DNA of 64,000 bases from Gimesia benthica. GTDB lineage: Bacteria > Planctomycetota > Planctomycetia > Planctomycetales > Planctomycetaceae. The stretch's first letter is position 1. The number at the start of each line of letters is the position of its first letter. This document shows, piece by piece, positions 1-64,000 of the stretch. The notes under the pieces were generated by a model, which saw only the letters and a list, made by a program, of their open reading frames with translations, ran no database searches and had not been told where the DNA came from. Made by a program: the position numbers and the translations under genes. Where the stretch lies: assembly GCF_009720525.1 (NCBI RefSeq), contig NZ_CP043930.1:1054001-1118000 (forward strand), given 5' to 3'.

Positions 1-415
1 CCATATCAGCCTCCTACGGACTGATACTTATCAGTCGCGATCACCTATAATCATTCCCAAAAAACATCGTAAAAGTGTCCATGATTGTCAAAAAGCCTAA
101 TTAAGATTCTTCCATATTTGTATCAGGGCTCAAAATGGTATAGGACCAAAGCTTTAATTTTCTCGTTCTCAAGCCGATGCCAGAAAGAATGCCGGACACA
201 AATGACTCCTTCCCCTGGTTGGTAAAAATCCCACAAGAACAGAGATCTCTTGTATTTATAGAATTCTTCCCGTGTCAAATTGAAAGCCCATATCCATGTC
301 CCTGAGATGCCTCACACAGCAGACATCGAATTTGTTTCCGGCGTCTGCTATCTACTTGTCTCACCAAGTAACATGAATATCCAGCTGATGGCAGCTACAG
401 ATCAAATCAATTGGC
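1..415. other. Gene-free left edge with a degenerate palindromic repeat
   Basis: I find no credible coding frame here. Positions 3-45 match 1841-1883 at about 32 of 43 bases. In the second copy this sequence codes for the C-terminus of the Rep-like protein. Read in the equivalent frame, the copy here has two stop codons, so it is either a decayed gene end or a conserved DNA site. Both copies hold nested inverted repeats: TATCAGCC...GGCTGATA (one mismatch in this copy) overlapping CTGAT...ATCAG. Confidence 0.5.
3..45. repeat. Imperfect direct repeat, copy 1 (nested palindromes)
   Basis: About 74% identical to 1841-1883, in the same orientation. The two copies flank the 388-aa gene. Both keep the CTGAT-N4-ATCAG palindrome overlapping a larger inverted repeat. 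A recombination site, a Rep-binding site or a gene-end remnant would all fit. Confidence 0.5.
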
Positions 416-1582
416 TCACACGCTCTCGCTAAACCGCTTAACGATGGGCTCAAACACTTTCCGCGTCTCGTCAAGACGCATTTCCAGGATTTCATCGTAG
501 CTTTGAACCCCCTGTCTTACCTGCGGGATACCGTTTTCATGAAACCATTTCACCAGCGGTATCCATTCTTCAGCCTGGTCGTGATCCCGCACATGATTTT
601 TAGCGAGTGACAGCAACCTGGTCTTTTCGCTGCTCCCAAGTCCGCTACCGTGAAGAAGGTCATATTCTGGGGTCCCCTTATACCCGGGTGGCAGGAATGT
701 CTTGGCTACCGCAAATGGACCATCAATTTCGATTGGGCAATACCCAAGACGATACTCAGGCTCGTTACCATGTACATCGAAATTCTGACGCCCAAGAATC
801 TCGTTTACGTAGATCCCATGAACAGTTGTGTGCGGATTTCCACAAACTGCAAATAACACAATCGCGGGTTGTACTCCATGTAGGTGGGTAGTTTCAAACG
901 GAGGCACGTCCACTACAAAGCGAACAAAATCCATCAGCTGTACGAACTCGATTTTCCATTTAGGGGCAATCCGCTCACAGATTCGCTCCAGAGCGTGTGT
1001 CGTAAATCCCAGTGCCCGCTTTTCAGCATCAGATTCAAGAAATGGCGTTTGCAAACTGAAATGGATATTTCCTCGAGATGTTGGCTTTGTCATCAGGCCA
1101 TGGCAGTGTAATTGTAATACCTTGTCCCTTGGTTCAATAATGAAGTGGTGATGGGGCATGAACCGATCTTTAATGCTAGCCGGAATCTGGGAATAAACAG
1201 CCTCGGCAAGTTTGGTCTGCGTCACTGCATATAAGCAGTCTAACTTATTTTTTGAAGTTGCCGCAAAGGGCCGCCCCGCTTTCCTCCAAACGTGCTTGAC
1301 ATATTGAAAGCCCATTGTGGCTATCGCCTCCCAAAACTCACGATCGAAGTCGTCAAAATTATTGCAATCATAGAAGTTTACCTTTCGAGCAGCAGCGTAC
1401 ACTGCATCAATGAATTCAGGGTCTGCCGTTAAGGTAGGCTCGACCACAAACTTAGGAAAGCGACAGGCACGCTGCCTTTGAGCCTTGTGAACTGCCTCCT
1501 GCTTCTGACGCTTTCGACGTTTGAGTTGCTTTTCCTTTTTCTTCTTTTGACGTTTAACGAACTTTGTACCTGGCATTGACAT
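416..1582 (-). CDS. Hypothetical protein with Lys/Arg-rich N-terminus (388 aa)
   Basis: I do not recognise this family. The open frame extends upstream to 1732, but the ATG at 1582 has a GGAG five bases before it and opens directly into a very basic stretch (residues ~5-30, alternating Lys, Arg and Gln). This suggests nucleic-acid contact. The rest is soluble, with scattered His and Trp and no clear catalytic motif. It lies on the same strand as the Rep-like and D5-like genes, so it may belong to the same element. A GTTACGC-type element at 1674-1691 lies about 92 bases upstream on the coding strand. The alternative ATG at 1675 overlaps that element, which argues against using it. Confidence 0.7.
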   Translation of the reverse strand: MSMPGTKFVKRQKKKKEKQLKRRKRQKQEAVHKAQRQRACRFPKFVVEPTLTADPEFIDAVYAAARKVNFYDCNNFDDFDREFWEAIATMGFQYVKHVWRKAGRPFAATSKNKLDCLYAVTQTKLAEAVYSQIPASIKDRFMPHHHFIIEPRDKVLQLHCHGLMTKPTSRGNIHFSLQTPFLESDAEKRALGFTTHALERICERIAPKWKIEFVQLMDFVRFVVDVPPFETTHLHGVQPAIVLFAVCGNPHTTVHGIYVNEILGRQNFDVHGNEPEYRLGYCPIEIDGPFAVAKTFLPPGYKGTPEYDLLHGSGLGSSEKTRLLSLAKNHVRDHDQAEEWIPLVKWFHENGIPQVRQGVQSYDEILEMRLDETRKVFEPIVKRFSESV

Positions 1583-1673
1583 GTCTCCGCTTCTGTTAAT
1601 GGATACTTGAGAAATCCCTGAGTTGCCCTCTTCCGAGAAGGCCTGTGAATTGCTCCTGGGACTCACTCTATGC

Positions 1674-1691
1674 ATATCGTACCGGCGTAAC
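1674..1691 (-). promoter_or_regulatory. GTTACGC-N4-GCGATAG element, site 1 (variant)
   Basis: On the minus strand it reads GTTACGC, four bases, then ACGATAT, so the second box has 5 of 7 consensus bases at exact spacing. It sits upstream of the 388-aa gene. Confidence 0.5.
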
Positions 1692-1765
1692 ACAAACTGG
1701 CTTCTGTGAGGGAATCGCCAACGGTAAATCAAAAGCGACTTGAGACTGTTGCCAGGGACGTGAAA

Positions 1766-1796
1766 AAGCCGCCTGCAGACGTCTCTGCGGCGGCTT
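1766..1796 (-). terminator. Rho-independent terminator
   Basis: AAGCCGCC and GGCGGCTT form a GC-rich stem reinforced by an inner pairing, and on the minus strand it is followed by a run of T. It lies 26 bases past the stop codon of the Rep-like gene. Confidence 0.8.
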
Positions 1797-1821
1797 GGGA
1801 GTTATCTAAGCTGGAACCAGG

Positions 1822-2637
1822 TCAAACCGCCGTGTCGGCTGTATCAGCCTTATACGGGCTGATACGGATCAGCTGTGATCGCTTAAATCCATTGACCAGG
1901 CCCTCAAACGCATCCAGATTGTGTGGACGGTAAAGTGCCATCCACTCAAGCCGGAGCACAGCCACCATGGCTTTAATGATGTTGTCATGCGTGACTTTTC
2001 CAAACATTTTTCCCTTAAGAGCTGGACGAATGCAGTACCTGTTTAGCTCTTTCGAAATTTCACAGTCTTTTGGAATGATCTGAATGCCAGAATGGCATAG
2101 CTGGACCTTGGGCTGACCTTGTGGAACATTCTCGTTCACGAACGGTACAACCATCTGGACGGTTACCAAGGCCTCACACCAAGTATGAGGACCATAATTA
2201 GATCGCAGAAATGGTAATTTTTCATCGTTTAAAGTAACACGTCCCCATGCAACAACCTGATACCCCTCACGTGCCGATACTGGCACTGCCAGTAACGCCC
2301 GGTAGGCCTTTACCAACCGAAGTCTTACAAAACACCAGGGGCACACCTTCGGATTCTTACAGGTCTTCGTCTTCGGAAGAGCGTTAAACCCACTCGGAGG
2401 GCAGTTCAAGGCGTAAGTATAAGCTCGCCTATTCTCCGGTTGGGCCGTAATCGCCCTGTAGTATTGATACCGATAGGCATTCAACAGAACCTGAGCTTTC
2501 GCCAGATCGGTACTGCCGTAATTCTGGGGCATCTTGTCGAGAATACAATGTCGAAGTAATAAGAGAGAAGTCGACTTGGCCTTCGGTGTTAGTTTGAAAT
2601 CAATGGTGCTTTTGGGTTTCTGCGATTCCATGATCAT
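1822..2637 (-). CDS. Rep-like protein with Cys cluster (271 aa)
   Basis: A Cys-rich motif near residues 80-105 (a Cys about ten residues before TCKNPKVCPWC) resembles the zinc-binding N-terminal segment of many rolling-circle plasmid replication proteins. I do not see the His-hydrophobic-His and Tyr catalytic motifs clearly, so the replication role is inferred from the Cys cluster and from the neighbouring D5-like helicase. The ATG at 2637 follows a purine-rich GAAGGGGG stretch. A strong terminator follows the gene. The final ~14 codons contain palindromes repeated at 3-45. It could instead be a zinc-binding DNA-binding protein of an integrative element. Confidence 0.55.
   Translation of the reverse strand: MIMESQKPKSTIDFKLTPKAKSTSLLLLRHCILDKMPQNYGSTDLAKAQVLLNAYRYQYYRAITAQPENRRAYTYALNCPPSGFNALPKTKTCKNPKVCPWCFVRLRLVKAYRALLAVPVSAREGYQVVAWGRVTLNDEKLPFLRSNYGPHTWCEALVTVQMVVPFVNENVPQGQPKVQLCHSGIQIIPKDCEISKELNRYCIRPALKGKMFGKVTHDNIIKAMVAVLRLEWMALYRPHNLDAFEGLVNGFKRSQLIRISPYKADTADTAV
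1841..1883. repeat. Imperfect direct repeat, copy 2 (nested palindromes)
   Basis: Partner of 3-45. Here TATCAGCC and GGCTGATA are perfect 8-base arms around a 7-base loop, and they overlap CTGAT-N4-ATCAG. It lies inside the 3' end of the Rep-like gene. Confidence 0.5.
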
Positions 2638-2679
2638 GCCCCCTTCGAACTGAAATTATGGGGACTTAACCTGACAAAG

Positions 2680-2725
2680 TTGTCAAGTAAATCGTTTCTA
2701 CTCTCCCTAGAGAGTATGTGTGGCG
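2680..2725 (+). repeat. 45-bp inverted repeat unit, left copy
   Basis: Shares the block CGTTTCTACTCTCC followed by AGAGAGTATGT with the reverse complement of 2935-2985, plus a partly conserved TTGTCA stretch before it. Each unit holds a short hairpin with TACTCTC and GAGAGTA arms. Confidence 0.7.
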
Positions 2726-2773
2726 ACAAGTCGCCCACGCATACAGAAGATGAAATCGCACATTGAAAGCATC

Positions 2774-2790
2774 TTAAAATCCGGATTTGA
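2774..2790. repeat. TCCGGA palindrome, copy 1
   Basis: TTAAAATCCGGATTTGA, with core TCCGGA at 2780-2785. The central 12 bases AAATCCGGATTT are a perfect palindrome. It is intergenic. Confidence 0.6.
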
Positions 2791-2934
2791 AGTTTCATTT
2801 TACTGCCTCGATTCGTGAAGTAAATGTTCCGCGGTGGTCTTACATTGAATCAAAGCCGGTTGAACTGAATTCTCCTTAGAAGGAACACTGATTCATTTCT
2901 TTGCGAGTCTTGTCTCAGGCCCGGATTTCATCCG

Positions 2935-2985
2935 GCCTGACATACTCTCTGAAGGAGAGTAGAAACGACTTATCTGACAAGTTTT
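2935..2985 (-). repeat. 45-bp inverted repeat unit, right copy
   Basis: Reverse-complement partner of 2680-2725, including the same TACTCTC/GAGAGTA hairpin. Confidence 0.7.
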
Positions 2986-3035
2986 GCAAGTTAGTTCCTG
3001 ACTTGGGAAATCATTCCGACTTGATTCACCCATAT

Positions 3036-3053
3036 CTATCGCGACTGCGTAAC
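3036..3053 (-). promoter_or_regulatory. GTTACGC-N4-GCGATAG element, site 2
   Basis: Both boxes match the consensus perfectly on the minus strand. No obvious gene starts 60-70 bases downstream. Confidence 0.6.
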
Positions 3054-3123
3054 ACGGGGTGGTTTCACGAAGCTTCCTCTTCTGAATGTCGCCCTGGCAC
3101 CGAATGGTGGGGATACAAAATAA

Positions 3124-3158
3124 CCTCACTCGAAACCAATAATGAATTCCGAGTGAGG
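3124..3158 (-). terminator. Hairpin, possible minus-strand terminator
   Basis: Perfect 9-bp arms CCTCACTCG and CGAGTGAGG around a 17-base loop. On the minus strand it is followed by TTATTTTGT. It begins about 65 bases downstream of the minus-strand element at 3222-3239, so the two could bound a short transcript. Confidence 0.45.
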
Positions 3159-3221
3159 CGAGAGGATACACAAGCGGTTTGTCAGTTATTAAGTGAAAAA
3201 CCACTTCGCAACTACAAATTC

Positions 3222-3239
3222 AGATCGCTGGAGCGTAAC
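3222..3239 (-). promoter_or_regulatory. GTTACGC-N4-GCGATAG element, site 3
   Basis: GTTACGC, four bases, then GCGATCT on the minus strand (5 of 7 in the second box). It lies in gene-free DNA upstream of the 3124-3158 hairpin. Confidence 0.5.
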
Positions 3240-3340
3240 ACGACTAAAAGGTGCCGGTACCCAGAGCCAGAAAAGGCCGTCAACCACATTGACTAGAAGC
3301 AGGCCCCATGTGAACGGGCCCCACAAATAGGAAAGAAAAA

Positions 3341-3374
3341 GCCCGCCGACCGCGATTAAACGCAGCCGACGGGC
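3341..3374 (-). terminator. Rho-independent terminator of the D5-like gene
   Basis: On the minus strand GCCCGTCGGC pairs with GTCGGCGGGC (two G-T pairs) and is followed by TTTTTCTTT. It starts about 50 bases past the stop codon at 3427. Confidence 0.85.
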
Positions 3375-3426
3375 CAGCAGGTGCACTCAGATCAAGATCT
3401 GAGCCATTGGCAGCGAAATCTCAGCA

Positions 3427-5064
3427 TCAGACAATCTTAGGATGATCCTGGCTGATCACGATGCCATCCGAATCATCATCGGAACCGTTATCAGGACCAT
3501 CATCAACTTCTGATTCCGTTTCATCAACCATGAAGAAGCCGTAACGATATGTGGCTTTTCCATTCTCGAATCGTTTCCGCAGCTTCTCCAGTCGGAACTC
3601 GACGCGTTGATCTTCCTCATCCTCAGAAGGTATTACGAACTTCTCATCCACATGAGCACTCAGCACTTTGCCTAGGCCCCGCTTTTGAGCTTCGTATGAA
3701 CTCCGTTCATTCTTAGGAATGAGAGGATCAATAAGTCCCAGACGACCGACTTCAGCCACGACATCGCTGATGGGTAAACACTTATCTAATAAGTGTGCCC
3801 CCAGAACTGCGATGCTACTACGAATCGGATCGTCAGCCACACGTCGGTCAGCGTAGTTATCGAGGAAGCCCTCGATCCCGTTGACCATCAGAATGCCACC
3901 AATCACATGAGCCCATCCCGTACAGGGGTGGTACTTGGATTTATCCAGCGGCTTTCCTACTGCCCGCCAACGAGCGATCATGCCGTAAGCTTCCGCGGCA
4001 ATCTCCTCTCGATAACGGGGCAGATACTCATGACGTGGATTACCAATGTCGCTATGACGGTCCGTTATGCTGCCTTTCGGCTTCAGGTGAATCGGGAGTC
4101 CCCGATTCAACAAGTCCTCTGACAACACCCCGAAGTTCGTCGACATCGACATCACGATCTCGTTGCGAATCCGTCGTGGTTCCGCCCTGCCCCCCGGGGA
4201 GAACAGCATCGGCGATGGATCCGTTACGAATCGTTCGACGAAAGCCGAAGCGATCTTCGACCTGCCACTCACACGGGCATTCTCAAGCCGAATCATTCCC
4301 AGTGAGGGATCCGTATTGAGACTGGCGATGATTGCCTTCTGAGTCGCCCAGTCTGCTGGTTCCCAGCTGACTGAGGTTTTAGGCGTCATCCCCGCGATAA
4401 AGTCCAGAACGGTATCCTTACCACTGTGGCTCTTCGATGCCGTCGCCAGGATGATCGGCTTAGCACCAGGCCAATGGTGCCTGAGTAAGACCGTCAGTAA
4501 TCCGGCAACCGCATTCGCCCGGTCGGCCTGCGTGTGGAAATCCATCACGTCCAGGAACGTGTCAATCCGTTCCATTGAATCGGATTCTTCTGGAGATTCA
4601 CCAACGAAGAACACTCGATGTCCAACACCACCGTCGTTGTAACCGGAATTCGTCAATGTGAATCCTGGCAGATACTCAGGTTGCGATGAAATTCGATCTA
4701 CCGGGGCAAACCGAGAGAGAAATGCTTCGGTGTGAAGCATCTCATCCAGAGTCCCTGCCGAGATCCGACTGGGCTTCTGCTTTTCATTGTGAAACCGGTG
4801 CAAATCAATGCGATCGGCAATCACAGCGGAAAGCTGTTTGCCCTTGGTTATGCTTCTGGGCGTGCCATCAGGTTTGACCAGAAACAATCCACCATCGTGA
4901 CCAGGCTGACGGAACAAATCGCCCGACATGGCCAGAGCCCTGCCGAGAGCCTCGAAGTTTTCCCGGGCTGGCGACTCGTCATGCCAATACACCTGCGTGC
5001 GGCCAGTTACGCTGCTGGTATTATTTGAACCATTTTTCACCTCATTTAAACTATTAGTTATCAT
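3427..5064 (-). CDS. D5-like (phage/plasmid) primase-helicase ATPase (545 aa)
   Basis: The central region carries a P-loop-like ATASKSHSGKDT, followed by a downstream TNFGVLSEDLLNRGLP-type segment and an IHLKPK strand, as in the C-terminal ATPase domains of plasmid and prophage primase-helicases. Such enzymes unwind DNA at an element's origin. The N-terminal ~150 residues are unassigned and the C-terminus is strongly acidic. I chose the ATG at 5064 because AAGGA lies seven bases before it. The frame stays open to an ATG at 5154, which would add a Cys-containing 30-residue stretch. Together with the Rep-like gene it suggests an integrated plasmid or a related mobile element. Confidence 0.65.
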   Translation of the reverse strand: MITNSLNEVKNGSNNTSSVTGRTQVYWHDESPARENFEALGRALAMSGDLFRQPGHDGGLFLVKPDGTPRSITKGKQLSAVIADRIDLHRFHNEKQKPSRISAGTLDEMLHTEAFLSRFAPVDRISSQPEYLPGFTLTNSGYNDGGVGHRVFFVGESPEESDSMERIDTFLDVMDFHTQADRANAVAGLLTVLLRHHWPGAKPIILATASKSHSGKDTVLDFIAGMTPKTSVSWEPADWATQKAIIASLNTDPSLGMIRLENARVSGRSKIASAFVERFVTDPSPMLFSPGGRAEPRRIRNEIVMSMSTNFGVLSEDLLNRGLPIHLKPKGSITDRHSDIGNPRHEYLPRYREEIAAEAYGMIARWRAVGKPLDKSKYHPCTGWAHVIGGILMVNGIEGFLDNYADRRVADDPIRSSIAVLGAHLLDKCLPISDVVAEVGRLGLIDPLIPKNERSSYEAQKRGLGKVLSAHVDEKFVIPSEDEEDQRVEFRLEKLRKRFENGKATYRYGFFMVDETESEVDDGPDNGSDDDSDGIVISQDHPKIV

Positions 5065-5671
5065 AAGATTGTCCTTAAAGAAGGATTTTGTTGTCCCCAC
5101 ACACCTATCACACCATGCACAGTACTGGGATACTGCGTTCGCGTTAATCACCATGACTGTTGCACTTTATGATTGTGTTGTGGGATTGTGCGTTGGCCCC
5201 AATGGCCAATCATCACAGACAAACTGGTCCTTCCCTCCTTAGAGACCCGGAAGCTGTCGTCGCCAACGAGGCGACCCGAGTAGTGATTCGTTATGAATCG
5301 TAATCACATTTGGCAAGAGCTCCGGCCTTGTGTCGAATCTCAAGCCGCCTGTCACATGACATCCCAGTTTTATTGATGCCTGTGCCAGGATTGGGCCCTG
5401 GCGAGTGTCTTCCCACGAATATTTGGTTCGCAGGTCGACTTTCGGTGTTGTCCGGGCCGCATGGACCTCACCACCCCGCCTGCCCGTCAGCTCAACGGGC
5501 TCGACGCCGATCTTACCGTTCTGGTGATCGACGCCGATTGATGTGCTTTGCCTGGCTCCTCCTTACATTTACGTGTTACTCGGGTTTCCACTCAGGTTTC
5601 CTGGCCTGCTGTGACAGCCGTGTTGGGCGTGTCGGGGTACATAGACCATTTTTTCCTGACTCACCCAATTA

Positions 5672-5689
5672 CTATCGCTGGGGCGTAAC
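5672..5689 (-). promoter_or_regulatory. GTTACGC-N4-GCGATAG element, site 4
   Basis: Perfect match of both boxes on the minus strand, about 600 bases upstream of the D5-like gene. The nearest minus-strand ATG with a ribosome binding site opens only a 26-codon frame. Confidence 0.6.
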
Positions 5690-5932
5690 ACGGAATTATC
5701 AGAATTTTCTCAAGCGGCATTCAGAATCTGGTTTCAGGGGAGAGAGGTAGCAGGATCTGGAAAGAATTTGTGAGAGGCGTGTGAGTTGTGCAGGGCTATA
5801 TAAGAGAGAAAAAAACTTCGCGTGGAGTCTCAAACCTCATAATTTGAAACTCAGTGACTGCCTTCTTAATTTAATGAAAAATTCGATGATGCGAAGCTGG
5901 CCGGGTAACCAGAGCTCATCCCCGGGAACATT

Positions 5933-5954
5933 GTTTAAATTCCGGATTTTAAAC
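5933..5954. repeat. TCCGGA palindrome, copy 2 (most symmetrical)
   Basis: A 22-bp near-perfect palindrome: core TCCGGA at 5941-5946 and outer arms GTTTAAA and TTTAAAC, with only one mismatched base pair. It lies about 170 bases before the DUF262 gene. Confidence 0.7.
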
Positions 5955-6003
5955 ATCTCCAAGGTCCCTACTCCAATTGTACTCCTCACATCGCGACCAT
6001 CTT

Positions 6004-6066
6004 AATGGTGGCATTCTGTTACAGGCATTGTTACGCTTCAGTGGACAGATGCGACTACTGTCTCCG
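6004..6066. repeat. 60-bp intergenic module, copy 1
   Basis: About 70% identical to 30119-30182, sharing GGCATTCTGT, TTGTTAC and GGACAGA in order, apart from one 3-base gap. In both places it lies roughly 75 bases downstream of a TCCGGA palindrome in the same orientation. Confidence 0.55.
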
Positions 6067-6125
6067 TCCACCGATAGGATTCTTTTATCCTCAGAAATAA
6101 TTATCAGGTTGAATAGAAAACAATC

Positions 6126-7952
6126 ATGACCACATTTGACAGCACGAAAGCCTCGCTCAAGGACCTCCTTCGAGAAATCAAAATGGGAGAGATTCAACTA
6201 CCTGATTTCCAGCGTGGCTGGGTCTGGGATGATGACCACATTCGTGACCTGCTAGTGAGCATTGCCCGATCCTTTCCTATTGGTGCCGTGATGCTGCTGG
6301 AATCGGGTGGCGAAGTTCGATTTGAAACACGGCCCGTCGAAGGACTGGAGAATGAAATTTCCAAAGCGAAAGTACCGGAGAAGTTGATCCTTGATGGACA
6401 ACAGCGACTGACGACTCTCACACAGGCACTTTCGTTGACAGAAGCGGTAAATACCCGAACCGCTAAAGGGAAAAAAATAAAGCGGCATTACTATTTCGAT
6501 ATCCAGCAAGCGGTAGACGCCCCTCACTCTCTGGAGGATGCGATTATAGCAGTCGATGAAAACAGACAGTTACGTACAAATTTTGGTCGTGACGTACAGC
6601 TGGATCTGTCAACACCCGAGTTGGAATGCCAGAACCTGCACTTCCCCTGCGATCATGTGATGAGTTCAGATGACTGGGAAAGCACTTTACATGCAGTCGC
6701 TCCCGACCAATTTGGGATGTACATGAATTTTCGGAAACAAATTTTGCAGCCTTTTCGTGACTATCAGTTACCCCTGATTCTACTAAAAAAAGAGACAACC
6801 AAAGAAGCGGTCTGCCTGGTCTTTGAGAAGGTCAATACAGGAGGTGTTCAACTTTCGGTGTTTGAGTTGATTACGGCCAGTTATGCAGCCGACGGTTATA
6901 ACCTGCGGGATGACTGGTTTGGCTCAAAAGTTCGCAATGTCGACTCCCGCCGGAAACGTCTGGAATCCGATCCTCTTCTGGAAGGAATCGAAGCCACGGA
7001 ATTCCTGCAAGCAATCAGCCTGATCTATACACATAATCGTCGTCAGTCAGATATTTCGGAGGGAAAAACAGGAAAGCAGGTTCGACCAGTCAGTGCGAAA
7101 CGAGCTGATGTATTGCAATTGCCACTGAGTGCATGGGAGGAATGGGCTGACCCCTTGGAAAAAGGATTCAGACAGGTGGGGAGCTTTCTTAAAAAGGAAT
7201 GTTTCTACAAACGTCGAGAATTACCGTACAGCACACAACTTGTCCCCTTGGCTGCGATCATGACTCAGCTCGGTGATCGCTGGCTGGAACCGAAAATCTA
7301 CGACAAATTAACACAGTGGTATTGGTGCGGTCTGCTGGGTGAACTCTATGGGGGAGCCGTCGAATCGCGGATGGCGAATGACTATGAGGAAGTACTGAAT
7401 TGGATTGAAGATGAAGAAGCCATTCCCCGAACAGTTAGAGATGCAAACTTCCAACCCGAACGTTTCGATACCCTCCGCTCACGTTTGAGTGCTGCCTACA
7501 AAGGAATTCATATTCTCGTTCTTCGGGAGGGCTCGAAAGACTGGTTTTGGAAGGCAAGTATTAAAGAGCTGGATACCGAAGAAATTGCTCTGGATATCCA
7601 TCACATTTTTCCACGAGCCTGGTGCGAAAAAATGAATATCAGCAAAGATCTGTATGACAGCATCTTGAATAAAACCTCGATTTCCTACAAAGCCAATCGC
7701 AAAATCGGTGGAGAAGCTCCTTCGGATTATCTGCCACGCATCCAAAATGAAAAACAGGTCGCGATGGATAATGCGAAAATGGACGAGTTATTGCTCAGCC
7801 ATGCCCTGTCTCCAGATCTGCTTCGAAGCGATTCCTTCCATGAATTCATAGAAGATAGACGAAAGCGGTTGAGTCAATTGGTAAGTAAAGCTATGGGTAA
7901 ACCAGTCAGTCAATTCTCAGAAAGCGAAGATTACGGTGACGACGATGACTAA
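6126..7952 (+). CDS. DUF262 / DUF1524 (GmrSD-like) restriction-type protein (608 aa)
   Basis: The N-terminal DUF262 domain (ParB/Srx-like NTP-binding fold) shows QLPDFQRGWVW at ~24-34 and DGQQRLTTL at ~90-98. The C-terminal half has IHHIFPRAW near residue 490 followed by a conserved Asn-Lys region, the DUF1524 HNH-like nuclease signature. This order matches single-chain GmrSD-type IV enzymes and relatives that cleave modified phage DNA using NTP hydrolysis. The length is normal. It is a single gene, preceded by the TCCGGA palindrome and the 60-bp module, and it ends in an Asp-rich tail. Which DNA modification it recognises cannot be told from sequence. Confidence 0.88.
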   Translation: MTTFDSTKASLKDLLREIKMGEIQLPDFQRGWVWDDDHIRDLLVSIARSFPIGAVMLLESGGEVRFETRPVEGLENEISKAKVPEKLILDGQQRLTTLTQALSLTEAVNTRTAKGKKIKRHYYFDIQQAVDAPHSLEDAIIAVDENRQLRTNFGRDVQLDLSTPELECQNLHFPCDHVMSSDDWESTLHAVAPDQFGMYMNFRKQILQPFRDYQLPLILLKKETTKEAVCLVFEKVNTGGVQLSVFELITASYAADGYNLRDDWFGSKVRNVDSRRKRLESDPLLEGIEATEFLQAISLIYTHNRRQSDISEGKTGKQVRPVSAKRADVLQLPLSAWEEWADPLEKGFRQVGSFLKKECFYKRRELPYSTQLVPLAAIMTQLGDRWLEPKIYDKLTQWYWCGLLGELYGGAVESRMANDYEEVLNWIEDEEAIPRTVRDANFQPERFDTLRSRLSAAYKGIHILVLREGSKDWFWKASIKELDTEEIALDIHHIFPRAWCEKMNISKDLYDSILNKTSISYKANRKIGGEAPSDYLPRIQNEKQVAMDNAKMDELLLSHALSPDLLRSDSFHEFIEDRRKRLSQLVSKAMGKPVSQFSESEDYGDDDD

Positions 7953-8257
7953 TGGTGGCCAAAAAGAAAGAGCGACAAAGCCTGTATGGTGAAATAACCC
8001 ACTAACACGCAGTGTTCCGGAAATAAGGGATATCGTTATCTCTGCAGCCGGGCAGACGGCGGTTCATTAGCAACACCAAAGGGAATATTCTTCGGAATTT
8101 CCTTCCACCTAGAATCGCAGGATTACAACGCTGCTTGGATCACCAATGCCCCGCATTAGCTGCACAAATCACCCCCTCGACAATCAACTTATATACCTCT
8201 ATCTGCTTCAAATGGCTTTGATGATGAGTTCACTGCCGTTATAGCTAAGCAGATTAT
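7953..8257. other. Convergent intergenic region
   Basis: The gap between the plus-strand DUF262 gene and the end of the minus-strand GHKL ATPase gene. I see no gene and no strong hairpin. Confidence 0.4.
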
Positions 8258-11200
8258 TTAGACACTTTCTTCTAAATGGTTATTCAAGATTGTTCGCACA
8301 TCTTCGAGATGTAACTCCACAAAGCGGATAGAATGATTTACTCCATTTTCTATTGAAAAATCAAAAATGAAAGAAGGTGACTCTATTCCATCTAATGATG
8401 AAACGAATTTTTCGAGAGCAGCATCATCCTTTTTCAAGATGTATTTATACTTTGCGGCACACACTGGACAGAGTGCTAAATTAAGCTGATATACTTCCTC
8501 AGGATAATTGTCATTAACCTGGACAGCTTCAAAATAGTACTTGCCATTCAAAAGCCGAAATGGCATTTCATTCTCACACATCTGACATATCATTTTGTCA
8601 TCATCATTTGTGTAAAGATCTCGAAGGTATTCTTTGGAATCCTCAAGAGGTTGAGATACTCTAACGGAACGTTCTCTGGTCTCATATGACCTGGAACCAG
8701 CACGTTCTTGCTGTTCTTTTACTTTACCACTTCTGCGTTCAGGGTTTTTCGAACTGCGTTCAGGAAATGGAGGTTTTGTGCTAGGCTTTTTTAAGACAAG
8801 TTGTAATTCAGAGAGTCTACTGGGCTCATTTATTAGTTCCATAATAAAGCTTGCATCATTTTGATTGACCCCCAACACCTCTTGCAACTCTATAATTCGG
8901 TTTTGCTTCTCCTCTGAATCACTTGGTTTAATACCGAGAGCATCGACTATCTTATCTTCTACTTTGAACTCTCTTGGCAACTCGTCAATTCTACACTCTG
9001 ACGGTACCTTCCATTCTGTTTTTGTTTTGATCCATTTTGTTGAATCTAGTAATTTACCAAATTTTGAGACAAGATCCTCTGTTTCAGCATTACTAAAATC
9101 CTGCCGAGTAGCCGTTTCAATTTGCCCACGAATGAACTTGGAATACTTACAAGCAATTTCATTCCAGATGTAGACAGATAAGCCTGGAGTGATATTCTTC
9201 AAAGCATGTTCTAACCCAAAGACCTCTGCATCAGGGTCAAAACATTTTAGACCTCTACGGTGAGAGCCACGTTCGACAACTAAATCAATCTTTGCTGATT
9301 GATATTTATTACAATAAAATAAGCTCTGCCGGTGCATCCAGCCCGGAGAGTGTTTTACTCCTAACTCAGTCAGAATAGTTCGTTCATGCTGGTAGTCCTC
9401 ACACACAAACCATGCTTCACCATTATCTCTGAAATACTGCTCTAACTCAGCAGAAGCCAGATATACCGCATTTGCTTTTAGAAACTTCTCATCTCCGGTT
9501 TTTGCATTCCGTGAAAGAATCCACGGTGTGCTCATCAATCGTCTTCTTAATTCAGAATTCTGTGGTGATATAACTAAATTGAAAGCTTCGCTAATTTGGT
9601 CTACATAGTCTTGATAATTCTCTTTTAGACTTTTGAACTCTTCTTCAGAGTGAGATTCAAATTTCCCAAGAACATTTTGCATGACTTCTGCACATATATC
9701 GGGCTTATTTAATCGAAGATCTCGCTCTAAAAATTCCTTTGCTTTCTGATTATGGTAAATCCTCCACTTTACCAGAGGCACATCTACTTCGGTTTTTACT
9801 GGAAGAAATACAACTGGAACTTCATCATGGGTATCTTTTTCAACTTCGAATGGAGGTCGAATCATGTCATCCTGACATTTGATGAATGGCTTTCGTCGAA
9901 GAAGCCCTTCTTTATAGTTTCCTGCTGCTCTCCAGAGAGCGTTTTGCCCTGAGAGAAATTCATATAATTGAATAAACCACTCATCCGACTGTTGTGCTAA
10001 AAATACTTCAGATAATTTGCCCGCAAATTTTTCGGGTGTGATTTCCTCAATACTGAGATGGTCTTCAAAATAATCATATAGTTCTTGATTTTTGTCCCTC
10101 GTAATATGCCCTGTTATCCACTTTATTTTTTCTTTGCTTAAAAGCATCTCTGTTAATTGATGAGTGTTAATCAAACTTCGGAGATCTTTTGTTCTCGAAA
10201 TCTTTGCATTACATGACCTCGTAAAACTACCGTCGTCAGTTGGAAGTAGTTCAGAAACCTCAAATGCGTTCTTTGTAGCCTCATAGAGGGGACCGACAAG
10301 CCATTCGTCATGAAGCAGGACGTCGCGAATTGGCAAGCACTCTAGAAAGCTGACTGATAATAAACCTAAGTCTTTTACCACATGAAGAGTCTCAGAAAGC
10401 AGATCCCGAATTACCAGAACTAAGTTCTTATTCCATTCATTTTGCTTCGGAATATTGTCTCTTGCAGGTGTCGTTTTAAAAGGGCCTTGAACCAAGAACC
10501 CTAGGTGCGTTTCCTGGTCAGTGGGAAAAAAGACCGTCAGAAGAGATGACTGTATTGGAACTATCTCATGAGAGTTCTTTTTTCCTTCTTTTGTTTTGAG
10601 ATGAAACGCAATTTCGGTCTTGAGATCATGGTATGGATCGGGAAGAGACTTGGAAAATATGAGCCATTGCTCATCAACCTCTTCTTCATTTTTTTGACCG
10701 ATAACTTTAACGCGAGAGTGAGTTTCATGCTCCTCATTTTCTCGTAAGTAAGAGCCTGAAGATCCCCCTTCAATAATAAATGATATTTGTTCTAAATTTT
10801 TGAGAAACAGTAGAGTCCGTATCCCCAGGGATTTCAATCGATCTGATATTTCATCAAACGCTTCTTGGCTTGTGATCTGATTTAATTCTTCATTCTCTCT
10901 ATCAAAAGGAAACACAAAAAGCGTAGAAAATGGTTTCGGTATTTTCCTCACAGCGATTTGATGAGGACGCACATAATGCTCGATGCAAAAATGATTGTCA
11001 CCACAATGGATTTCCGGTTTTAGCGTGTATCCATATACGGATTTAAATCCTATACCAAAAGTCCCAATCTGGGTAAGGTCTTCGGATTTGGTCCCATCTC
11101 CTACACCACATATGCCTCTTACATCTTCTTCATTAAATAAGCGGCCGTTATGAGAGACTTCAAGACAATGAGCTTTGAGATGAAAGTTTATTTCAGACGC

Positions 11201-11344
11201 TTTTGCATCTTCAGCATTTTGAAGAAGCTCGTAAATAAAATGCGTTCTATCAGCGTACAAATTACCCAGAAATGACAAATGATGAGTTTTTTCACCATAG
11301 TCTTTTATGTTTTCACTACATATTTTCTCAAAATCAATTGTCAT
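8258..11344 (-). CDS. Sacsin/Hsp90-type GHKL ATPase with C-terminal zinc motif (1028 aa)
   Basis: The N-terminal ATP-binding fold of the sacsin/Hsp90 type shows an N-box-like YELLQNAEDA at 38-47 and the glycine box IGTFGIGFKSVYG at 93-105. The usual Asp-x-Gly motif reads SHNG (64-67), so nucleotide binding may be altered. The long middle part is unassigned. The C-terminus has CxxC pairs at ~920/923 and ~959/962, a treble-clef-like zinc site resembling a degenerate HNH. The ATG at 11344 overlaps the end of the upstream helicase gene by 11 bases, so the two are co-translated. Such ATPases often sit next to SNF2 helicases in defence islands; an anti-phage role is inferred. Confidence 0.8.
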   Translation of the reverse strand: MTIDFEKICSENIKDYGEKTHHLSFLGNLYADRTHFIYELLQNAEDAKASEINFHLKAHCLEVSHNGRLFNEEDVRGICGVGDGTKSEDLTQIGTFGIGFKSVYGYTLKPEIHCGDNHFCIEHYVRPHQIAVRKIPKPFSTLFVFPFDRENEELNQITSQEAFDEISDRLKSLGIRTLLFLKNLEQISFIIEGGSSGSYLRENEEHETHSRVKVIGQKNEEEVDEQWLIFSKSLPDPYHDLKTEIAFHLKTKEGKKNSHEIVPIQSSLLTVFFPTDQETHLGFLVQGPFKTTPARDNIPKQNEWNKNLVLVIRDLLSETLHVVKDLGLLSVSFLECLPIRDVLLHDEWLVGPLYEATKNAFEVSELLPTDDGSFTRSCNAKISRTKDLRSLINTHQLTEMLLSKEKIKWITGHITRDKNQELYDYFEDHLSIEEITPEKFAGKLSEVFLAQQSDEWFIQLYEFLSGQNALWRAAGNYKEGLLRRKPFIKCQDDMIRPPFEVEKDTHDEVPVVFLPVKTEVDVPLVKWRIYHNQKAKEFLERDLRLNKPDICAEVMQNVLGKFESHSEEEFKSLKENYQDYVDQISEAFNLVISPQNSELRRRLMSTPWILSRNAKTGDEKFLKANAVYLASAELEQYFRDNGEAWFVCEDYQHERTILTELGVKHSPGWMHRQSLFYCNKYQSAKIDLVVERGSHRRGLKCFDPDAEVFGLEHALKNITPGLSVYIWNEIACKYSKFIRGQIETATRQDFSNAETEDLVSKFGKLLDSTKWIKTKTEWKVPSECRIDELPREFKVEDKIVDALGIKPSDSEEKQNRIIELQEVLGVNQNDASFIMELINEPSRLSELQLVLKKPSTKPPFPERSSKNPERRSGKVKEQQERAGSRSYETRERSVRVSQPLEDSKEYLRDLYTNDDDKMICQMCENEMPFRLLNGKYYFEAVQVNDNYPEEVYQLNLALCPVCAAKYKYILKKDDAALEKFVSSLDGIESPSFIFDFSIENGVNHSIRFVELHLEDVRTILNNHLEESV

Positions 11345-14300
11345 TATGCTCCGCTTCCACTCTCAAAATACCAAATACAATCGCACGAGCATGAATATCA
11401 GAACTACTTTCGGCTCCTTCAATATGGGCTTTCTGTCGTTCATAATCTCTGATAGCATTCGCGACTTGTGCCTGTTTCATCCTTCGAATTTTATCATTCG
11501 TTGATCTTTCTAACTGTTCGTGGAGTACATTCATCCTGCCTCGATGACTTGTATCCAGACTCTCTCGTCGAAAGGCACATATTTTGTGTTCTTTTTGCAG
11601 ATGAGTTTCCTTGGCACTCTGCCACATTGCATGATGAGTCTTGTTTAGACTTTCGAATTGTTCTTCATGGAACAGATTAGAATCAGGTGATGGTAATGAT
11701 GATCCACATTCCAGATAATCAAAGAAATTATCGCTCAATTCCTGATTATCAAATACAGGAACTAATCTAAGGTCTTCTCTGATTCCCTTATATTCCCAAG
11801 CATAGATGGAAAAGGGATAATCCCCACTTGGCACTTCATCAGTATAGATTTTAAAAGCCGTGTAAACAGGTTCGACAGCTTCAAGATAATTAGCCGCCTG
11901 TTTAACAAAGGGGTGTAGCGGGTAGATGAAGTGTGAATCACGTCTGTCAGAAGCACATGTAGAATCAAACGTCATAGCACAATGCTGGTCTGAGCCTTTA
12001 AGCCATTGCTCCCAAGATCGATAAACTGGATTTTTTTGCTGCTTATGGGAAGGGAGATTACGAAAATCTTCTAAAATAATTTGACGTGCTTCTTGTGACA
12101 GACGAAGTGTTTTCAGAAGTTTATCCCCCAAAATGTACTCACCTTCTCCACATCTCTTCGCAATATATCGCTCGATAAGAAATTGTATGGAATTAGGGGT
12201 CAGCCAATAATTTTCAGCCTGTTGGATATCATCATTGGTCTGGGATTGGGGCAAGCGGACTCCAAACAGCTCGTGTTCACGATCCTCCAATTCAGTCTGC
12301 TCCTGAATTTTCCTGACTTTGTTATCAGAAAGCTGATCCAGTTTTTCTGCTTTCTCTTCCTCTGTCAGATCAAAAGACTCAGCGATGGAGTGAATTTCCT
12401 GGGTAATTTCACCAAGTATCTCTTCACAATCTCCCAGACTTTCCTGAAAAACTCCAATACGTGAAAGGCATCGATCATAGATAGTAGCATCAACGGTCCC
12501 AGGCGTGATTAAGTTATTGATCACGACAACTTCGTTTTTCTGACCACGCCTGTCGATACGTCCAATACGCTGCTCAATTCGCATAGGGTTCCAAGGGAGA
12601 TCGTAATTGATCATGGCATCACAAAACTGATAGTCGAGCCCTTCACAACCAACTTCAGAAAACAACATCACATCAAGAGCTTCTTCGTCCTCTTTCGGTT
12701 TTTCAAACTTTCCACGCAACAACCTGCGTTCTTCGTCTACAACATCACCATGAACTAGCCCTACCCTGTAACCTAATTCATCTAACTTGTTTTTCAGATA
12801 TGAAAGCGTATGTCGAAAACTACTAAAAACCATCATTTTGTTATTGGGAAGTTTATTCTTTTCTTCAATTATTTCGCAGAATGCCTCTAGTTTTGGATCC
12901 CTGGGAGGAAGTGTTCTTGCCATCGCAGTAATTACTTCCGCCCTTTCCTTGAGAGATTGCAGAAATCTGTCCGGAATGTCTTCGACGATTTCTTCATCGG
13001 TCGTCTCTAACCATGCCAGGTGAGAAAGCCTCCTTGCGAGAATATCATTTATGAAAGGTGCCAGTCCAAAGATACAACTGGCAGCTTGCCGACGAATCGT
13101 AGTCATCATGAAGTTGACGTTTTGATCTCCATGAATCATGGTCAACGTTTCAGCTTCGAATTCCAAAAGCAGATCATGAAGAGCAGCTTGCTCCTCAGTG
13201 AATGGACATTCCACAGTTTCAGGTTTACGAATACAGAAGTCTTCAATATCCCTCCTTCTTGTTCTGTTAATCAGCCGAGAGAAACTATGAAAGCTCTCAA
13301 TTTTCCGGGCAATTGCCAGACGTTCTTCCTGGTCCAACTGATTGTCAGTCAGGTCCTTGCACGTCGATTGAAAATCTGGATTTGAAACGAGAAGTGAACG
13401 CCCCCAATCTGTTCTTGCAGCACTCATCAGTGCTCGCTCAGCCCTTTCCTGCCAATCATCTTTACCTGATCGAACTTGCCTTAGAGCTTCATTTACATGT
13501 GGATTAGGCTCTGCCATGTGTGCAAAGGTCTCTTCGTCAATGACAAGGTCTGGACGAAGTGTATTCAAAAGTGTGAATAAGTCTTGATTCCCAAGTTGGA
13601 CAGGTGTGGCTGTCATGAATACAACGGCTTCTGCATTTTCACAGAAGTAGCGTACTGCTTGATGTCTCTCGGTTGACGCATTTCTAATATGGTGAGCTTC
13701 ATCAACAATCACTAAGTCAAAATGCGGAGGGGGATCGAGGTCAAGAAGACCTACCCTTTGTCGTCTTCCTTCATGAACCCCATGCAGCAGTCTTCTATCT
13801 AGCAGAGAATATGGAATGATTGCTTTTGAGAATTGATCTGGCCACTCCGCCTCGAGTTCAGCATCTGTAACACACTTTTGAAGTAATTTACCATCCAAAT
13901 GAATAAAACGCTCATCGAAGCGTTTCATTTCAAGTTCCCACTTTCTTTCAGCAACCAGTGGTTTTGGACAGATAATTAGCACTGATTCAATATCCGTTCG
14001 TGCCTGCAATTCTCTTAAGATCAATCCTGCTTCGATTGTTTTACCAACACCTACACTATCAGCAATTAAAATTCGTGGCTGATCAGACCGGAGTAGCTTC
14101 AATGCAGGTCGGAATTGATAAGGAACAAAATCAATCCTCGCGGCATTTAAAGAATAGAGGGTAGAAAGTGAGGGATGCTTGACATGAAAAGATGTAAGAA
14201 GCGTATGTAGTTCTTTAATTGATACATTTTTTCGCTCATTCTGCTCGATTACTGGCAGTACTTGAGACGCATAAAAAAGGCGTCTCTGGTTTTCCATAAA

Positions 14301-14939
14301 AACTGCATACTGAGTTGAATCTCCCGTCCCCAGGATTTCTATGACAGCTCCTTGCCGGCTTGGATCACTCTTCAAAGAAATCATATTTCCAAGTTTTATC
14401 TCTCCAGATACTGGAGAGTTTTGCTGTTCTGGTTTCGGTACTGCTGAAGAGAGTTCTTTGGGCTCTTCTTCTTTTTGGGGGGAGTTTATTGATATGATCG
14501 AGGCCTTGAGTTCTTTGGCCTTAACTACTAATTCTTGATCTGCTTTTAATATTCCAAGAAATCGCTGGAGAGTATCTACGTCACGATACACGTCATCTTG
14601 TGGGATTCCTTCTGCCTCTACATGTGCCCATCGGTTTCTAACAGTCTGCATTTCCTTTGCGATATTTCTGTCAGTGGCAGTGAATTGTAACTTCTGGGAA
14701 ATGAGGTACCAATTTTTATCGAGCAGTCTTAAAAGTGCTGCTAAATCCAAATTTTGTAATCGAGTCACTCCATCATTCTCAACGCGTAGTCTTTGTTGAT
14801 GAGAAAGATTATTGAGAACCAGCTGATCCCACCAGTCCTCTCTTTGCGTTGAAAGTTTATCTAGTAACCAGTCGGAAAGAACATGCCCCGTAGAAAGCAG
14901 CAGTACTGTCATCTGTCCCGCAGTTGAATTAAAAGACAT
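11334..14939 (-). CDS. SNF2-family helicase with N-terminal Swt1-type HEPN domain (1201 aa)
   Basis: The N-terminal ~140 residues match the Swt1/HEPN type and carry RNRWAH at 101-106, an R-x4-H arrangement like HEPN ribonuclease sites. A RapA/DrmD-type SNF2 motor follows: Walker A IADSVGVGKT (292-301), DEAHH, the MTATP motif and the C-terminal RIGRIDRRGQ arginine-finger region. It probably translocates on duplex DNA. It is the first gene of a two-gene operon with the GHKL ATPase. A perfect 23-bp tandem repeat lies 30 bases upstream of its start, on the side facing the divergent RtcR-like gene. Confidence 0.88.
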   Translation of the reverse strand: MSFNSTAGQMTVLLLSTGHVLSDWLLDKLSTQREDWWDQLVLNNLSHQQRLRVENDGVTRLQNLDLAALLRLLDKNWYLISQKLQFTATDRNIAKEMQTVRNRWAHVEAEGIPQDDVYRDVDTLQRFLGILKADQELVVKAKELKASIISINSPQKEEEPKELSSAVPKPEQQNSPVSGEIKLGNMISLKSDPSRQGAVIEILGTGDSTQYAVFMENQRRLFYASQVLPVIEQNERKNVSIKELHTLLTSFHVKHPSLSTLYSLNAARIDFVPYQFRPALKLLRSDQPRILIADSVGVGKTIEAGLILRELQARTDIESVLIICPKPLVAERKWELEMKRFDERFIHLDGKLLQKCVTDAELEAEWPDQFSKAIIPYSLLDRRLLHGVHEGRRQRVGLLDLDPPPHFDLVIVDEAHHIRNASTERHQAVRYFCENAEAVVFMTATPVQLGNQDLFTLLNTLRPDLVIDEETFAHMAEPNPHVNEALRQVRSGKDDWQERAERALMSAARTDWGRSLLVSNPDFQSTCKDLTDNQLDQEERLAIARKIESFHSFSRLINRTRRRDIEDFCIRKPETVECPFTEEQAALHDLLLEFEAETLTMIHGDQNVNFMMTTIRRQAASCIFGLAPFINDILARRLSHLAWLETTDEEIVEDIPDRFLQSLKERAEVITAMARTLPPRDPKLEAFCEIIEEKNKLPNNKMMVFSSFRHTLSYLKNKLDELGYRVGLVHGDVVDEERRLLRGKFEKPKEDEEALDVMLFSEVGCEGLDYQFCDAMINYDLPWNPMRIEQRIGRIDRRGQKNEVVVINNLITPGTVDATIYDRCLSRIGVFQESLGDCEEILGEITQEIHSIAESFDLTEEEKAEKLDQLSDNKVRKIQEQTELEDREHELFGVRLPQSQTNDDIQQAENYWLTPNSIQFLIERYIAKRCGEGEYILGDKLLKTLRLSQEARQIILEDFRNLPSHKQQKNPVYRSWEQWLKGSDQHCAMTFDSTCASDRRDSHFIYPLHPFVKQAANYLEAVEPVYTAFKIYTDEVPSGDYPFSIYAWEYKGIREDLRLVPVFDNQELSDNFFDYLECGSSLPSPDSNLFHEEQFESLNKTHHAMWQSAKETHLQKEHKICAFRRESLDTSHRGRMNVLHEQLERSTNDKIRRMKQAQVANAIRDYERQKAHIEGAESSSDIHARAIVFGILRVEAEHNDN

Positions 14940-15428
14940 CGTTTGATTGTTCTCCCATTCAGATCCTTGTGACCTAAATCAAAAATGGTGGGTGACCTAA
15001 ATCAAAAATGGTGGCTCAACGAACGCTGTGAATCGGCCAACCATCAATTGTGATTCTGTCCATGAGGTACATTGGCTGAAAATTGATACGTTTAGAATCA
15101 ACTCATACTTCTAATTCTCCCCACGGTAAACAAGAGCACACTCAACATCAATGAACAGTTATGTAAATGTCTAATTGGTTCTGGGTAATAAAGTACTGTC
15201 CACTTCTCTCCAAACACATTATTCAAGCCTTTGCGGTTTTCATCATTTACTTCCGGATAATATTGCACTTCTGGTGCCAGAAACTAATCAAGAGCTTTGA
15301 TATTTGAAAAACCAGCTAGATATGTTGCTTTTAACGAGCATTTACGCTCCGAAAGCATACCACTCAATTGCCGTACACGTTGCTCAGCTGTACAATCTGA
15401 TTTGTGATTACACAATTGGAATGGTGAT
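14940..15428. other. Divergent regulatory region
   Basis: The intergenic space between the helicase operon (leftward) and the RtcR-like regulator (rightward). Apart from the 23-bp tandem repeat at 14969-15014 I find no gene, no hairpin and no sigma-54-type promoter. Confidence 0.5.
14969..15014. repeat. Perfect 23-bp tandem repeat upstream of the helicase gene
   Basis: Two identical adjacent units, each beginning GTGACCTAAATC and ending ATGGTGG (14969-14991, 14992-15014). The position 30 bases upstream of the helicase ATG suits operator sites or a recent duplication. Confidence 0.8.
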
Positions 15429-17051
15429 ATGACAGCAAAGAAACGCATTCTTGTTCAATGGATCGGCCATAGTGACTTTCGGGCATTGGCTGGAAGTTTA
15501 CCTGCGAACAGAGCAAAGAAAATCTTAGATCGCCTCAAAGGTTCTCCCTCTGAAGAGGAAAATCTGGGACCAACCAAGACCCTGCTCTCCACTCAGAAGT
15601 TTGATGAAGTACGCCTTCTCAGTAACTATGACAAAGAGTGGAATAAGTGGTTTCAGAGCTGGTTGAATACCCCCACTGATCTGATTCAGGTAGATCTGGA
15701 AAAACCGACCGATTATCGGGGGATCTTCGAGATTGTCGACCGGGAATTGTCCACATTAAAGGAGTCAAAAAGCTGGTCCAATTCTGAATTGTGTCTCCAC
15801 TTAAGCCCTGGCACACCGGCCATGTCTGCCGTTCTGTTGTTGCTGGGGAAAACGCGTTACCCTGCTACTTTTTACGAAACATCCAGGGATGGGAAGTCAT
15901 GGATCACAGATATCCCTTTTGATCTGATCGACATTATCCCTGAGATTTTGCGAAAACCTGACGCCTATTTACAGCATCTATCAACACGGGCACCGGCTGA
16001 AATCAAAGGGTTCGAAGACCTTGCTGGCGATAGCCGTGCGATCCGAGATGCGGTGGGGAGAGCTCAACGTGCTGCCATTCGAAGCGTTTCCATCCTGTTG
16101 ATCGGAGAGAGCGGTACTGGTAAAGAAATGTTTGCCCAGGCCATTCATAAAGCCAGTCAACGCCATGACAAGCCCTTAAAAACAGTTAACTCTGCTGCCC
16201 TCTCTAAAAGTCTGCTTGAATCAGAACTCTTTGGTCATCGAAAGGGGGCATTTACCGGAGCTGATAGTGACCGGGAAGGCCTTTTTGAAGCTGCTGATGG
16301 CGGGACCCTCTTCCTGGACGAAATCGGTGAGTGCGATTTGGAAACCCAGGCAAAACTACTTCGCGTATTGCAGCCAGTGACTGGAGAAGGCCCCTCAGTT
16401 CGATATATCTGTCGTCTGGGAGAGAATAAAGATCGAAAGGTTGACGTTAGAATCATTGCGGCAACCAACAAAGATCTGTTTGCAGCAATACAGTCGGGAG
16501 AATTCCGGGAAGACCTTTATTACAGGCTGGCGAACCTGTTGATCAATCTTCCCCCACTCCGAGACCGAAAGTCTGATATACCAAAAATCGCGAATCATTT
16601 ACTGGGAATGCTGAATCAGCAGTTCGAAGCAGAAGAACCGGGCTACATTCACAAATCCCTTTCTGCTTCCGCAATTTCATTTGTGAAATCACAACCCTGG
16701 AAAGGGAATGTACGACAACTGTACAATGCTCTCATGCAGGCGGCGATCCTGACCGATGGCAGTGAAATCGGGAAGAAAGAAATTGACGCATCCATTGCCC
16801 AAACTCCTGATTCAGCCCGGACTCTGAACTCGGTAATGGATCGTCCTCTCGGGGATGATTTTAATCTGGAAGAACATCTGAATGACATACATCGTAAATA
16901 CTTAGCACGTGCGTTAGAGGATGCTCATGGGGTCAAAGCAGAGGCTGCAAGGTTGTTGGGAATTAAAAACTATCAGACACTTGACGCCCAGCTGAAACGT
17001 CTGGGAGTTCAGGATACCGGGGATAAGAAAAAGAGAACCAAACGAAAATAG
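15429..17051 (+). CDS. RtcR-like sigma-54 activator with CARF-like sensor (540 aa)
   Basis: Three parts. The N-terminal ~190 residues form a Rossmann-like sensor with [16 protein letters not shown] near residue 125, resembling the CARF domain of RtcR. The AAA+ domain has Walker A GESGTGKE near 224 and the sigma-54 contact loop GAFTGA near 273, then FLDEIGE. The C-terminus is a Fis-type helix-turn-helix ending in [17 protein letters not shown] domains bind nucleotide or cyclic-oligonucleotide ligands, so the protein should switch on sigma-54 promoters on sensing a signal. A consensus -24/-12 element starts 10 bases past its stop codon, directly before hsdR. GGA lies shortly before the ATG. Confidence 0.85.
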
Positions 17052-17052
17052 A

Positions 17053-17089
17053 CCAGAAGATTGGCACACCTGTTGCTTTACTCTTCTGG
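17053..17089 (+). promoter_or_regulatory. Sigma-54 promoter of hsdR, framed by a perfect inverted repeat
   Basis: TTGGCAC at 17061-17067, five bases, then TTGCTTT at 17073-17079. GG and GC have the exact -24/-12 spacing. The element is bracketed by CCAGAAGA (17053-17060) and TCTTCTGG (17082-17089), perfect 8-bp inverted arms that could bind a regulator. Transcription should start near 17086-17090, so the upstream in-frame TTG at 17061 cannot be the hsdR start. Confidence 0.8.
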
Positions 17090-17114
17090 CATGTTTACAG
17101 AATCCGAATTCAAT

Positions 17115-20100
17115 ATGAAATCAATCAACTTTGAGTTTCTCAGACCAAAGTGGCCAGAACTGGCAGGCTTGGGGGGATTTGCAGAAGCTTACGCACATCC
17201 GGATCCCGTCGGTGCTATTTCCAAGCTCCGAGTCTTCTGTGAACAAATTGTCGAATGGATTCATGATAACCAGCGACTCCCCAAACCCTTCAAGGCAAAT
17301 CTCAACGACCTTCTCCACAACCAGCCTTTTAAAGACGTCGTTCCTGAAGTCATTCTTGCTAAACTTCATGCACTTCGTATGGAAGGGAATAATGCGGCCC
17401 ATGGAAACAAGGGAGATACGACAACCGCTCTCCGGTTAATCAACGAGTCCTACAATATTTCTCGTTGGTTGCACGTTAATTATGCCAGCGGCAATGTCGC
17501 AGATTGTCCTGACTATGTAGAACCACCAGAGGGAGGTGTCGAAGGATACCAAAAGCGTAAAGAGAAGAGAGCGATCCTGGAACGCATTACTGCCCAGGAA
17601 GCTCAAATGCAAAAACTGCTAGCTGATCTGGAAAAAGAACGTTCTGACCGAGAAAAAGAACGCTCAAGAGCAGATCAGGCAGAAGCGACAGCCCAAGAAC
17701 GTCAGGCCGCTTTGGAAGCAGCTCTGCAGGCAACCCAGCAACTGCAGACCATTGATCCTATGGCATTCAATGAGGAAGAGACGCGAAATTATCTAATCGA
17801 CCAGATGCTCACGGATGAAGGCTGGGATGTGGGTAAAGGGTTCACTGACACTGAAGAAGTCAAGAAAGAAGATCTCTTAACAGGCCAACCTACAGAATCA
17901 GGCCAAGGGAAAGCTGACTATGTATTATTTGATGATAATGGTAAACCATTAGCGGTTATTGAAGCCAAACGGACTAGTAAGGATGCCAGCTTAGGCCGTA
18001 AACAGGCAGTCCTCTACGCCGATGGAGTAGAGGAAAAGTATGGCCAGCGTCCCGTCATTTTCTATACCAACGGTTATGATCTCTGGATCTGGAACGACGC
18101 AGCTGATGAGCCACCACGCAAGATTTATGGTTTCTATTCCAAGGACAGCCTGCAACATCTACACTTCCAACGAACAGCAAAACTTCCTGTCAGTGAAGTC
18201 TCTGCCAATCCGGAAATCGCAGGACGAATGTATCAGATTGAAGCCGTCCGGCGTGTGGTTGAAAAGTTTGCCGAAAAAAAACGAAAGGCTTTAATAGTTC
18301 AAGCCACGGGGACAGGAAAAACCCGAGTTTCGATTTCACTCTGTGACGCAATGGTCAAAGCAAACTGGGCCAAACGAATTCTGTTCCTGTGCGACCGTCG
18401 CGAACTCCGACGCCAGGCGAACAATGCCTTCAATGAATTCCTGCCATCCTTACCACGCACGTTTGTTACAGGGAAATCTGCCGGAAATACTGTCGATCGT
18501 ATTTTTCTATCAACCTATCCCGCCATGATAAAGGTCTATGAATCATTTGATGTCGGATTCTTTGACCTGATAATTGCCGACGAATCTCACCGCAGCCTCT
18601 ATAACCGTTATCGGGAGCTGTTTGAGTATTTTGATTGTTATCAAGTCGGTTTAACCGCAACTCCCATTGCATATCTAAAGTCTGATCGAAATACGTTCAA
18701 AATGTTTCAGTGCGAGATTGGAGATCCGACAGCTCATTACACATTCGAAGAGGCAATCAACCATAATCCTCCCTACCTGGTACCGTTTGAAGTAGATAAT
18801 CATACCACCGAGTTCTTAAGAGAAGGAATCAAGTACTCGGAAATGTCAGATGAGCAGAAGGCTCAACTTCTTGATGACATTGATCTCCCCGAAGGTGTTG
18901 ACTTTGATCCCAGTCAGGTAAACAAGCTGGTCTTCAACAAGGATACAAACCGTCGGATTCTTCGCAATCTGATGGATAACGGAATCCGGGTCGGCAGTCG
19001 GATCGGCAAAACGATTGTTTTTGCCTGCAACATGAGGCATGCCCGATTACTGGAAGAACTGTTTAATGAGATGTACCCGCAGTACGGTGGAAAGTTCTGT
19101 CAGACGATTGTCAGCGATGATCCCAGGGCTGAATCTCTCATTGATGACTTTAAAGGTAATGGGACTAATCCGGATCTGACAGTAGCTATTTCAGTGGACA
19201 TGCTGGATACCGGTATTGATGTCCCAGAATGTGTCAATTTAGTTTTCGCAAAGCCGGTTGGGTCTCCCGTGAAATTCTGGCAGATGATTGGGCGAGGAAC
19301 TCGGCTATGCAAAGACCTGTTTGGACATGGAAAGGATAAAACCCACTTTCAGATTTTCGATCACTGTGGAAACTTTGAAAAATGGGAACAGGATTACAAG
19401 CCTGCTGATCCTTCACGAGATAAATCACTTAGCGAACATGTCTTTACTGCTCGTATTGAGCTGGCAGAGCTGGCTCTGGAACAACAGAATGTGTCTGCTT
19501 TTGAGATCGCCACAAGCCTTATCCATCAACAGATTGCCGATCTGCCCAGAAATAGCATCGCGATCAAGGAAAAATGGAAGCTGGTCCAATCCGTCTCTTC
19601 AGAAGAGACAGTAAAACAGTTTGATGCAGCCACGAAAGCGACATTACAACAGGACATTGCCCCTTTGATGCAGTGGGTCGACATCAACAAGTATGAAGAA
19701 GCTTATAAATTCGACCGTCTGATTGCCCAGCTCCAGTCTGAACTCATTCGGGGCGGAGGGAAATTTGCTGATTATCAGGCTACAGTAAAAAACCTGGTAA
19801 GCAGCTTGCGAATCAATCTGTCCCAGGTAAAAGCTAAACTTTCAGTTATTGAACGGGTCAAGAGTGACGAGTTCTGGGTTGAAGTCACCATCGAGGATTT
19901 GGAAGAGGTCCGTAAGCAATTGCGAGGAATCATTCAATTCCGTCGTAAAGATGATCCCAGCCGTTTTGAACCAGTTGTCCTAGATGTCACGGAAGACGAA
20001 TCACAGATCCAGCAAAACAAACATAAGGTTCGCCTGGATAAACTTGATGACCTGGACATGGTTGCCTATCGCAACCGGGTGAATCAAGTTCTGCAGACGA

Positions 20101-20531
20101 TCATTGATCAGAATGAAACTCTGCGAAAAATACGTCTCGGACAACCGGTCACTGAAAAAGATCTCGAAGACCTCTGCTCTCTTGTACTGACTCAGGAACC
20201 AGGACTCGATCTACACGACTTGATGGAATATTTCAAGCAGGCCAAATCACTCGATCAGGCCATCCGCGGAATCATCGGCATGGATGCGGAAGCGGTTCAT
20301 CAACGTTTTACAAAGTTCGTACAGGCCCATCCCAATCTGGCTTCACACCAGATCAAGTTTTTGGATCTGCTGCAAAACCACATAGCAAAATACGGTTCCA
20401 TTAAAACTGACGAACTGTTTCAACCACCATTCACTTCCCTGCACTCAGATGGCCTGGACGGCCTGTTTGAGGGAACACTGGCTGATGAGTTGTTTGACAT
20501 TATCGACTCATTTCAGGAACAGAAAGAATAA
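17115..20531 (+). CDS. hsdR: Type I restriction enzyme R subunit, EcoEI-like (1138 aa)
   Basis: This is the motor and nuclease subunit of a type I restriction system: it translocates DNA and cuts unmethylated DNA. A DUF4145-like domain comes first, ending in EGNNAAHG. A coiled coil follows (~160-215), then a PD-(D/E)xK nuclease with DYVLFDD and VIEAKR, an SF2 helicase with Walker A QATGTGKT near 397 and DESH, and an EcoEI-type C-terminal domain. The frame is open from TTG 17061, inside the sigma-54 promoter. The ATG at 17115 fits a ~25-base leader, while ATG 17091 would be almost leaderless. Genes hsdM and hsdS follow, and the regulator precedes it. Confidence 0.9.
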   Translation: MKSINFEFLRPKWPELAGLGGFAEAYAHPDPVGAISKLRVFCEQIVEWIHDNQRLPKPFKANLNDLLHNQPFKDVVPEVILAKLHALRMEGNNAAHGNKGDTTTALRLINESYNISRWLHVNYASGNVADCPDYVEPPEGGVEGYQKRKEKRAILERITAQEAQMQKLLADLEKERSDREKERSRADQAEATAQERQAALEAALQATQQLQTIDPMAFNEEETRNYLIDQMLTDEGWDVGKGFTDTEEVKKEDLLTGQPTESGQGKADYVLFDDNGKPLAVIEAKRTSKDASLGRKQAVLYADGVEEKYGQRPVIFYTNGYDLWIWNDAADEPPRKIYGFYSKDSLQHLHFQRTAKLPVSEVSANPEIAGRMYQIEAVRRVVEKFAEKKRKALIVQATGTGKTRVSISLCDAMVKANWAKRILFLCDRRELRRQANNAFNEFLPSLPRTFVTGKSAGNTVDRIFLSTYPAMIKVYESFDVGFFDLIIADESHRSLYNRYRELFEYFDCYQVGLTATPIAYLKSDRNTFKMFQCEIGDPTAHYTFEEAINHNPPYLVPFEVDNHTTEFLREGIKYSEMSDEQKAQLLDDIDLPEGVDFDPSQVNKLVFNKDTNRRILRNLMDNGIRVGSRIGKTIVFACNMRHARLLEELFNEMYPQYGGKFCQTIVSDDPRAESLIDDFKGNGTNPDLTVAISVDMLDTGIDVPECVNLVFAKPVGSPVKFWQMIGRGTRLCKDLFGHGKDKTHFQIFDHCGNFEKWEQDYKPADPSRDKSLSEHVFTARIELAELALEQQNVSAFEIATSLIHQQIADLPRNSIAIKEKWKLVQSVSSEETVKQFDAATKATLQQDIAPLMQWVDINKYEEAYKFDRLIAQLQSELIRGGGKFADYQATVKNLVSSLRINLSQVKAKLSVIERVKSDEFWVEVTIEDLEEVRKQLRGIIQFRRKDDPSRFEPVVLDVTEDESQIQQNKHKVRLDKLDDLDMVAYRNRVNQVLQTIIDQNETLRKIRLGQPVTEKDLEDLCSLVLTQEPGLDLHDLMEYFKQAKSLDQAIRGIIGMDAEAVHQRFTKFVQAHPNLASHQIKFLDLLQNHIAKYGSIKTDELFQPPFTSLHSDGLDGLFEGTLADELFDIIDSFQEQKE

Positions 20532-20593
20532 AACCGTTACCGCTGGTAGTTACCGACTGAAAGACCAGGCTTAATAATAAAACAGGAATTATG

Positions 20594-20620
20594 CTGCACG
20601 GTTTGAACAAGGTCGTGCAG
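20594..20620. other. Hairpin between hsdR and hsdM
   Basis: CTGCACG and CGTGCAG, perfect 7-bp arms with a 13-base loop and no T-run. A processing or regulatory hairpin in the polycistronic RNA is possible. Confidence 0.4.
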
Positions 20621-20649
20621 ATTCAAGAACAAGGATTTTAGGAATATCA

Positions 20650-22248
20650 ATGATTACAGGACAGTTACGCAGCAAAATCGACAAGCTCTGGGAAGAATTC
20701 TGGACAGGCGGTATTACCAACCCGCTGACCGTAATTGAACAGATTTCCTTCCTGATGTTTGCCCGTTTGCTCGACATGCGAGAAAGCACCGAAGAAAAAA
20801 AATGGTCCCGCAAGCATAAAAACAAACCGTTTCCCGGCGTGTATTTCTCCCCCGATCAGCAGCACCTCCGCTGGAGTCAGCTCCGTCAGGAAGCCGATGG
20901 AGAGAAAATCCTGAAGATCGTGCGGGATGAAGTCTTCCCTCATTTTCGTCATCTTGGACAGCAGGCAGACCAGGCAGGGGCAACCGTCCCCCAGAACACC
21001 TTCAATCAGTATATGAAGGATGCCACGCTGATGATCAACAAGCCGACTCTGCTGGTTTCGGCAATCACCATGATTGATGCCCTTCCGCTGAATCAGGGGG
21101 ACACCAAGGGGGACCTCTATGAATACCTGCTCAGCAAGCTGACCACAGCTGGCATCAACGGTCAGTTCCGTACCCCCCGGCATATTATCCGCACCATGGT
21201 CGACCTGGTGCTGGAAGGGAACCATGAGGAAGCCATTTCCTGGACCGTGGGGGACCCGGCCTGTGGAACGGGGGGCTTTCTGGTGGAATTCATGCAGGCA
21301 CTTCGCGAGCATTTTACCTCTCCGCAAGGCATTCATGTTGACGAAGAGACAGGAGAAAAGACTTATACCGGCGACCTGATTGAACCGGCCCAGTGGAAGC
21401 ACATCAAAAGCGAGATGTATCACGGGTTTGATTTCGACGTTACCATGCTGCGGATTGCGGCCATGAACCTGATGCTGCATGAAATCGACACGCCAGACAT
21501 CAACTACCAGGATACCCTCAGCACGAACTTCACCGATCGGAAGGAAACGCAGCAGTGGGCCGAAGACGCCTTTGACCTGATTTTGGCCAATCCTCCGTTC
21601 AAGGGGTCGCTGGATGAAGAAGATGTCCACAAAACACTGACTGGGAAGGTTAAGACTAAAAAGACCGAACTGCTGTTTCTGGTTCTGATGCTGCGAATGC
21701 TCAAGCTGGGAGGCCGCTGTGCAGTGATTGTGCCGGACGGTGTGACTTTCGGATCTTCCAAGGCTCACAAAATGCTGCGTCAGATGCTGGTAGAAGAGAA
21801 CCAGCTGGAGGCAATCATCAAACTCCCCTCCGGGGTCTTTAAGCCATACGCCGGTGTGAGTACGGCGATCCTGCTGTTTACCAAAGGGGGTCAGACAGAC
21901 AACGTCTTCTTCTTCGATGTCCAGGCCGATGGCCGGACGCTGGACGACAAGCGGGACAAGATCGGAGCCGCCGACGACTGGCAGGACCTGGATGTCCTCC
22001 GGAAAATCTGGCCGAAATGGAACGGGGGAGCGGGTAAGAAGCATTTCCAGGACCGCACAGCTCAAGCCTTTTGTGTGCCGAAAAAAGAGCTTAAGGAAAA
22101 CGCCTATGATCTTTCGATTAACCGGTACAAGGAAATTGTGCATGAAGAAGAGGAGTATGATCCACCGAAAGTGATTCTGACTCGTCTGAAAAAACTGGAA
22201 GCAGAAATCGCCTCCGATCTTGAAGAACTGGAGGCAATGCTGGGATGA
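20650..22248 (+). CDS. hsdM: Type I modification methylase M subunit (532 aa)
   Basis: An N6-adenine methyltransferase: it methylates host target sites and forms the core of the restriction complex. The helical HsdM N-domain is followed by motif I DPACGTGG (~202) and motif IV NPPF (~313), both intact. AGGA lies seven bases before ATG 20650. The stop codon overlaps the hsdS start (ATGA), so the two are translationally coupled. The gene is visibly richer in G and C than hsdR and leaves a 492-codon antisense open frame, which suggests a different recombination history from its neighbours. Confidence 0.93.
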
Positions 22249-23429
22249 CCTTACTGACGAAAACAGAGATGCGGCCTTTGGGCGACGTCTGCGAAGTTTT
22301 CGCTGGCTATGCCTGGAAATCGAAGCAATTCAATACCTGCGGACGCGGACTTCCGGTTATCCGGATTCAAAATGTTGGAACAAGCGATCATTCTGATCTT
22401 GTCTATTGGGAGCACGATTACAATTCGCGTTTCCTGATCAATGAAGGCGACTTGCTTCTGTCTCTGTCAGGGAGCTTTCGAATTGCCAAGTGGGATGGTC
22501 CGCTGGCATTGCTAAATCAACGCGTTGTAAAGCTCACCCCAAATGAAGAGTTGAATGAGCGGTGGTTATACTACGCAATAAGCCGCCAACTCGATCACAT
22601 TGAACGGATGGGGAAACATGCCCTAGTAAACAATGTGTCAATTGCCGATCTTCGGAGACTTGAGATCCCTCTCCCGCCGCTGTCGGAGCAGAAGCGGATC
22701 GCCGACATCCTCGACAAAGCCGACGCCATCCGCCGCAAACGGCAGGAAGCAACCGTAAAATATGGAACGTTGGGGGCTTCGGCGTTTCTTGAATTTTTCG
22801 GAGACCCATTGACGAATCCGCAGGGTTGGAAACTCGAAACACTTGATATAGTCGCCAGTCAAGGGAGTCGCGGTCTAAAACGCGGTCCTTTCGGTGGAGC
22901 ACTCAAGAAAGAGATCTTCGTCGATCAAGGATTCAAAGTGTATGAACAAAAGCATGCGATTGCCGACGACTTCACCATCGGTAGTTACTATATCGACGAA
23001 GATAAATATGAGGAAATGAAAGCGTTTTCGGTTCTTCCTAACGATCTGATCGTGAGTTGCTCAGGTACGATGGGGCGAGTAGCTATTGTTCCTGAAACAG
23101 CTGAACCGGGAATCATCAATCAAGCACTACTGAGAATTACTCCCGACACGTCAAAAGTATCATCACTCTATTTGAAAATGCTGCTTGAAACGACGCCTGT
23201 CCAACGGCATTTGTACGGTTTCTCACGCGGATCTGGGCTGAAGAACTTTCCCCCTATGTCTGAGGTTCGGTCGCTGCCAGTTCCCATCCCTTCCTCGGAG
23301 AGACTTTCAGACTTCCACAAATATATGGTCAAAGTAGATACAGCTGGTAAAAAGCTTGCCGAAGTGGAGAAGGACACGGAGAAGCTTTTTAACTCTCTCG
23401 TTCAACGTGCATTTAAAGGGCAATTGTAG
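22245..23429 (+). CDS. hsdS: Type I specificity subunit (394 aa)
   Basis: Two target-recognition domains separated by the conserved helix [19 protein letters not shown] (~141-159), with a second conserved helical region at the C-terminus. The first half opens with [15 protein letters not shown] and the second with [12 protein letters not shown]. This subunit reads the bipartite DNA target for HsdM and HsdR. Length is normal and the start overlaps the hsdM stop by four bases. Confidence 0.92.
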
Positions 23430-23485
23430 ATAAAACAACACACCGGCATGCTAGTTTATACTCCTGCTAATGAAGAAGCGGATAC

Positions 23486-24439
23486 ATGAGTGCCCCCGAG
23501 AAGTACATTCTGCTCGATGCCAATTTGCTGGCGGGATATTATGCTCCTCAGACGTTTAATAAGTATTCAAAGCCTGCAGAAGATAAAATTACCAATTTGA
23601 TCGACGCCGTTCGGACTGGATGTGCTCCTCATGCTCGATTACTGACTCCTGAGATCTGTGTCTCCGAAGCCCAGACAGTCCTTTCCAAACATGCCAATAG
23701 CAAGTGGAAGGGAACTATGCCGAAGAGCGGGGATACGGAGGCGATCCATGGTAAGAGCTACAAGACGATCGTCAAAAAAATGCGGGAGGATCTTCATGGT
23801 GGAAACGTGATTGAGTCGATTCCGCTGGCACGGTATCACGTCCTGGCAAAACACCTGATTACACCTATTGATCACAATTTACATCTGAAACAACGCGTTG
23901 GAAATAAGCCGGTTAAAGAGATGGGTGGGACAGACCAGCTGATCTGTGGAATGGCGATCTGGCTGACACGTTTTCTCGGTCATGAACGACTTCATGTCTT
24001 CACTGCCGATTATCGGATGTACAAAGTCCTGGAGAAGGCACGAAAAATTACTCCCCGGCAGATGGAAACCTGGGGGATCATTGAAATGGCAGAGAAGAAT
24101 ATCGGTTTCTCATGGAGTGCTGATTATTTTCCACAGTATGTTTATCTGCCTCAAGCATCTGATAAGCAGCTTCGGGATATATTCGGCTCCTGGCCACTCC
24201 CTACCACAAAAAAGAAAACTCTCAAACATCCAAAGGCGGTTAAGGAAGCCGATGTGGAAACTCTGCTTGCTCTTTATAAAGCAATTGGAGTTGGACGGGA
24301 CCGCCTCCCCTATTCCCCCAAAATTGAAATACTCACCAGGCAGTTTAATGATTCGACTGGTCACTCTCTTTCTGAAGCAGAGATATGGTCTTATCTTATC
24401 TCGCGGTTGAAAAAGGGTGGTGGAAAACTCAATAGATAG
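23486..24439 (+). CDS. PIN-domain-like protein linked to the type I system (317 aa)
   Basis: The N-terminal LLDANLLAGYY, the acidic TPEICVSEAQ near 55, GGTDQLICGMAIWL near 150 and VFTADYRM near 170 give the spaced Asp/Glu set of PIN-fold ribonucleases. The C-terminal ~90 residues are basic and unassigned. It lies 56 bases after hsdS on the same strand, probably in the same sigma-54-driven unit. It would be an RNA- or DNA-cleaving accessory of the restriction operon; substrate unknown. Confidence 0.6.
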   Translation: MSAPEKYILLDANLLAGYYAPQTFNKYSKPAEDKITNLIDAVRTGCAPHARLLTPEICVSEAQTVLSKHANSKWKGTMPKSGDTEAIHGKSYKTIVKKMREDLHGGNVIESIPLARYHVLAKHLITPIDHNLHLKQRVGNKPVKEMGGTDQLICGMAIWLTRFLGHERLHVFTADYRMYKVLEKARKITPRQMETWGIIEMAEKNIGFSWSADYFPQYVYLPQASDKQLRDIFGSWPLPTTKKKTLKHPKAVKEADVETLLALYKAIGVGRDRLPYSPKIEILTRQFNDSTGHSLSEAEIWSYLISRLKKGGGKLNR

Positions 24440-24451
24440 CAGGTTACACAC

Positions 24452-24685
24452 ATGTCAAAAGCAGTAGCATCTGTTGCAGAACCGATTGGTATGATCGAAC
24501 GAGATGAACTCCGCCTGCCCTTTACGGTGATCAGGCGTCTGACCTGTGTACTGGGGCCGACAAAGGAAGCGGTACTTGCTGAAAAAAGAAACTCGAATCA
24601 TCTGGAATCCCTCCCGGGCCTCTTCCTTCTGAAGGAGTCCGGGACATTTTTGTGTGCTTTAGCATCTAAGGAGACTGCGGAATGA
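24452..24685 (+). pseudogene. HsdM N-terminal fragment A, left part
   Basis: The frame encodes LPFTVIRRLTCVLGPTKEAV, which matches the conserved N-terminal helix region of a different HsdM subfamily (compare the fragment at 30454), not the intact hsdM nearby. It then runs into unrelated residues and stops. The DNA is about 75% identical to 30520-30640. The missing right part is at 25405-25515, beyond the 226-aa gene. It is a relic of an earlier type I system. Confidence 0.75.
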
Positions 24686-25362
24686 GTCCCCGCTATGCCA
24701 TCCGGGATAGTTGGTGTCGCAAGATCCCGCTGCTGCATCAGATCCTGGCAGGAACACGCTCACATAAGGAATTTCCTGATCCGACACATGTGATTGAGTT
24801 GGATGAGGCGTGTGCTACTTGGGAACCACTGCACTACCTTCTGAAGTCACTACTTGGCTGGCAGTCGCCCGCTCAGGGGCTTTCATGGTGGTACGAGCAA
24901 GGCCAACCCACCCGGCATTCCGAGTTACTACAACTGGTCACACAATTGTGGGGTGGGAACCACGCAGTGGACTACTACGCAGCATGGACCTGGGACAGCG
25001 GTGACCTGACCACAGGGGAAAAACCTCATGGTGCTTTTCCAGACGAAACATGGTGGACCGAGTTTCGCAGGCGACCTGAGCCTGCATGGCATGATCCTTA
25101 TCACTGTGGAGGTAACCCGCTGCATCTGGGGCATAGCGACATTGATCCATTTGGGGGAATTGAGGGCAAACTGGAACTGACACAAGCCTGGGAACTATTC
25201 TTCGATGAATCTACACGGCGTGCAGTGGTCCTCGTGAATCATATCGGTGTCTGGCGGGATGCTCTGGAACGTGTAGAGGGACGGTTACCTGACATCGGGG
25301 ACCACTCATGGTACGTCAGTGTATTCGACCACCAATACGGCTATTTCGCAAGAGTCGCGTGA
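24682..25362 (+). CDS. Hypothetical protein inserted in a dead hsdM (226 aa)
   Basis: I do not recognise the family. It is Trp- and His-rich, with a Gly-Gly-Asn-Pro-Leu-His-Leu-Gly-His stretch in the middle (~150), and no signal peptide or membrane segment. AAGGAG lies eight bases before ATG 24682, and the start overlaps the stop of the upstream hsdM fragment by four bases. Parts of the same dead hsdM lie on both sides, so this gene appears to have been inserted there. It is intact where its host gene decayed, which suggests it is or recently was useful. Confidence 0.6.
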   Translation: MSPRYAIRDSWCRKIPLLHQILAGTRSHKEFPDPTHVIELDEACATWEPLHYLLKSLLGWQSPAQGLSWWYEQGQPTRHSELLQLVTQLWGGNHAVDYYAAWTWDSGDLTTGEKPHGAFPDETWWTEFRRRPEPAWHDPYHCGGNPLHLGHSDIDPFGGIEGKLELTQAWELFFDESTRRAVVLVNHIGVWRDALERVEGRLPDIGDHSWYVSVFDHQYGYFARVA

Positions 25363-25404
25363 CAGGTCGCTGGTTTCAGGGAAAACACAGTATCCACATG
25401 GTGG

Positions 25405-25515
25405 GGAATCCGTCAGGATTAGAAGATCTGAGATCCGTGAAAGCCTCAAATCGCTCATTCTGAACTAACTCGGCTTATATGAAAAGCTCAAACCCAGATC
25501 AGTAGGAGCATAACT
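25405..25515 (+). pseudogene. HsdM fragment A, right part
   Basis: The DNA from GAGATCCGTGAAAGCCT onward aligns with 30720-30803, the end of the second hsdM fragment. It has an in-frame TAA after ILN and another stop after GA. It is the other side of the gene interrupted by 24682-25362. Confidence 0.7.
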
Positions 25516-25660
25516 GAATTTACCTAATGGCCATACTTGCTCTGTTAGAGTCTGATTTACTTGATGATTACTGGCAGAGAATTTGGCTAACCAACGGGGA
25601 TAGATGTGAAGCTGAGCGGGATAAATCTCAAATGAAGAGAAAGTAAAGAGTGAGAAAGAA

Positions 25661-27862
25661 ATGAAAGATCGAAAACAATCAGGGCATTTTCACTACCCGA
25701 CGCGGCTCGCCCAGATGATCGCTGATATTGCGAGACTCTATCAACCTAGCACTGCAATTGATCCAAATTGCGATGATCTAACAGTCTTGAATCACTGCGA
25801 TTTTCTAGCTGCAAAACGAGCAATCTTCCGAAATCCAAACTCATTGGATCAAGCGGAAGCGACCGGCACTGACATTGATCTGGGGATAGGAGATTTTTGG
25901 AGAGAACCTTTGGATGAACTCTTCGACCTCGTTATAACAACGACACTCCCTTTCGGAGCTCGAATTGAAATTGGTGGACGAATAAAAAAGCTCGACGAGA
26001 TAATTGCAAACAGATGTCTGGACATTGTCGCCCCGAACGGAATTTGTATTTTGATCGTACCAAGTCACTATCTCTACTTATCAGTATATAATTCTCTTCG
26101 CGAGCGAATTCTTGACTACATGTCTCTAGATGCATCGATCGAAATTACTCCCAGTACTCTCAGAGACTCTTTAGAAATCAGCATTCCACTAACTCTTCTA
26201 GTAATCAGAAATGGCCCTCAAAAGTCACAAGGAACTTTCTTAGCCAAGTATGAGTCAGGTAGCGAGTCAGAAATCGTATCATCAATTGAAAGCGGGACAG
26301 GGGATTTCTTTGTTCAATCAGACAAATTGAGAGATCGATGGGATAGAAGTTTTCACGATCCTGCCTATCAGAAATTAGAAAATAAACTGAAAGGTTTTGA
26401 GACGAAGGCCCTGAGAGACATTGCACAAATCCGACGAGGCAAGCCTACGACTCGCGATCAATACTCGGATTTTGGGGAGATTCTCATCGTCTCACCTCGT
26501 CACGTCCACTCCGGTGATCTGACAGTTACCGATCGAGACAGATGTGTTTCTAACGTCGATGATTCCGAACTTCTTCAGCCTGGCGATGTACTTGTTAGCC
26601 TCTCTCGACCATCGGTATGTGTTTATCAGCCAGATTCCCCTCCAGCCATAGCTGGCATGCAAGTCGCTGTTATAAGGAGCCTTCAAGGAAACTACATCGC
26701 AACTTTCCTCCGAAGTGAGATGGGATCATCAATTTTTCAACAACAGATGGATCGTCATTCTAAGGGTACCACGATTGAATCTATCTCTCCGTCAGATTTG
26801 ATTAAAATACAAATTCCAATTCTTCCTCTCGAAGATTTGAATTCTATTAGCGATGAGGCGATTTCGGAGGCAGACTCCTCCGAACTAGAAGCTTTAAAAA
26901 CTGAGCTTCTTAGAGTTCGTCACATGCTAGAAACGTCTGAAGCAAGAAGAGAATCAGCAGAATCGCAACTCGAAGAAGAAAAGACCACCAATAGGGAAAA
27001 TAATGCTCACCATCAACTGGTCGAATCTCAGTTGGGCAAGATTCTTGAACAGCAAACTGTACTGAACTCTCAGATCGATCAGGTTTTAAAGATACTTACA
27101 GGAATGCGTGAGCAGATTGATTCAATCAAGCAGGGATCAAGAAAAGATGAAGAAAAACTTTCGTTGATCTGTACTCAACTTGAAGAGTGGACAAAACAAT
27201 CGGTTTCACAGAAAAGAAATTTCGCAGGGTATGTGAGGATCGTTCAGAGTTGGCTAGATGAGTGGGACATACTCGATCAATTGACACAGCAATTTTTACC
27301 ATCTGCCGAACACCTCTACGATGAGCTGGAAAGATTAAAAGCTTCGGATTTCTCGCCGTTTATAGTGCAGTACTGTAGATCACTTGAGAATGAAATATTG
27401 ACGAAGCTGTTCGTGACTTACCACGAAGACTTCAATAAACGCATCTCGAACAAAGAGTGCTTTCTGAAATCCGACTTAATCGATTTGGAATCGGGGGATT
27501 TACATCCAAAAACTGGAAAATTCGCGAAGGCTTTGAAGAACGATCAGCAAAAGTACACACTAGGTGACATGAAATGGGTCATGGGCCTAATGAAATCAGG
27601 TGGAAAAACTTTGGCGTCCAGTCCATTGCTTCAGGATTTCAAGGCATTCTCCTTAAAATATTTTGATGAAAGGATCACGCAGAAGGATTTCTTAAAGATG
27701 CTTACAGAGATCACTGATGATTATCGCAACAAGTCTGCTCATCCTTACCTCATGGGTAAATCAGAAGCCGATAAGTGTCTTCAACTCGTAAGACGTTCTC
27801 TCACTGATTTTCTCGAATCTTATCAAAGTGATAGCAATCCCCTTTCGGACAAAGACAAATGA
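25661..27862 (+). CDS. Defective N6-methylase / TRD / coiled coil / HEPN-like fusion (733 aa)
   Basis: Residues ~1-210 have the layout of an N6-adenine methyltransferase, but motif I reads AIDPNCDDLTVL instead of DPACGSG, and the NPPF position reads TTTLPFG, so methylation is unlikely. Residues ~235-415 look like an HsdS target-recognition domain (QIRRGKP, LLQPGDVLVS, a C-terminal IQIPILPLE). A long coiled coil follows (~415-500). The C-terminal domain carries RNKSAH at ~689-694, an R-x4-H arrangement as in HEPN ribonucleases. It stands alone between the hsdM relic and the Cas4-like gene. I infer a DNA-sensing, possibly abortive, defence protein; a plain dead restriction subunit is the alternative. 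Confidence 0.65.
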   Translation: MKDRKQSGHFHYPTRLAQMIADIARLYQPSTAIDPNCDDLTVLNHCDFLAAKRAIFRNPNSLDQAEATGTDIDLGIGDFWREPLDELFDLVITTTLPFGARIEIGGRIKKLDEIIANRCLDIVAPNGICILIVPSHYLYLSVYNSLRERILDYMSLDASIEITPSTLRDSLEISIPLTLLVIRNGPQKSQGTFLAKYESGSESEIVSSIESGTGDFFVQSDKLRDRWDRSFHDPAYQKLENKLKGFETKALRDIAQIRRGKPTTRDQYSDFGEILIVSPRHVHSGDLTVTDRDRCVSNVDDSELLQPGDVLVSLSRPSVCVYQPDSPPAIAGMQVAVIRSLQGNYIATFLRSEMGSSIFQQQMDRHSKGTTIESISPSDLIKIQIPILPLEDLNSISDEAISEADSSELEALKTELLRVRHMLETSEARRESAESQLEEEKTTNRENNAHHQLVESQLGKILEQQTVLNSQIDQVLKILTGMREQIDSIKQGSRKDEEKLSLICTQLEEWTKQSVSQKRNFAGYVRIVQSWLDEWDILDQLTQQFLPSAEHLYDELERLKASDFSPFIVQYCRSLENEILTKLFVTYHEDFNKRISNKECFLKSDLIDLESGDLHPKTGKFAKALKNDQQKYTLGDMKWVMGLMKSGGKTLASSPLLQDFKAFSLKYFDERITQKDFLKMLTEITDDYRNKSAHPYLMGKSEADKCLQLVRRSLTDFLESYQSDSNPLSDKDK

Positions 27863-28012
27863 CCAACTTCGCCCAAATCTTTAACAAGGTATAGATCTTT
27901 GCCCATATCCTGCGAGTCCATTAACTGCCGTGTATGCCACCTGCTTGTTAAATGATAATTTGGACACAGTAACAATAACCGGATAAAAACTAACATTTCG
28001 ATCGAACCAATA

Positions 28013-28030
28013 TTTAAATTCCGGATTTTA
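28013..28030. repeat. TCCGGA palindrome, copy 3
   Basis: TTTAAATTCCGGATTTTA, core at 28020-28025. It lies 39 bases before the Cas4-like/DEDD gene, in the same orientation as copies 2 and 4. Confidence 0.7.
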
Positions 28031-28069
28031 TGCTACCAGCCACACTGTAGCCAACATCGAAAGCAAATC

Positions 28070-30031
28070 ATGAAACGTTACCTGACCAAATCTCGATTCA
28101 TCCTCGGCCACGTCTGCCCAACAAAGCTCTTCTACACGGGGAAAACTGAGTACGCGAACTCGCGGCAGACGGACGATTTTCTTCAGGGACTCGCGGAAGG
28201 CGGGATGATTGTTGGTGAGCTGGCCAAGCTCTACTTTCCCGAGGGACGACCAGTTTCGTCGCTGGACGATGCCCAGGCACTGGAAGAAACCAACCAACTG
28301 CTTCTCCAGGACAATGTTGTCATCTTTGAGGCTGCTGTCACGATCGCCAATCTATTCTGCCGGATCGAGGTATTGGTCAAGACAGGAAATGAGTTGCAGC
28401 TGATCGAGGTAAAGGCCAAGTCGATTGATGGAACTGACGACGATCCATTTCGGGGCTCCCAAGGCCGTATTAGCTCCGACTGGAAGGATTACCTGCTGGA
28501 TATCGCTTTCCAGCGTTATATCTTACAGCAGGCATTCCCAGAGTTTAGTGTCACTTCCTGGTTGATGTGCGTTGATAAAAGTCAGGAATGTACCGTCGAC
28601 GGTCTGCATCGACTTTTCAAGATCGAGAAAGACGGCTCGCGAACTTCCTGTGTCTTCGTCGGCGATGATGCTGAGAACTCAATTTGCCGAGAAATACTGA
28701 AGGCCCGAAAAGTCGATGGACACATTGACGAATTATGCAGCGAAGACTTCGATGGTCGAAACTTTGAACAATATGTCCGTTGGCTGGCTGACAATTGCGA
28801 ACAAGACACAAAATTCTCTCCCGAAATTGAGGTTCGCTGTCGGAATTGCGAATTTCGTTGCACACCAGAGCAACGCAATGAAGGCTTACGGGACGGTTTC
28901 CGGGAGTGCTGGTCAGAAGTCCTCGGCTGGTCTGATGCTGATTTTGACCGTCCCACAGTTTTCGATCTTTACAATTTTCGACAAGCCGAGGATTTCATCA
29001 GTCAGCGTCGTATTAAATTGGAGGATCTTTCCGAAGGAGACCTTGATACGGGGACAGACCCGAAGCCCGGTTTACACCCCAGCGAAATGCAACGGATTCG
29101 GTTGAATTACCTTAAGACTGGCAGGAACGAATCTTTCGTCGACATTGATGGCCTTGATGAAGTAAAACGAAACTGGAGATTTCCTCTGCACTTCATCGAC
29201 TTCGAAACGGCGGCCCCTCCTGTGCCACTACATCAGGGCTTACGGCCTTACCAGAGCCTGGCGTTTCAGTTTTCTCACCATACGCTTCAGGAAGATGGGG
29301 ATGTTTTCCATACGGGTGAATACTTAAACGCAGTACCCGGGGCATTCCCTAATTTTGATTTCCTTCGAAACCTGAAGTCTTCGTTAGACGGTGATAATGG
29401 AACCATTTTCCGGTATGCGGCTCATGAAAACACAATTCTTAACCACATCGTCGAACAACTGGATGAGTTTGGTCATGAGGAGAGTGATTACGAAGAGCTG
29501 CGGAATTTCGCCTGTTCTATTTCAATTCCTACAAAGTCTCAACCAAATCCATGGAGGCCTGGCGATCGAGAAATGGTCGACTTACGGGAGCTTGTGGCTC
29601 GCCACTATTACCATCCCAGAATGAAGGGTTCACAATCCATTAAATACGTCCTGCCCGCTGTTTTGACCGAATCCACTTTTCTTCGCGACAAGTATTCAAA
29701 GCCCATATACGGCTATGAAGTTAATCCCGGCTCCAGCCGCAACTTTCCCAAAAAGGAATGGATTCAGTACAAAGATGACACAGTCATTGATCCCTACGAA
29801 CTTCTGCCTGCTGTGTTCGATGAAGTTGACAAGAATACCTGGGACAATTTGTGGGCTGGTGACGAAATCCGAGGAGGCGGAGCTGCAATGGCTGCTTATC
29901 TTCGTCTACAGCAGGACGGGCTTCCCCAGGAATATCGTGACGACATTGAACAGGGCCTGCTTAGGTATTGCGAACTCGATACGCTTGCCATGGTGATGAT
30001 CGTCGAATCGTGGCTCAATCACAGGAATTAA
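28070..30031 (+). CDS. DUF2779 protein: Cas4-like nuclease plus DEDD-type exonuclease domain (653 aa)
   Basis: The N-terminal half resembles Cas4/RecB-like PD-(D/E)xK nucleases: a Cys near residue 16 (GHVCPTKLF), catalytic-looking LQLIEVKAKS, and a CRNCEFRC cluster near 260 that could hold an iron-sulphur cluster. The C-terminal DUF2779 domain has FIDFETAAPP near 375, AAHENTIL and YCELDTLAM, matching DEDD 3'-5' exonuclease motifs. It is therefore probably a two-nuclease DNA-processing protein. Such proteins occur both alone and near defence genes. It is flanked on both sides by TCCGGA palindromes in the same orientation (39 bases before the start, 19 after the stop). Confidence 0.75.
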   Translation: MKRYLTKSRFILGHVCPTKLFYTGKTEYANSRQTDDFLQGLAEGGMIVGELAKLYFPEGRPVSSLDDAQALEETNQLLLQDNVVIFEAAVTIANLFCRIEVLVKTGNELQLIEVKAKSIDGTDDDPFRGSQGRISSDWKDYLLDIAFQRYILQQAFPEFSVTSWLMCVDKSQECTVDGLHRLFKIEKDGSRTSCVFVGDDAENSICREILKARKVDGHIDELCSEDFDGRNFEQYVRWLADNCEQDTKFSPEIEVRCRNCEFRCTPEQRNEGLRDGFRECWSEVLGWSDADFDRPTVFDLYNFRQAEDFISQRRIKLEDLSEGDLDTGTDPKPGLHPSEMQRIRLNYLKTGRNESFVDIDGLDEVKRNWRFPLHFIDFETAAPPVPLHQGLRPYQSLAFQFSHHTLQEDGDVFHTGEYLNAVPGAFPNFDFLRNLKSSLDGDNGTIFRYAAHENTILNHIVEQLDEFGHEESDYEELRNFACSISIPTKSQPNPWRPGDREMVDLRELVARHYYHPRMKGSQSIKYVLPAVLTESTFLRDKYSKPIYGYEVNPGSSRNFPKKEWIQYKDDTVIDPYELLPAVFDEVDKNTWDNLWAGDEIRGGGAAMAAYLRLQQDGLPQEYRDDIEQGLLRYCELDTLAMVMIVESWLNHRN

Positions 30032-30049
30032 GATCTTCCACAACCCATC

Positions 30050-30068
30050 TTTAAATTCCGGATTTTAA
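30050..30068. repeat. TCCGGA palindrome, copy 4
   Basis: TTTAAATTCCGGATTTTAA, core at 30057-30062, 19 bases after the DUF2779 stop codon. Confidence 0.7.
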
Positions 30069-30118
30069 GATGCTGATTCAATCTGCCCCTTCCGACATCC
30101 GCTCGTCACATGCCCTTT

Positions 30119-30182
30119 ACTAATGGCATTCTGTCACATACTTTGTTACCCTTTGGGGGACAGACGTCACGACGTTCTCCCC
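30119..30182. repeat. 60-bp intergenic module, copy 2
   Basis: Partner of 6004-6066 (about 70% identity), placed about 70 bases after a TCCGGA palindrome as in the first copy. It precedes the decayed helix-turn-helix gene. Confidence 0.55.
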
Positions 30183-30200
30183 CTACCAAGCGGGTACGAG

Positions 30201-30395
30201 ATGAGCGAATATCTGAAAACGGAAGAGGCAGCAGAGTTCTTGGGCGTCAGTCAGAATACGCAGAGGAACTGGACCAAGCTGGGAAAGATTCCCGTTCAGT
30301 TTAATACACTGAACAATTAACGTCTGTTTCGGCGGAAGGACCTTCAAGCCTTCCTCGATTTGGTCGCCAGGCCGGTGATGCGGAAACCGAGATAA
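30201..30395 (+). pseudogene. MerR/excisionase-type helix-turn-helix gene with nonsense codon
   Basis: From ATG 30201 the frame reads YLKTEEAAEFLGVSQNTQRN, a MerR/excisionase-like helix-turn-helix, to ...NTLNN and then TAA at 30318-30320. The same frame then continues RLFRRKDLQAFLD to a second TAA at 30393. Relatives usually have NNYRLF at this point, so the TAA looks like a Tyr codon changed by one base. Such small proteins often precede type I restriction genes, and here it stands before a dead hsdM. Confidence 0.75.
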
Positions 30396-30420
30396 CAACC
30401 AACAGAAGAACAGACGCAGG

Positions 30421-30460
30421 AAGTGACTTACTTATGAGCCAAGTGACTTACTTATGAGCC
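30421..30460. repeat. Perfect 20-bp tandem duplication over a start codon
   Basis: Two adjacent copies of a unit AAGTGACTTA-CTTATGAGCC. Each contains an ATG. The first opens a 7-codon frame that ends in the second copy; the second ATG (30454) opens the HsdM fragment. Confidence 0.85.
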
Positions 30461-30804
30461 AACAGAATCTTTCTTCATTTATCTGGTCCGTCGCGGTCAT
30501 TCTTCGAGGTGATCATAAGCAATCTAAGTACGGTCGTGCAATCCTACCGTTTACGGTGCTCAGGCGTCTGGACTGCGTACTGAAGCCGACGAAAGAAGCA
30601 GTACTCTCCGAAAAAAAGAAACGCGAATCAGCTGGAATCAACTCGCCGGTTCTGACCAAAGAGATCATGAACACGATGGACTTTCAGTCCGAACTGAGTA
30701 CCCGGGCATTTAATTCAGCTGAGATCCGCGAAAGCCTTAAGTCTTCCATGCTGAACCAGCTCGGTTTGTGCGAAAAACTCAAATCCCGAGCTGCAGGAGC
30801 GTGA
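30454..30804 (+). pseudogene. HsdM N-terminal fragment B
   Basis: FIWSVAVILRGDHKQSKYG and LPFTVLRRLDCVL match the N-terminus of HsdM proteins of the subfamily also seen in fragment A. Everything from about residue 65 on, including both methylase motifs, is missing, and the frame ends after an unrelated short tail at 30804. Four bases later the HNH gene starts. It is a relic, unless the 116-aa product kept a role as a partner or decoy. Confidence 0.75.
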
Positions 30805-30807
30805 TGA

Positions 30808-31545
30808 ATGTTTACCCCTGAAACTCCGCCCGCTCAATCAGACTATGTGAATGCGATCAATGAAATCCGCGAAAGTCTGAGCGAACGCAGTTTGAAGGTT
30901 CTACGCTTTCAATTTCAGCAGCCTGGGCGGTCCGTCACCTCTCAGGACCTCCGTGATCATTTTGGGTACAGCAGCATCGGGGCATCCAATCTGCTTTACG
31001 GAAACCTCGGCAAGCAGTTCGCAGTTGCACTGCCGATGCAGACTGAGCCAGAAGACTCATCTCGATCTCGATACTGGAAAGCCTTGGCAACTGGTGATGG
31101 GAGTGGAGAGCACTTTATCTGGATCATGCGGCCTGAGTTGGCCAATGCTCTGGTTCAGACCAGTCTGGTTGATCCGTCGACAGATGGCTTGATTATGGTA
31201 CCGGACATTGACGTCCATACATCGAGTATTTCGGCGGTCGAAGGTCGCCAAAAGCTCGTGATTCACCTGGTTCGAGAACGCAGTCGATCTATCGTTTCTG
31301 CAAAAAAGGCTTCAGCAGAATCATTGGCGTGTGAAATCTGTGGATTTGATTCGACAGCGGTATACGGCGAAGAGTACTGCGAAGTTCACCACCTGACACC
31401 ATTGGCGGAGCTTAAAGAGGATGCGGAGACGAGTCTCGATGACCTGGCGATTATTTGTGCTAATTGCCACCGCATCATCCACCTTTACTCGCCACCGCTA
31501 ACGCTCGATCAAGTCCGTGAAAAGATAAACGATGAACTGAGTTAA
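30808..31545 (+). CDS. HNH endonuclease with N-terminal winged-helix-like domain (245 aa)
   Basis: The C-terminal HNH module has CEICGF, then CEVHHLTPL with the catalytic His pair, then ICANCHRIIH, giving two CxxC zinc pairs. The N-terminal ~90 residues look like a winged helix (SVTSQDLRDHFGYSS). This resembles McrA-type nucleases that cut foreign or modified DNA. It lies four bases past the HsdM fragment stop and is intact although the genes upstream are broken, so it may work alone. Confidence 0.85.
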   Translation: MFTPETPPAQSDYVNAINEIRESLSERSLKVLRFQFQQPGRSVTSQDLRDHFGYSSIGASNLLYGNLGKQFAVALPMQTEPEDSSRSRYWKALATGDGSGEHFIWIMRPELANALVQTSLVDPSTDGLIMVPDIDVHTSSISAVEGRQKLVIHLVRERSRSIVSAKKASAESLACEICGFDSTAVYGEEYCEVHHLTPLAELKEDAETSLDDLAIICANCHRIIHLYSPPLTLDQVREKINDELS

Positions 31546-31662
31546 CGCCTTGGCTGAACGCCCACTGGTAACGCGTCTCGATGTGTTCGTTCTTCGAGGC
31601 CGCAAAAATGAAAACCAATGAACAAGACTGAGAAAACTGTGAGCTGAATGAGAGAATGAGCA

Positions 31663-32289
31663 ATGCAATCTGATGAATCTTCCCTCCAACCTCCGCAACC
31701 GGAGTCAAAGTCCCGTTTAGCAACCCGTTCCAGCCTGATCCAAGATCTGAAGCTCGAAGAAGTCTCCCAGGAACGCTGGCGAGAGTTCGAGCTGATCTAC
31801 AAGCCTCTCTTGCTATTCTGGATGAGAAAGAAAAACGTCCCCGCATCAGCTGAGGACGAAGTCCTGCAGGAGTGTTGGATCTCGGCATTTAAGGCGATTG
31901 GCAACTTTGAGCGTGGAGAAGATAAAGGAACCTTTCGTGGTTGGCTGCGGACGATCGTTCATCGCCGGGCGGCTGACTATTTCAGAAAGGTGCCCAAGGA
32001 CCAGGGCGTCTCCCCAGAACTGCTGAATGCCATCGCGACTCCCGAGCAAAAGGACGCCAATGAGCTCGAAGGCGAAGAAGTGGCACTTCGGGAGATTGAG
32101 GCTCGAGCATTGGAAGTTGTTCGCAGCACTCTGAAAACGAAAAACACCTGGGATATGTTTTGGATGACGACCGTCGAAAAGGTGCCAACAGAAGAGGTTG
32201 CCAAGAAGTTCAATGTTTCAAAAGCTGGAGTGCGGATGGCAAAACAGCGAGTTTTGAAGCGGCTCAAGGAGCTTGGGTTTGAGGTTTGA
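31663..32289 (+). CDS. ECF-type RNA polymerase sigma factor (208 aa)
   Basis: Region 2 is visible as AEDEVLQECWISAFKAIGNF with the downstream GTFRGWLRTIVHRRAADYFR (about 60-110). Region 4 is visible as EEVAKKFNVSKAGVRMAKQRVLKRLKEL (~175-205). It directs RNA polymerase to a special promoter class. The kinase with an anti-sigma-like zinc motif follows 113 bases downstream, as in the planctomycete ECF-STK pairs, so kinase signalling probably controls it. Whether the GTTACGC-N4-GCGATAG element is its promoter is untested. Confidence 0.88.
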   Translation: MQSDESSLQPPQPESKSRLATRSSLIQDLKLEEVSQERWREFELIYKPLLLFWMRKKNVPASAEDEVLQECWISAFKAIGNFERGEDKGTFRGWLRTIVHRRAADYFRKVPKDQGVSPELLNAIATPEQKDANELEGEEVALREIEARALEVVRSTLKTKNTWDMFWMTTVEKVPTEEVAKKFNVSKAGVRMAKQRVLKRLKELGFEV

Positions 32290-32317
32290 CGACAATTATG
32301 GGAATTTGAGTTTTCGT

Positions 32318-32335
32318 GTTACGCCTCTCCGATAG
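32318..32335 (+). promoter_or_regulatory. GTTACGC-N4-GCGATAG element, site 5 (kinase gene)
   Basis: GTTACGC, CTCT, CCGATAG: one mismatch. Its end lies 68 bases before the kinase ATG at 32403. Confidence 0.7.
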
Positions 32336-32402
32336 TCATAAATAGGAGATCCTTGTGGCCCAAAATAACAGATAGCAATAGAACAGATGCGGTGAACTAG
32401 AG

Positions 32403-34700
32403 ATGGCACAAATACTCAAATGTCCCACACGCGACGAACTCATTCGACTGAATAACGACGAGTTACCCGGAAATCTGAGTGAATCGCTTTTCGATCACAT
32501 CGAGAGCTGTGGGCGGTGCTCGTCCATCTATGGTGAGCTTGAAGAACCACAGGACAACTTTGCGAGTCACTTTGCTCACATCTCTCCCGAAGACCTGGAG
32601 AAAGCTCGGGAGGGCATTGCAGCCGATGCACTTCGAGAGTCGGCAACGTCGCTCTTTCCAAAGTTATCTGGCCTCTTACGTGATAGAGAACGGAGGTCAG
32701 CCCTTCATCCGCCATGCGATGTAAGAGACTACAGGGTGCTGAAGCAAATCGGCATCGGTGGGATGGGAGAAGTGTATGAGGCCAAACACATATTATCCGG
32801 GCGACACGATGCAATTAAAGTTATCCGACGGTTCAGGCAAGATACTCCTGAAGCAGAAGAGCGTTTCCTAAGTGAAATCAGGACTGTTGCTCAGCTCAAT
32901 CACCCCAATATTGTGATCACCTATGGTCCGTGGCGTGAGCAAGATGGCAATCTTTATCTGGCCCAGGAACTCCTGAAGGGTAAATCGCTCCAAGATTTGG
33001 TTAACCTGGACGAGTTCGGTGGACCGAAAGAGATCATCGACGCCATGATTGGCACATGTCGCGGTCTGGAGTATGCACACGACAAAAAATACTTCCATCG
33101 AGATATCAAGCCTGCCAATGTCATGCGATTAGAGGACGGCACGATCAAAGTCATCGACTTTGGTTTAGCGTCAGCTGCTGAATCAGGGGAGTCTGCAATT
33201 CTGGTAGGTGCTGGCACTGTCGGCTACATGTCCCCTGAGCAGGCACATGGCACCGGACCAGTCGACCATCGTTCTGACATCTATTCTGCAGGCCGCATGT
33301 TGAAGTACTTATTGACCAAAACTCCAATCGACCCTGCCAGCAAAAAACAGATCCGTGCGGTTAAAAAACTGAACAAACTTGCTGAGTGGATGACCCGTAA
33401 TTCTCCCGGAAAAAGACCAAAGAATATCACGGTCGTCATCTCACGGCTTGAGAAGATTCGACGGGCTCTCATCAGATCCCGGGTGAAGACAGCCCTTACA
33501 GCTTCCGCAATCCTGGCCACAGTAGCCCTTGGCATTTGGGGGTTTGTCGTAAACTACGGCGACATTTCAGGAGGGATGGTGAACCGATTCATCGTCCAAG
33601 ATGAAGTCGCAAGGCAGCTCGATGCACGGCAGCAGGAGGCCAATGAGGCACTGTCCAAAGAATGGAATAACGAGGTTGCCCCTCGCCTGAAGCGTAACAC
33701 TGCTGAATTCCGCACCAATGTGGAATCGACGCTTGAAGGTCTCCGCTCTGGCCAGCCGGACCAAGTGCCCGCAAATGACTTGGCTTCGATCTTACAGCAG
33801 CTCCCCGGAATGGTGACAGCAAAAGTCCCGCAGCCCCCCACGTACGATCAGGGAGCGGATGAGCTCATCTACTCCGTTAAACTTGCTCCGGATGAAGCCG
33901 CCTACCGTGCCACCCTGCCCCGACTAAAACAAACACTCGATTCAATTGCGATTGGCAATCCTGAAGAAGTAACGGTTCGACCAACGTCACTCAGATCCGA
34001 TAAATCAGAAGATGGCGTGCCTGTTTACTCGTTACCACAAATCGAAAGCGATCCGCGAACCGCTGGAACGCAGGGCATCGTCTCGTTACTTATTGACTGG
34101 AACAGTGCTCAGACCTTTCAGGTCTGGAGGCACTATGTTGTGGACTTTGGTGCGATCAATGTGAAGGGTACTGGATGGCAGTTCATAAAACCGACAAACC
34201 AACACTGGCTTCAAACAGTTGCTGCCCGAGGAGACGATGACTTTGGGAAACTGATGGCGTTTCCCCTCATGTCTCGCACCATTGAGACGCAGTTTCTTGA
34301 TGACTCCGGTACCAAAGTCGATGTCGACTCCTGGGAGTGGCTCGGTCGCAATTATGTCGACGTTGGATTGCCCCAAAATACGCTGAGCAATGGTCTCCCG
34401 ACAGATCGCATGCTCAGTGGCGTCCCAAACCTGCTGGTCTCGCCGATTCATCGGCATTTGGGACGTCCCGATGAATCTGTGCTGGTCACTGGCTGGACGC
34501 AGGGGTCGCAGTCGAAAACCAATAATTTCCATGTCACCATTGCTCCCTTCTGCATGGTGCAAAGCACGTTCGCTGGAACCACCCGGGCTCTCGTTTTCTC
34601 CCCGGCTTCGGTGCAGACGCGGAAAATCCGGCTGGATTCCGAGCTCTGGCAAAAGATCTCCACGGTCAAAGTGAGCAACCGGACAGCCACGGAGAACTAG
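32403..34700 (+). CDS. Membrane Ser/Thr protein kinase with anti-sigma-like zinc motif (765 aa)
   Basis: The N-terminus has CPTRDELIRL and DHIESCGRC (31-39), an H-x3-C-x2-C motif as in zinc-binding anti-sigma factors. The Hanks-type kinase domain spans ~110-350: glycine loop GIGGMGEV, Lys139, HRDIKPAN at 232-239, DFG at 252-254 and GTVGYMSPEQ. All catalytic residues are present. A single membrane helix at ~362-383 places the unknown C-terminal half outside the cytoplasm as a likely sensor. With the sigma factor just upstream it forms an ECF-STK pair. A GTTACGC element 68 bases before its start suggests its own regulation. Confidence 0.92.
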   Translation: MAQILKCPTRDELIRLNNDELPGNLSESLFDHIESCGRCSSIYGELEEPQDNFASHFAHISPEDLEKAREGIAADALRESATSLFPKLSGLLRDRERRSALHPPCDVRDYRVLKQIGIGGMGEVYEAKHILSGRHDAIKVIRRFRQDTPEAEERFLSEIRTVAQLNHPNIVITYGPWREQDGNLYLAQELLKGKSLQDLVNLDEFGGPKEIIDAMIGTCRGLEYAHDKKYFHRDIKPANVMRLEDGTIKVIDFGLASAAESGESAILVGAGTVGYMSPEQAHGTGPVDHRSDIYSAGRMLKYLLTKTPIDPASKKQIRAVKKLNKLAEWMTRNSPGKRPKNITVVISRLEKIRRALIRSRVKTALTASAILATVALGIWGFVVNYGDISGGMVNRFIVQDEVARQLDARQQEANEALSKEWNNEVAPRLKRNTAEFRTNVESTLEGLRSGQPDQVPANDLASILQQLPGMVTAKVPQPPTYDQGADELIYSVKLAPDEAAYRATLPRLKQTLDSIAIGNPEEVTVRPTSLRSDKSEDGVPVYSLPQIESDPRTAGTQGIVSLLIDWNSAQTFQVWRHYVVDFGAINVKGTGWQFIKPTNQHWLQTVAARGDDDFGKLMAFPLMSRTIETQFLDDSGTKVDVDSWEWLGRNYVDVGLPQNTLSNGLPTDRMLSGVPNLLVSPIHRHLGRPDESVLVTGWTQGSQSKTNNFHVTIAPFCMVQSTFAGTTRALVFSPASVQTRKIRLDSELWQKISTVKVSNRTATEN

Positions 34701-34895
34701 CTCAAGAGCGGCGAAGGGACGCTTCTTCCCCTACAAATCTGCGTCAACGCCTTAGCAGGCGGCCCCTCTGCCGATGGGATTCCAGGGTTCACGTGTGCTT
34801 TCCGCACGCTCTCAGGCTGTCATTCGAGAGGTCCTCGGACCGATCAATCCTACCAGGCCCGATTTTGCGAAATTAGCAAGCTTCCGTCGTCCAGT

Positions 34896-34913
34896 GTTAC
34901 ACGTCCGCGATAG
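34896..34913 (+). promoter_or_regulatory. GTTACGC-N4-GCGATAG element, site 6
   Basis: GTTACAC, GTCC, GCGATAG: one mismatch. It ends 69 bases before the probable start at 34982. Confidence 0.7.
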
Positions 34914-34981
34914 GCATGAGTGTGAAGAGTCAAAGATCGTTTCTTGACTCGCAGAAGAATCCCTCCCTATGGAGACTACTC

Positions 34982-35392
34982 ATGTCAGAGCGAGCGAAGT
35001 TAGAAGTGTCTATCCCCCTCGAGGCCGCCACCAGTCGATTGATGAACAGGAAATTCCCGACTCATGTTCGCAGGTTAATGCATCATTTGGGTGGGCAGAA
35101 CATCTCAGGCACCAGCGAAGAGGACGGAAGGAAACCTGGCTTCTTCATGGATGCGATTTTTTCCAACCGTCAGACCGCCTTGAGTGCCGCCATGGCAATC
35201 CGAGCATTATCACTTGGGCATTCTGGGACATCCGCGAAGGACTTTTGGTACACAATCGACGACGACGAGATGCTGCTGTTCAAGAACAAAGGTGACTTGT
35301 ATGCATACGAGTCAAAGAGTTTTGCAAGGGTCTTGGAGGAAAAATTGGGAAGCAAAGTAACTGAAGCCTTTGGTGGTTTCGTAGGCTTCTAA
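34982..35392 (+). CDS. Hypothetical protein (136 aa)
   Basis: Not recognised. It is soluble, with no signal peptide, and ends FGGFVGF. The frame opens at ATG 34916, but that codon touches the GTTACGC element. ATG 34982 has GGAG six bases before it and gives the 60-70-base leader seen in the other genes with this element. A terminator follows at 35462-35491, so it is a single-gene unit. Confidence 0.65.
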   Translation: MSERAKLEVSIPLEAATSRLMNRKFPTHVRRLMHHLGGQNISGTSEEDGRKPGFFMDAIFSNRQTALSAAMAIRALSLGHSGTSAKDFWYTIDDDEMLLFKNKGDLYAYESKSFARVLEEKLGSKVTEAFGGFVGF

Positions 35393-35461
35393 AGAAAAGA
35401 GCCGTATCGAGTACCAGTTACAGCTCAAACCAAGAGCTCTAAGCAAGAGCTATTTATCCAG

Positions 35462-35491
35462 CCCGCTTCCTTCACCACGAGGGAAAGCGGG
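35462..35491 (+). terminator. Rho-independent terminator
   Basis: CCCGCTTCC...GGGAAAGCGGG hairpin followed by TTTCTCTTT, about 70 bases after the 34982 gene. Confidence 0.8.
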
Positions 35492-35648
35492 TTTCTCTTT
35501 CCAAGAACCGACATGAAGCTCCATCAGTGCCATAGCAAGATCAGGCAGTGAGCCGCCTTGGAGAATGCCCATCCAAACAGACACCTGTCTTCAGAATAGC
35601 TTGTGTTTCTACATATCTGGGTTAAAGAATTTCCTTTTCGACTTCCTT

Positions 35649-35666
35649 GTTACGCCGCCTCGAGAG
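35649..35666 (+). promoter_or_regulatory. GTTACGC-N4-GCGATAG element, site 7
   Basis: GTTACGC, CGCC, then TCGAGAG, so the second box is weak (5 of 7) but the spacing is kept. It ends 62 bases before ATG 35728. Confidence 0.6.
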
Positions 35667-35727
35667 GTATGAATGTGAACGGAACTGGTCCGTTCGGTCC
35701 ATGCAACTCTTTTCGGAAGAACTCACA

Positions 35728-36999
35728 ATGCGTAAGCCAGAACAAGAAAGCGACCTACAGGCCGCTGGCCCTCAGGACGAATCTGATGACACCTTTCATC
35801 GGATTGTCTACGAAGCCCCTGAACAGAAGCGATGCGAATTGCTGCACAGTATGTGGCGAGATAAATTTCTATTTCAAGTCGCGGATACCGAATTAGGGGA
35901 GATTCTATGCGGGAGTCAACCTTTAGTGCGTGTCTTTACGATCTCAAACAAGCTGGTCGCTCAGAAACTTAAATGGAAGCATGATATTGATTTTGTTGAT
36001 GAAAAAGTCGTGGCTTCTCAAACCGAAAAGATCCTGAGTTCTATTCAGGATTCAGTACAAAGCAACTATGGAGTCGTCGCGAGTGGAGATGTTGAGACAG
36101 AGGTCTGTTCTGAGTTTCCGTTCTTAGAGTTTGGGAACGATGGGTTCGTTATCGGACTATTCTTCTCCCGTGACAGTAGGAATACTGCCACAGATAAAAT
36201 CCTCACTGACTGGAAAGCCTGGGGGGTCGGAACAGAAATCAATCTGACTGAACTTCAACAACGCCAAGAGTGGCGAGAGAACTTCCAGCAGTGCTTTGAT
36301 GACAGTGAAGTTAGGTCGCGTCTCAACGGCATGTCACACGAAGAGCGACTGCAAGAAATTCAAGTTCTTTGGCAGCAAGGCGTTGCTTTTGAAATGACGG
36401 ATCCTGATATGGGTACGAAGTACAGCAGCGTCGGAAGCGATATATATTTCTACGTGGATTATTCTCTGGGTATTGTCCCACCTTGTGACCGTTCGGACTG
36501 TTCTTTCCCAATTGATGAGTCGATCATCCGCGAATACATGGAGTTCTTGGATGACGAAGATGGAGAAAGAATGCGAACGATCGTCCAGATTGAACGAACA
36601 ATCCGCGATGACGTCGAAGTTAATGGCGGGGAAGTTTTCGTCTTTGAACGCATGCTTCATGAAAACGAAGATGGAACCATCATATATGAGGGGCCGTCAT
36701 CCACAATGATTGGTTGTCGATTTCCGACCGAAGCAGTCCGTAACCAGTTCGCCAGGGAGATCTTGGACTCCCTAAGCATATATGGAGTGGAGATCGACGA
36801 AGATACGAGGGAGGTCATAATGAATCTCAACGAGAGGATTGCATACGCAGCATGGATGAAAGCCCGTATCGAAAGTGACCCGGACAGAGAAAATCAACTT
36901 CGTCTCATGAAAGGCCCTGCATTCGATGAACTAAAAGAACAAGTCATCAATAATCAGATTGCGAATTGGGAATCTACACAGAAAGAAAAAGACACTTGA
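35728..36999 (+). CDS. Hypothetical protein, paralog of the 45953 gene (423 aa)
   Basis: Family unknown. It is acidic and soluble with no membrane segment. Three stretches align with the 45953 product: PLVRVFTIS (PIRIFTIS there), GFVIGLFFSRDSRNTATDKI (CVIGLFKSWDALARATDEV there), and a C-terminal segment with GGEVFVFERM (GGLVWVLRRE there). The frame opens upstream at 35647, inside the GTTACGC element. ATG 35728 has GGAAGA about eight bases before it. The two paralogs lie 9 kb apart and both carry the element at the same distance. Confidence 0.7.
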   Translation: MRKPEQESDLQAAGPQDESDDTFHRIVYEAPEQKRCELLHSMWRDKFLFQVADTELGEILCGSQPLVRVFTISNKLVAQKLKWKHDIDFVDEKVVASQTEKILSSIQDSVQSNYGVVASGDVETEVCSEFPFLEFGNDGFVIGLFFSRDSRNTATDKILTDWKAWGVGTEINLTELQQRQEWRENFQQCFDDSEVRSRLNGMSHEERLQEIQVLWQQGVAFEMTDPDMGTKYSSVGSDIYFYVDYSLGIVPPCDRSDCSFPIDESIIREYMEFLDDEDGERMRTIVQIERTIRDDVEVNGGEVFVFERMLHENEDGTIIYEGPSSTMIGCRFPTEAVRNQFAREILDSLSIYGVEIDEDTREVIMNLNERIAYAAWMKARIESDPDRENQLRLMKGPAFDELKEQVINNQIANWESTQKEKDT

Positions 37000-37325
37000 G
37001 ACAAAATCTTCCTTGGTCAGTTAATACTGAAAAACAACCACAATGTTCGATATCTGGCCCACTTCTTCAAAGGTAGAGGAAGTGGGCATTTAAGATCGAC
37101 TGTGTTATTTTCTTGCCTCTCTTCATATGGAAACAATGAGAATCTTCTAACCAGATAATGTTAGAGCAGCTAAAGCCATAATTCAGAAATGTCGTTCTTT
37201 CAAATATCTCTTCCCATCTAAAAACAATCAAAGGCAATCTTCAATCCGGCCACGATCCACGCAATCTCTTAATTGAATTCACTCGCAGACAGTTTCTGTG
37301 AGGTGAGGGACAATTATATTTCATC
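37000..37325. other. Convergent intergenic region with a hairpin
   Basis: Holds the hairpin at 37057-37087; I find nothing else. Confidence 0.5.
37057..37087 (+). terminator. Terminator-like hairpin
   Basis: GCCCACTTC and GAAGTGGGC, perfect 9-bp arms with a 13-base loop. Only a short T-run follows, so termination strength is uncertain. It lies 58 bases past the stop of the 35728 gene. Confidence 0.6.
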
Positions 37326-38132
37326 TCAGTTTGTTTTTGGTTTTTCATAAGAATTTGTAGCCACTCTGATATATTGCACCGAATCCAGTTTCATTCGTTC
37401 CAGGTTATCCGTCAAATCATGCCCACCGCCCAGCACGATAACATTGATTCCCTGCCCTTTACGTAAGATCTTGAGCATCTCATCTTCCCGTTTCTCTTCA
37501 GCCTCCTGATCAACTTGGATCTTGCCATCTTTGGCAATGGGATTGGCCGATTTAAACGCTGCTGAATTTTCCAGTGGGATGATTGATTTCAATTCATTTG
37601 TAATCATCAACTGGGCAGGAACTCCCAGTTGCATCAAATCTCGTCGATACTGTTCTTTCAAAAAAAGATCAAATGCACCATCACCTTCTGGCACTTCGAA
37701 TTCCCGAAGCGTTTTAACGAATGAATTGAACGCATTTAAGTTTTTCTCAGTGAGCCCTTCCAGGTACACAGATCGAACTTCGTGATTCTTGATCAGGTAC
37801 CTCAGGATCTGCTTCTGCTCTTTCTGAATCGCTTCAACATCCTCCAGGAATTCAAAATACTGCCTTTCGATCTCTGCTTCAGATAATTTACCACTTGAGG
37901 AATCAGAAAGATCAGTAGCGAAATCATCTCGGGACACAAAGTGCCAGTTCAGCAGATGAATGATTATTTGTTTGGGTTTGGACTTGATCGGCGTATTTAC
38001 GACGGAAGCCGCGGTGGGTATTTTACGCAACTGGGAGCTGAGATCTGCCCCTGGACTCGGTTCATCGGCGAAGGTAGCCGCGACTGCGAAGTGCAAGCAT
38101 AAGAGGACACAGGCACAAAGAGACAACTTGGG
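37326..38132 (-). CDS. Secreted hypothetical protein, possibly TraB/ChaN-like (268 aa)
   Basis: The N-terminus from ATG 38132 is a signal peptide (hydrophobic CACVLLCLHFAVAATFA). The open frame extends to 38222, but the extra 30 residues would precede the signal. The mature protein has IHLLNWHF near 55, SVYLEGL near 120 and IVLGGGHD near 240. This pattern of His, Glu and Gly-x-x-His-like motifs recalls the TraB/ChaN/erythromycin-esterase fold, but the match is weak. It is transcribed divergently from the GIY-YIG gene. Confidence 0.6.
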   Translation of the reverse strand, partial: PKLSLCACVLLCLHFAVAATFADEPSPGADLSSQLRKIPTAASVVNTPIKSKPKQIIIHLLNWHFVSRDDFATDLSDSSSGKLSEAEIERQYFEFLEDVEAIQKEQKQILRYLIKNHEVRSVYLEGLTEKNLNAFNSFVKTLREFEVPEGDGAFDLFLKEQYRRDLMQLGVPAQLMITNELKSIIPLENSAAFKSANPIAKDGKIQVDQEAEEKREDEMLKILRKGQGINVIVLGGGHDLTDNLERMKLDSVQYIRVATNSYEKPKTN

Positions 38133-38257
38133 CATGGCTGGGCAATTTAAAAAGGATCCATTCGTAAAAAAAGCCGCCTGTGTGCCTGCTCCAGACGGCT
38201 GATTTATTATACTGCCATGCACATAAAAGCAAACAACTATTTATAAAAAGAACCGCT

Positions 38258-39067
38258 ATGATCTTTCGTCTCTCTCAAAGGCTCAAGCAGAAAATCAAAA
38301 CAGGCACACTTGATGTCCATCCCTTAAATCGGAACCCTTTTGGTGACTGGTCATGCCACATTTTCCTAGCAAATCGCCGTCAGTACATTTTGCTGTGCAA
38401 TACCAAATCATTCTATTGCTGTGTCATGCCAGCCAAAGGTATTACAAACCAGAAGCTCTTCGTCAAAAGCACTATGAACTGTATCCGAGATTTCACAGCG
38501 GATGATGCCAATCAGTGGACTTTCCGAAAATTCATTGCTCCTGAATTTGAAACAGTTCAGTTTGGTAAAGCATTAAATCGCTCTGTAACAAGTTCGATGA
38601 ACCAACTCATTGAATATGCTCAAGATTTGCTGATAGAAAATGCAATGTCTCCACATGAGGTGGGATTTAAGCTGAATGATTTTTTGCTGTCAGCTATTGC
38701 GGAGAAAAAATCAGATGGGTATGGCACGCCCAATGATGCATTTCGGAGAATGGTGGATTCGAGAAAACTGGAAGCAGCAGAATCAGATCAGCGAGAAGAC
38801 GAAATACCGGAAAACACAACCACATGGTTTGTTTACATTCTCATGTGTGCTGATGAATCCTTATACACAGGAATTACGACAGATCTAAACCGTAGATGTG
38901 AGCAGCATAATGCGGGTACTGCTTCACGCTACACCCGTAGCCGTCTTCCAGTGACTATGGTGTATCATGAAAGACAAGAGAATCGAAGTATGGCTCTCAA
39001 GCGTGAACTGGAAATCAAGGCGATGTCACGATCAGCAAAAGAATCGCTCATCAAGTCTATAAAGTGA
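38258..39067 (+). CDS. DUF6933-like / GIY-YIG nuclease fusion (269 aa)
   Basis: The N-terminal ~160 residues resemble DUF6933 (FRLSQRLKQKIKTG, then NPFGDWSCHIFLANRRQYIL). The C-terminal ~90 residues are a YhbQ-type GIY-YIG endonuclease: FVYILMCADESLYTGITTDL, with the Arg pair RR and the HNAGTASRYT motif. The catalytic Tyr, Arg and a later Glu are all present. ATG 38258 was chosen over 38180 because the DUF6933 similarity starts there. The C-terminus nearly meets the tail of the minus-strand nuclease. Confidence 0.8.
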   Translation: MIFRLSQRLKQKIKTGTLDVHPLNRNPFGDWSCHIFLANRRQYILLCNTKSFYCCVMPAKGITNQKLFVKSTMNCIRDFTADDANQWTFRKFIAPEFETVQFGKALNRSVTSSMNQLIEYAQDLLIENAMSPHEVGFKLNDFLLSAIAEKKSDGYGTPNDAFRRMVDSRKLEAAESDQREDEIPENTTTWFVYILMCADESLYTGITTDLNRRCEQHNAGTASRYTRSRLPVTMVYHERQENRSMALKRELEIKAMSRSAKESLIKSIK

Positions 39068-39070
39068 GAA

Positions 39071-39697
39071 TTTACCCACCACATCTGCCACATGCTTTCC
39101 CATCATTCGGTCCACAAATCCGACCACGCTTCGTATTCTTAAAGTATTCGCAGTTTTCATTGTGCCGCACATTGGATGATGTATTCAGCCAGAACTTTGT
39201 GCCGGGGGGGTACTCGGCCTTCTCTTCCTGGCCCGATACTCCCAGGGAGGAAGCGGATTGGCATCAGCCCAGAGACCTCGTTTCGCCTGACGTGCTGATC
39301 GTTCTAATTTCGCCAGGCGTTCTTCATTATTATATTTTTTATAATGCCAGGCCCAGCCGTCTTTAATCATCTTTGCATTGGCGTCCAGGCCGCCCACCAT
39401 TATGACTCCGAGTGTGCGACCATAGCGGTCCTCCCCCGTCTTTTTTACCGTCACGGTTTTACCGAAAACCATCTTTGATAATGCCTGCTTGGATTTTGTC
39501 CCGAAGCTCTGGCTTGACTCCGGTGCATCAATACCTTCGAGTCGTACTTTAACTGTCTGGCGGTTGACCAGGACTTTGATGGTGTCGCCATCAGTGACTC
39601 CGATCACTTTTCCAGTGAGGGTACTGATAACCTTTGGTGGAGCAGCAGATACAAGCCCTAAGATGAGCAGAGTCAGGATGGCAACGATGAAACGCAT
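39071..39697 (-). pseudogene. Staphylococcal-type thermonuclease with C-tract frameshift
   Basis: A secreted SNase-fold nuclease: signal peptide at 1-18, TDGDTIKV, VRLEGIDAPES and EDRYGRTLG with the catalytic Asp, Arg and Glu residues present. The open frame stops at 39185 (170 aa). If one base is added in the run of seven C (plus-strand G at 39204-39210), the frame continues about 45 residues to TAA at 39071-39073. The extension includes HNENC and ends CGRCGG, the Cys-rich tail I expect in planctomycete relatives. The catalytic domain is intact either way. It may be a sequencing error, a mutation, or slippage that switches the tail on and off. Confidence 0.75.
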
Positions 39698-39708
39698 ACT
39701 ATTCCTTC

Positions 39709-40854
39709 TTATAAAGTAGCTCGATAGAGGACTGGATCAAGTTGGCACAGCTGACTCAATGAACCGTGCAAAATATACAACCTGGGAGATCTTCCGAAAT
39801 CAAAGACTCTGAACAATTGGAACTGTTCGGGAATGTCTTCTGAACAACGTAATTCATTGGATGTAACATAGAAGGGGAAAAACTTTCCAAGACCAGTTGC
39901 TTTTACTTCCAGCATTCGTTCAGAATCATCAGCCTCATCGAACGAAAGGATATCAAAACCCAAACCATCGCCAATGACTTTTGAGGCCCAGACAACCTTC
40001 TGAGCCAGATCGTCTCGGCCAGCCACATTGAGTCGATGTCGCTCAAGGTCAAAAACAAACTGTTCGGCAAGAGTGCCAAGTTTCCTGTTTTGGGCATCAC
40101 GCTCGGCAAAGTCGATCTTTTTCGCCCTGCGTGATAGCCATGGTTTTTCAGCTGGCTTCGGTGGTTTGATTACCTCTGGAGGGTCGACAATTACTTTTCC
40201 AAAATCGGGGTTGGAAAGACTCTTTGGCTTGCTGGGGTTGAGCAATGGTGCAGTTTCAATCCTTCTCAGTACATTGGGATTCTCATCCAAAAAAGAATCG
40301 ACTGCTGCTGCCAGTAATCCCTGATAGTTGCCACGAGGCTTGTAGCCTTCTATGTAAGGCCAGCCCTGTTCCACCATCACAGCACTGATGTTCTGGTGTT
40401 TGAATTCAATTGAGCCTTCTGATCGCCCGACTAATTTAGGTATAAGTGCTTTCCGATGCTCTGACTTTTTGTACTTCTTATCGAGCAACTCGGCTTCTAA
40501 CATGTCGAAGTAATCAGCAATAATCAATCGAACTTCATTCTCATTCCAATCTTTACCAGTCTGTGGCTCTTCCTGCCCATCCCCTTTACGAACGACAGTG
40601 AAGCCGAGCTTCCTGAGTACAAAGTTCGCTTGTCCAGGTGCCTCTCCGCCACTGAACTCCTCAGGTAGGAGGATTCGACCGATAGAGTAGCGACAGGCTA
40701 AACCAACCACGGTTTTCGGAGCATATCGCTTCTGCTCGTAGACAAGTTCATAGCCGGTAGAGGGACCGAACGGATGCTTCACCCCATCATTCAGGTCCGC
40801 CAATGTCTTGAGGATATGATATTTAGTGAGACCAGCGGGGATTGATTGTGGCAC
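39709..40854 (-). CDS. ScoMcrA-head / DUF3883 restriction-type protein (381 aa)
   Basis: The N-terminal ~90 residues resemble the head domain of ScoMcrA-type enzymes (KHPFGPSTGYELVYEQKRYA, then FSGGEAPGQANFVLRKLGF). The C-terminal ~130 residues are DUF3883, a PD-(D/E)xK-like domain: GFDILSFD then MLEVKATG. Such proteins belong to type IV-like restriction of modified DNA. The nuclease gene follows after 11 bases on the same strand. A broken copy of this gene-to-gene junction is at 48012-48090. Confidence 0.75.
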   Translation of the reverse strand: MPQSIPAGLTKYHILKTLADLNDGVKHPFGPSTGYELVYEQKRYAPKTVVGLACRYSIGRILLPEEFSGGEAPGQANFVLRKLGFTVVRKGDGQEEPQTGKDWNENEVRLIIADYFDMLEAELLDKKYKKSEHRKALIPKLVGRSEGSIEFKHQNISAVMVEQGWPYIEGYKPRGNYQGLLAAAVDSFLDENPNVLRRIETAPLLNPSKPKSLSNPDFGKVIVDPPEVIKPPKPAEKPWLSRRAKKIDFAERDAQNRKLGTLAEQFVFDLERHRLNVAGRDDLAQKVVWASKVIGDGLGFDILSFDEADDSERMLEVKATGLGKFFPFYVTSNELRCSEDIPEQFQLFRVFDFGRSPRLYILHGSLSQLCQLDPVLYRATL

Positions 40855-41222
40855 GAAAAACTTACCTTTCTCACGCCGGTTGAGCTATTGTGGTGAGGAC
40901 GACTGCCACAATTTGGTTAAATAAGTGTCTTCTTATTTGAATAGCCACCTATCTGATTGAATACCATATATGAACATTGTAGAATGCGAACATTTGTTAT
41001 TCAACCATAATGAAATCTAGGGGTTAGCCATTTGAAGACCATCTAAACTGAAGAGCTGGTCAACGAATGTTAGTAATCTTTCCCACAATAACTTCCACAT
41101 GATTAGAGAGTTTCCCGCCGTCCCTTACTAAGTGTCCGCCATATTTTAAAACCAGCCTCTACTCTTCCCAGAAATTCGGCTACCAAACGCTGAGGGTGGA
41201 GTGAAATTTTTGGAGACTTCAC
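40855..41222. other. Divergent intergenic region
   Basis: Between the DUF3883 gene (leftward) and the 93-aa gene (rightward). AT-rich, with no gene, no GTTACGC element and no strong hairpin. Confidence 0.4.
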
Positions 41223-41504
41223 ATGAGATTTCCTTCATATGCTCAATTCGTGGCTGTAATGGGATATTGTCCCGCAGATCCATCCGTGATCGACAGGGGA
41301 GGCACATCGATCTGGAGGATTTCAAAAAACGATAACCTTTGTCGTTTCAGTGAGGATGGAAGAAGCCGAGTCACGGCCTGCTATACTCGTAACGGCCAAA
41401 TCGGTTACGTCTGGAACGTTGGTAATGATAGCGGGTGGAATGGACCTTTCAATTCATTTGATGATGCGATGGATCATGCGGACTTGCATGTCTTTGGGGA
41501 GTGA
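41223..41504 (+). CDS. Small hypothetical protein upstream of the AAA/HerA gene (93 aa)
   Basis: Not recognised. The sequence GRSRVTACYTRNGQIGYVWN followed by a WNGPF turn suggests a compact beta-rich fold. It ends three bases before the first ATG of the large ATPase gene, so the two are probably co-expressed and may work together. Confidence 0.55.
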   Translation: MRFPSYAQFVAVMGYCPADPSVIDRGGTSIWRISKNDNLCRFSEDGRSRVTACYTRNGQIGYVWNVGNDSGWNGPFNSFDDAMDHADLHVFGE

Positions 41505-41507
41505 AAC

Positions 41508-44500
41508 ATGGCGAGGGTTCAAGACAATAAACACGAGGAGCGTAAAATGCACAGCGATGACAGTGATCAGCACCGTCAACTTTTGGAAAATGATCCCCCT
41601 GCATTCGTTGATCGTGTTGACACTCCATGGGAACAAATCCCTGACCTTGCCTCTTATAATGGAATGGCTTTCAAGCGAATCAGTCGTGATTTAAATCGGC
41701 TGTCCACAGAGCAGGAGGCGATGAGAACTTCAGGGGCATCGCTCCCAAGCTCCAGGGGAGTTCTCGTTCTGGGCGAGGCTGGTACAGGAAAAACTCATCT
41801 TCTGATGAGGTTGGCACAGAATCTTGCAAAATCAAATCACATCCTGTTCGTAAGGCGTCCCAACAATGAAGAGGCAATCGCACAACATATCTGGACTAAC
41901 ATCGTAAATAGTTTAACTCGTACTGTCGGAGGAGGAACTCGATCCCAGATTGATGATTTATTAGGACATGTCTTTTCGAGTGTACTGATTCCTGAGTTTG
42001 AAAGTGATATCCAAAAAGGAATTGATGTCGAACAACGTCAACGTTGGGTCAATACTTTAAAACAAGACCCATGTAATTTATTTGAAATGTTAGGAGAAGG
42101 TCAGAAGCGTTCGGATAATATGCGAGCAATTAGACGACGCACTCTCCGCTTCCTTCAAATCAATCAACCAGATGTTGACCAAAGTATTGCACATGCACTA
42201 ATCACTTATTGTTTTGTTGCCCGAGAAGAACGTCGCCGGATCCTACTAACATGGTTGTCGGGACAAGACATTGATCCAGAAGATGCAAAATCGATGGGAC
42301 TTCCGGAATCATGGGTCACCTTCAACGAGTCCTCGACAGACCTTTCTATTCAACAGCAGCGAGAGGAACAGGCTCTACGAGCAATCCAATCACTTGGAAT
42401 CCTATCAACATATTACCAGCCTCTGATTTTAGCTTTTGACCAATTAGAAGGATTACGAGACGAGGAGCGGCTAACCCATCGCTGGGGAGACATTGTTAAG
42501 GAAATTTTTACAATGGCTCCAAACCTCCTAATTGTAACCTGTATTTTTCCATCGCTCTGGGAATCGTGGTTTGGTCATGTACTTGATGATGCAGCCAAGC
42601 AAAGAATCGCCCAACGTACCCTTGAATTGGAAAAATTCGGTCAACAGCATGCGACAGCGTTACTTGAAACGCATTTACGAGAGCATTTCACCAGGTACCG
42701 ACTTCCCACGAGTATATTTCCATTCACAGAAGACGACATTGGGCATCTTTGCTTCGAAGCAACCTCACCACGAGTTTTTCTTCAGAAAGCTCGAACCTGG
42801 TTTGAGACGTGGCTTGACGAAGATGATGTTTCCAAAAACAACTTCGAAACTACACGAGTAACTGTCACTCAAGATTCGATAGACACCGCTATTCAGTCTG
42901 CCCTCAATCATTTTGAGTCCGAACAACGCAAGCAGTATGGATCAGAGATACCCAATGAACAAGATTTCTTCGGACGAATCAAGAATATCTTCAAGGACTT
43001 TCTGAAAGAATCTGACACCAATGTTATCTATGACAAGGCAAGTTGTGGCAAGTACGTGATGCCGCCGAACCTGATTATTAAACACCAGGAAAATAAAGAG
43101 TCCCTCTGTGTTGCCGTGATCAATAGCGTGGGCAATGCTTTTGCGGCACGTATAAGAAATCTGCGAAAGGTCGCAAAAAATAGAGATCAGTTTAATCACT
43201 TGATTGTAATCCGTGACCGACGATCTAAACAAATTGGAGCGAAGAGCCAAGAATATCTTGATGACGTGCAAGAGAACGGTGGTGCGTACGTTCAAGCTGA
43301 AATAGATGAGATCACATTGCTCAATGCGATTTATGACACAATTGTCGCCATCGAAGAGCATGACCTGTCGATTGGATCACATGAAATCGACAAGCGGCAG
43401 TTTGTCGAATATTTACGATCCAATAATGTATTCAGTCGGATGCAGCTTTTCCGTCAAGCTGGCCGTCTCTCAGAAATTATCGGTCATGCTACTAATGGAA
43501 ATGGGGATGAGAAGACCGAAGACGATGAACTGTCTCATTTTGAAGGTTCTCATTTAAGTGCTCCGAAAGAACTTGCACCAATACCTTCCCCCACCGATAA
43601 TTCACATCCTCCAAGGGCGAAAAAGGAACAAACACATAAATCAAGCGGTTTTCCTGTTAAAGTAGTTGTAGGTGATTCCAATCTCGCAAGCACTCACCTT
43701 GGGATAGTTGGACGATTACGGAATGACGGGCGGTGCCTTGGCCTCTCACTGACCAAACCACAATGTGCCGTCGTGCTGGGCTATATGGGATCAGGAAAGT
43801 CGTATGCCCTGGGGGTACTGATTGAGAATGCCCTTCTCAGCACGCCTACTCTTGTGCAACAATCTCGCCCCATGACCGCTGTGGCTTTCAACTTTAGACG
43901 GAATCCCGAGGCTCGCTTTGAATATGCTGGCTTTGGGCAGCCAAACACAGAGGCTAATGAAGTCCAGAAATTGATTTCCGAGTACGCCATTGACCCCGAC
44001 AAAATCGGGACTGTCAATGTATTTGGCTACGAACCAGAGCTACTGCGACGAGCGGGCGATTACGAAGGACTTCCTACTTATCCGATTCAGTTTCGTTCCG
44101 ATGAGCTCGGAGCAGATCACTGGGAAATTCTAATGAAACCCCCTAGTGCACAGTCCGAATACATGGCCATCGTCAGAGACATCATCCAAAAGCTATTTTA
44201 TGAAGATCGGCTTACTTTCAAAAATCTAGAGAGGCACATTCTCACCGATGAGCGTCTTTCCAACGCACAGCGGCAACGGGCAAAGAACCGTCTCAGCTTT
44301 GCTGAACGCTGGATCGATGACGACCGAACTTACACATGGTCCGATGTCCTTCAAGCAGGATCGCTGAATATCTTTGATTTGCGAATGCAAACAATGGAAG
44401 CTTCGGAAGCCTTAAAGCTTTGTCTTGTGATTACGGACTTGGTGCGTCGGACCCGAAATGGTGTAAATAAACTCGTCGTTTTTGATGAAGCACACGAGTA

Positions 44501-45053
44501 CGTGGACTGCAAGGAACTAGTTGGGGAGCTTGAGAACTCAATCACTCAAATCAGGCATGATGGCTTGTCATTTATCTTGGCATCTCAATTTCCTGAACGT
44601 ATCCCCGAGCGAATTTTCAAGTATCTTTTGACTCGGTTCATCTTCAAATTACCGACTCAGAAAGCAATCAATTACGTCCGAAAAGCCGCACCGAATTTGG
44701 AATCTTTGTCTGCCCAGGGGGTTTCCAACCTCGATCTTGAACAAGGTATCTGCTTTATTCAGACCGACGACGATTGCAGCGATTCGATGTTGAAAGTACC
44801 GCAATTACTTGAAGTTCGACCAAGATGCACGCAGCATGGTGGAGCGACTCTCAGACAAAAGGGAAGTGAAGAAGAGAATTCCACAAACACAGAACACCAT
44901 GAGGAACTCGTCGATGTGGAATTCGAAGAGGAAGTGGAACTCTGTCCGAAATGCGGGGAAACACTAATTCTTCGGCAGACCAAAAAAGGTCCGGCGATGG
45001 TCTGCGGAAGCTATCCAGCCTGCCGATATGCACGACGAGCTACTGAAAACTGA
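41508..45053 (+). CDS. Orc/STAND-type AAA fused to HerA-type ATPase with zinc ribbon (1181 aa)
   Basis: Two motors in one chain. The N-terminal AAA domain has VLVLGEAGTGKTHLL near 85 and a Walker-B-like LILAFDQLEG near 305, as in Orc/STAND-type ATPases. From ~720, VKVVVGDSN, the P-loop GYMGSGKS, LVVFDEAHEYVD and the sensor-like ILASQFPE mark a HerA/DUF87-type hexameric translocase. The C-terminus ends in a topoisomerase-type zinc ribbon (CPKCGETL...CGSYPACRY). HerA motors power several known defence systems, but I know no system with this exact fusion. ATG 41508 (GGGGAG before it) and ATG 41547 (GAGGAG before it) are both plausible starts. Confidence 0.75.
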   Translation: MARVQDNKHEERKMHSDDSDQHRQLLENDPPAFVDRVDTPWEQIPDLASYNGMAFKRISRDLNRLSTEQEAMRTSGASLPSSRGVLVLGEAGTGKTHLLMRLAQNLAKSNHILFVRRPNNEEAIAQHIWTNIVNSLTRTVGGGTRSQIDDLLGHVFSSVLIPEFESDIQKGIDVEQRQRWVNTLKQDPCNLFEMLGEGQKRSDNMRAIRRRTLRFLQINQPDVDQSIAHALITYCFVAREERRRILLTWLSGQDIDPEDAKSMGLPESWVTFNESSTDLSIQQQREEQALRAIQSLGILSTYYQPLILAFDQLEGLRDEERLTHRWGDIVKEIFTMAPNLLIVTCIFPSLWESWFGHVLDDAAKQRIAQRTLELEKFGQQHATALLETHLREHFTRYRLPTSIFPFTEDDIGHLCFEATSPRVFLQKARTWFETWLDEDDVSKNNFETTRVTVTQDSIDTAIQSALNHFESEQRKQYGSEIPNEQDFFGRIKNIFKDFLKESDTNVIYDKASCGKYVMPPNLIIKHQENKESLCVAVINSVGNAFAARIRNLRKVAKNRDQFNHLIVIRDRRSKQIGAKSQEYLDDVQENGGAYVQAEIDEITLLNAIYDTIVAIEEHDLSIGSHEIDKRQFVEYLRSNNVFSRMQLFRQAGRLSEIIGHATNGNGDEKTEDDELSHFEGSHLSAPKELAPIPSPTDNSHPPRAKKEQTHKSSGFPVKVVVGDSNLASTHLGIVGRLRNDGRCLGLSLTKPQCAVVLGYMGSGKSYALGVLIENALLSTPTLVQQSRPMTAVAFNFRRNPEARFEYAGFGQPNTEANEVQKLISEYAIDPDKIGTVNVFGYEPELLRRAGDYEGLPTYPIQFRSDELGADHWEILMKPPSAQSEYMAIVRDIIQKLFYEDRLTFKNLERHILTDERLSNAQRQRAKNRLSFAERWIDDDRTYTWSDVLQAGSLNIFDLRMQTMEASEALKLCLVITDLVRRTRNGVNKLVVFDEAHEYVDCKELVGELENSITQIRHDGLSFILASQFPERIPERIFKYLLTRFIFKLPTQKAINYVRKAAPNLESLSAQGVSNLDLEQGICFIQTDDDCSDSMLKVPQLLEVRPRCTQHGGATLRQKGSEEENSTNTEHHEELVDVEFEEEVELCPKCGETLILRQTKKGPAMVCGSYPACRYARRATEN

Positions 45054-45125
45054 TGCGTCTAAAGCCAAAGATAATCTGACAAATAAATTTAATGGGCAAA
45101 TCCCAATAACCTAGAAGACATCAAC

Positions 45126-45320
45126 ATGACTGGCCGCATTTACCTTTTAAATGATCATTCGGATCTCATATCGATGGAAGAAGCTCCTTACGACTCTGAA
45201 GACATCCTCCAAGAGATGCTAGCCAATCACCCTCACCTTCTGGCTGGCGAACAGATCAATAGTGACGATCCAAGACGATGGCTTCTCATACCCCGTGATG
45301 GGGATTATTTAATTCAGTAA
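45126..45320 (+). pseudogene. Truncated N-terminus of a nuclease-like protein
   Basis: The 64 codons read IYLLNDHSDLISMEEAPYDS through PRRWLLIPRD and then stop. I recall this as the N-terminus of a longer (~300-aa) bacterial family whose next part carries the VEVKR nuclease motif. That part is absent here, so the gene was cut off. It is probably inactive. Confidence 0.6.
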
Positions 45321-45618
45321 TAGCCTGAAATAGATGATCACGAAAATCATCTGCTCCTAAAATCTTTTCAACATCCTCGTTTTCAATTGATGAAGGAGCG
45401 TCATCCACTAGGAGACGTTGAATTGATTCGGTTAAATCAAATGTTCTATCTTGAAGGACATTCAAGCCATCGTCTGAATCTACATAATCTCTCAAACGAT
45501 TATGAAAGATTGCGGAGTATATTCGATCTAAGATCTCCTGATTGTCTGTTGGTCTCATTTCAGCCATAGCAGCTCTCTCTAAGCTTGAATATCGTGGAAC
45601 ATTCTGGATCTCTGCCAA
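45286..45618 (-). CDS. Hypothetical protein (110 aa or shorter)
   Basis: Unknown family. Acidic and helix-rich, converging with the truncated gene and overlapping its last 35 bases. An internal ATG at 45567 is an alternative start. No clear ribosome binding site, so coding status is uncertain. Confidence 0.4.
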   Translation of the reverse strand: MAEIQNVPRYSSLERAAMAEMRPTDNQEILDRIYSAIFHNRLRDYVDSDDGLNVLQDRTFDLTESIQRLLVDDAPSSIENEDVEKILGADDFRDHLFQAITELNNPHHGV

Positions 45619-45874
45619 TCAGTCGATGGATAGACTCATTACCATCTATTTTGAATGACCAGGATCGAACTTTCCATCTTTTTTGTCATCTGCCGTTATT
45701 CTTTTCACAAGGCATCTAATCATTTATCCATAGTGCTCTCACATACTACACCAAATTACGCTCATTGATCTCTTCATGACCACCGAAAAATGGTGAATGA
45801 TTTATTCCAAGCCACACATTGCCATTTCCTCATCTGTACACTCAATACCACAGAATTTCAGCAATATCTTCTGT

Positions 45875-45892
45875 GTTACGCTCCTGCGATAG
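45875..45892 (+). promoter_or_regulatory. GTTACGC-N4-GCGATAG element, site 8
   Basis: Perfect match in both boxes (spacer TCCT). It ends 61 bases before ATG 45953. Confidence 0.75.
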
Positions 45893-45952
45893 AAATTGAT
45901 GAAGACAACACCCGTTGTCGTTGAATTCAATTACTCATTTCAAGGAAGCCAT

Positions 45953-46930
45953 ATGACATTCGCATGCGAGTACACACATGACGAAATTCTTGAGTTCGAC
46001 ATTTGGTTACCAGGTGGCTCAAGATGCATAATTTGCATTCTTAACTCAACAAAAGGACTGACGGACCAAGAGTTGGATGAAGTTCGTGAAGCTTTGATTG
46101 ATTTGGGGGACCTGGATAATCAGATTGACCGTATTTGGTACAAAATCGCCCCCCCAATAAGGATCTTTACGATCTCTTCTGAGGAAGCATCAGAAAGATC
46201 ACAGGAGAGAAACGGCTGCAATTTGATATCCTGGGAAGAGTTTGAAACGCGGATACCAGAGATCAAATCAGGTATCCAAAGTGTAATCGCTAACAATAAC
46301 GGGGTTACATACCCGGACGATTTCGGGCCAGTACGATATTTTGACTCTCCTACCAATCGCGATTTCGTATCAGGCTATTTGGAGAATTTTGGGGAGGATG
46401 ACTGCGTGATTGGATTGTTTAAGTCATGGGATGCCCTCGCGAGAGCAACTGACGAAGTCATGTCAATATGGGAAGATATGGGAGTAGAATACCTTGAGAA
46501 CGAGCAAGATACCTTGGAACAGCTTGACGACATCGTCGGGCCTCAAGTCACTTTCTGTATGCGATACGATTTCGAGCCAGTCGAATACCTGTCCACGTCT
46601 CAGCGAAAAAAAACGGCGTGCAAAGAAACATCATCGGATGAAGACCGCAAATATGAAATCGCCAAGGTAAAGATGATTCGAGAGATTTTACGACTTGAAG
46701 AAATCATTCAGGAGATGGTCGAAGAACGCGGGGGGTTAGTCTGGGTGTTGAGACGGGAGGCTCATTTAGTAACAGAGTCACGAAAGGCACCTGACATGCA
46801 AGTTTGCACAAAGTTTTGGTGTTTATTCCGGGATTATAGAACACGTGATCGCGTGGCCTGGAAAGTCAGGGAAGCAATGCAGGGGTACGAAGCATACACT
46901 TTGACAGTTGAGTATCAAGAGGTGCGATAG
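45953..46930 (+). CDS. Hypothetical protein, paralog of the 35728 gene (325 aa)
   Basis: Family unknown; acidic and soluble. It shares PIRIFTIS, CVIGLFKSWDALARATDEV and the C-terminal GGLVWVLRRE segment with the 35728 product, in the same order. The frame opens at TTG 45896, only four bases past the GTTACGC element. ATG 45953 has AAGGAAG upstream and restores the 61-base leader seen in the other members, so I prefer it. Confidence 0.7.
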   Translation: MTFACEYTHDEILEFDIWLPGGSRCIICILNSTKGLTDQELDEVREALIDLGDLDNQIDRIWYKIAPPIRIFTISSEEASERSQERNGCNLISWEEFETRIPEIKSGIQSVIANNNGVTYPDDFGPVRYFDSPTNRDFVSGYLENFGEDDCVIGLFKSWDALARATDEVMSIWEDMGVEYLENEQDTLEQLDDIVGPQVTFCMRYDFEPVEYLSTSQRKKTACKETSSDEDRKYEIAKVKMIREILRLEEIIQEMVEERGGLVWVLRREAHLVTESRKAPDMQVCTKFWCLFRDYRTRDRVAWKVREAMQGYEAYTLTVEYQEVR

Positions 46931-47365
46931 CTCGCGTTGCAGTTCTGTGCGTTGCTCCTTCCAATCGTGGATTTGGGATTGGACTTGGCCTCGATCAACG
47001 CTTCTCTGACTTGGCGGGCGTGGTCGAGCATTCCTTTCCACTGTGACTGGACTTCGGGGGGATGCTTGTTTGCTTCATCGGCAAGTGCTGTCAAACGATT
47101 GCCGAGTGCCGCACCGGTCATCTTACGACCGATGCCATAACCGTCCATCGGGTGCGGGGTTCTGTATTTGGCATCTGATGTAAGCTCCTGCAACGTTCGT
47201 GTAGAGGTTCTACATGTTTTTCTCACAAGAGCAACCGACTTACAAGCTGGGACATCGGTAAGCCTGCGAATAAGCCCGATGTCGCGTCGCTGGCGGTGTT
47301 TTAAGAGGCTGGGAGGTGGTTGGAGCCGTGTTGGGTGGTGAGGCGGTTGACGGCGGCGGAATGGC
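46931..47365. other. Region with a possible gene remnant
   Basis: On the minus strand 46915-47148 could encode about 77 residues (MDGYGIGRKMTGAALGNRL onward) with a natural-looking helical composition but no ribosome binding site. The open frame extending to 47529 runs antisense-like through low-quality, Arg/Pro-rich sequence and overlaps the DUF4365-like gene. I read this as a decayed gene end rather than a gene. Confidence 0.35.
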
Positions 47366-47782
47366 TCAAGCCCCCGAGTCGCCGCGTCCGATTCTGGACC
47401 ACGCCCCGCGAAACTCGTCTGCGTCGTATGCGTTAGGTTGGAGCCAGAAAGAGACACGCCCTTCCTTTTCGCCACGATGTGCCAGTTGCCGAACTTCGTC
47501 AGGCGTAAGTATGAAAGCTGTCGGGTCAACTGAAACCTTGTTGACGATTACCCAAAAGTCGCCCATCACTTTATCGAGCGTTTTCCCAAGGGGTACGGGA
47601 GCACGTTTGCTGAGTGCCTTCACCTGCACACCAATGTATCTCTCGCCGTCTCCGCTATACGCCACGACATCGATGCCTCTTGCGTTTCTGGCTGTCGGCA
47701 TCACATTCCAACCGAGGAGGGATAATTGGTAACACGTGAAGTACAATCCTGCATTGCCTACGATTTGGCCGTCTAGTTTCAT
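47366..47782 (-). CDS. DUF4365-like (PD-(D/E)xK-type) protein (138 aa)
   Basis: NAGLYFTCYQLSLLGWNVMP, then GIDVVAYSGDGERYIGVQVKAL gives the Asp...Gln-x-Lys signature of the small DUF4365/restriction-endonuclease-like fold. The middle part FWVIVNKV fits as well. These proteins are often nuclease-like relatives without known partners. No operon partner is visible. Confidence 0.65.
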   Translation of the reverse strand: MKLDGQIVGNAGLYFTCYQLSLLGWNVMPTARNARGIDVVAYSGDGERYIGVQVKALSKRAPVPLGKTLDKVMGDFWVIVNKVSVDPTAFILTPDEVRQLAHRGEKEGRVSFWLQPNAYDADEFRGAWSRIGRGDSGA

Positions 47783-48268
47783 GTTGTGTTTTCTTTTCTA
47801 ATTCCTTCGTGGCAGATTTCAGCCAGGCGTTTCCACCATGAAACATTGCGTTATCGAGGGTATAAATGCTCTTCTCGACACCGACCGGCGATTCTGCAAG
47901 TTTGGTAAAGATCGTTCGGAATCCGTCAATGGCTCGATTGACTAACCAAGTCATCTCCGACTGACCAGTCCCTTTGCTTTCATGCACAACTTGGCTCCGG
48001 GCAGGATGGGAGTGATGTAACGCATACTGTTCTTCCTTGTATGGTGGCCTGACATAATACTGAATCAAACTAAAAAAGCTGCCCAGTGATCTTTAATCAG
48101 CAATGATTAGTTGGACTTCTTTTCCAGACCATTTTGAATTACTTTGGGAGTTTCGGGTATTTCGATTAAGTACTTAGTGCAATCCCTATTTAAAAGTGCC
48201 TGCTTCGGCACTGACACCTGCACAGAATTGTAATGTTGTCAATCTACGGTAGCAATAAAGGAATACAG
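47783..48268. other. Region with degraded sequence
   Basis: A minus-strand frame (47655-48068) overlaps the DUF4365-like gene and is not convincing. 48012-48090 is a broken copy of the DUF3883/nuclease junction (separate entry). The rest shows nothing. Confidence 0.4.
48012..48090 (-). pseudogene. Broken copy of the DUF3883 gene end and nuclease start
   Basis: The minus-strand sequence aligns with 39688-39760: the last ~18 codons of the DUF3883 gene, the intergenic ribosome site AAGGAA and the start ATGCGT of the nuclease gene. One base is missing in the gene end. After the ATG the frame reads MRYITPILP (MRFIVAILTL in the intact gene) and stops after 24 codons. Confidence 0.55.
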
Positions 48269-48835
48269 ATGAAACGAACAATCATTTTCGCCTCCATGTT
48301 CTTCTTGATAGCCACTGTATCCAAGGCTGACGAACGTAATCTCTTCACCTTTGACAAGCCTGGATCTGCTCAACCATGGCAGACGGTCAATGACGGCGTG
48401 ATGGGTGGACGGTCCGATGGTCGCTTCAAAATCAACGACGACAAAAACATGGAGTTCTTCGGCACATTGTCGCTGGAGAACAATGGTGGCTTTGCCTCAG
48501 TGAGAGTCAGGGGCGGCAACCTTACATTGAAGAAAGACGACGTGATCGTGGTCAGAGTTAAAGGTGATGGCCGAGAGTACAAATTCAATGTCTATGATCA
48601 ACCGAACCTCAACGGCTTTTCCTATCGGCAGTCTTTTAAAACTAAAAATAATGAATGGATTGAAGTCGAGTTGCCGGTCAGGAACTTCGTGGCGACCTGG
48701 AGAGGCCGGTTTTTCCCCAACCAGAAACTCGATCCCAGTAATGTGGCTGGACTGGGATTTCTACTGGGGGATAAGAAAGCTGGCCCTTTCAAGCTGGAAG
48801 TCGAGTGGATAAAGGTGAAGAAAACCGAAGAGTAA
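48269..48835 (+). CDS. Secreted CIA30-family protein (188 aa)
   Basis: The signal peptide (hydrophobic IIFASMFFLIATVSKA) is followed by a CIA30-type beta-sandwich: WQTVNDGVMGGRSDG and GFASVRVRG, then EWIEVELPVRNF and LGFLLGDKKAGPFKLEVEWI. In mitochondria the family assists complex I assembly; bacterial members are of unknown function and probably bind carbohydrate-like ligands. AAGGAA lies five bases before ATG 48269; an upstream TTG at 48233 would precede the signal. Confidence 0.88.
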   Translation: MKRTIIFASMFFLIATVSKADERNLFTFDKPGSAQPWQTVNDGVMGGRSDGRFKINDDKNMEFFGTLSLENNGGFASVRVRGGNLTLKKDDVIVVRVKGDGREYKFNVYDQPNLNGFSYRQSFKTKNNEWIEVELPVRNFVATWRGRFFPNQKLDPSNVAGLGFLLGDKKAGPFKLEVEWIKVKKTEE

Positions 48836-48939
48836 ATCGTCCCCTTCCGGAGCGATCTGAAACAACGCTGAGGATCAAGCTCCTCTGAGAATAGAGGGAC
48901 TTATGCGACCTGTCAGTAAATCAATGGAAAGTAAGCAGC

Positions 48940-49743
48940 ATGCCCTACTTCATCTGCACAACTTGCGGAACGCAATTCAATAAATCCGACCAACCATCTG
49001 CCGAATGCAAGATTTGTACTGATGAGCGGCAGTATGTTGGCTGGAATGGGCAACAATGGACGACTTTTGCTGATCTTCAAGAATCGCATCGAAACGTCAT
49101 TCGGCTTAAAGAAGCTGGTCTCTATGGGATCGGAATGGAACCATCCTTTGCCATTGGTCAACGGGCACTCCTCATTGTCCGTCCGGAAGGAAATATCCTC
49201 TGGGACTGCATTCCCCTCATTGATGATGGCCTCATGGAAATGATCGAAGGCATTGGTGGTATTTCAGCCATCGCCATTTCACATCCGCACTACTACACGA
49301 GTATGGTGGAATGGAGCCGGGCATTTGATTGTCCGATCTATTTGCACAAGGACGACCGGGAGTGGGTGATGCGGTCTGATCCGTCTATCCAGTTTTGGGA
49401 TGGTGAAACGAAGGAGATCAGCAATGATCTGACGTTGATTCGGTGCGGAGGACACTTTGACGGGGGCACGGTCCTGCACTGGTCAGAAGGTGCCGCTGGA
49501 GAGGGGGTACTTCTTACCGGCGATATTCTGCAAGTGGTTCAGGATCGACGCTGGGTAAGCTTTATGTACTCTTACCCCAATCTGATCCCACTGCCAGCAT
49601 CGGTAGTTCGGCGAATTGCTGACACCGTCGAACCGTTCTGTTTCTCTCGTATTTACGGAGCCTTCTGGGGAAAGATTGTTGCCACAGATGCAAAAGCGGC
49701 TGTCCAGAGATCAGCAGAACGGTACATCAAATCTCTGGAATAA
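48940..49743 (+). CDS. Metallo-beta-lactamase-fold hydrolase (267 aa)
   Basis: The N-terminal zinc ribbon-like segment (CTTCG...CKICTDE) is followed by an MBL fold with ISHPHYYTSMVEW (the first metal motif, degenerate), GGHFDGGTVLHW and TGDILQVVQ. The usual HxHxDH motif reads SHPHYYTS, so only part of the metal site is conserved. Function unknown; a hydrolase of an ester or lactone is typical of the fold. Confidence 0.75.
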   Translation: MPYFICTTCGTQFNKSDQPSAECKICTDERQYVGWNGQQWTTFADLQESHRNVIRLKEAGLYGIGMEPSFAIGQRALLIVRPEGNILWDCIPLIDDGLMEMIEGIGGISAIAISHPHYYTSMVEWSRAFDCPIYLHKDDREWVMRSDPSIQFWDGETKEISNDLTLIRCGGHFDGGTVLHWSEGAAGEGVLLTGDILQVVQDRRWVSFMYSYPNLIPLPASVVRRIADTVEPFCFSRIYGAFWGKIVATDAKAAVQRSAERYIKSLE

Positions 49744-49805
49744 TAATTTCCGTATTGATGACTCTCACGTGATGATGAGCGACAGGATCAGTACATGTCA
49801 CAACA

Positions 49806-50375
49806 TCACCGAAACATAGTCCTCAGGTTCGGAACCAGTTCATACTCACCCTTCAGGTTCTTTATCATGGCCAACTGAGTTTCAAGTTCGTACTGAATCT
49901 GAGGATGCTCGAACAGGGTTTCCGGTGTATAACCGGGATCATCTTTTTCAAGCTTGCAGTCAAGGCCATCAATCACTGACTGAGCAACATCCTGGGACAA
50001 TCCCACATCGTTTCTGCGACAGCAGAGAATACACATCCCGATGCTCTGTTGCACTATGGATATAATGGGATCAACATCTCGCATGGGATCGGCCCATCCG
50101 TCATCGACTTCCATGAAGTCCATGTCGAGGGCATTCAGTTGATCCTTTTCAGGGATCACACCATTCAACAATGAATCCCAGATATCGTTCAGGATGTCCT
50201 GTAATGTTCGCAGATCAGATTGTGACAGATTCTTAATGAGGTGATCGGCGTGTGATATTAACAGGCGGTCGGCACACCAAACTGCAAACAAACATCGTTC
50301 AAAATGACGGAGCATACGGAGTTGCTTCGTCATGAATTCATATTGGTCGTCCATGTCATTGATCGTCTTATTCAT
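49806..50375 (-). CDS. DUF416-like hypothetical protein (189 aa)
   Basis: FERCLFAVWCADRLLISHADHL near 25 resembles the N-terminal helix of the YjaG/DUF416 family. A conserved acidic stretch DMDFMEVDDGWADPMRDVDP follows. Cytosolic, no catalytic motif known. The stop of the DoxX gene upstream lies about 30 bases before this gene on the same strand. Confidence 0.55.
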   Translation of the reverse strand: MNKTINDMDDQYEFMTKQLRMLRHFERCLFAVWCADRLLISHADHLIKNLSQSDLRTLQDILNDIWDSLLNGVIPEKDQLNALDMDFMEVDDGWADPMRDVDPIISIVQQSIGMCILCCRRNDVGLSQDVAQSVIDGLDCKLEKDDPGYTPETLFEHPQIQYELETQLAMIKNLKGEYELVPNLRTMFR

Positions 50376-50405
50376 ACGTCCTTATGATCCTTGGTGCCAA
50401 TCAAT

Positions 50406-50807
50406 TCAGGAATCATCCTGATCAGTGCCTTTACTGGCATAATTTCGAGACCGTGTATACCAGAACGCCCACAGCACAAATACCCCCTGCAACGGCAGTC
50501 GCAGCAGGTGAATGGTGGGTGAAGCCGGTAGGATCTCCTGGTTCTGGTAGAGGTAGATGTTGGCAGGAAACACAGCAATCAACAGGGCTATGATCCCCCA
50601 GGCTGCCAGATGTGAATATTTCGGTATCAGCAGCAGAGCCCCCAGCAGGATCTCAAAAACGCCACTGACCAGAACCAGTTCTTCATGAAACGGAAGATAG
50701 GGTGGCATTATTTTCAGAAAGAATGCTGGATTCGCAAAGTGCATCGTGCCAGCCACGATCATGAAGGTCGCGAGAAGGAACTTTGAGATTGATTTCACCT
50801 GACGCAT
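50406..50807 (-). CDS. DoxX-family membrane protein (133 aa)
   Basis: Four membrane helices with the DoxX pattern: FLLATFMIVAGTMHFANPAF, then SGVFEILLGALLLIP, AAWGIIALLIAVFPANIYLY and the C-terminal LPLQGVFVLWAFWYT. Family members take part in quinone or thiosulphate redox steps, but the substrate cannot be told. The frame extends to 50909; ATG 50807 starts just before the first helix. Confidence 0.85.
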   Translation of the reverse strand: MRQVKSISKFLLATFMIVAGTMHFANPAFFLKIMPPYLPFHEELVLVSGVFEILLGALLLIPKYSHLAAWGIIALLIAVFPANIYLYQNQEILPASPTIHLLRLPLQGVFVLWAFWYTRSRNYASKGTDQDDS

Positions 50808-51092
50808 CTGTGTTCTCGCTTGGGGATGGGGCTTCCCTACTTGTTTTTCTAACTTTAGATTGAAAAGAGCGGTATCCAGTAATTGTAGTCGACAGGGATA
50901 CTTAAGCATATGACTTCCCTGTCAGCCAGACTGCTTCCAAACATCACTCCAATCCATCACCGGAATTTTCCTATCCTCTTTCTCTAAATCAGGTTACAGA
51001 CCAATCCAGACCGTCTGCATGGCTCCCACTGTGTCAGTTGTGTCGGGTGTGTAGGTCAACTCTATATATACAGAATATTTTACGATCCCAGT

Positions 51093-51110
51093 GTTACGCT
51101 CTCGCGATAG
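51093..51110 (+). promoter_or_regulatory. GTTACGC-N4-GCGATAG element, site 9
   Basis: Perfect match (spacer TCTC), ending 61 bases before ATG 51171. Confidence 0.75.
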
Positions 51111-51170
51111 GTATGGAAAAGCGATTTACGCCAGTATTTCCATATTTCCATTACTCGTCAGGAGCAAACC

Positions 51171-51575
51171 ATGGCAGAAGATCAAGAAAAAATAACTGAC
51201 TCCAAGTTCTCGTCAACAATCGGTGCCGCTTTCATCATGAGCCTCATCGGCTTGCTTTACCAATCGTATTATAAGACCGACAAACCGACTGTCGTAAAAG
51301 ATTTTATTGCAGGATTTGACACAATCTCCGATGCAGAAACAGCTTTCCTCATCGGACTTTCTACATCAGAACTCCGCCAAAGACTTGGCAAACCCGATAA
51401 TGTCAAATTTTCAGCCAGGAACTACCCGGTACCACAAACATCAGTCACTTCGGAAACTAAGCCCGACGAAACCTGGGTCTACTTCAGCAAAGTTAATCAT
51501 AAGGCATCTGGTACGAAGATGAGCCTGACTTGTGATATCAGGGACGGTAAATGCATCGCCGCGAAAAGCTACTGA
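51171..51575 (+). CDS. Membrane-anchored hypothetical protein, BamE/SmpA-like (134 aa)
   Basis: One N-terminal membrane helix (TIGAAFIMSLIGLLYQSYY, ~17-35). The outside part has AFLIGLSTSELRQRLGKPD, the start-helix and loop typical of BamE/SmpA-like small domains that recognise protein partners. Role unknown. The GTTACGC element at the right distance links it to the kinase group. Confidence 0.6.
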   Translation: MAEDQEKITDSKFSSTIGAAFIMSLIGLLYQSYYKTDKPTVVKDFIAGFDTISDAETAFLIGLSTSELRQRLGKPDNVKFSARNYPVPQTSVTSETKPDETWVYFSKVNHKASGTKMSLTCDIRDGKCIAAKSY

Positions 51576-51666
51576 ATTCTGGACCACACATAGTCTCCCC
51601 CACCGTTCTCACTGGTCATGACAACTCCCCATAGAAACAGACTTCAAAATAGTCGGACTAAAAATA

Positions 51667-54531
51667 ATGAGCCAAGAACATAATTCCCCTCAATTCTCGC
51701 AAGTTGATTATACAACCCTGAAACAACAGTTTTCAGACATGCTGCTGGCCCCAGACTCCCCGGTGGCAAATGAGGCAGCATTCAAACGAGATCGGGAAAG
51801 TTACTTTGACCTACTTGAACAGCGTAAGAAAACCCAGGAACAGATAACGCTACTTAAGTCAGAGACTAAAAATGTTAGTGAAGCTGAGAACGCAGCCAAA
51901 GAAGCTGAGTCTCAATTACAGGTTAAACGGAAGCAACTGCTTGAACTAGCCACAACACTGGGTAAAACGGCTTTTAAGGGCCTGCAATCAGGTGATATCG
52001 CCGATGACCTCCGATTCAATCCCCGAAAGGAACTTGAATCACGAATTGAAGCACTGCGGAGACAGAAAGATTCAGTGACTTCGGAAAATCCAGCTGGGGT
52101 TCTTGAGCAAACCGCACTTAAAGCCAAGCAGTTGAAACTGACTGGTCAGATAAAGGCGGAAGAGTTCAGAATTAAGACGGTCAATCAGGAACTTGGTAAG
52201 GCTCTTCTCTCCGCGAAAGCGGAGGAGACAGTCCGTTGTAGTGAGACTGAAAAAGTTTTAGAAAAAATAAATCGACTGCGAGAGCGTATTGCAAAAGCCA
52301 AAGACAAACATCAGAAGTCTGAATTAAATTATAAAAACACCCAAGAGCGAGCTGCTGAACAACTCGGAGTGGACTCTGTTTCTACCGCCATCTCGCTACA
52401 AGCCGAACTCAAACAGAAAGAATCTGAACTTCGCTCCATCGAAATACAAATCGAAGATCTTCAGGACGAAGTCGCTGTGAAAGCTCTTGATTACGAATGG
52501 CTTCGCGACAATCCTGCTCTCAAAGAGATACTGGAACGACTCACTCAACTGAAAAAAGAGTCGACTCCCCGTAAAATATCCGTGTGGCCCCTCGCAGCTG
52601 TTGTCATCACAGGACATCTGTTTGCGAGTTTTGGCAGCGAACCTTTGAACTTGAGTCACTTTGGAATTTTGGTTCTCTACCTGGCTACTGGCCTTGGTGG
52701 ACTGGGACTGCTCGCATATTACAAACCTGATTTAGTAGCTGGTGAGCGTCGTTACAAATCTCTCCTTCTACTTTTTTCATATTCAATCATCAGTGTAATC
52801 TGCATATTGTTATTTCAGGAGTTGGCAGAATATGCACTCAATAACTGGTCTGATCGGCAGAAATGGGCCAGGGGCCGTCTGATACTCTTCGATTTACCTC
52901 GGATATTTCTCGTGGCTGTGGGGACAGCCTATCAAGACACGTTCTCTATAATGCAAGGAACAGGCGTCCCGGAATCATTTTCGGTTTATTTCCGAAATCA
53001 CATGTTGAGCATTGGTCTTTGCGAAGAACTTATCAAGTTGTCTCCAGCTTTAATTGCCTTTGCTGCACACACAGGTAGTTGGCGTTCCCGAAGCCAGGAA
53101 TTTAACTCGCGATTAGTCTACCTTGCCATGATCGGGGGACTTGCATTTGGGCTTGGGGAAGCGGTGTACTATCACTTCACAATGTACGCTCCGATGCAGG
53201 TAGGCTGGGGCCTTTACGCTATACGCTTCCTCAGCCTGGTAACCATCCACGCCGTCTGGGCCGGAATCTCAGGCTGGATCCTGGCACACGTCACAGGCGG
53301 ATGGATTCGCTCCGCTTTTACGACCGCAGCTCATGGATGGGGACCAGTTGGAGGATGTTTGCTGATTGCAGCGACAGTTGGAGTATCCGATGTTCTGCAT
53401 ACAAGTCATAACCTATCGAATGATCCCCTTTGGATGCTGACATGGGATGTAATCAGCTTAGTCATATTTGCCTGGTTAATTCGCTGCTCGAATGTGTCAC
53501 AACTGGTTCCGGATCAAGCCAGGAGGCTCTGGAGGCGGGGCTTCAGCACTGCAGAAATAGCCGCGGTGGCTGCCAGTATGAAGAATCGTGTTGTGGAAGA
53601 CATTGACAATTCGCCCCAGGCAAACACTGTTACTCAGACAACCACAGAAGTAAGTGAGGCTACCCCAAATGCGTCCAGTGAACCAGAATTGTGGAATCCG
53701 AATGCAGCTGGTTTCTGGTCGCTATTACTAACCCCCATATTCGGTGCCTGGTTGCATGCAAAGAACTGGACCAACTTGAATGAAACGGAAAGATCTAAAA
53801 AATCTTTTAAATGGGTTTACGGTAGCATCGGAGTGGTAGTACTGACCTTGATCCTGCCTGACTTGATATCAAATCTTGCCTTCGGTGCATTGCTGGTTGC
53901 CTGGTGGATGAAATCAGGAAATGAGCAGTACAAATATGTAAAAGAAAATCACCCTGATTATCAAAAGAAAAAATGGGGGACGCCACTGTCGATCGCTGGC
54001 CTCACCGTAATTGGCGTTTTTATTCTATTCGGTGCACTTGAGCTAGACAGAATTGAAAGTCAGAAGGAAGAAATACTTGTCGGACAGTGGGCGGAGGAAT
54101 TCGTGGCCAATGCAGACGAACTTTCCATAACTTCTGCAGAAACAGGTCACCAATTATCACGAATGTCTATGAAGGGAGTGGCAATCTATTCAAATGACCG
54201 GAAAAGTAGGCATGAGTTCGAGTGGCTCAGGAGTGGAAAAGCAGCTGATGGCTCTCGTTTCCGGTATATTCTCCAGATTACGCTGATCGGACAGTGGTCG
54301 TTTGATGGTGAAAATTTAACTGAATACGTGGATAAGTTAAAAATTATCCCAGCAGATAACGCGACCAAGATCGCCTTTGAGCGATCGTCAAAAGGATTAG
54401 AAAATCTTAAGAAACTATATACAGACCGTCCCTTTTCTTATGCCGTCAACATTATTAGTAGCGATCAACTTGAGTTCGTCGATCAAGATACAGGGATTAT
54501 CAAACAGTTGCGACGACTTCACGGGGAGTGA
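51667..54531 (+). CDS. PrsW-like membrane protease with coiled-coil N-terminus (954 aa)
   Basis: Residues ~1-300 are a long coiled coil on the cytoplasmic side. Then come about eight membrane helices with the PrsW signature: CEELIKLSPAL (Glu-Glu-x-x-Lys), FGLGEAVYYH (Phe-x-x-x-Glu) and a later VLHTSHN. PrsW proteases cut anti-sigma factors inside the membrane. The C-terminus (~700-954) adds two or three more helices and an unknown soluble domain. PrsW is attractive next to an ECF/kinase regulon, but no target is visible in this window. Confidence 0.8.
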   Translation: MSQEHNSPQFSQVDYTTLKQQFSDMLLAPDSPVANEAAFKRDRESYFDLLEQRKKTQEQITLLKSETKNVSEAENAAKEAESQLQVKRKQLLELATTLGKTAFKGLQSGDIADDLRFNPRKELESRIEALRRQKDSVTSENPAGVLEQTALKAKQLKLTGQIKAEEFRIKTVNQELGKALLSAKAEETVRCSETEKVLEKINRLRERIAKAKDKHQKSELNYKNTQERAAEQLGVDSVSTAISLQAELKQKESELRSIEIQIEDLQDEVAVKALDYEWLRDNPALKEILERLTQLKKESTPRKISVWPLAAVVITGHLFASFGSEPLNLSHFGILVLYLATGLGGLGLLAYYKPDLVAGERRYKSLLLLFSYSIISVICILLFQELAEYALNNWSDRQKWARGRLILFDLPRIFLVAVGTAYQDTFSIMQGTGVPESFSVYFRNHMLSIGLCEELIKLSPALIAFAAHTGSWRSRSQEFNSRLVYLAMIGGLAFGLGEAVYYHFTMYAPMQVGWGLYAIRFLSLVTIHAVWAGISGWILAHVTGGWIRSAFTTAAHGWGPVGGCLLIAATVGVSDVLHTSHNLSNDPLWMLTWDVISLVIFAWLIRCSNVSQLVPDQARRLWRRGFSTAEIAAVAASMKNRVVEDIDNSPQANTVTQTTTEVSEATPNASSEPELWNPNAAGFWSLLLTPIFGAWLHAKNWTNLNETERSKKSFKWVYGSIGVVVLTLILPDLISNLAFGALLVAWWMKSGNEQYKYVKENHPDYQKKKWGTPLSIAGLTVIGVFILFGALELDRIESQKEEILVGQWAEEFVANADELSITSAETGHQLSRMSMKGVAIYSNDRKSRHEFEWLRSGKAADGSRFRYILQITLIGQWSFDGENLTEYVDKLKIIPADNATKIAFERSSKGLENLKKLYTDRPFSYAVNIISSDQLEFVDQDTGIIKQLRRLHGE

Positions 54532-54683
54532 AAACTGCGTTTCGTTTCAAAGGCTGATAAAGACGGAAGTTACCGGCCCTATAAGCACTCCGCCCTTTAA
54601 GGGCCATGCTTCCCTTTTCGAGCGATATGCTGCCTGGGAACCTGGCACCGTATGGATGCCTATTCTTGAACACCTAAAAAAAA

Positions 54684-54711
54684 GCCTGCGGTCCCCAACG
54701 GGATCGCAGGC
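54684..54711 (-). terminator. Rho-independent terminator of the DnaN-like gene
   Basis: GCCTGCG and CGCAGGC with an inner GG/CC pair, followed on the minus strand by a run of eight T. Confidence 0.85.
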
Positions 54712-54788
54712 CTTTGGTGTTGTCCCCTGTGTCCTGAATGCAGTATCCGTATCCAGGGCACAGCACGGGAAATATTAGCTTCTGATAC

Positions 54789-56132
54789 TCAGGTACTGAC
54801 ACTCTGATCAGAATTCAGGCTACGACGCCAGTCCTGGCTCTGTTCGCGAAGCTGGGCTATCAAGTCGCGTATATGTGAGACCGTTTCTGTTAAGCCACCA
54901 CAAAGCGTCTTCATTTGAGTTAAAACCTGTTCTGGAACGATGTCCGGTTTCTGACCTGATTGATCCTGTTCAGCAATAGGTTTCTGCTTCGATCGAGACT
55001 GGGCTGGCTGGGAAGACACCGACGTAGACTCAATGCGTACGGCATCAGACTGTGGTTGCACAGCTTCCGCCTGAGTCAGGAGAGCCCAGACATAGGTCCG
55101 GTCCCCTTCTCTGCAGGAAGCGGGCGTATCGGGTCCACTCAGATTGATCTCCCGAAAGCCCAGCTGCAGAGCACGTCTGAAATAGTCCCGACTCGTATTG
55201 ATCCGCAGGCTTTCACCGGATCGCTCTGAACGACACAGAACATAGTCTCGCTGCTGTTCCTGCCCCCCTTCCCGGGCACGTACCGTGACCTCTCCATTCA
55301 GGTCCAGAGTCACTTTATCAGCATCTCCCTGGTGAAATGGTTTCGGTTTCAGGGCTGAGCAGATAAACTCTGCATCCGCATCCGGAACTTGTAAAGTGGC
55401 CACCGTTTCTGGCCGTTTATGAACCAGTTCCAGCACATTGGGATAACGTGCCTTTTCGTTAATCTTCAGCCAGATGGTCCACGGCCCCGATCGGAAGGTC
55501 ACCCACTCTGCCGTACTTCCGACCTCAACTGACTTGCCGCGTCGCAATTCCCGGCTGCAAAGCAGGCGATTGGCAGGAACCAGAAACTCACCCTCCCAGG
55601 GAAACTGGAAACCATCCTGAATCAACAGCTGCCTGCCATCTGTACCGATCACCTGCCCCTCAGAGCCACGCAGCTGTAGATGATCCAGGGCATACCGTGC
55701 CGAATCAGTTGTTGCCGTTTCACAGGCATCCCCTAAAGTAACCATCAGACGGAAATCATTGGATGCGAGACGTTCTGGAAGTTCCGGAAACTCCTCGCAT
55801 TCCACGACTGGATACTCAATCGACTGTGGAATACCGGCATCCTGCCACTCCGCACAGATTTTTTCGTTTTCAACCTGCAGCTGAACCGGATCTGACTTCA
55901 CGCCCTGGCAGCATCGTAACAGCCCAAAGGGTGAGACAATCTGCTGACTCTGCAGTCCTTCGAGAGGAAGACGATATTCCAACGCGATCTGCTGGTTTCG
56001 GGTCCGAATCCGTAGACCATGCTGGTCGACCAGGAATTCGACTGGTGGACCGGTTTGGCGGCTGGTAATTCCCAGTCCACGACTGAAAACGGTTTTTAAC
56101 TCACGCATTAAAGAACCGGATATAGTAATCAT
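54789..56132 (-). CDS. DNA polymerase sliding-clamp-like (DnaN-like) protein (447 aa)
   Basis: Three repeated beta-alpha domains are suggested by the pattern of clamp proteins; the clearest is ALDHLQLRGSEGQVIGTDGR near 155, the clamp sequence in which a Thr-Asp-Gly turn follows a beta-strand, then WTIWLKINEKARYPN near 220. It is longer than chromosomal DnaN (about 370), with an added C-terminal helical tail. As the last gene of an element-like cluster with an AAA+ protein it is probably an accessory clamp or a clamp-like regulator. CAGGAG lies before ATG 56132. Confidence 0.6.
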   Translation of the reverse strand: MITISGSLMRELKTVFSRGLGITSRQTGPPVEFLVDQHGLRIRTRNQQIALEYRLPLEGLQSQQIVSPFGLLRCCQGVKSDPVQLQVENEKICAEWQDAGIPQSIEYPVVECEEFPELPERLASNDFRLMVTLGDACETATTDSARYALDHLQLRGSEGQVIGTDGRQLLIQDGFQFPWEGEFLVPANRLLCSRELRRGKSVEVGSTAEWVTFRSGPWTIWLKINEKARYPNVLELVHKRPETVATLQVPDADAEFICSALKPKPFHQGDADKVTLDLNGEVTVRAREGGQEQQRDYVLCRSERSGESLRINTSRDYFRRALQLGFREINLSGPDTPASCREGDRTYVWALLTQAEAVQPQSDAVRIESTSVSSQPAQSRSKQKPIAEQDQSGQKPDIVPEQVLTQMKTLCGGLTETVSHIRDLIAQLREQSQDWRRSLNSDQSVST

Positions 56133-56162
56133 CGTTTCTCCTGTGTGAACAGAAAAAAAGTC

Positions 56163-56185
56163 GATCCGGTGGCTGTCACCGGATC
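56163..56185 (-). terminator. Hairpin between the 72-aa and DnaN-like genes
   Basis: GATCCGGTG and CACCGGATC, perfect 9-bp arms around a 5-base loop, then a run of seven T after two bases (minus strand). Confidence 0.8.
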
Positions 56186-56201
56186 GGCAGGGAAACAGCG
56201 G

Positions 56202-56420
56202 CTATACAAAAGCGTTGATAATGCCAGGCTGATGAAAGAAAGCGACATTCCGCTCCAGATCTGCCTGATCCCAGTCCAGGATCTGCGGCGGCAAGTCACA
56301 GGGTTCGGGATCGAAACTGACAGTCATGGGATCCGCTAGGCTGAAACCACGAAACCGAACTTCCCGAAGATCTTCACCCGTCGCTCTGGCGACCTGCTGA
56401 TCGAGTTGAGTTTGTGTCAT
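56202..56420 (-). CDS. Small planctomycete-type protein (72 aa)
   Basis: Opens MTQTQLDQQVARATGEDL and ends AFFHQPG...; acidic and compact. I recall short proteins of this type only from planctomycete clusters. AGGAG precedes ATG 56420. Function unknown. Confidence 0.65.
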   Translation of the reverse strand: MTQTQLDQQVARATGEDLREVRFRGFSLADPMTVSFDPEPCDLPPQILDWDQADLERNVAFFHQPGIINAFV

Positions 56421-56449
56421 TTGCGTTTACTCCTGTTAAGTTTGAGAAA

Positions 56450-56472
56450 ACGCTGCCCCCTCGGAGCAGCGT
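56450..56472 (-). terminator. Hairpin between the 82-aa and 72-aa genes
   Basis: ACGCTGC and GCAGCGT, perfect 7-bp arms with a 9-base loop, followed by TTTTCTC on the minus strand. Confidence 0.75.
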
Positions 56473-56512
56473 GAAAACACACCGCCCCTGAGGGCACTAA
56501 AATAAGTTCACT

Positions 56513-56761
56513 TCATGTTTGGACAGCTGGTAGCCAGTGTGCTTCCAGCCAGTTACGTTCCGCGTCCAATGCAGCACTGCGATTGGGGAACGGCCCCAGC
56601 AGTGGTCCTGCGACCGGTGATAAATCCGCCGTCCATTGCCCGTCTGCATCGGGTTCGACATGCGAACCGCGTTCGATCCGCAACTGGCCCAGTCCCTGTA
56701 GATCCAGCGTTTCGTCATACAGACAGCGAACGCCGCCGTCCGGTTTGATCAATAATTGCAT
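56513..56761 (-). CDS. Small planctomycete-type protein (82 aa)
   Basis: MQLLIKPDGGVRCLYDETLD, then SHVEPDADGQWTADLSPV and a C-terminal ALDAERNWLEAHWL helix. This is a typical small family found with Ycf46-like ATPases in planctomycetes, function unknown. GGGGGAAAGG precedes ATG 56761; it starts 11 bases after the stop of the DUF3150-like gene. Confidence 0.7.
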   Translation of the reverse strand: MQLLIKPDGGVRCLYDETLDLQGLGQLRIERGSHVEPDADGQWTADLSPVAGPLLGPFPNRSAALDAERNWLEAHWLPAVQT

Positions 56762-56772
56762 CCTTTCCCCCT

Positions 56773-57717
56773 TTAACGTGGACGACGCTGGATGTTTCGG
56801 CGGGGACGATCTACCAGTAACTGATCCAGGTCGGATTGAACCACAGACATCTGTGACGCAACCTGTTCTCTTAACGCCTGGCTGTTACGGAGCTGTTGTG
56901 GGTCAACACCGGTAATCACACGCTGGGCGTTCTCCACCAGATCATCCAGCTGTTCGTTCGACCGGATATTGAGACTGCGAAACCGGTCAAAGAACTCCGT
57001 CAGGTTGGTCACTGCCGAATCGCGAAAGACCTTCGGCTTTCCGTCCTGCCGTCCACTGAGACGTTCTGTCAGATGCTCCACCATCTGCGTCAGTTCGCTT
57101 AAAAACGCCTGCTCGGCCAGCTGCACCGCCTCGTCAAACCGGGACTGCACCCGCTGGCACTCCTGCTCATACAGTTCGGGATTGAGCTGCTGCAGATAAT
57201 TCGGCGGTTCCACTGACGGGTAGTCATGTTCGATCGCAAACATCCCGATCAGCGATGGTGGATAATCGTCTGGATTAAACAAATCTCCCAGTCGCTTCCG
57301 GGCTGCACTCCGCAGCTCGTCATAGTGACGATCCAGTTCAAACACCGCTTCATCCAGCTCATCGCGGAAAGCGGCGATCTGCTGATCGAAATCGGAGATA
57401 GCATCCTGACGGATCAGACGGATCCCCGGCTCTGGAAACGGAAGTGAAACCCCTTTCCAGTACGCGACTGTGCGACCGCGAATGGCTGTGACCGCCTTGA
57501 ACGCCGCATGACGCGTATCCAGCAGCTTCTTCCCCGCTGAAAGGAATTTCCCTTCAGCACCAAACGAATTGGCGGCCTGGTCTTTCTGAGACGAGCTCAG
57601 AGACTTACGGACTCCCAGCCAGTTGAAGCTCAATCGGGCTGCGGCCATGGCTGATCGAAGTCGACCACTGGCAGACGTCGAAGCCTGTGTGACAGGTTCA
57701 TCTAAAACACTGGACAT
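56773..57717 (-). CDS. DUF3150-like protein (314 aa)
   Basis: A helical, Arg/Gln-rich protein. The central SFDQQ-type segment followed by RLGDLFNPDDYPPSL resembles the DUF3150 phage/plasmid family. The family occurs beside AAA+ and VWA proteins. GAGGAG precedes ATG 57717. It is preceded by the TCCGGA palindrome copy 5. Confidence 0.55.
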   Translation of the reverse strand: MSSVLDEPVTQASTSASGRLRSAMAAARLSFNWLGVRKSLSSSQKDQAANSFGAEGKFLSAGKKLLDTRHAAFKAVTAIRGRTVAYWKGVSLPFPEPGIRLIRQDAISDFDQQIAAFRDELDEAVFELDRHYDELRSAARKRLGDLFNPDDYPPSLIGMFAIEHDYPSVEPPNYLQQLNPELYEQECQRVQSRFDEAVQLAEQAFLSELTQMVEHLTERLSGRQDGKPKVFRDSAVTNLTEFFDRFRSLNIRSNEQLDDLVENAQRVITGVDPQQLRNSQALREQVASQMSVVQSDLDQLLVDRPRRNIQRRPR

Positions 57718-57735
57718 ATTGGTTACTCCTCTGAA

Positions 57736-57778
57736 ATGAAACTGGCTGGACGACTTCCCCGCGGGACACCACCCAGCC
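57736..57778 (-). terminator. Weak hairpin after the AAA+ gene
   Basis: GGCTGG and CCAGCC, 6-bp arms with a long loop, then AGTTTC (minus strand). It sits just before the DUF3150-like gene. Terminator strength doubtful. Confidence 0.4.
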
Positions 57779-57781
57779 TGA

Positions 57782-57801
57782 TTTAAAATCCGGAATTTAA
57801 A
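57782..57801. repeat. TCCGGA palindrome, copy 5
   Basis: TTTAAAATCCGGAATTTAAA, core 57789-57794. Near-perfect palindrome in the intergenic space between the AAA+ gene and the DUF3150-like gene; opposite orientation to copies 2-4. Confidence 0.7.
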
Positions 57802-57812
57802 ATTTCAGCAAA

Positions 57813-59309
57813 TCAGTTGTTCGAAGCATCACGCTTCACACTGCGACGGGACCGGGACGCCTTCCCCTTCTGACGGTAGATGCCGGACTGACTGGCCGAC
57901 AGACACCGCCCGCTGGCCCAGGTCCGTAATCGTCCCACTGACTCTGCAGCGGTGACTGCGACGGGAACCACGTTCTGAGCGGCTTGACGCAGAGGCAGAT
58001 CAAGCAAGGCTGCCAGGCGGCAGCAGGACTTGATTTCCGCACCGGTCCAGTCGGTGTCATCTGGAGCAGACTGGTCCGAGTCGATCTCGAACAGATCCCG
58101 GTAGAGTGCCCAGATCGCGTCTTTCTCCTCACGATCGGGGAGATCCAGGAAGAACACCCCGTCAAAACGTTCACTCCGACTGAACTCCGGGGGCAACTTG
58201 GAGACGTCATTGGCGGTGCAGACCACGAACACGTCGGACTGGTGGTCGTTCAGCCACGACAGGAACGTTCCAAACATTCTTGATGCGACTCCGGAGTCGC
58301 CACTGCCGTTCATACCGGCAAAGGCCTTCTCGACTTCGTCGATCATGGCAATACAGGGAGCCATCGCATCAATGACTTTCAGGGCCTCCCGAGTGCGTTC
58401 CTCTGACTGCCCCACAAGCGACCCCATCAGGCTGCCAATGTCGAGATTGAGCACAGGACGACCCACCTCCCTGCCGAGTGCTTTGCAGAACTGGGACTTG
58501 CCACAACCAGGTGGGGACAACAGCAGAACCCCACGCGGGCGTTTCAACGGATTCCCACGCTGCGGGTGCAGCATGGCCCGTTTACAGAACGCCTTGAGGG
58601 CCGCCAGGCCTCCCAGGCTGCTGAAATCATCGTCGCTGCGGTACAGCGAAAGCAGACCGCTTTTCTTTAGCGTTTGGGTCTTCAGCTCCCAGACTGCGTC
58701 GCCTGTGATTCTCCCATCCCGAACCAGTGACAGGCTGAACGCATTCTCCGCTTCCATCCGAGTGAGTCCGGCTGCCGCATCAAGAATCACCTGTAACTCA
58801 GCTTCTGCAGGCAGTTCCCCGTCTTCGGTGGCAATCCCACGAGCGATTTCTTCCAGCTCCTGCCGGTCGGGGAGATCGTGCTCCATCGCGACAAACATGC
58901 GTTCCAGCTCGGTGGGGATTTGCACCACAGGCGACAGCACGATCACAATCGCCCTGTTTTGCTTTCCCGTGTTGATCTGCTGAGACAACGCCTGGACAAC
59001 TTCTGCGGACTGCAGGAACCGGTGAAAGTTCTGCAGCACGAGAATGGCCGTTCCTTCAGGTGTGGCCAGAGCATTGATCGCCTTGATGGCGGTTAGCGGA
59101 TCATTACTACTTCCGCCCTGCTCTGTCTGGCCGGGGACGCTGAGTCCCGTGTCGATGTCCCAGGTGGCCAGCTGCCACTCTGAATCATGGCAGAGTTGAG
59201 CAATTTCTGTTAATGCATCCTGGTGCTCATGGGACTGAATCCACAGTCCCGGGAAACATGCCGCGACATGTTCGGCCAGTTTCTGGGTTAATGAAGTGAC
59301 TGTCGGCAT
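57813..59309 (-). CDS. Ycf46-like AAA+ ATPase (498 aa)
   Basis: The N-terminal ~220 residues are a Ycf46-type non-catalytic ATPase-like domain (LVLQNFHRFL, then IVIVLSPVVQIPTELER). The C-terminal AAA+ domain has Walker A LSPPGCGKS (265-272), Walker B CIAMIDEVEKAF (319-330) and a sensor TAND. Ycf46 proteins of cyanobacteria and plastids are associated with Ycf35 (DUF1257) and bind a small DUF2997 protein; both lie directly upstream here, so the three probably form a complex. AAGGAG precedes ATG 59309. The role in planctomycetes is unknown. Confidence 0.85.
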   Translation of the reverse strand: MPTVTSLTQKLAEHVAACFPGLWIQSHEHQDALTEIAQLCHDSEWQLATWDIDTGLSVPGQTEQGGSSNDPLTAIKAINALATPEGTAILVLQNFHRFLQSAEVVQALSQQINTGKQNRAIVIVLSPVVQIPTELERMFVAMEHDLPDRQELEEIARGIATEDGELPAEAELQVILDAAAGLTRMEAENAFSLSLVRDGRITGDAVWELKTQTLKKSGLLSLYRSDDDFSSLGGLAALKAFCKRAMLHPQRGNPLKRPRGVLLLSPPGCGKSQFCKALGREVGRPVLNLDIGSLMGSLVGQSEERTREALKVIDAMAPCIAMIDEVEKAFAGMNGSGDSGVASRMFGTFLSWLNDHQSDVFVVCTANDVSKLPPEFSRSERFDGVFFLDLPDREEKDAIWALYRDLFEIDSDQSAPDDTDWTGAEIKSCCRLAALLDLPLRQAAQNVVPVAVTAAESVGRLRTWASGRCLSASQSGIYRQKGKASRSRRSVKRDASNN

Positions 59310-59341
59310 AGCGACTCCTTTTTAAGTCTGTAAATGAAAAA

Positions 59342-59361
59342 GCCCCAGCTGAAACCGGGGC
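59342..59361 (-). terminator. Hairpin between the coiled-coil and AAA+ genes
   Basis: GCCCC and GGGGC arms around a 10-base loop, then TTTTTCATTT on the minus strand. Short stem, so only a moderate terminator. Confidence 0.6.
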
Positions 59362-59403
59362 GTTGATAAAACAATTCGATTTTGGATGTGTAGAGCCAGC
59401 CTG

Positions 59404-59631
59404 TCAGGTACGATTCTCCAGGTCCGCCAACTGGCGTTCCATGCGGGCGATCCGCTCCTGAAGCTTCTCTACCTTGTGAAATGCACGTTTCAGGCGAGTC
59501 ATCCAGCGACTGAGGGCATCCTGCTCTTTGATCAGGTCTGCATGCTTCTTACGAATACGGGCAATACGGCGTGCCTCGACTGCCGGATCCTCACGGGGCT
59601 GTCGTTGGATCTGTCGACGGACCTTGGCCAT
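59404..59631 (-). CDS. Short coiled-coil protein (75 aa)
   Basis: Almost entirely helical with many Arg and Lys, consistent with a coiled coil. Start ATG 59631 overlaps the stop of the DUF2997 gene (TGATG), and the GGAGG before it lies in the end of that gene, so it is translationally coupled. No known family. Confidence 0.65.
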   Translation of the reverse strand: MAKVRRQIQRQPREDPAVEARRIARIRKKHADLIKEQDALSRWMTRLKRAFHKVEKLQERIARMERQLADLENRT

Positions 59632-59831
59632 CAACCACCTCCTTCCCGAAGACGTTGCCGTTCATCGGCGACCTGAAAGAACTCCGGCGTTTTCCGTTCA
59701 CTGGTCCGTTTTCCCAGGGCTTCCTCAATGAACCGGCTGGCGTCGATGCAGGCCGAACCTGTGAAGCCCCTGGTTTGGACACGCGTGGATCCGTTGGATT
59801 CAACAATGATTTCGATGGTACGAGTACTCAT
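59631..59831 (-). CDS. DUF2997 protein (66 aa)
   Basis: TIEIIVESNGSTRVQTRGFTGSACIDASRF matches the short DUF2997 family found beside Ycf35 and Ycf46. It has conserved Cys and Glu but no known activity. Start overlaps the DUF1257 stop by four bases (ATGA). Confidence 0.75.
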   Translation of the reverse strand: MSTRTIEIIVESNGSTRVQTRGFTGSACIDASRFIEEALGKRTSERKTPEFFQVADERQRLREGGG

Positions 59832-60196
59832 GCAGCACCTCCCACTGAAACGGTCAACTTGATGGAGCCGTCGGCCTGTGACTGCTCCGTAACGGTGTGC
59901 CCCTTCTTACGGGCTTCAATTTTTGTCTTTTCTACGGCATACCCTTGCAGGAAGCGATCTAGTTGCCTCTGTTCGCCCCAACGACCTTCGTAGTTGTCGA
60001 AGCGGGCCTGACCGGACTGTGTATCGAACACAGCCGGATATCGCCAGCCAGGCAGCTTGACGATCGTACCGGTGGCAGTGTCGCTGAAGAGCTTAGCCGT
60101 CCCCTGCGTGGGTGCTTCCAGTTTTAGACGTTGGCAGGCAGCACTGATGGCTGTCTCGTCCCGGACTTCGGTTTTGATTTCTACAATATGGCTCAT
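59828..60196 (-). CDS. DUF1257 (Ycf35-like) protein (122 aa)
   Basis: MSHIVEIKTEVRDETAISAA opens the family signature, followed by KLPGWRYPAVFDTQSGQARFDNYEGRWG and LDRFLQGYAVEKTKIEAR. In cyanobacteria Ycf35 is linked to Ycf46. The genes of DUF1257, DUF2997 and the coiled-coil protein overlap, forming a coupled triplet directly upstream of the AAA+ gene. Confidence 0.85.
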   Translation of the reverse strand: MSHIVEIKTEVRDETAISAACQRLKLEAPTQGTAKLFSDTATGTIVKLPGWRYPAVFDTQSGQARFDNYEGRWGEQRQLDRFLQGYAVEKTKIEARKKGHTVTEQSQADGSIKLTVSVGGAA

Positions 60197-60266
60197 GGAT
60201 TGGTTCTCCTTATGTTGAATGCTGATTTAAAAAGCGGATCGACATCATTGGATTAGACGGCAATAG

Positions 60267-60866
60267 TTACGACGACAGTGTTTTCTCGTCTTCCTGGGCC
60301 AGCGTACCTTGATGCAGACGTGGGCCGGGAAGCAGAAGTGGTTCATCACTGGTCAAATCCAGTGTCAGCAGCTCAGCAACCGCGGCATGATCCGGTTCCT
60401 GTGACTGCATCTGCCAGATCACCTGGACGGCTACTAGCAGTGGCAAAAGACAGGCGATTACCAGACCGATATTCTGAATCACGGCAGCAATGATGGGATC
60501 ACGGTGCCGTTGCTCAGCTATTTCGCGACGATCCTGTTCCAGCTGATCATGGCCTGTGTAAATCGCTGACTGCTGCTCGTTGAGCTGCGAAGTCAGCTCC
60601 TTTTGAGCCGTAATCAGCTCGTGACGGGCCTCTGCGTCCCGTTCAACCAGCTCCTTCGCGGCTTCCGCGAGCTGATGGCTTTCTTCGACGATCGCTTCCG
60701 ACTGATCGGCCATACGTTGGTTCTGACGGATCTGCTCCGTCATCGTCTGCTGAGCGAATTCAGCCAGTCGCTCATCGGGTGACCTGCTACATCCGGCGAT
60801 CGTTCCCAGAATAAGCACGGTCATGAGCATCGTGATTTTTTGGAGCCGGTTCAGTTGCTTCATGGG
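60267..60866 (-). CDS. Lipoprotein with long periplasmic coiled coil and membrane helix (199 aa)
   Basis: From ATG 60866, a signal ending LILGTIAGCSRS gives a lipobox Cys near residue 25. A long Gln/Glu-rich helical region follows, then a membrane helix (IGLVIACLLPLLVAVQVIWQ) near 145 and an acidic tail. The start is set by GGAG eight bases upstream; the open frame reaches 60944. It overlaps the end of the 60996 gene by 80 bases. Confidence 0.6.
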   Translation of the reverse strand, partial: PMKQLNRLQKITMLMTVLILGTIAGCSRSPDERLAEFAQQTMTEQIRQNQRMADQSEAIVEESHQLAEAAKELVERDAEARHELITAQKELTSQLNEQQSAIYTGHDQLEQDRREIAEQRHRDPIIAAVIQNIGLVIACLLPLLVAVQVIWQMQSQEPDHAAVAELLTLDLTSDEPLLLPGPRLHQGTLAQEDEKTLSS

Positions 60867-60996
60867 TATTTCTCCACTGGGTAAAGATGCGGGCCAGGAG
60901 CGACTGCAGAGCACGCCGCAGCCGAAACTCCCTGGCCCAGACAAATGTCAGCAACACGACCAGCACACTGCTGGTCGCAACAAGAGCGAAAGTCAT
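60787..60996 (-). CDS. Small membrane protein (69 aa)
   Basis: One N-terminal helix FALVATSSVLVVLLTFVWA followed by a basic tail. AAGGAG precedes ATG 60996. First gene of the module. The overlap with the next start suggests coupling, though the frame overlap of 80 bases leaves some doubt. Confidence 0.55.
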   Translation of the reverse strand: MTFALVATSSVLVVLLTFVWAREFRLRRALQSLLARIFTQWRNTHEATEPAPKNHDAHDRAYSGNDRRM

Positions 60997-61034
60997 GGAA
61001 TCTCCTTGGGAATCAGATGTGCAGAAACTAAAAA

Positions 61035-61082
61035 AGCCCGCCTTCCGAGCATCTCGTGGTGAGATGACCGGAAGACGGGGCT
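61035..61082 (-). terminator. Terminator-like hairpin in the leader of the Ycf46 module
   Basis: Outer arms AGCCCGCCTTCCG and CGGAAGACGGGGCT with an inner CATCTC/GAGATG hairpin, followed on the minus strand by TTTTTTAG. It lies 39-86 bases upstream of the first gene, so it may be a transcription attenuator or the terminator of an upstream gene lost to the IS insertion. Confidence 0.65.
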
Positions 61083-61226
61083 GCGACAGTGAAAGTGAGG
61101 GGTTGGAAGAGCTAAGTTTCCCTTACATATAATAGTGACACCGATTGGAGCCGGATTTAGGTCCCTCACACGACGGCCCTATGATTGTCTGATGCCCCCC
61201 AGCTTATCAGGTCATATGGGGGGGGG

Positions 61227-61234
61227 AAATTTTT
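61227..61234. repeat. Target-site duplication, left
   Basis: AAATTTTT, repeated at 62606-62613, immediately outside the IS256 ends. Confidence 0.7.
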
Positions 61235-61290
61235 GATAAAGCAACAAACATTCTGTAAATTTCCGGGGCCTTCGGTCTCTGTGATCAGCA

Positions 61291-62445
61291 TTAAATTGTC
61301 AGGTATCTCATGCCGGTTTCCCAGTCGTCGCTGAGTTCCACCAGGACCGCGGTCACCAGCCTCAGCAACGACTCCTCATTGGGAAACAGTCCCGCTACGC
61401 GGGTACGCCGTTTTAATTCCTTATTCTGCCGTTCGAGCATGTTTGTGGTTCGCATCCGCTTGCGATGACCGGCAGGGATGGTAAATACGGTCAGTCCTTC
61501 CAGGATGTTTTCTTCCGCCCAACTCGCCAGTTTCGGAGCTGTTTTTTCATGAGTGGAAACGAACCGTTTCAGTTCATTCAGCGCATCATCCAGGTCTCTG
61601 GCATTAAAGATATTGCGTAATTCATCGCTCACCTGTTTGCGCAAATGAACCTTGGGAACGTATTGCATCGCGTTTTGCATCAAATGAAACTGGCAACGCT
61701 GCCAGGGCGTGCCAGCGAGCATGTTCTGTCGTGCCGCTTTCAGGCCTTCGTGTGCATCACTGACGATCAGCTTCACGCCATGCAGTCCGCGCTGGTTGAG
61801 TGAACCCAGGAATTCACGCCAATGGACTTCGGCTTCGGAGAGCGACACAGACACTCCGAGTACGCTCCGATGACCGCTGGCCAGGACGCCGATCGCAATC
61901 AGCACGGCACAGTCCCGCACGCTGCCTTCCACGCGAACTTTTTCATAGCGGGCGTCGAGGATCAGGTATTCCACCTGCCCCAGCGGTCGATTACGCCACG
62001 TTTCCAGCTCTTCGTCGAGCAGTTTCGCTGCCCGACTGACCTGTGTACTGGTGACATCAAATCCACAGAGTTCGGTGGTGATTTTGGCGACCTTACGGGT
62101 AGAGACGCCTTGAACATACATTTCAGCGATTGCCAGCTTCAGTGCGCGTTCACTCCGTTCGCCGCGTTCCAGTGCAGAGGGATAAAAGTCGCCATCGCGT
62201 GTCTGGGGCACTTGCAGTTCCAGCTTTCCGAGGCGACTTTGAAATGATTTTGGCTTGAAACCGTTGGCATAAGAACGGCGTGTTACGCTGCGTTGATACG
62301 GTTCGGCACCGAGGTATTCGGAACGTTCCAGCTTCATCGCTTCGTTGAACAGGATCTGGAGTGCTTGCGACATTTCATCGAATCCATGATCGGCCAGGAG
62401 CTGGACAGCGTCGAGAATGTTGTTAGATTGTTGTTGGTGGGCCAT
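61291..62445 (-). CDS. IS256-family transposase (384 aa)
   Basis: A DDE transposase (MULE-like fold): YLILDARYEKVRV carries the first Asp, VSDAHEGLKAA the second, and MLERQNKELKRRTRVAGLFP the conserved Glu region. The length is normal and the frame uninterrupted, so the protein could be active. ATG 62445 follows AGGAACTCCAACC on the minus strand. Confidence 0.95.
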   Translation of the reverse strand: MAHQQQSNNILDAVQLLADHGFDEMSQALQILFNEAMKLERSEYLGAEPYQRSVTRRSYANGFKPKSFQSRLGKLELQVPQTRDGDFYPSALERGERSERALKLAIAEMYVQGVSTRKVAKITTELCGFDVTSTQVSRAAKLLDEELETWRNRPLGQVEYLILDARYEKVRVEGSVRDCAVLIAIGVLASGHRSVLGVSVSLSEAEVHWREFLGSLNQRGLHGVKLIVSDAHEGLKAARQNMLAGTPWQRCQFHLMQNAMQYVPKVHLRKQVSDELRNIFNARDLDDALNELKRFVSTHEKTAPKLASWAEENILEGLTVFTIPAGHRKRMRTTNMLERQNKELKRRTRVAGLFPNEESLLRLVTAVLVELSDDWETGMRYLTI

Positions 62446-62516
62446 GGTTGGAGTTCCTTTTCTGTTGTGGAAAACATTAAAAAGAAACCGATCTGGCCCA
62501 CCCTTTCAAGGGCTCG

Positions 62517-62569
62517 CCGGAGTGGTGCTTGTTATTTTCGCTACGCTCAAATAACAAGCACCACTCCGG
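62517..62569. repeat. Perfect 21-bp hairpin inside the IS256 end
   Basis: CCGGAGTGGTGCTTGTTATT plus one more T, then an 11-base loop, then the exact complement. It lies between the transposase start and the right end of the element, where it could hinder outside transcription or ribosome access. Confidence 0.85.
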
Positions 62570-62605
62570 CACACAGGTAATTTACAGAAGAGATGTTACA
62601 GTAAC

Positions 62606-62613
62606 AAATTTTT
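62606..62613. repeat. Target-site duplication, right
   Basis: AAATTTTT, matching 61227-61234. Confidence 0.7.
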
Positions 62614-62888
62614 ATCAGTGGTAAATCTAAGACATTACATTCAGAAGTCCCCAAACAGAGTGTATACACATATTCTCAGTGTGGCATATGCTTACCTGAC
62701 AGCAAGTTTGCAGCGTTGGTACCGAATTATTCTAGGCTTACAGAAATCCTATTCCTTATCTCTAGAGAAATACTTTTATTCATAATTTCAGCCATAGATC
62801 GAAACTAATTGGCTTTATTCAATATTTGGGTCAGTCTATTCTCATAATACTGTATGTTTAAAACATCACACTTCTATGGAGATTACTG

Positions 62889-63155
62889 ATGACTAAACTT
62901 GAAAATACTAAGCTTTTCAGAGGTGGTGTTACTGCACCGAAATGGGGTGAAATATTAAATGTTTCGAAGTGTTCTATTTTTCAAGGAACAATCAAATTTG
63001 ACTTTGAGATTGACTCCAAGGGCGGGGGGAAGACTCAGCTTAAACTGGTAATAGAGGAAGATGATGTACTTGCTATTTTAAATGAATTCATTGACACTAA
63101 TTCCGAGTGCGTTAAGTTCGTTCCAAAATTTGTGAAGCTAGTAAATAAGAAGTAA
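62889..63155 (+). CDS. Hypothetical protein (88 aa)
   Basis: Not recognised. Basic, with a beta-like stretch (KFDFEIDSKGGGKTQLKLVI) and a helical C-terminus. GGAG lies eight bases before ATG 62889. AT-rich compared with the Ycf46 module. Confidence 0.55.
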   Translation: MTKLENTKLFRGGVTAPKWGEILNVSKCSIFQGTIKFDFEIDSKGGGKTQLKLVIEEDDVLAILNEFIDTNSECVKFVPKFVKLVNKK

Positions 63156-63389
63156 TGGCTTTAGGTATCTTGTTAAGAATTTTCTCTTCGACTTCCTGCA
63201 AATTGTAATCAGCCATGGGAGTAAAATGAGTTAACAACGATACGGAAATTGATAAATGCCTATCGTAGTTGGCGACAGGTGCCATGGTTTTAGTTGCTCT
63301 GCAGATGACGGTCATTCGTCGCAGTCAGTATTCCAGCAAAACGTACCAATGTGCCCCAGAGAATCGAATCATCATCAGGAGATGATCAA

Positions 63390-64000
63390 GTGATATTTGC
63401 GATTTTAGACGAAGATGAAAAAAAGTTACTTGAAGCATACATCCTGACTAAGGCTATGTTAGGAGAGTGTGAAGGATGGGATCCATCATTTTTAAAGCCA
63501 GGTCAAACTTTATGGGAGTGGTTTGGGTATGAAACAGAAAAGCAATGTCGCCGTGATTTATTTCAACTGAGAGAGGAAATTAAGAATTTTCCATGTATCG
63601 AGATTAAATTGAATCAGAAAGAATGGTTCATAGAGTGGGAAGATGGAAAATATTTTTTGAGTTACAAAATGTCACCACTCAGAGAAAAGCTTGCTTTGTT
63701 TTCCAATGCCTTTGAGTCATTTATTAGTAATAAAGAGGTAAGAATATTTGGCATCGGAGTTCTAGTGGGAGCAACAGCCCTTTCTTCTATATATGCTCCT
63801 TGGCTGTTGCATAAAATATTCGTTTTTATTCTGTGCTTTTGTGTTTATGGACTAATGGCTGGGATAATATTCCTTGTATTCTTAAATGAACACTTAAAAA
63901 AATATTTGCATAAGAGATATCACGAAGTTTTGCTTATTGCTTTATTTATAATCGCTATTTCCATTGCAATTTCACTTTCTCTTTTCATGGTTGGCTCGAT
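63390..64000 (+). CDS. Membrane protein, incomplete at the window edge (>203 aa)
   Basis: GTG 63390 has AGGAG about seven bases earlier and opens a frame that runs to the last base of the window. The first ~110 residues are soluble and acidic (LDEDEKKLLEAYIL, then SFLKPGQTLWEWFGYE). Three membrane helices follow at about 117-135, 140-160 and 180-200. Family unknown. The C-terminus lies outside the window. Confidence 0.65.
   Translation, partial: MIFAILDEDEKKLLEAYILTKAMLGECEGWDPSFLKPGQTLWEWFGYETEKQCRRDLFQLREEIKNFPCIEIKLNQKEWFIEWEDGKYFLSYKMSPLREKLALFSNAFESFISNKEVRIFGIGVLVGATALSSIYAPWLLHKIFVFILCFCVYGLMAGIIFLVFLNEHLKKYLHKRYHEVLLIALFIIAISIAISLSLFMVGS

Follow-up and report, generated by a model that had tools for sequence, protein, structure and literature searches.

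A sigma-54 activator gene with candidate operators, a putative coding enhancer and a -24/-12 element ahead of a type I restriction operon in Gimesia benthica

In a 64-kb stretch of the Gimesia benthica genome (the window), the gene for an RtcR-like sigma-54 activator is followed by a type I restriction operon, and the elements that would control this operon lie within the activator gene or at its edges: a candidate operator array in front of the start codon (O1), a second array of the same type in the coding sequence (O2) and a -24/-12 element at the stop codon (Table 1). These parts and their places are conserved among relatives of the activator, while the genes behind it are exchanged. We consider it likely that the activator gene constitutes a self-contained regulatory cassette, made up of O1, O2 and the -24/-12 element, which switches hsdRMS. 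The two arrays, O1 and O2, and the swapping of the genes behind the activator are additions to a sequence-only reading of this DNA, which had connected the activator, the element and the restriction genes.

Table 1. Features of the activator gene and of the operon behind it, in window coordinates.
Feature	Position	Strand	Details
Putative activator-gene promoter, sigma-70 type	15368..15396	+	TTGCCG-17-TACAAT; consensus scan, 9/12 matches
Operator array O1 (candidate)	15392..15425	+	ACAA-N6-TTGT-N6-ACAA-N6-TGGT; 15/16 positions
RtcR-like CARF-AAA+-HTH sigma-54 activator	15429..17051	+	540 aa
Operator array O2, in activator coding sequence (proposed enhancer)	16651..16684	+	ACAA-N6-TTCT-N6-GCAA-N6-TTGT; 14/16 positions
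Sigma-54 -24/-12 element	17061..17079	+	TTGGCAC-ACCTG-TTGCTTT; 9 nt after activator stop codon
hsdR, type I restriction subunit	17115..20531	+	1138 aa; PADLOC REase_I, E 3.9e-276; start by homology
hsdM, type I methyltransferase	20650..22248	+	532 aa; N6_Mtase, E 2e-56; PADLOC MTase_I, E 1.1e-170
hsdS, specificity subunit	22245..23429	+	Methylase_S, two stretches, E 1.7e-26; overlaps hsdM by 4 nt
PIN-like protein, possible further operon member	23486..24439	+	PIN_12, E 6.8e-4, under the Pfam cut-off (weak)

The activator and its predicted sensor

The sequence-only reading described an RtcR-like protein with a CARF-like sensor, a GAFTGA-containing AAA+ domain and a Fis-type HTH, and this description is borne out by Pfam, PADLOC and the translation, in which GAFTGA is present. 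The CARF domain covers approximately residues 4-165, the AAA+ domain residues 199-371 (Sigma54_activat, E 7.9e-63) and the Fis-type HTH residues 486-523 (HTH_8, E 1.1e-5). Over residues 5-527, the protein is a full-length match to the PADLOC family RtcR_PspF2 (PDLC01995, CARF_AAA_HTH; E 1.2e-155), from which it shows no difference. The family name reportedly comes from Makarova 2020.

On the sensor, Pfam detects a single sub-threshold Csm6-CARF match (E 0.036), and a sequence-profile search of the PDB returned seven matches (E 0.054 to 0.85), none of them a CARF protein. Residues 1-204 were modeled with AlphaFold2 (mean pLDDT 88.5), and the model was searched with Foldseek; every one of the 45 PDB chains at E<=0.001 is a CARF or ring-nuclease protein of CRISPR systems (best E 8.7e-7), with moderate TM-scores of 0.35-0.57 by query among the 50 matches listed. 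CARF structures lead this ranking, as the sequence-only reading required, and the predicted model supports the assignment of the N-terminus as a CARF-type sensor domain.

For transcription of the activator gene, a sigma-70-type promoter is proposed on account of its position and of an ACAAT-type sequence found there in many relatives; sites of this type are not enriched in the region (10 versus a shuffle mean of 11.9), and the promoter is regarded as putative. A -24/-12 element 5' of the activator itself was rejected as a candidate, as it occurs in 1/60 loci.

The sigma-54 element and the two operator arrays

The relatives comprise the best 80 of 350 found, and only matches of at least 441 bits were used; a tally of 392/392 genomes is meaningless because the AAA+ domain matches in every genome. 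From these 80 loci plus the window, 17 were dropped (9 with an ORF below 480 aa, 7 whose contig contains no stop and 1 with less than 130 nt after the stop), which leaves 64 of 81 for the element count. The codon tests were performed on 73 loci, i.e., these 64 and 12 further regions minus 3 duplicates. A fresh set used 6 of 14 rows outside the source genome, with the 8 weakest (<=42.4 bits) left out; two viral pairs in it resemble near-copies (L127/L129, L131/L132). The p-values given below overstate independence because the sequences are related.

In the -24/-12 element, which the sequence-only reading had located right behind the activator, the -24 GG (17063-17064) and the -12 GC (17075-17076) are 10 bp apart in consensus context. 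The start of the hsdR transcript predicted from these positions (~17088) falls inside the interval of 17086-17090 proposed previously. In the window, TGGCACN5TTGCW is matched once exactly and twice if one mismatch is allowed (chance mean 2.36), and the motif by itself is weak evidence because one-mismatch matches equal the chance level. The strong evidence for the element comes from its recurrence at one position after activators of this family: it is found at the activator stop in 48/64 usable loci (the window and 63 relatives from the best 80 of 350), compared to a mean of 0.6 and a maximum of 3 in 40 runs of dinucleotide shuffles, 1/263 at other ORF ends and 0/15 behind non-CARF sigma-54 activators. 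In the remaining 16/64, the vicinity of the stop yielded no strong element. When loci were clustered at 60% identity, the element was present in the majority for 16/23 clusters, and 15/20 fresh loci also carry it behind the activator. Its conservation in relatives, on which the earlier claim had been made to depend, is observed in both sets. RpoN is encoded in the same genome (Sigma54_DBD, E 4.5e-61), which supports the suggested sigma-54 control. An 8-bp inverted repeat flanking the window's element was rejected as a general feature, since a repeat of at least 8 bp occurs in 1/56 loci.

A 34-bp array (ACAA-N6-TTGT twice) is present two times in the window, and O1 and O2 are the only sites with at least 12/16 positions in the 64 kb. 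O1 overlaps the putative -10 box and ends 3 nt ahead of the activator start codon. EM applied to 72 upstream regions recovered this array de novo, with a score of 360 versus 74-80 for four shuffled sets, at unequal numbers of restarts (60 for the real set, 12 for the controls). Upstream of the activator, an array with at least 12 positions was found in 43/73 loci, compared to 19/1460 random windows.

O2 is located about 400 nt before the activator stop and 411 nt upstream of the -24/-12 element, with an extra ACAA beside it (16691-16694). For the window's O2, the synonymous-codon P is below 1/300, and an independent 24-bp profile agrees. In the region from -435 to -300 relative to the stop, a motif window picked after positions had been seen, P<=0.05 was reached in 50/73 loci and P<=0.01 in 42/73, compared to 5/438 and 1/438 control windows of the same genes. 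The 24-bp profile version gave 52/73 and 42/73 at the same thresholds, with 24 and 4 of 438 for the controls, and 2/15 and 1/15 for non-CARF activators. The coding array fell short of the threshold (P>0.05) in 23/73 loci, and it was in the majority for 14/23 clusters at 60% identity. The fresh set is weak in this respect, with a coding array at P<=0.05 in 5/20 loci (controls 2/120) and an upstream array of at least 12 positions in 2/20.

Coding array and element tend to occur together: 45 of the 73 loci have both, 11 only the element, 5 only the array and 12 neither (Fisher p 1.8e-4). The two arrays also covary, as an upstream ACAAG is accompanied by G in the coding array in 9/9 cases and other upstream sequences in 5/26 (p 2.8e-5, uncorrected for descent). 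No helical phase between O2 and the element was retained across 45 loci (R 0.22 at 10.5 bp), and phasing was dropped as support. Judged by its codons, O2 appears to be a tandem dyad upstream of the promoter that is selected beyond coding need. Sigma-54 activators usually act from enhancer sites located upstream of the promoter, and O2 would be such an enhancer, positioned within the activator's own coding sequence.

The restriction operon and its exchange in relatives

The type I operon proposed in the sequence-only reading is confirmed by Pfam and PADLOC: HsdR, HsdM and HsdS are co-encoded, and nuclease, helicase and methylase motifs are present, including DPACGTG and NPPF in HsdM. The identity of hsdR and its order after the activator held, whereas its start had to be moved from TTG 17061 to ATG 17115, because the TTG lies inside the -24/-12 element and homology with relatives opens at MKS, encoded from 17115. 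The sequence-only reading asked how hsdM is supplied before hsdR; it is not, as hsdM sits behind hsdR, past a 118-nt gap. The PIN-like gene begins 56 nt past hsdS. No CoCoNuT genes were detected behind the hsd genes by Pfam and PADLOC up to 27862, nor by Pfam in five genes between 28070 and 34700.

Comparison of gene content among relatives reveals that the cargo behind the activator is exchanged. A relative of the same genus (G385) encodes an activator 76% identical to that of the window, and carries Druantia III behind it instead. In another relative (G344), the activator is 45% identical, HsdR 79% and HsdM 86%, and genes for a Fic protein and for a CBASS patatin and cyclase are added in line. 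A recurrent pair of an ATPase and a 310-aa protein was wrongly taken for McrBC; the ATPase that was scanned belongs to the AAA_15/AAA_21 type, and no match was obtained for the 307-aa protein.

Proposed mechanism, alternatives and relation to known systems

In the mechanism that we propose, O1, which overlaps the activator's own putative promoter, would serve as operator for the activator's own product. Because O1 overlaps this promoter, the activator probably limits itself and holds its own level low. The CARF domain would bind a ligand, for which RNA ending in a 2',3'-cyclic phosphate is a candidate by analogy with RtcR (PMC9879122, accessible text). With O2 as enhancer within the coding sequence and the element at the stop codon as target promoter, O2-bound activator would assemble upon ligand binding and contact the sigma-54 polymerase at 17061-17079 by looping, which would switch on hsdR, hsdM and hsdS jointly.

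The strongest competing explanation, to which we give somewhat less than an even chance, is that restriction and modification genes are always basally expressed via read-through from the activator promoter and are only boosted by the sigma-54 element. This would account for methylation of the host DNA ahead of a surge in HsdR. Basal read-through into hsdR is possible because a scan of the + strand from activator to hsdR revealed no terminator-like site. A separate promoter for hsdM is not evident either, since hsdM lies behind hsdR and the two genes overlap by 4 nt in 10/22 measured hsdR-hsdM pairs and in G344. On the other hand, O1 on the -10 box would keep read-through low, and consensus scans overlook promoters and Rho-dependent terminators. 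Read-through also bears on the rather improbable idea that joint expression of restriction and modification on an unmethylated chromosome is a suicide device and not a classical restriction barrier: all three hsd genes are behind the same gate and relatives add abortive-type effectors in line, such as the Fic and CBASS proteins of G344, but basal read-through would shield the chromosome.

It is also conceivable, albeit unlikely, that the coding array is a second repression operator. With protein bound to both arrays, a loop or a block to transcription would restrain the activator gene, and read-through would be prevented from reaching hsdR. O1 and O2 share their motif and O2 is within the transcribed region; however, the coding array co-occurs with the sigma-54 element, which pure repression does not need, and the RtcR model places enhancer sites upstream of the promoter (PMC9879122, accessible text). 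That the -24/-12 match arose by chance, and that the type I system is constitutive and has an unrelated activator as its neighbor, is very improbable. Matches with one mismatch are at chance level in the window and, by a rough estimate, several exact matches are expected in the 8.0-Mb genome, but the occurrence of the element at the same place in most loci of both sets contradicts this explanation.

A wider view is somewhat favored: an autorepression operator, a coding enhancer and a sigma-54 promoter in one gene would form a portable immunity cartridge with exchangeable defence genes behind it that respond to one signal, and its enhancer would be coding-kept across several phyla. Defence genes placed behind the activator would share one alarm, because all control elements travel within the activator gene. 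The cargo named under this view comprises type I restriction-modification, Druantia III, ATPase modules and restriction-modification with CBASS, on chromosomes and plasmids.

Restriction systems are usually regarded as always on. If the cassette works as its anatomy suggests, many of them would be available on demand, gated by a sensor of nucleotides or RNA damage, and the gate would be a separate module that also fits before other defence systems. Users of defence-gene annotations should not take expression of such systems during laboratory growth for granted. The analysis also puts forward a concrete promoter, operator and enhancer as candidates in a group of regulators that had been assigned their role by prediction only. 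In a study of the Desulfovibrio sigma-54 regulome from 2015, coding conservation was said to preclude the computational prediction of in-gene enhancers (PMC4641369, accessible text); comparing real codons with synonymous reshuffles is a way around this obstacle.

The sequence-only reading considered a type I system under a sigma-54 activator unusual. This is less so, because it was predicted in 2014 that RtcR-like CARF-AAA-HTH proteins are associated with restriction-modification systems and that the genes downstream of them are controlled by sigma-54 (PMC4012209, Makarova 2014), and RtcR homologues before type I systems were described in CoCoNuT superoperons in 2024 (PMC11090510). Both studies linked the same type of activator to the restriction genes that follow it; the accessible text of neither gives -24/-12 elements, operator arrays or a coding enhancer. 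Among the listings and openly accessible text searched, no published description of these elements or of the coding enhancer was found. Different from the CoCoNuT superoperons, the window has no CoCoNuT behind its hsd genes up to 27862 as judged by Pfam and PADLOC.

RtcR of Escherichia coli and Salmonella, the activator of the RNA repair operon, resembles the window activator in its CARF-AAA+-HTH build, its GAFTGA motif and its sigma-54 target. The aligned proteins are 26% identical and have an H-[LI]-[ST]-x-G-T motif and an R-Y-x-P-A region in common; in neither of them is GT followed by a basic residue. In the K-12 annotation, the genes for RtcR and rtcBA are divergent. In the window, by contrast, activator and target follow each other head to tail; the target here is hsdRMS, and the activator gene itself contains the proposed enhancer. 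rtcBA is not beside the window activator; RtcB was found once in the genome, at 2.14 Mb, ~1.1 Mb away from the window at 1.05-1.12 Mb. The CARF effectors of type III CRISPR systems (Csm6, Card1, Cad1, Can2) share the predicted sensor fold, but their output is a nuclease or deaminase activity, while that of the activator would be transcription. Finally, the operon encodes HsdR, HsdM and HsdS, each with the domains and motifs of other type I restriction-modification systems, and differs from the usual ones by its position after a sigma-54 element and a presumably ligand-gated activator.

The -24/-12 element behind the activator gene

The activator is a full-length match to the PADLOC family RtcR_PspF2, and its gene is followed by a putative sigma-54 element and then by hsdR, hsdM and hsdS in this order (Pfam, PADLOC). 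HsdR contains the nuclease motif D-x16-E-A-K, a Walker A motif and DESH, HsdM contains DPACGTG and NPPF, and the genome encodes RpoN. Translation of hsdR most likely starts at the ATG listed in the table, because homologues in relatives share its MKS opening; the alternative start, TTG 17061, falls within the element and was rejected.

Features of the window (bases 1054001-1118000 of the 8.03-Mb single-contig genome)
Feature	Position	Strand	Remarks
GmrSD N-terminal domain protein	6126-7952		E 1.1e-31; one more gene of restriction type in this region
Sacsin-domain protein	8258-11344	-	Divergent from activator; overlaps next gene
DrmD-like SNF2 helicase with HEPN_Swt1 domain	11334-14939	-	Divergent from activator
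O1, putative operator array	15392-15425		15/16; overlaps TACAAT, would-be -10 box of the activator gene
Activator	15429-17051		540 aa; sigma-54 AAA+ domain and Fis-type HTH (Pfam)
O2, putative operator array	16651-16684		14/16; within activator coding sequence, 411 nt upstream of the element's TGGC
Inverted repeat CCAGAAGA/TCTTCTGG	17053-17060 and 17082-17089		Perfect, 8 bp; on both sides of the element
-24/-12 element TTGGCACACCTGTTGCTTT	17061-17079		9 nt past activator stop codon
hsdR start (most likely)	17115		ATG
733-aa protein	25661-27862		Contains a stretch resembling HsdS target recognition by PADLOC (Specificity_I E 2.1e-10, mad5 E 1e-12); N-terminus methylase-like by eye
116-aa ORF	30454-30804		Encodes solely the N-terminal domain of HsdM (E 1.7e-14); apparently left over from another type I system

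CARF-domain relatives were scanned across 84,980 species genomes, which yielded 350 confirmed stretches; 80 were kept, and together with the window 64 loci were usable. The close relatives are mostly Planctomycetota by title. An element, called at a -24/-12 score of at least 13.5 of 15.5 within a range from 25 nt upstream to 115 nt downstream of the intergenic start, was present in 48 of the 64 loci, as compared to 0.6 on average (maximum 3 of 64) in dinucleotide shuffles of the same stretches, 1 of 263 other ORF ends of the same loci, and none of 15 non-CARF sigma-54 activators (two of which had less than 130 nt of sequence remaining). In a wider stretch from -60 to +400, which was not fitted to the observed positions, it was detected in 50/64 loci (shuffle mean 1.2; other ORF ends 5/263). 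The same test was positive in 15 of 20 further loci, comprising 7 viral contigs, 7 plasmids and 6 genomes from another class. Both sets thus bear out the conservation of the element, which the sequence-only reading had linked to ligand-gated sigma-54 control of hsdR. In several loci, the stop codon is the exact starting point of the element. A flanking inverted repeat of at least 8 bp was seen in 1 of 56 element-bearing loci, which is the window itself.

Putative operator arrays before and within the activator gene

A dyad that occurs repeatedly became apparent on reading the relatives' sequence ahead of the activator. When 72 upstream regions were searched by EM, ACAAt-N5-TTGTg... emerged with a score of 360, versus 74-80 in four letter-shuffled sets that were run with fewer restarts, and the two top sites of this profile on both strands of the window are at 15392 (24.1 bits) and 16671 (21.8 bits). 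With an array model of four half-sites at a 10-bp period (ACAA-N6-TTGT twice, scored of 16), O1 and O2 are the sole sites of at least 12/16 in 64 kb, the next best scoring 11. The promoter scan as a whole gave sites no more numerous than in shuffles.

As a null for the coding array, codons were swapped for synonymous ones sampled from the same gene; the tested stretch, 435-300 nt ahead of the stop codon, was picked after the profile-scan positions were known. The array reached P<=0.05 in 50 and P<=0.01 in 42 of 73 loci, versus 5 and 1 of 438 control windows (six per gene). An upstream-derived profile, built without any coding sequence, gave 52 and 42 of 73 loci versus 24 and 4 of 438 control windows, and 2 and 1 of 15 non-CARF activators, for which a wider stretch was used. 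Among the 20 further loci, the coding array reached P<=0.05 in five (control windows 2/120) and the upstream array scored at least 12 in two; their array consensus is weaker or different.

Element and coding array co-occur (45 loci with both, 11 with the element only, 5 with the array only, 12 with neither; Fisher p 1.8e-4, descent ignored), and the two arrays vary jointly: where ACAAG stands upstream, the coding array has this G too in 9/9 loci, versus 5/26 others, descent again ignored. Collapsing at 60% identity leaves 23 clusters, of which 14 have the array and 16 the element in the majority of their loci. No helical phase is kept in the array-to-element distance.

In the most likely scenario, autorepression at O1 would keep the activator level low; upon ligand binding, the activator would assemble at O2, the proposed enhancer, and loop to sigma-54 polymerase waiting at the activator stop codon, so that hsdR, hsdM and hsdS would be made jointly. 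The hsdM gene lies downstream of hsdR, from which it is separated by 118 nt in the window, while 10 of the 22 hsdR-hsdM pairs measured overlap by 4 nt; the methylase therefore sits behind the same gate. How hsdM is supplied before hsdR, a question raised by the sequence-only reading, may more readily be answered by read-through from the activator promoter, which would maintain a basal hsd level and is favored by the finding that no terminator-like site was detected between the activator and hsdR. Less likely than basal read-through is a chromosome that is unmethylated at the burst, in which case the system would kill the cell.

Genes behind the activator and its element

A type I restriction-modification (R-M) gene is found within the first two same-strand ORFs in 38/64 loci, 34 of them element-bearing. 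Another first gene is present in 18 loci, 10 of which have the element. Among the other cargo are an AAA_15/AAA_21 ATPase and its partner of ~310 aa; on two plasmids, genes for VWA, kinase and phosphatase proteins; and, in G385, a genome of the same genus, Druantia III (DruH, DruE). Identity to the window activator is 76% for the G385 protein but 45% for that of G344, another relative, whose HsdR and HsdM are 79% and 86% identical to those of the window; activator and cargo therefore have separate histories. On plasmids of Vitreoscilla, Pseudomonas luteola and Vibrio coralliilyticus, activators of the same type are located ahead of annotated type I genes, and on an Azotobacter plasmid ahead of a fragmented type I set.

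In G344, locus L118 (G344:C172, 2483-15118) encodes in one direction after a CARF activator and element a type I R-M system, a Fic protein, HsdS, a CBASS patatin and cyclase, an AAA_15-type ATPase and a 336-aa protein; R-M and CBASS possibly share one sigma-54 gate here. The ATPase and its ~310-aa partner recur as a pair after the hsd genes or straight after the activator (e.g., L079 17727-19385, L080 19321-20244), in clusters of 26 and 15 ORFs, respectively, and the one partner scanned had no Pfam or PADLOC match. Seven putatively viral contigs from a viral collection (L127-L133) encode activator relatives, and four have an element scoring at least 13.5 near the stop codon.

The sensor domain and its relation to known systems

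Pfam gave a sub-threshold CARF match for the sensor (E 0.036), and no relative was found when PDB sequences were searched with a profile. A structure model (mean pLDDT 88.5), computed from an alignment of 55 sequences, matched 45 PDB chains at E<=0.001, representing Csm6, ring nucleases, Card1, Cad1, Can2, Cam1 and Cami1, with moderate TM-scores; no RtcR structure was among the 50 matches listed. The predicted fold is thus in line with the CARF-like sensor suggested from sequence. The sensor is 26% identical to E. coli RtcR and shares with it the H-x-x-x-G-T motif, and in the alignment both lack a basic residue after GT. According to Makarova et al. (PMC4012209), this absence is typical of RtcR and suggests a ligand unlike that of other CARF proteins. 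By analogy to RtcR, RNA with a 2',3'-cyclic phosphate is a candidate ligand (PMC9879122), and one may speculate that the adjoining HEPN ribonuclease generates the RNA ends read by RtcR-type sensors.

The literature search, within the text portions it returned, found no published account of the -24/-12 elements, the arrays or a coding enhancer, and a 2015 regulome study considered coding-region enhancers beyond computation owing to coding conservation (PMC4641369). The pairing of RtcR-like CARF activators with restriction systems, and their control of these through sigma-54, were predicted in 2014 (PMC4012209), and superoperons combining RtcR, type I R-M and CoCoNuT were described in 2024 (PMC11090510).
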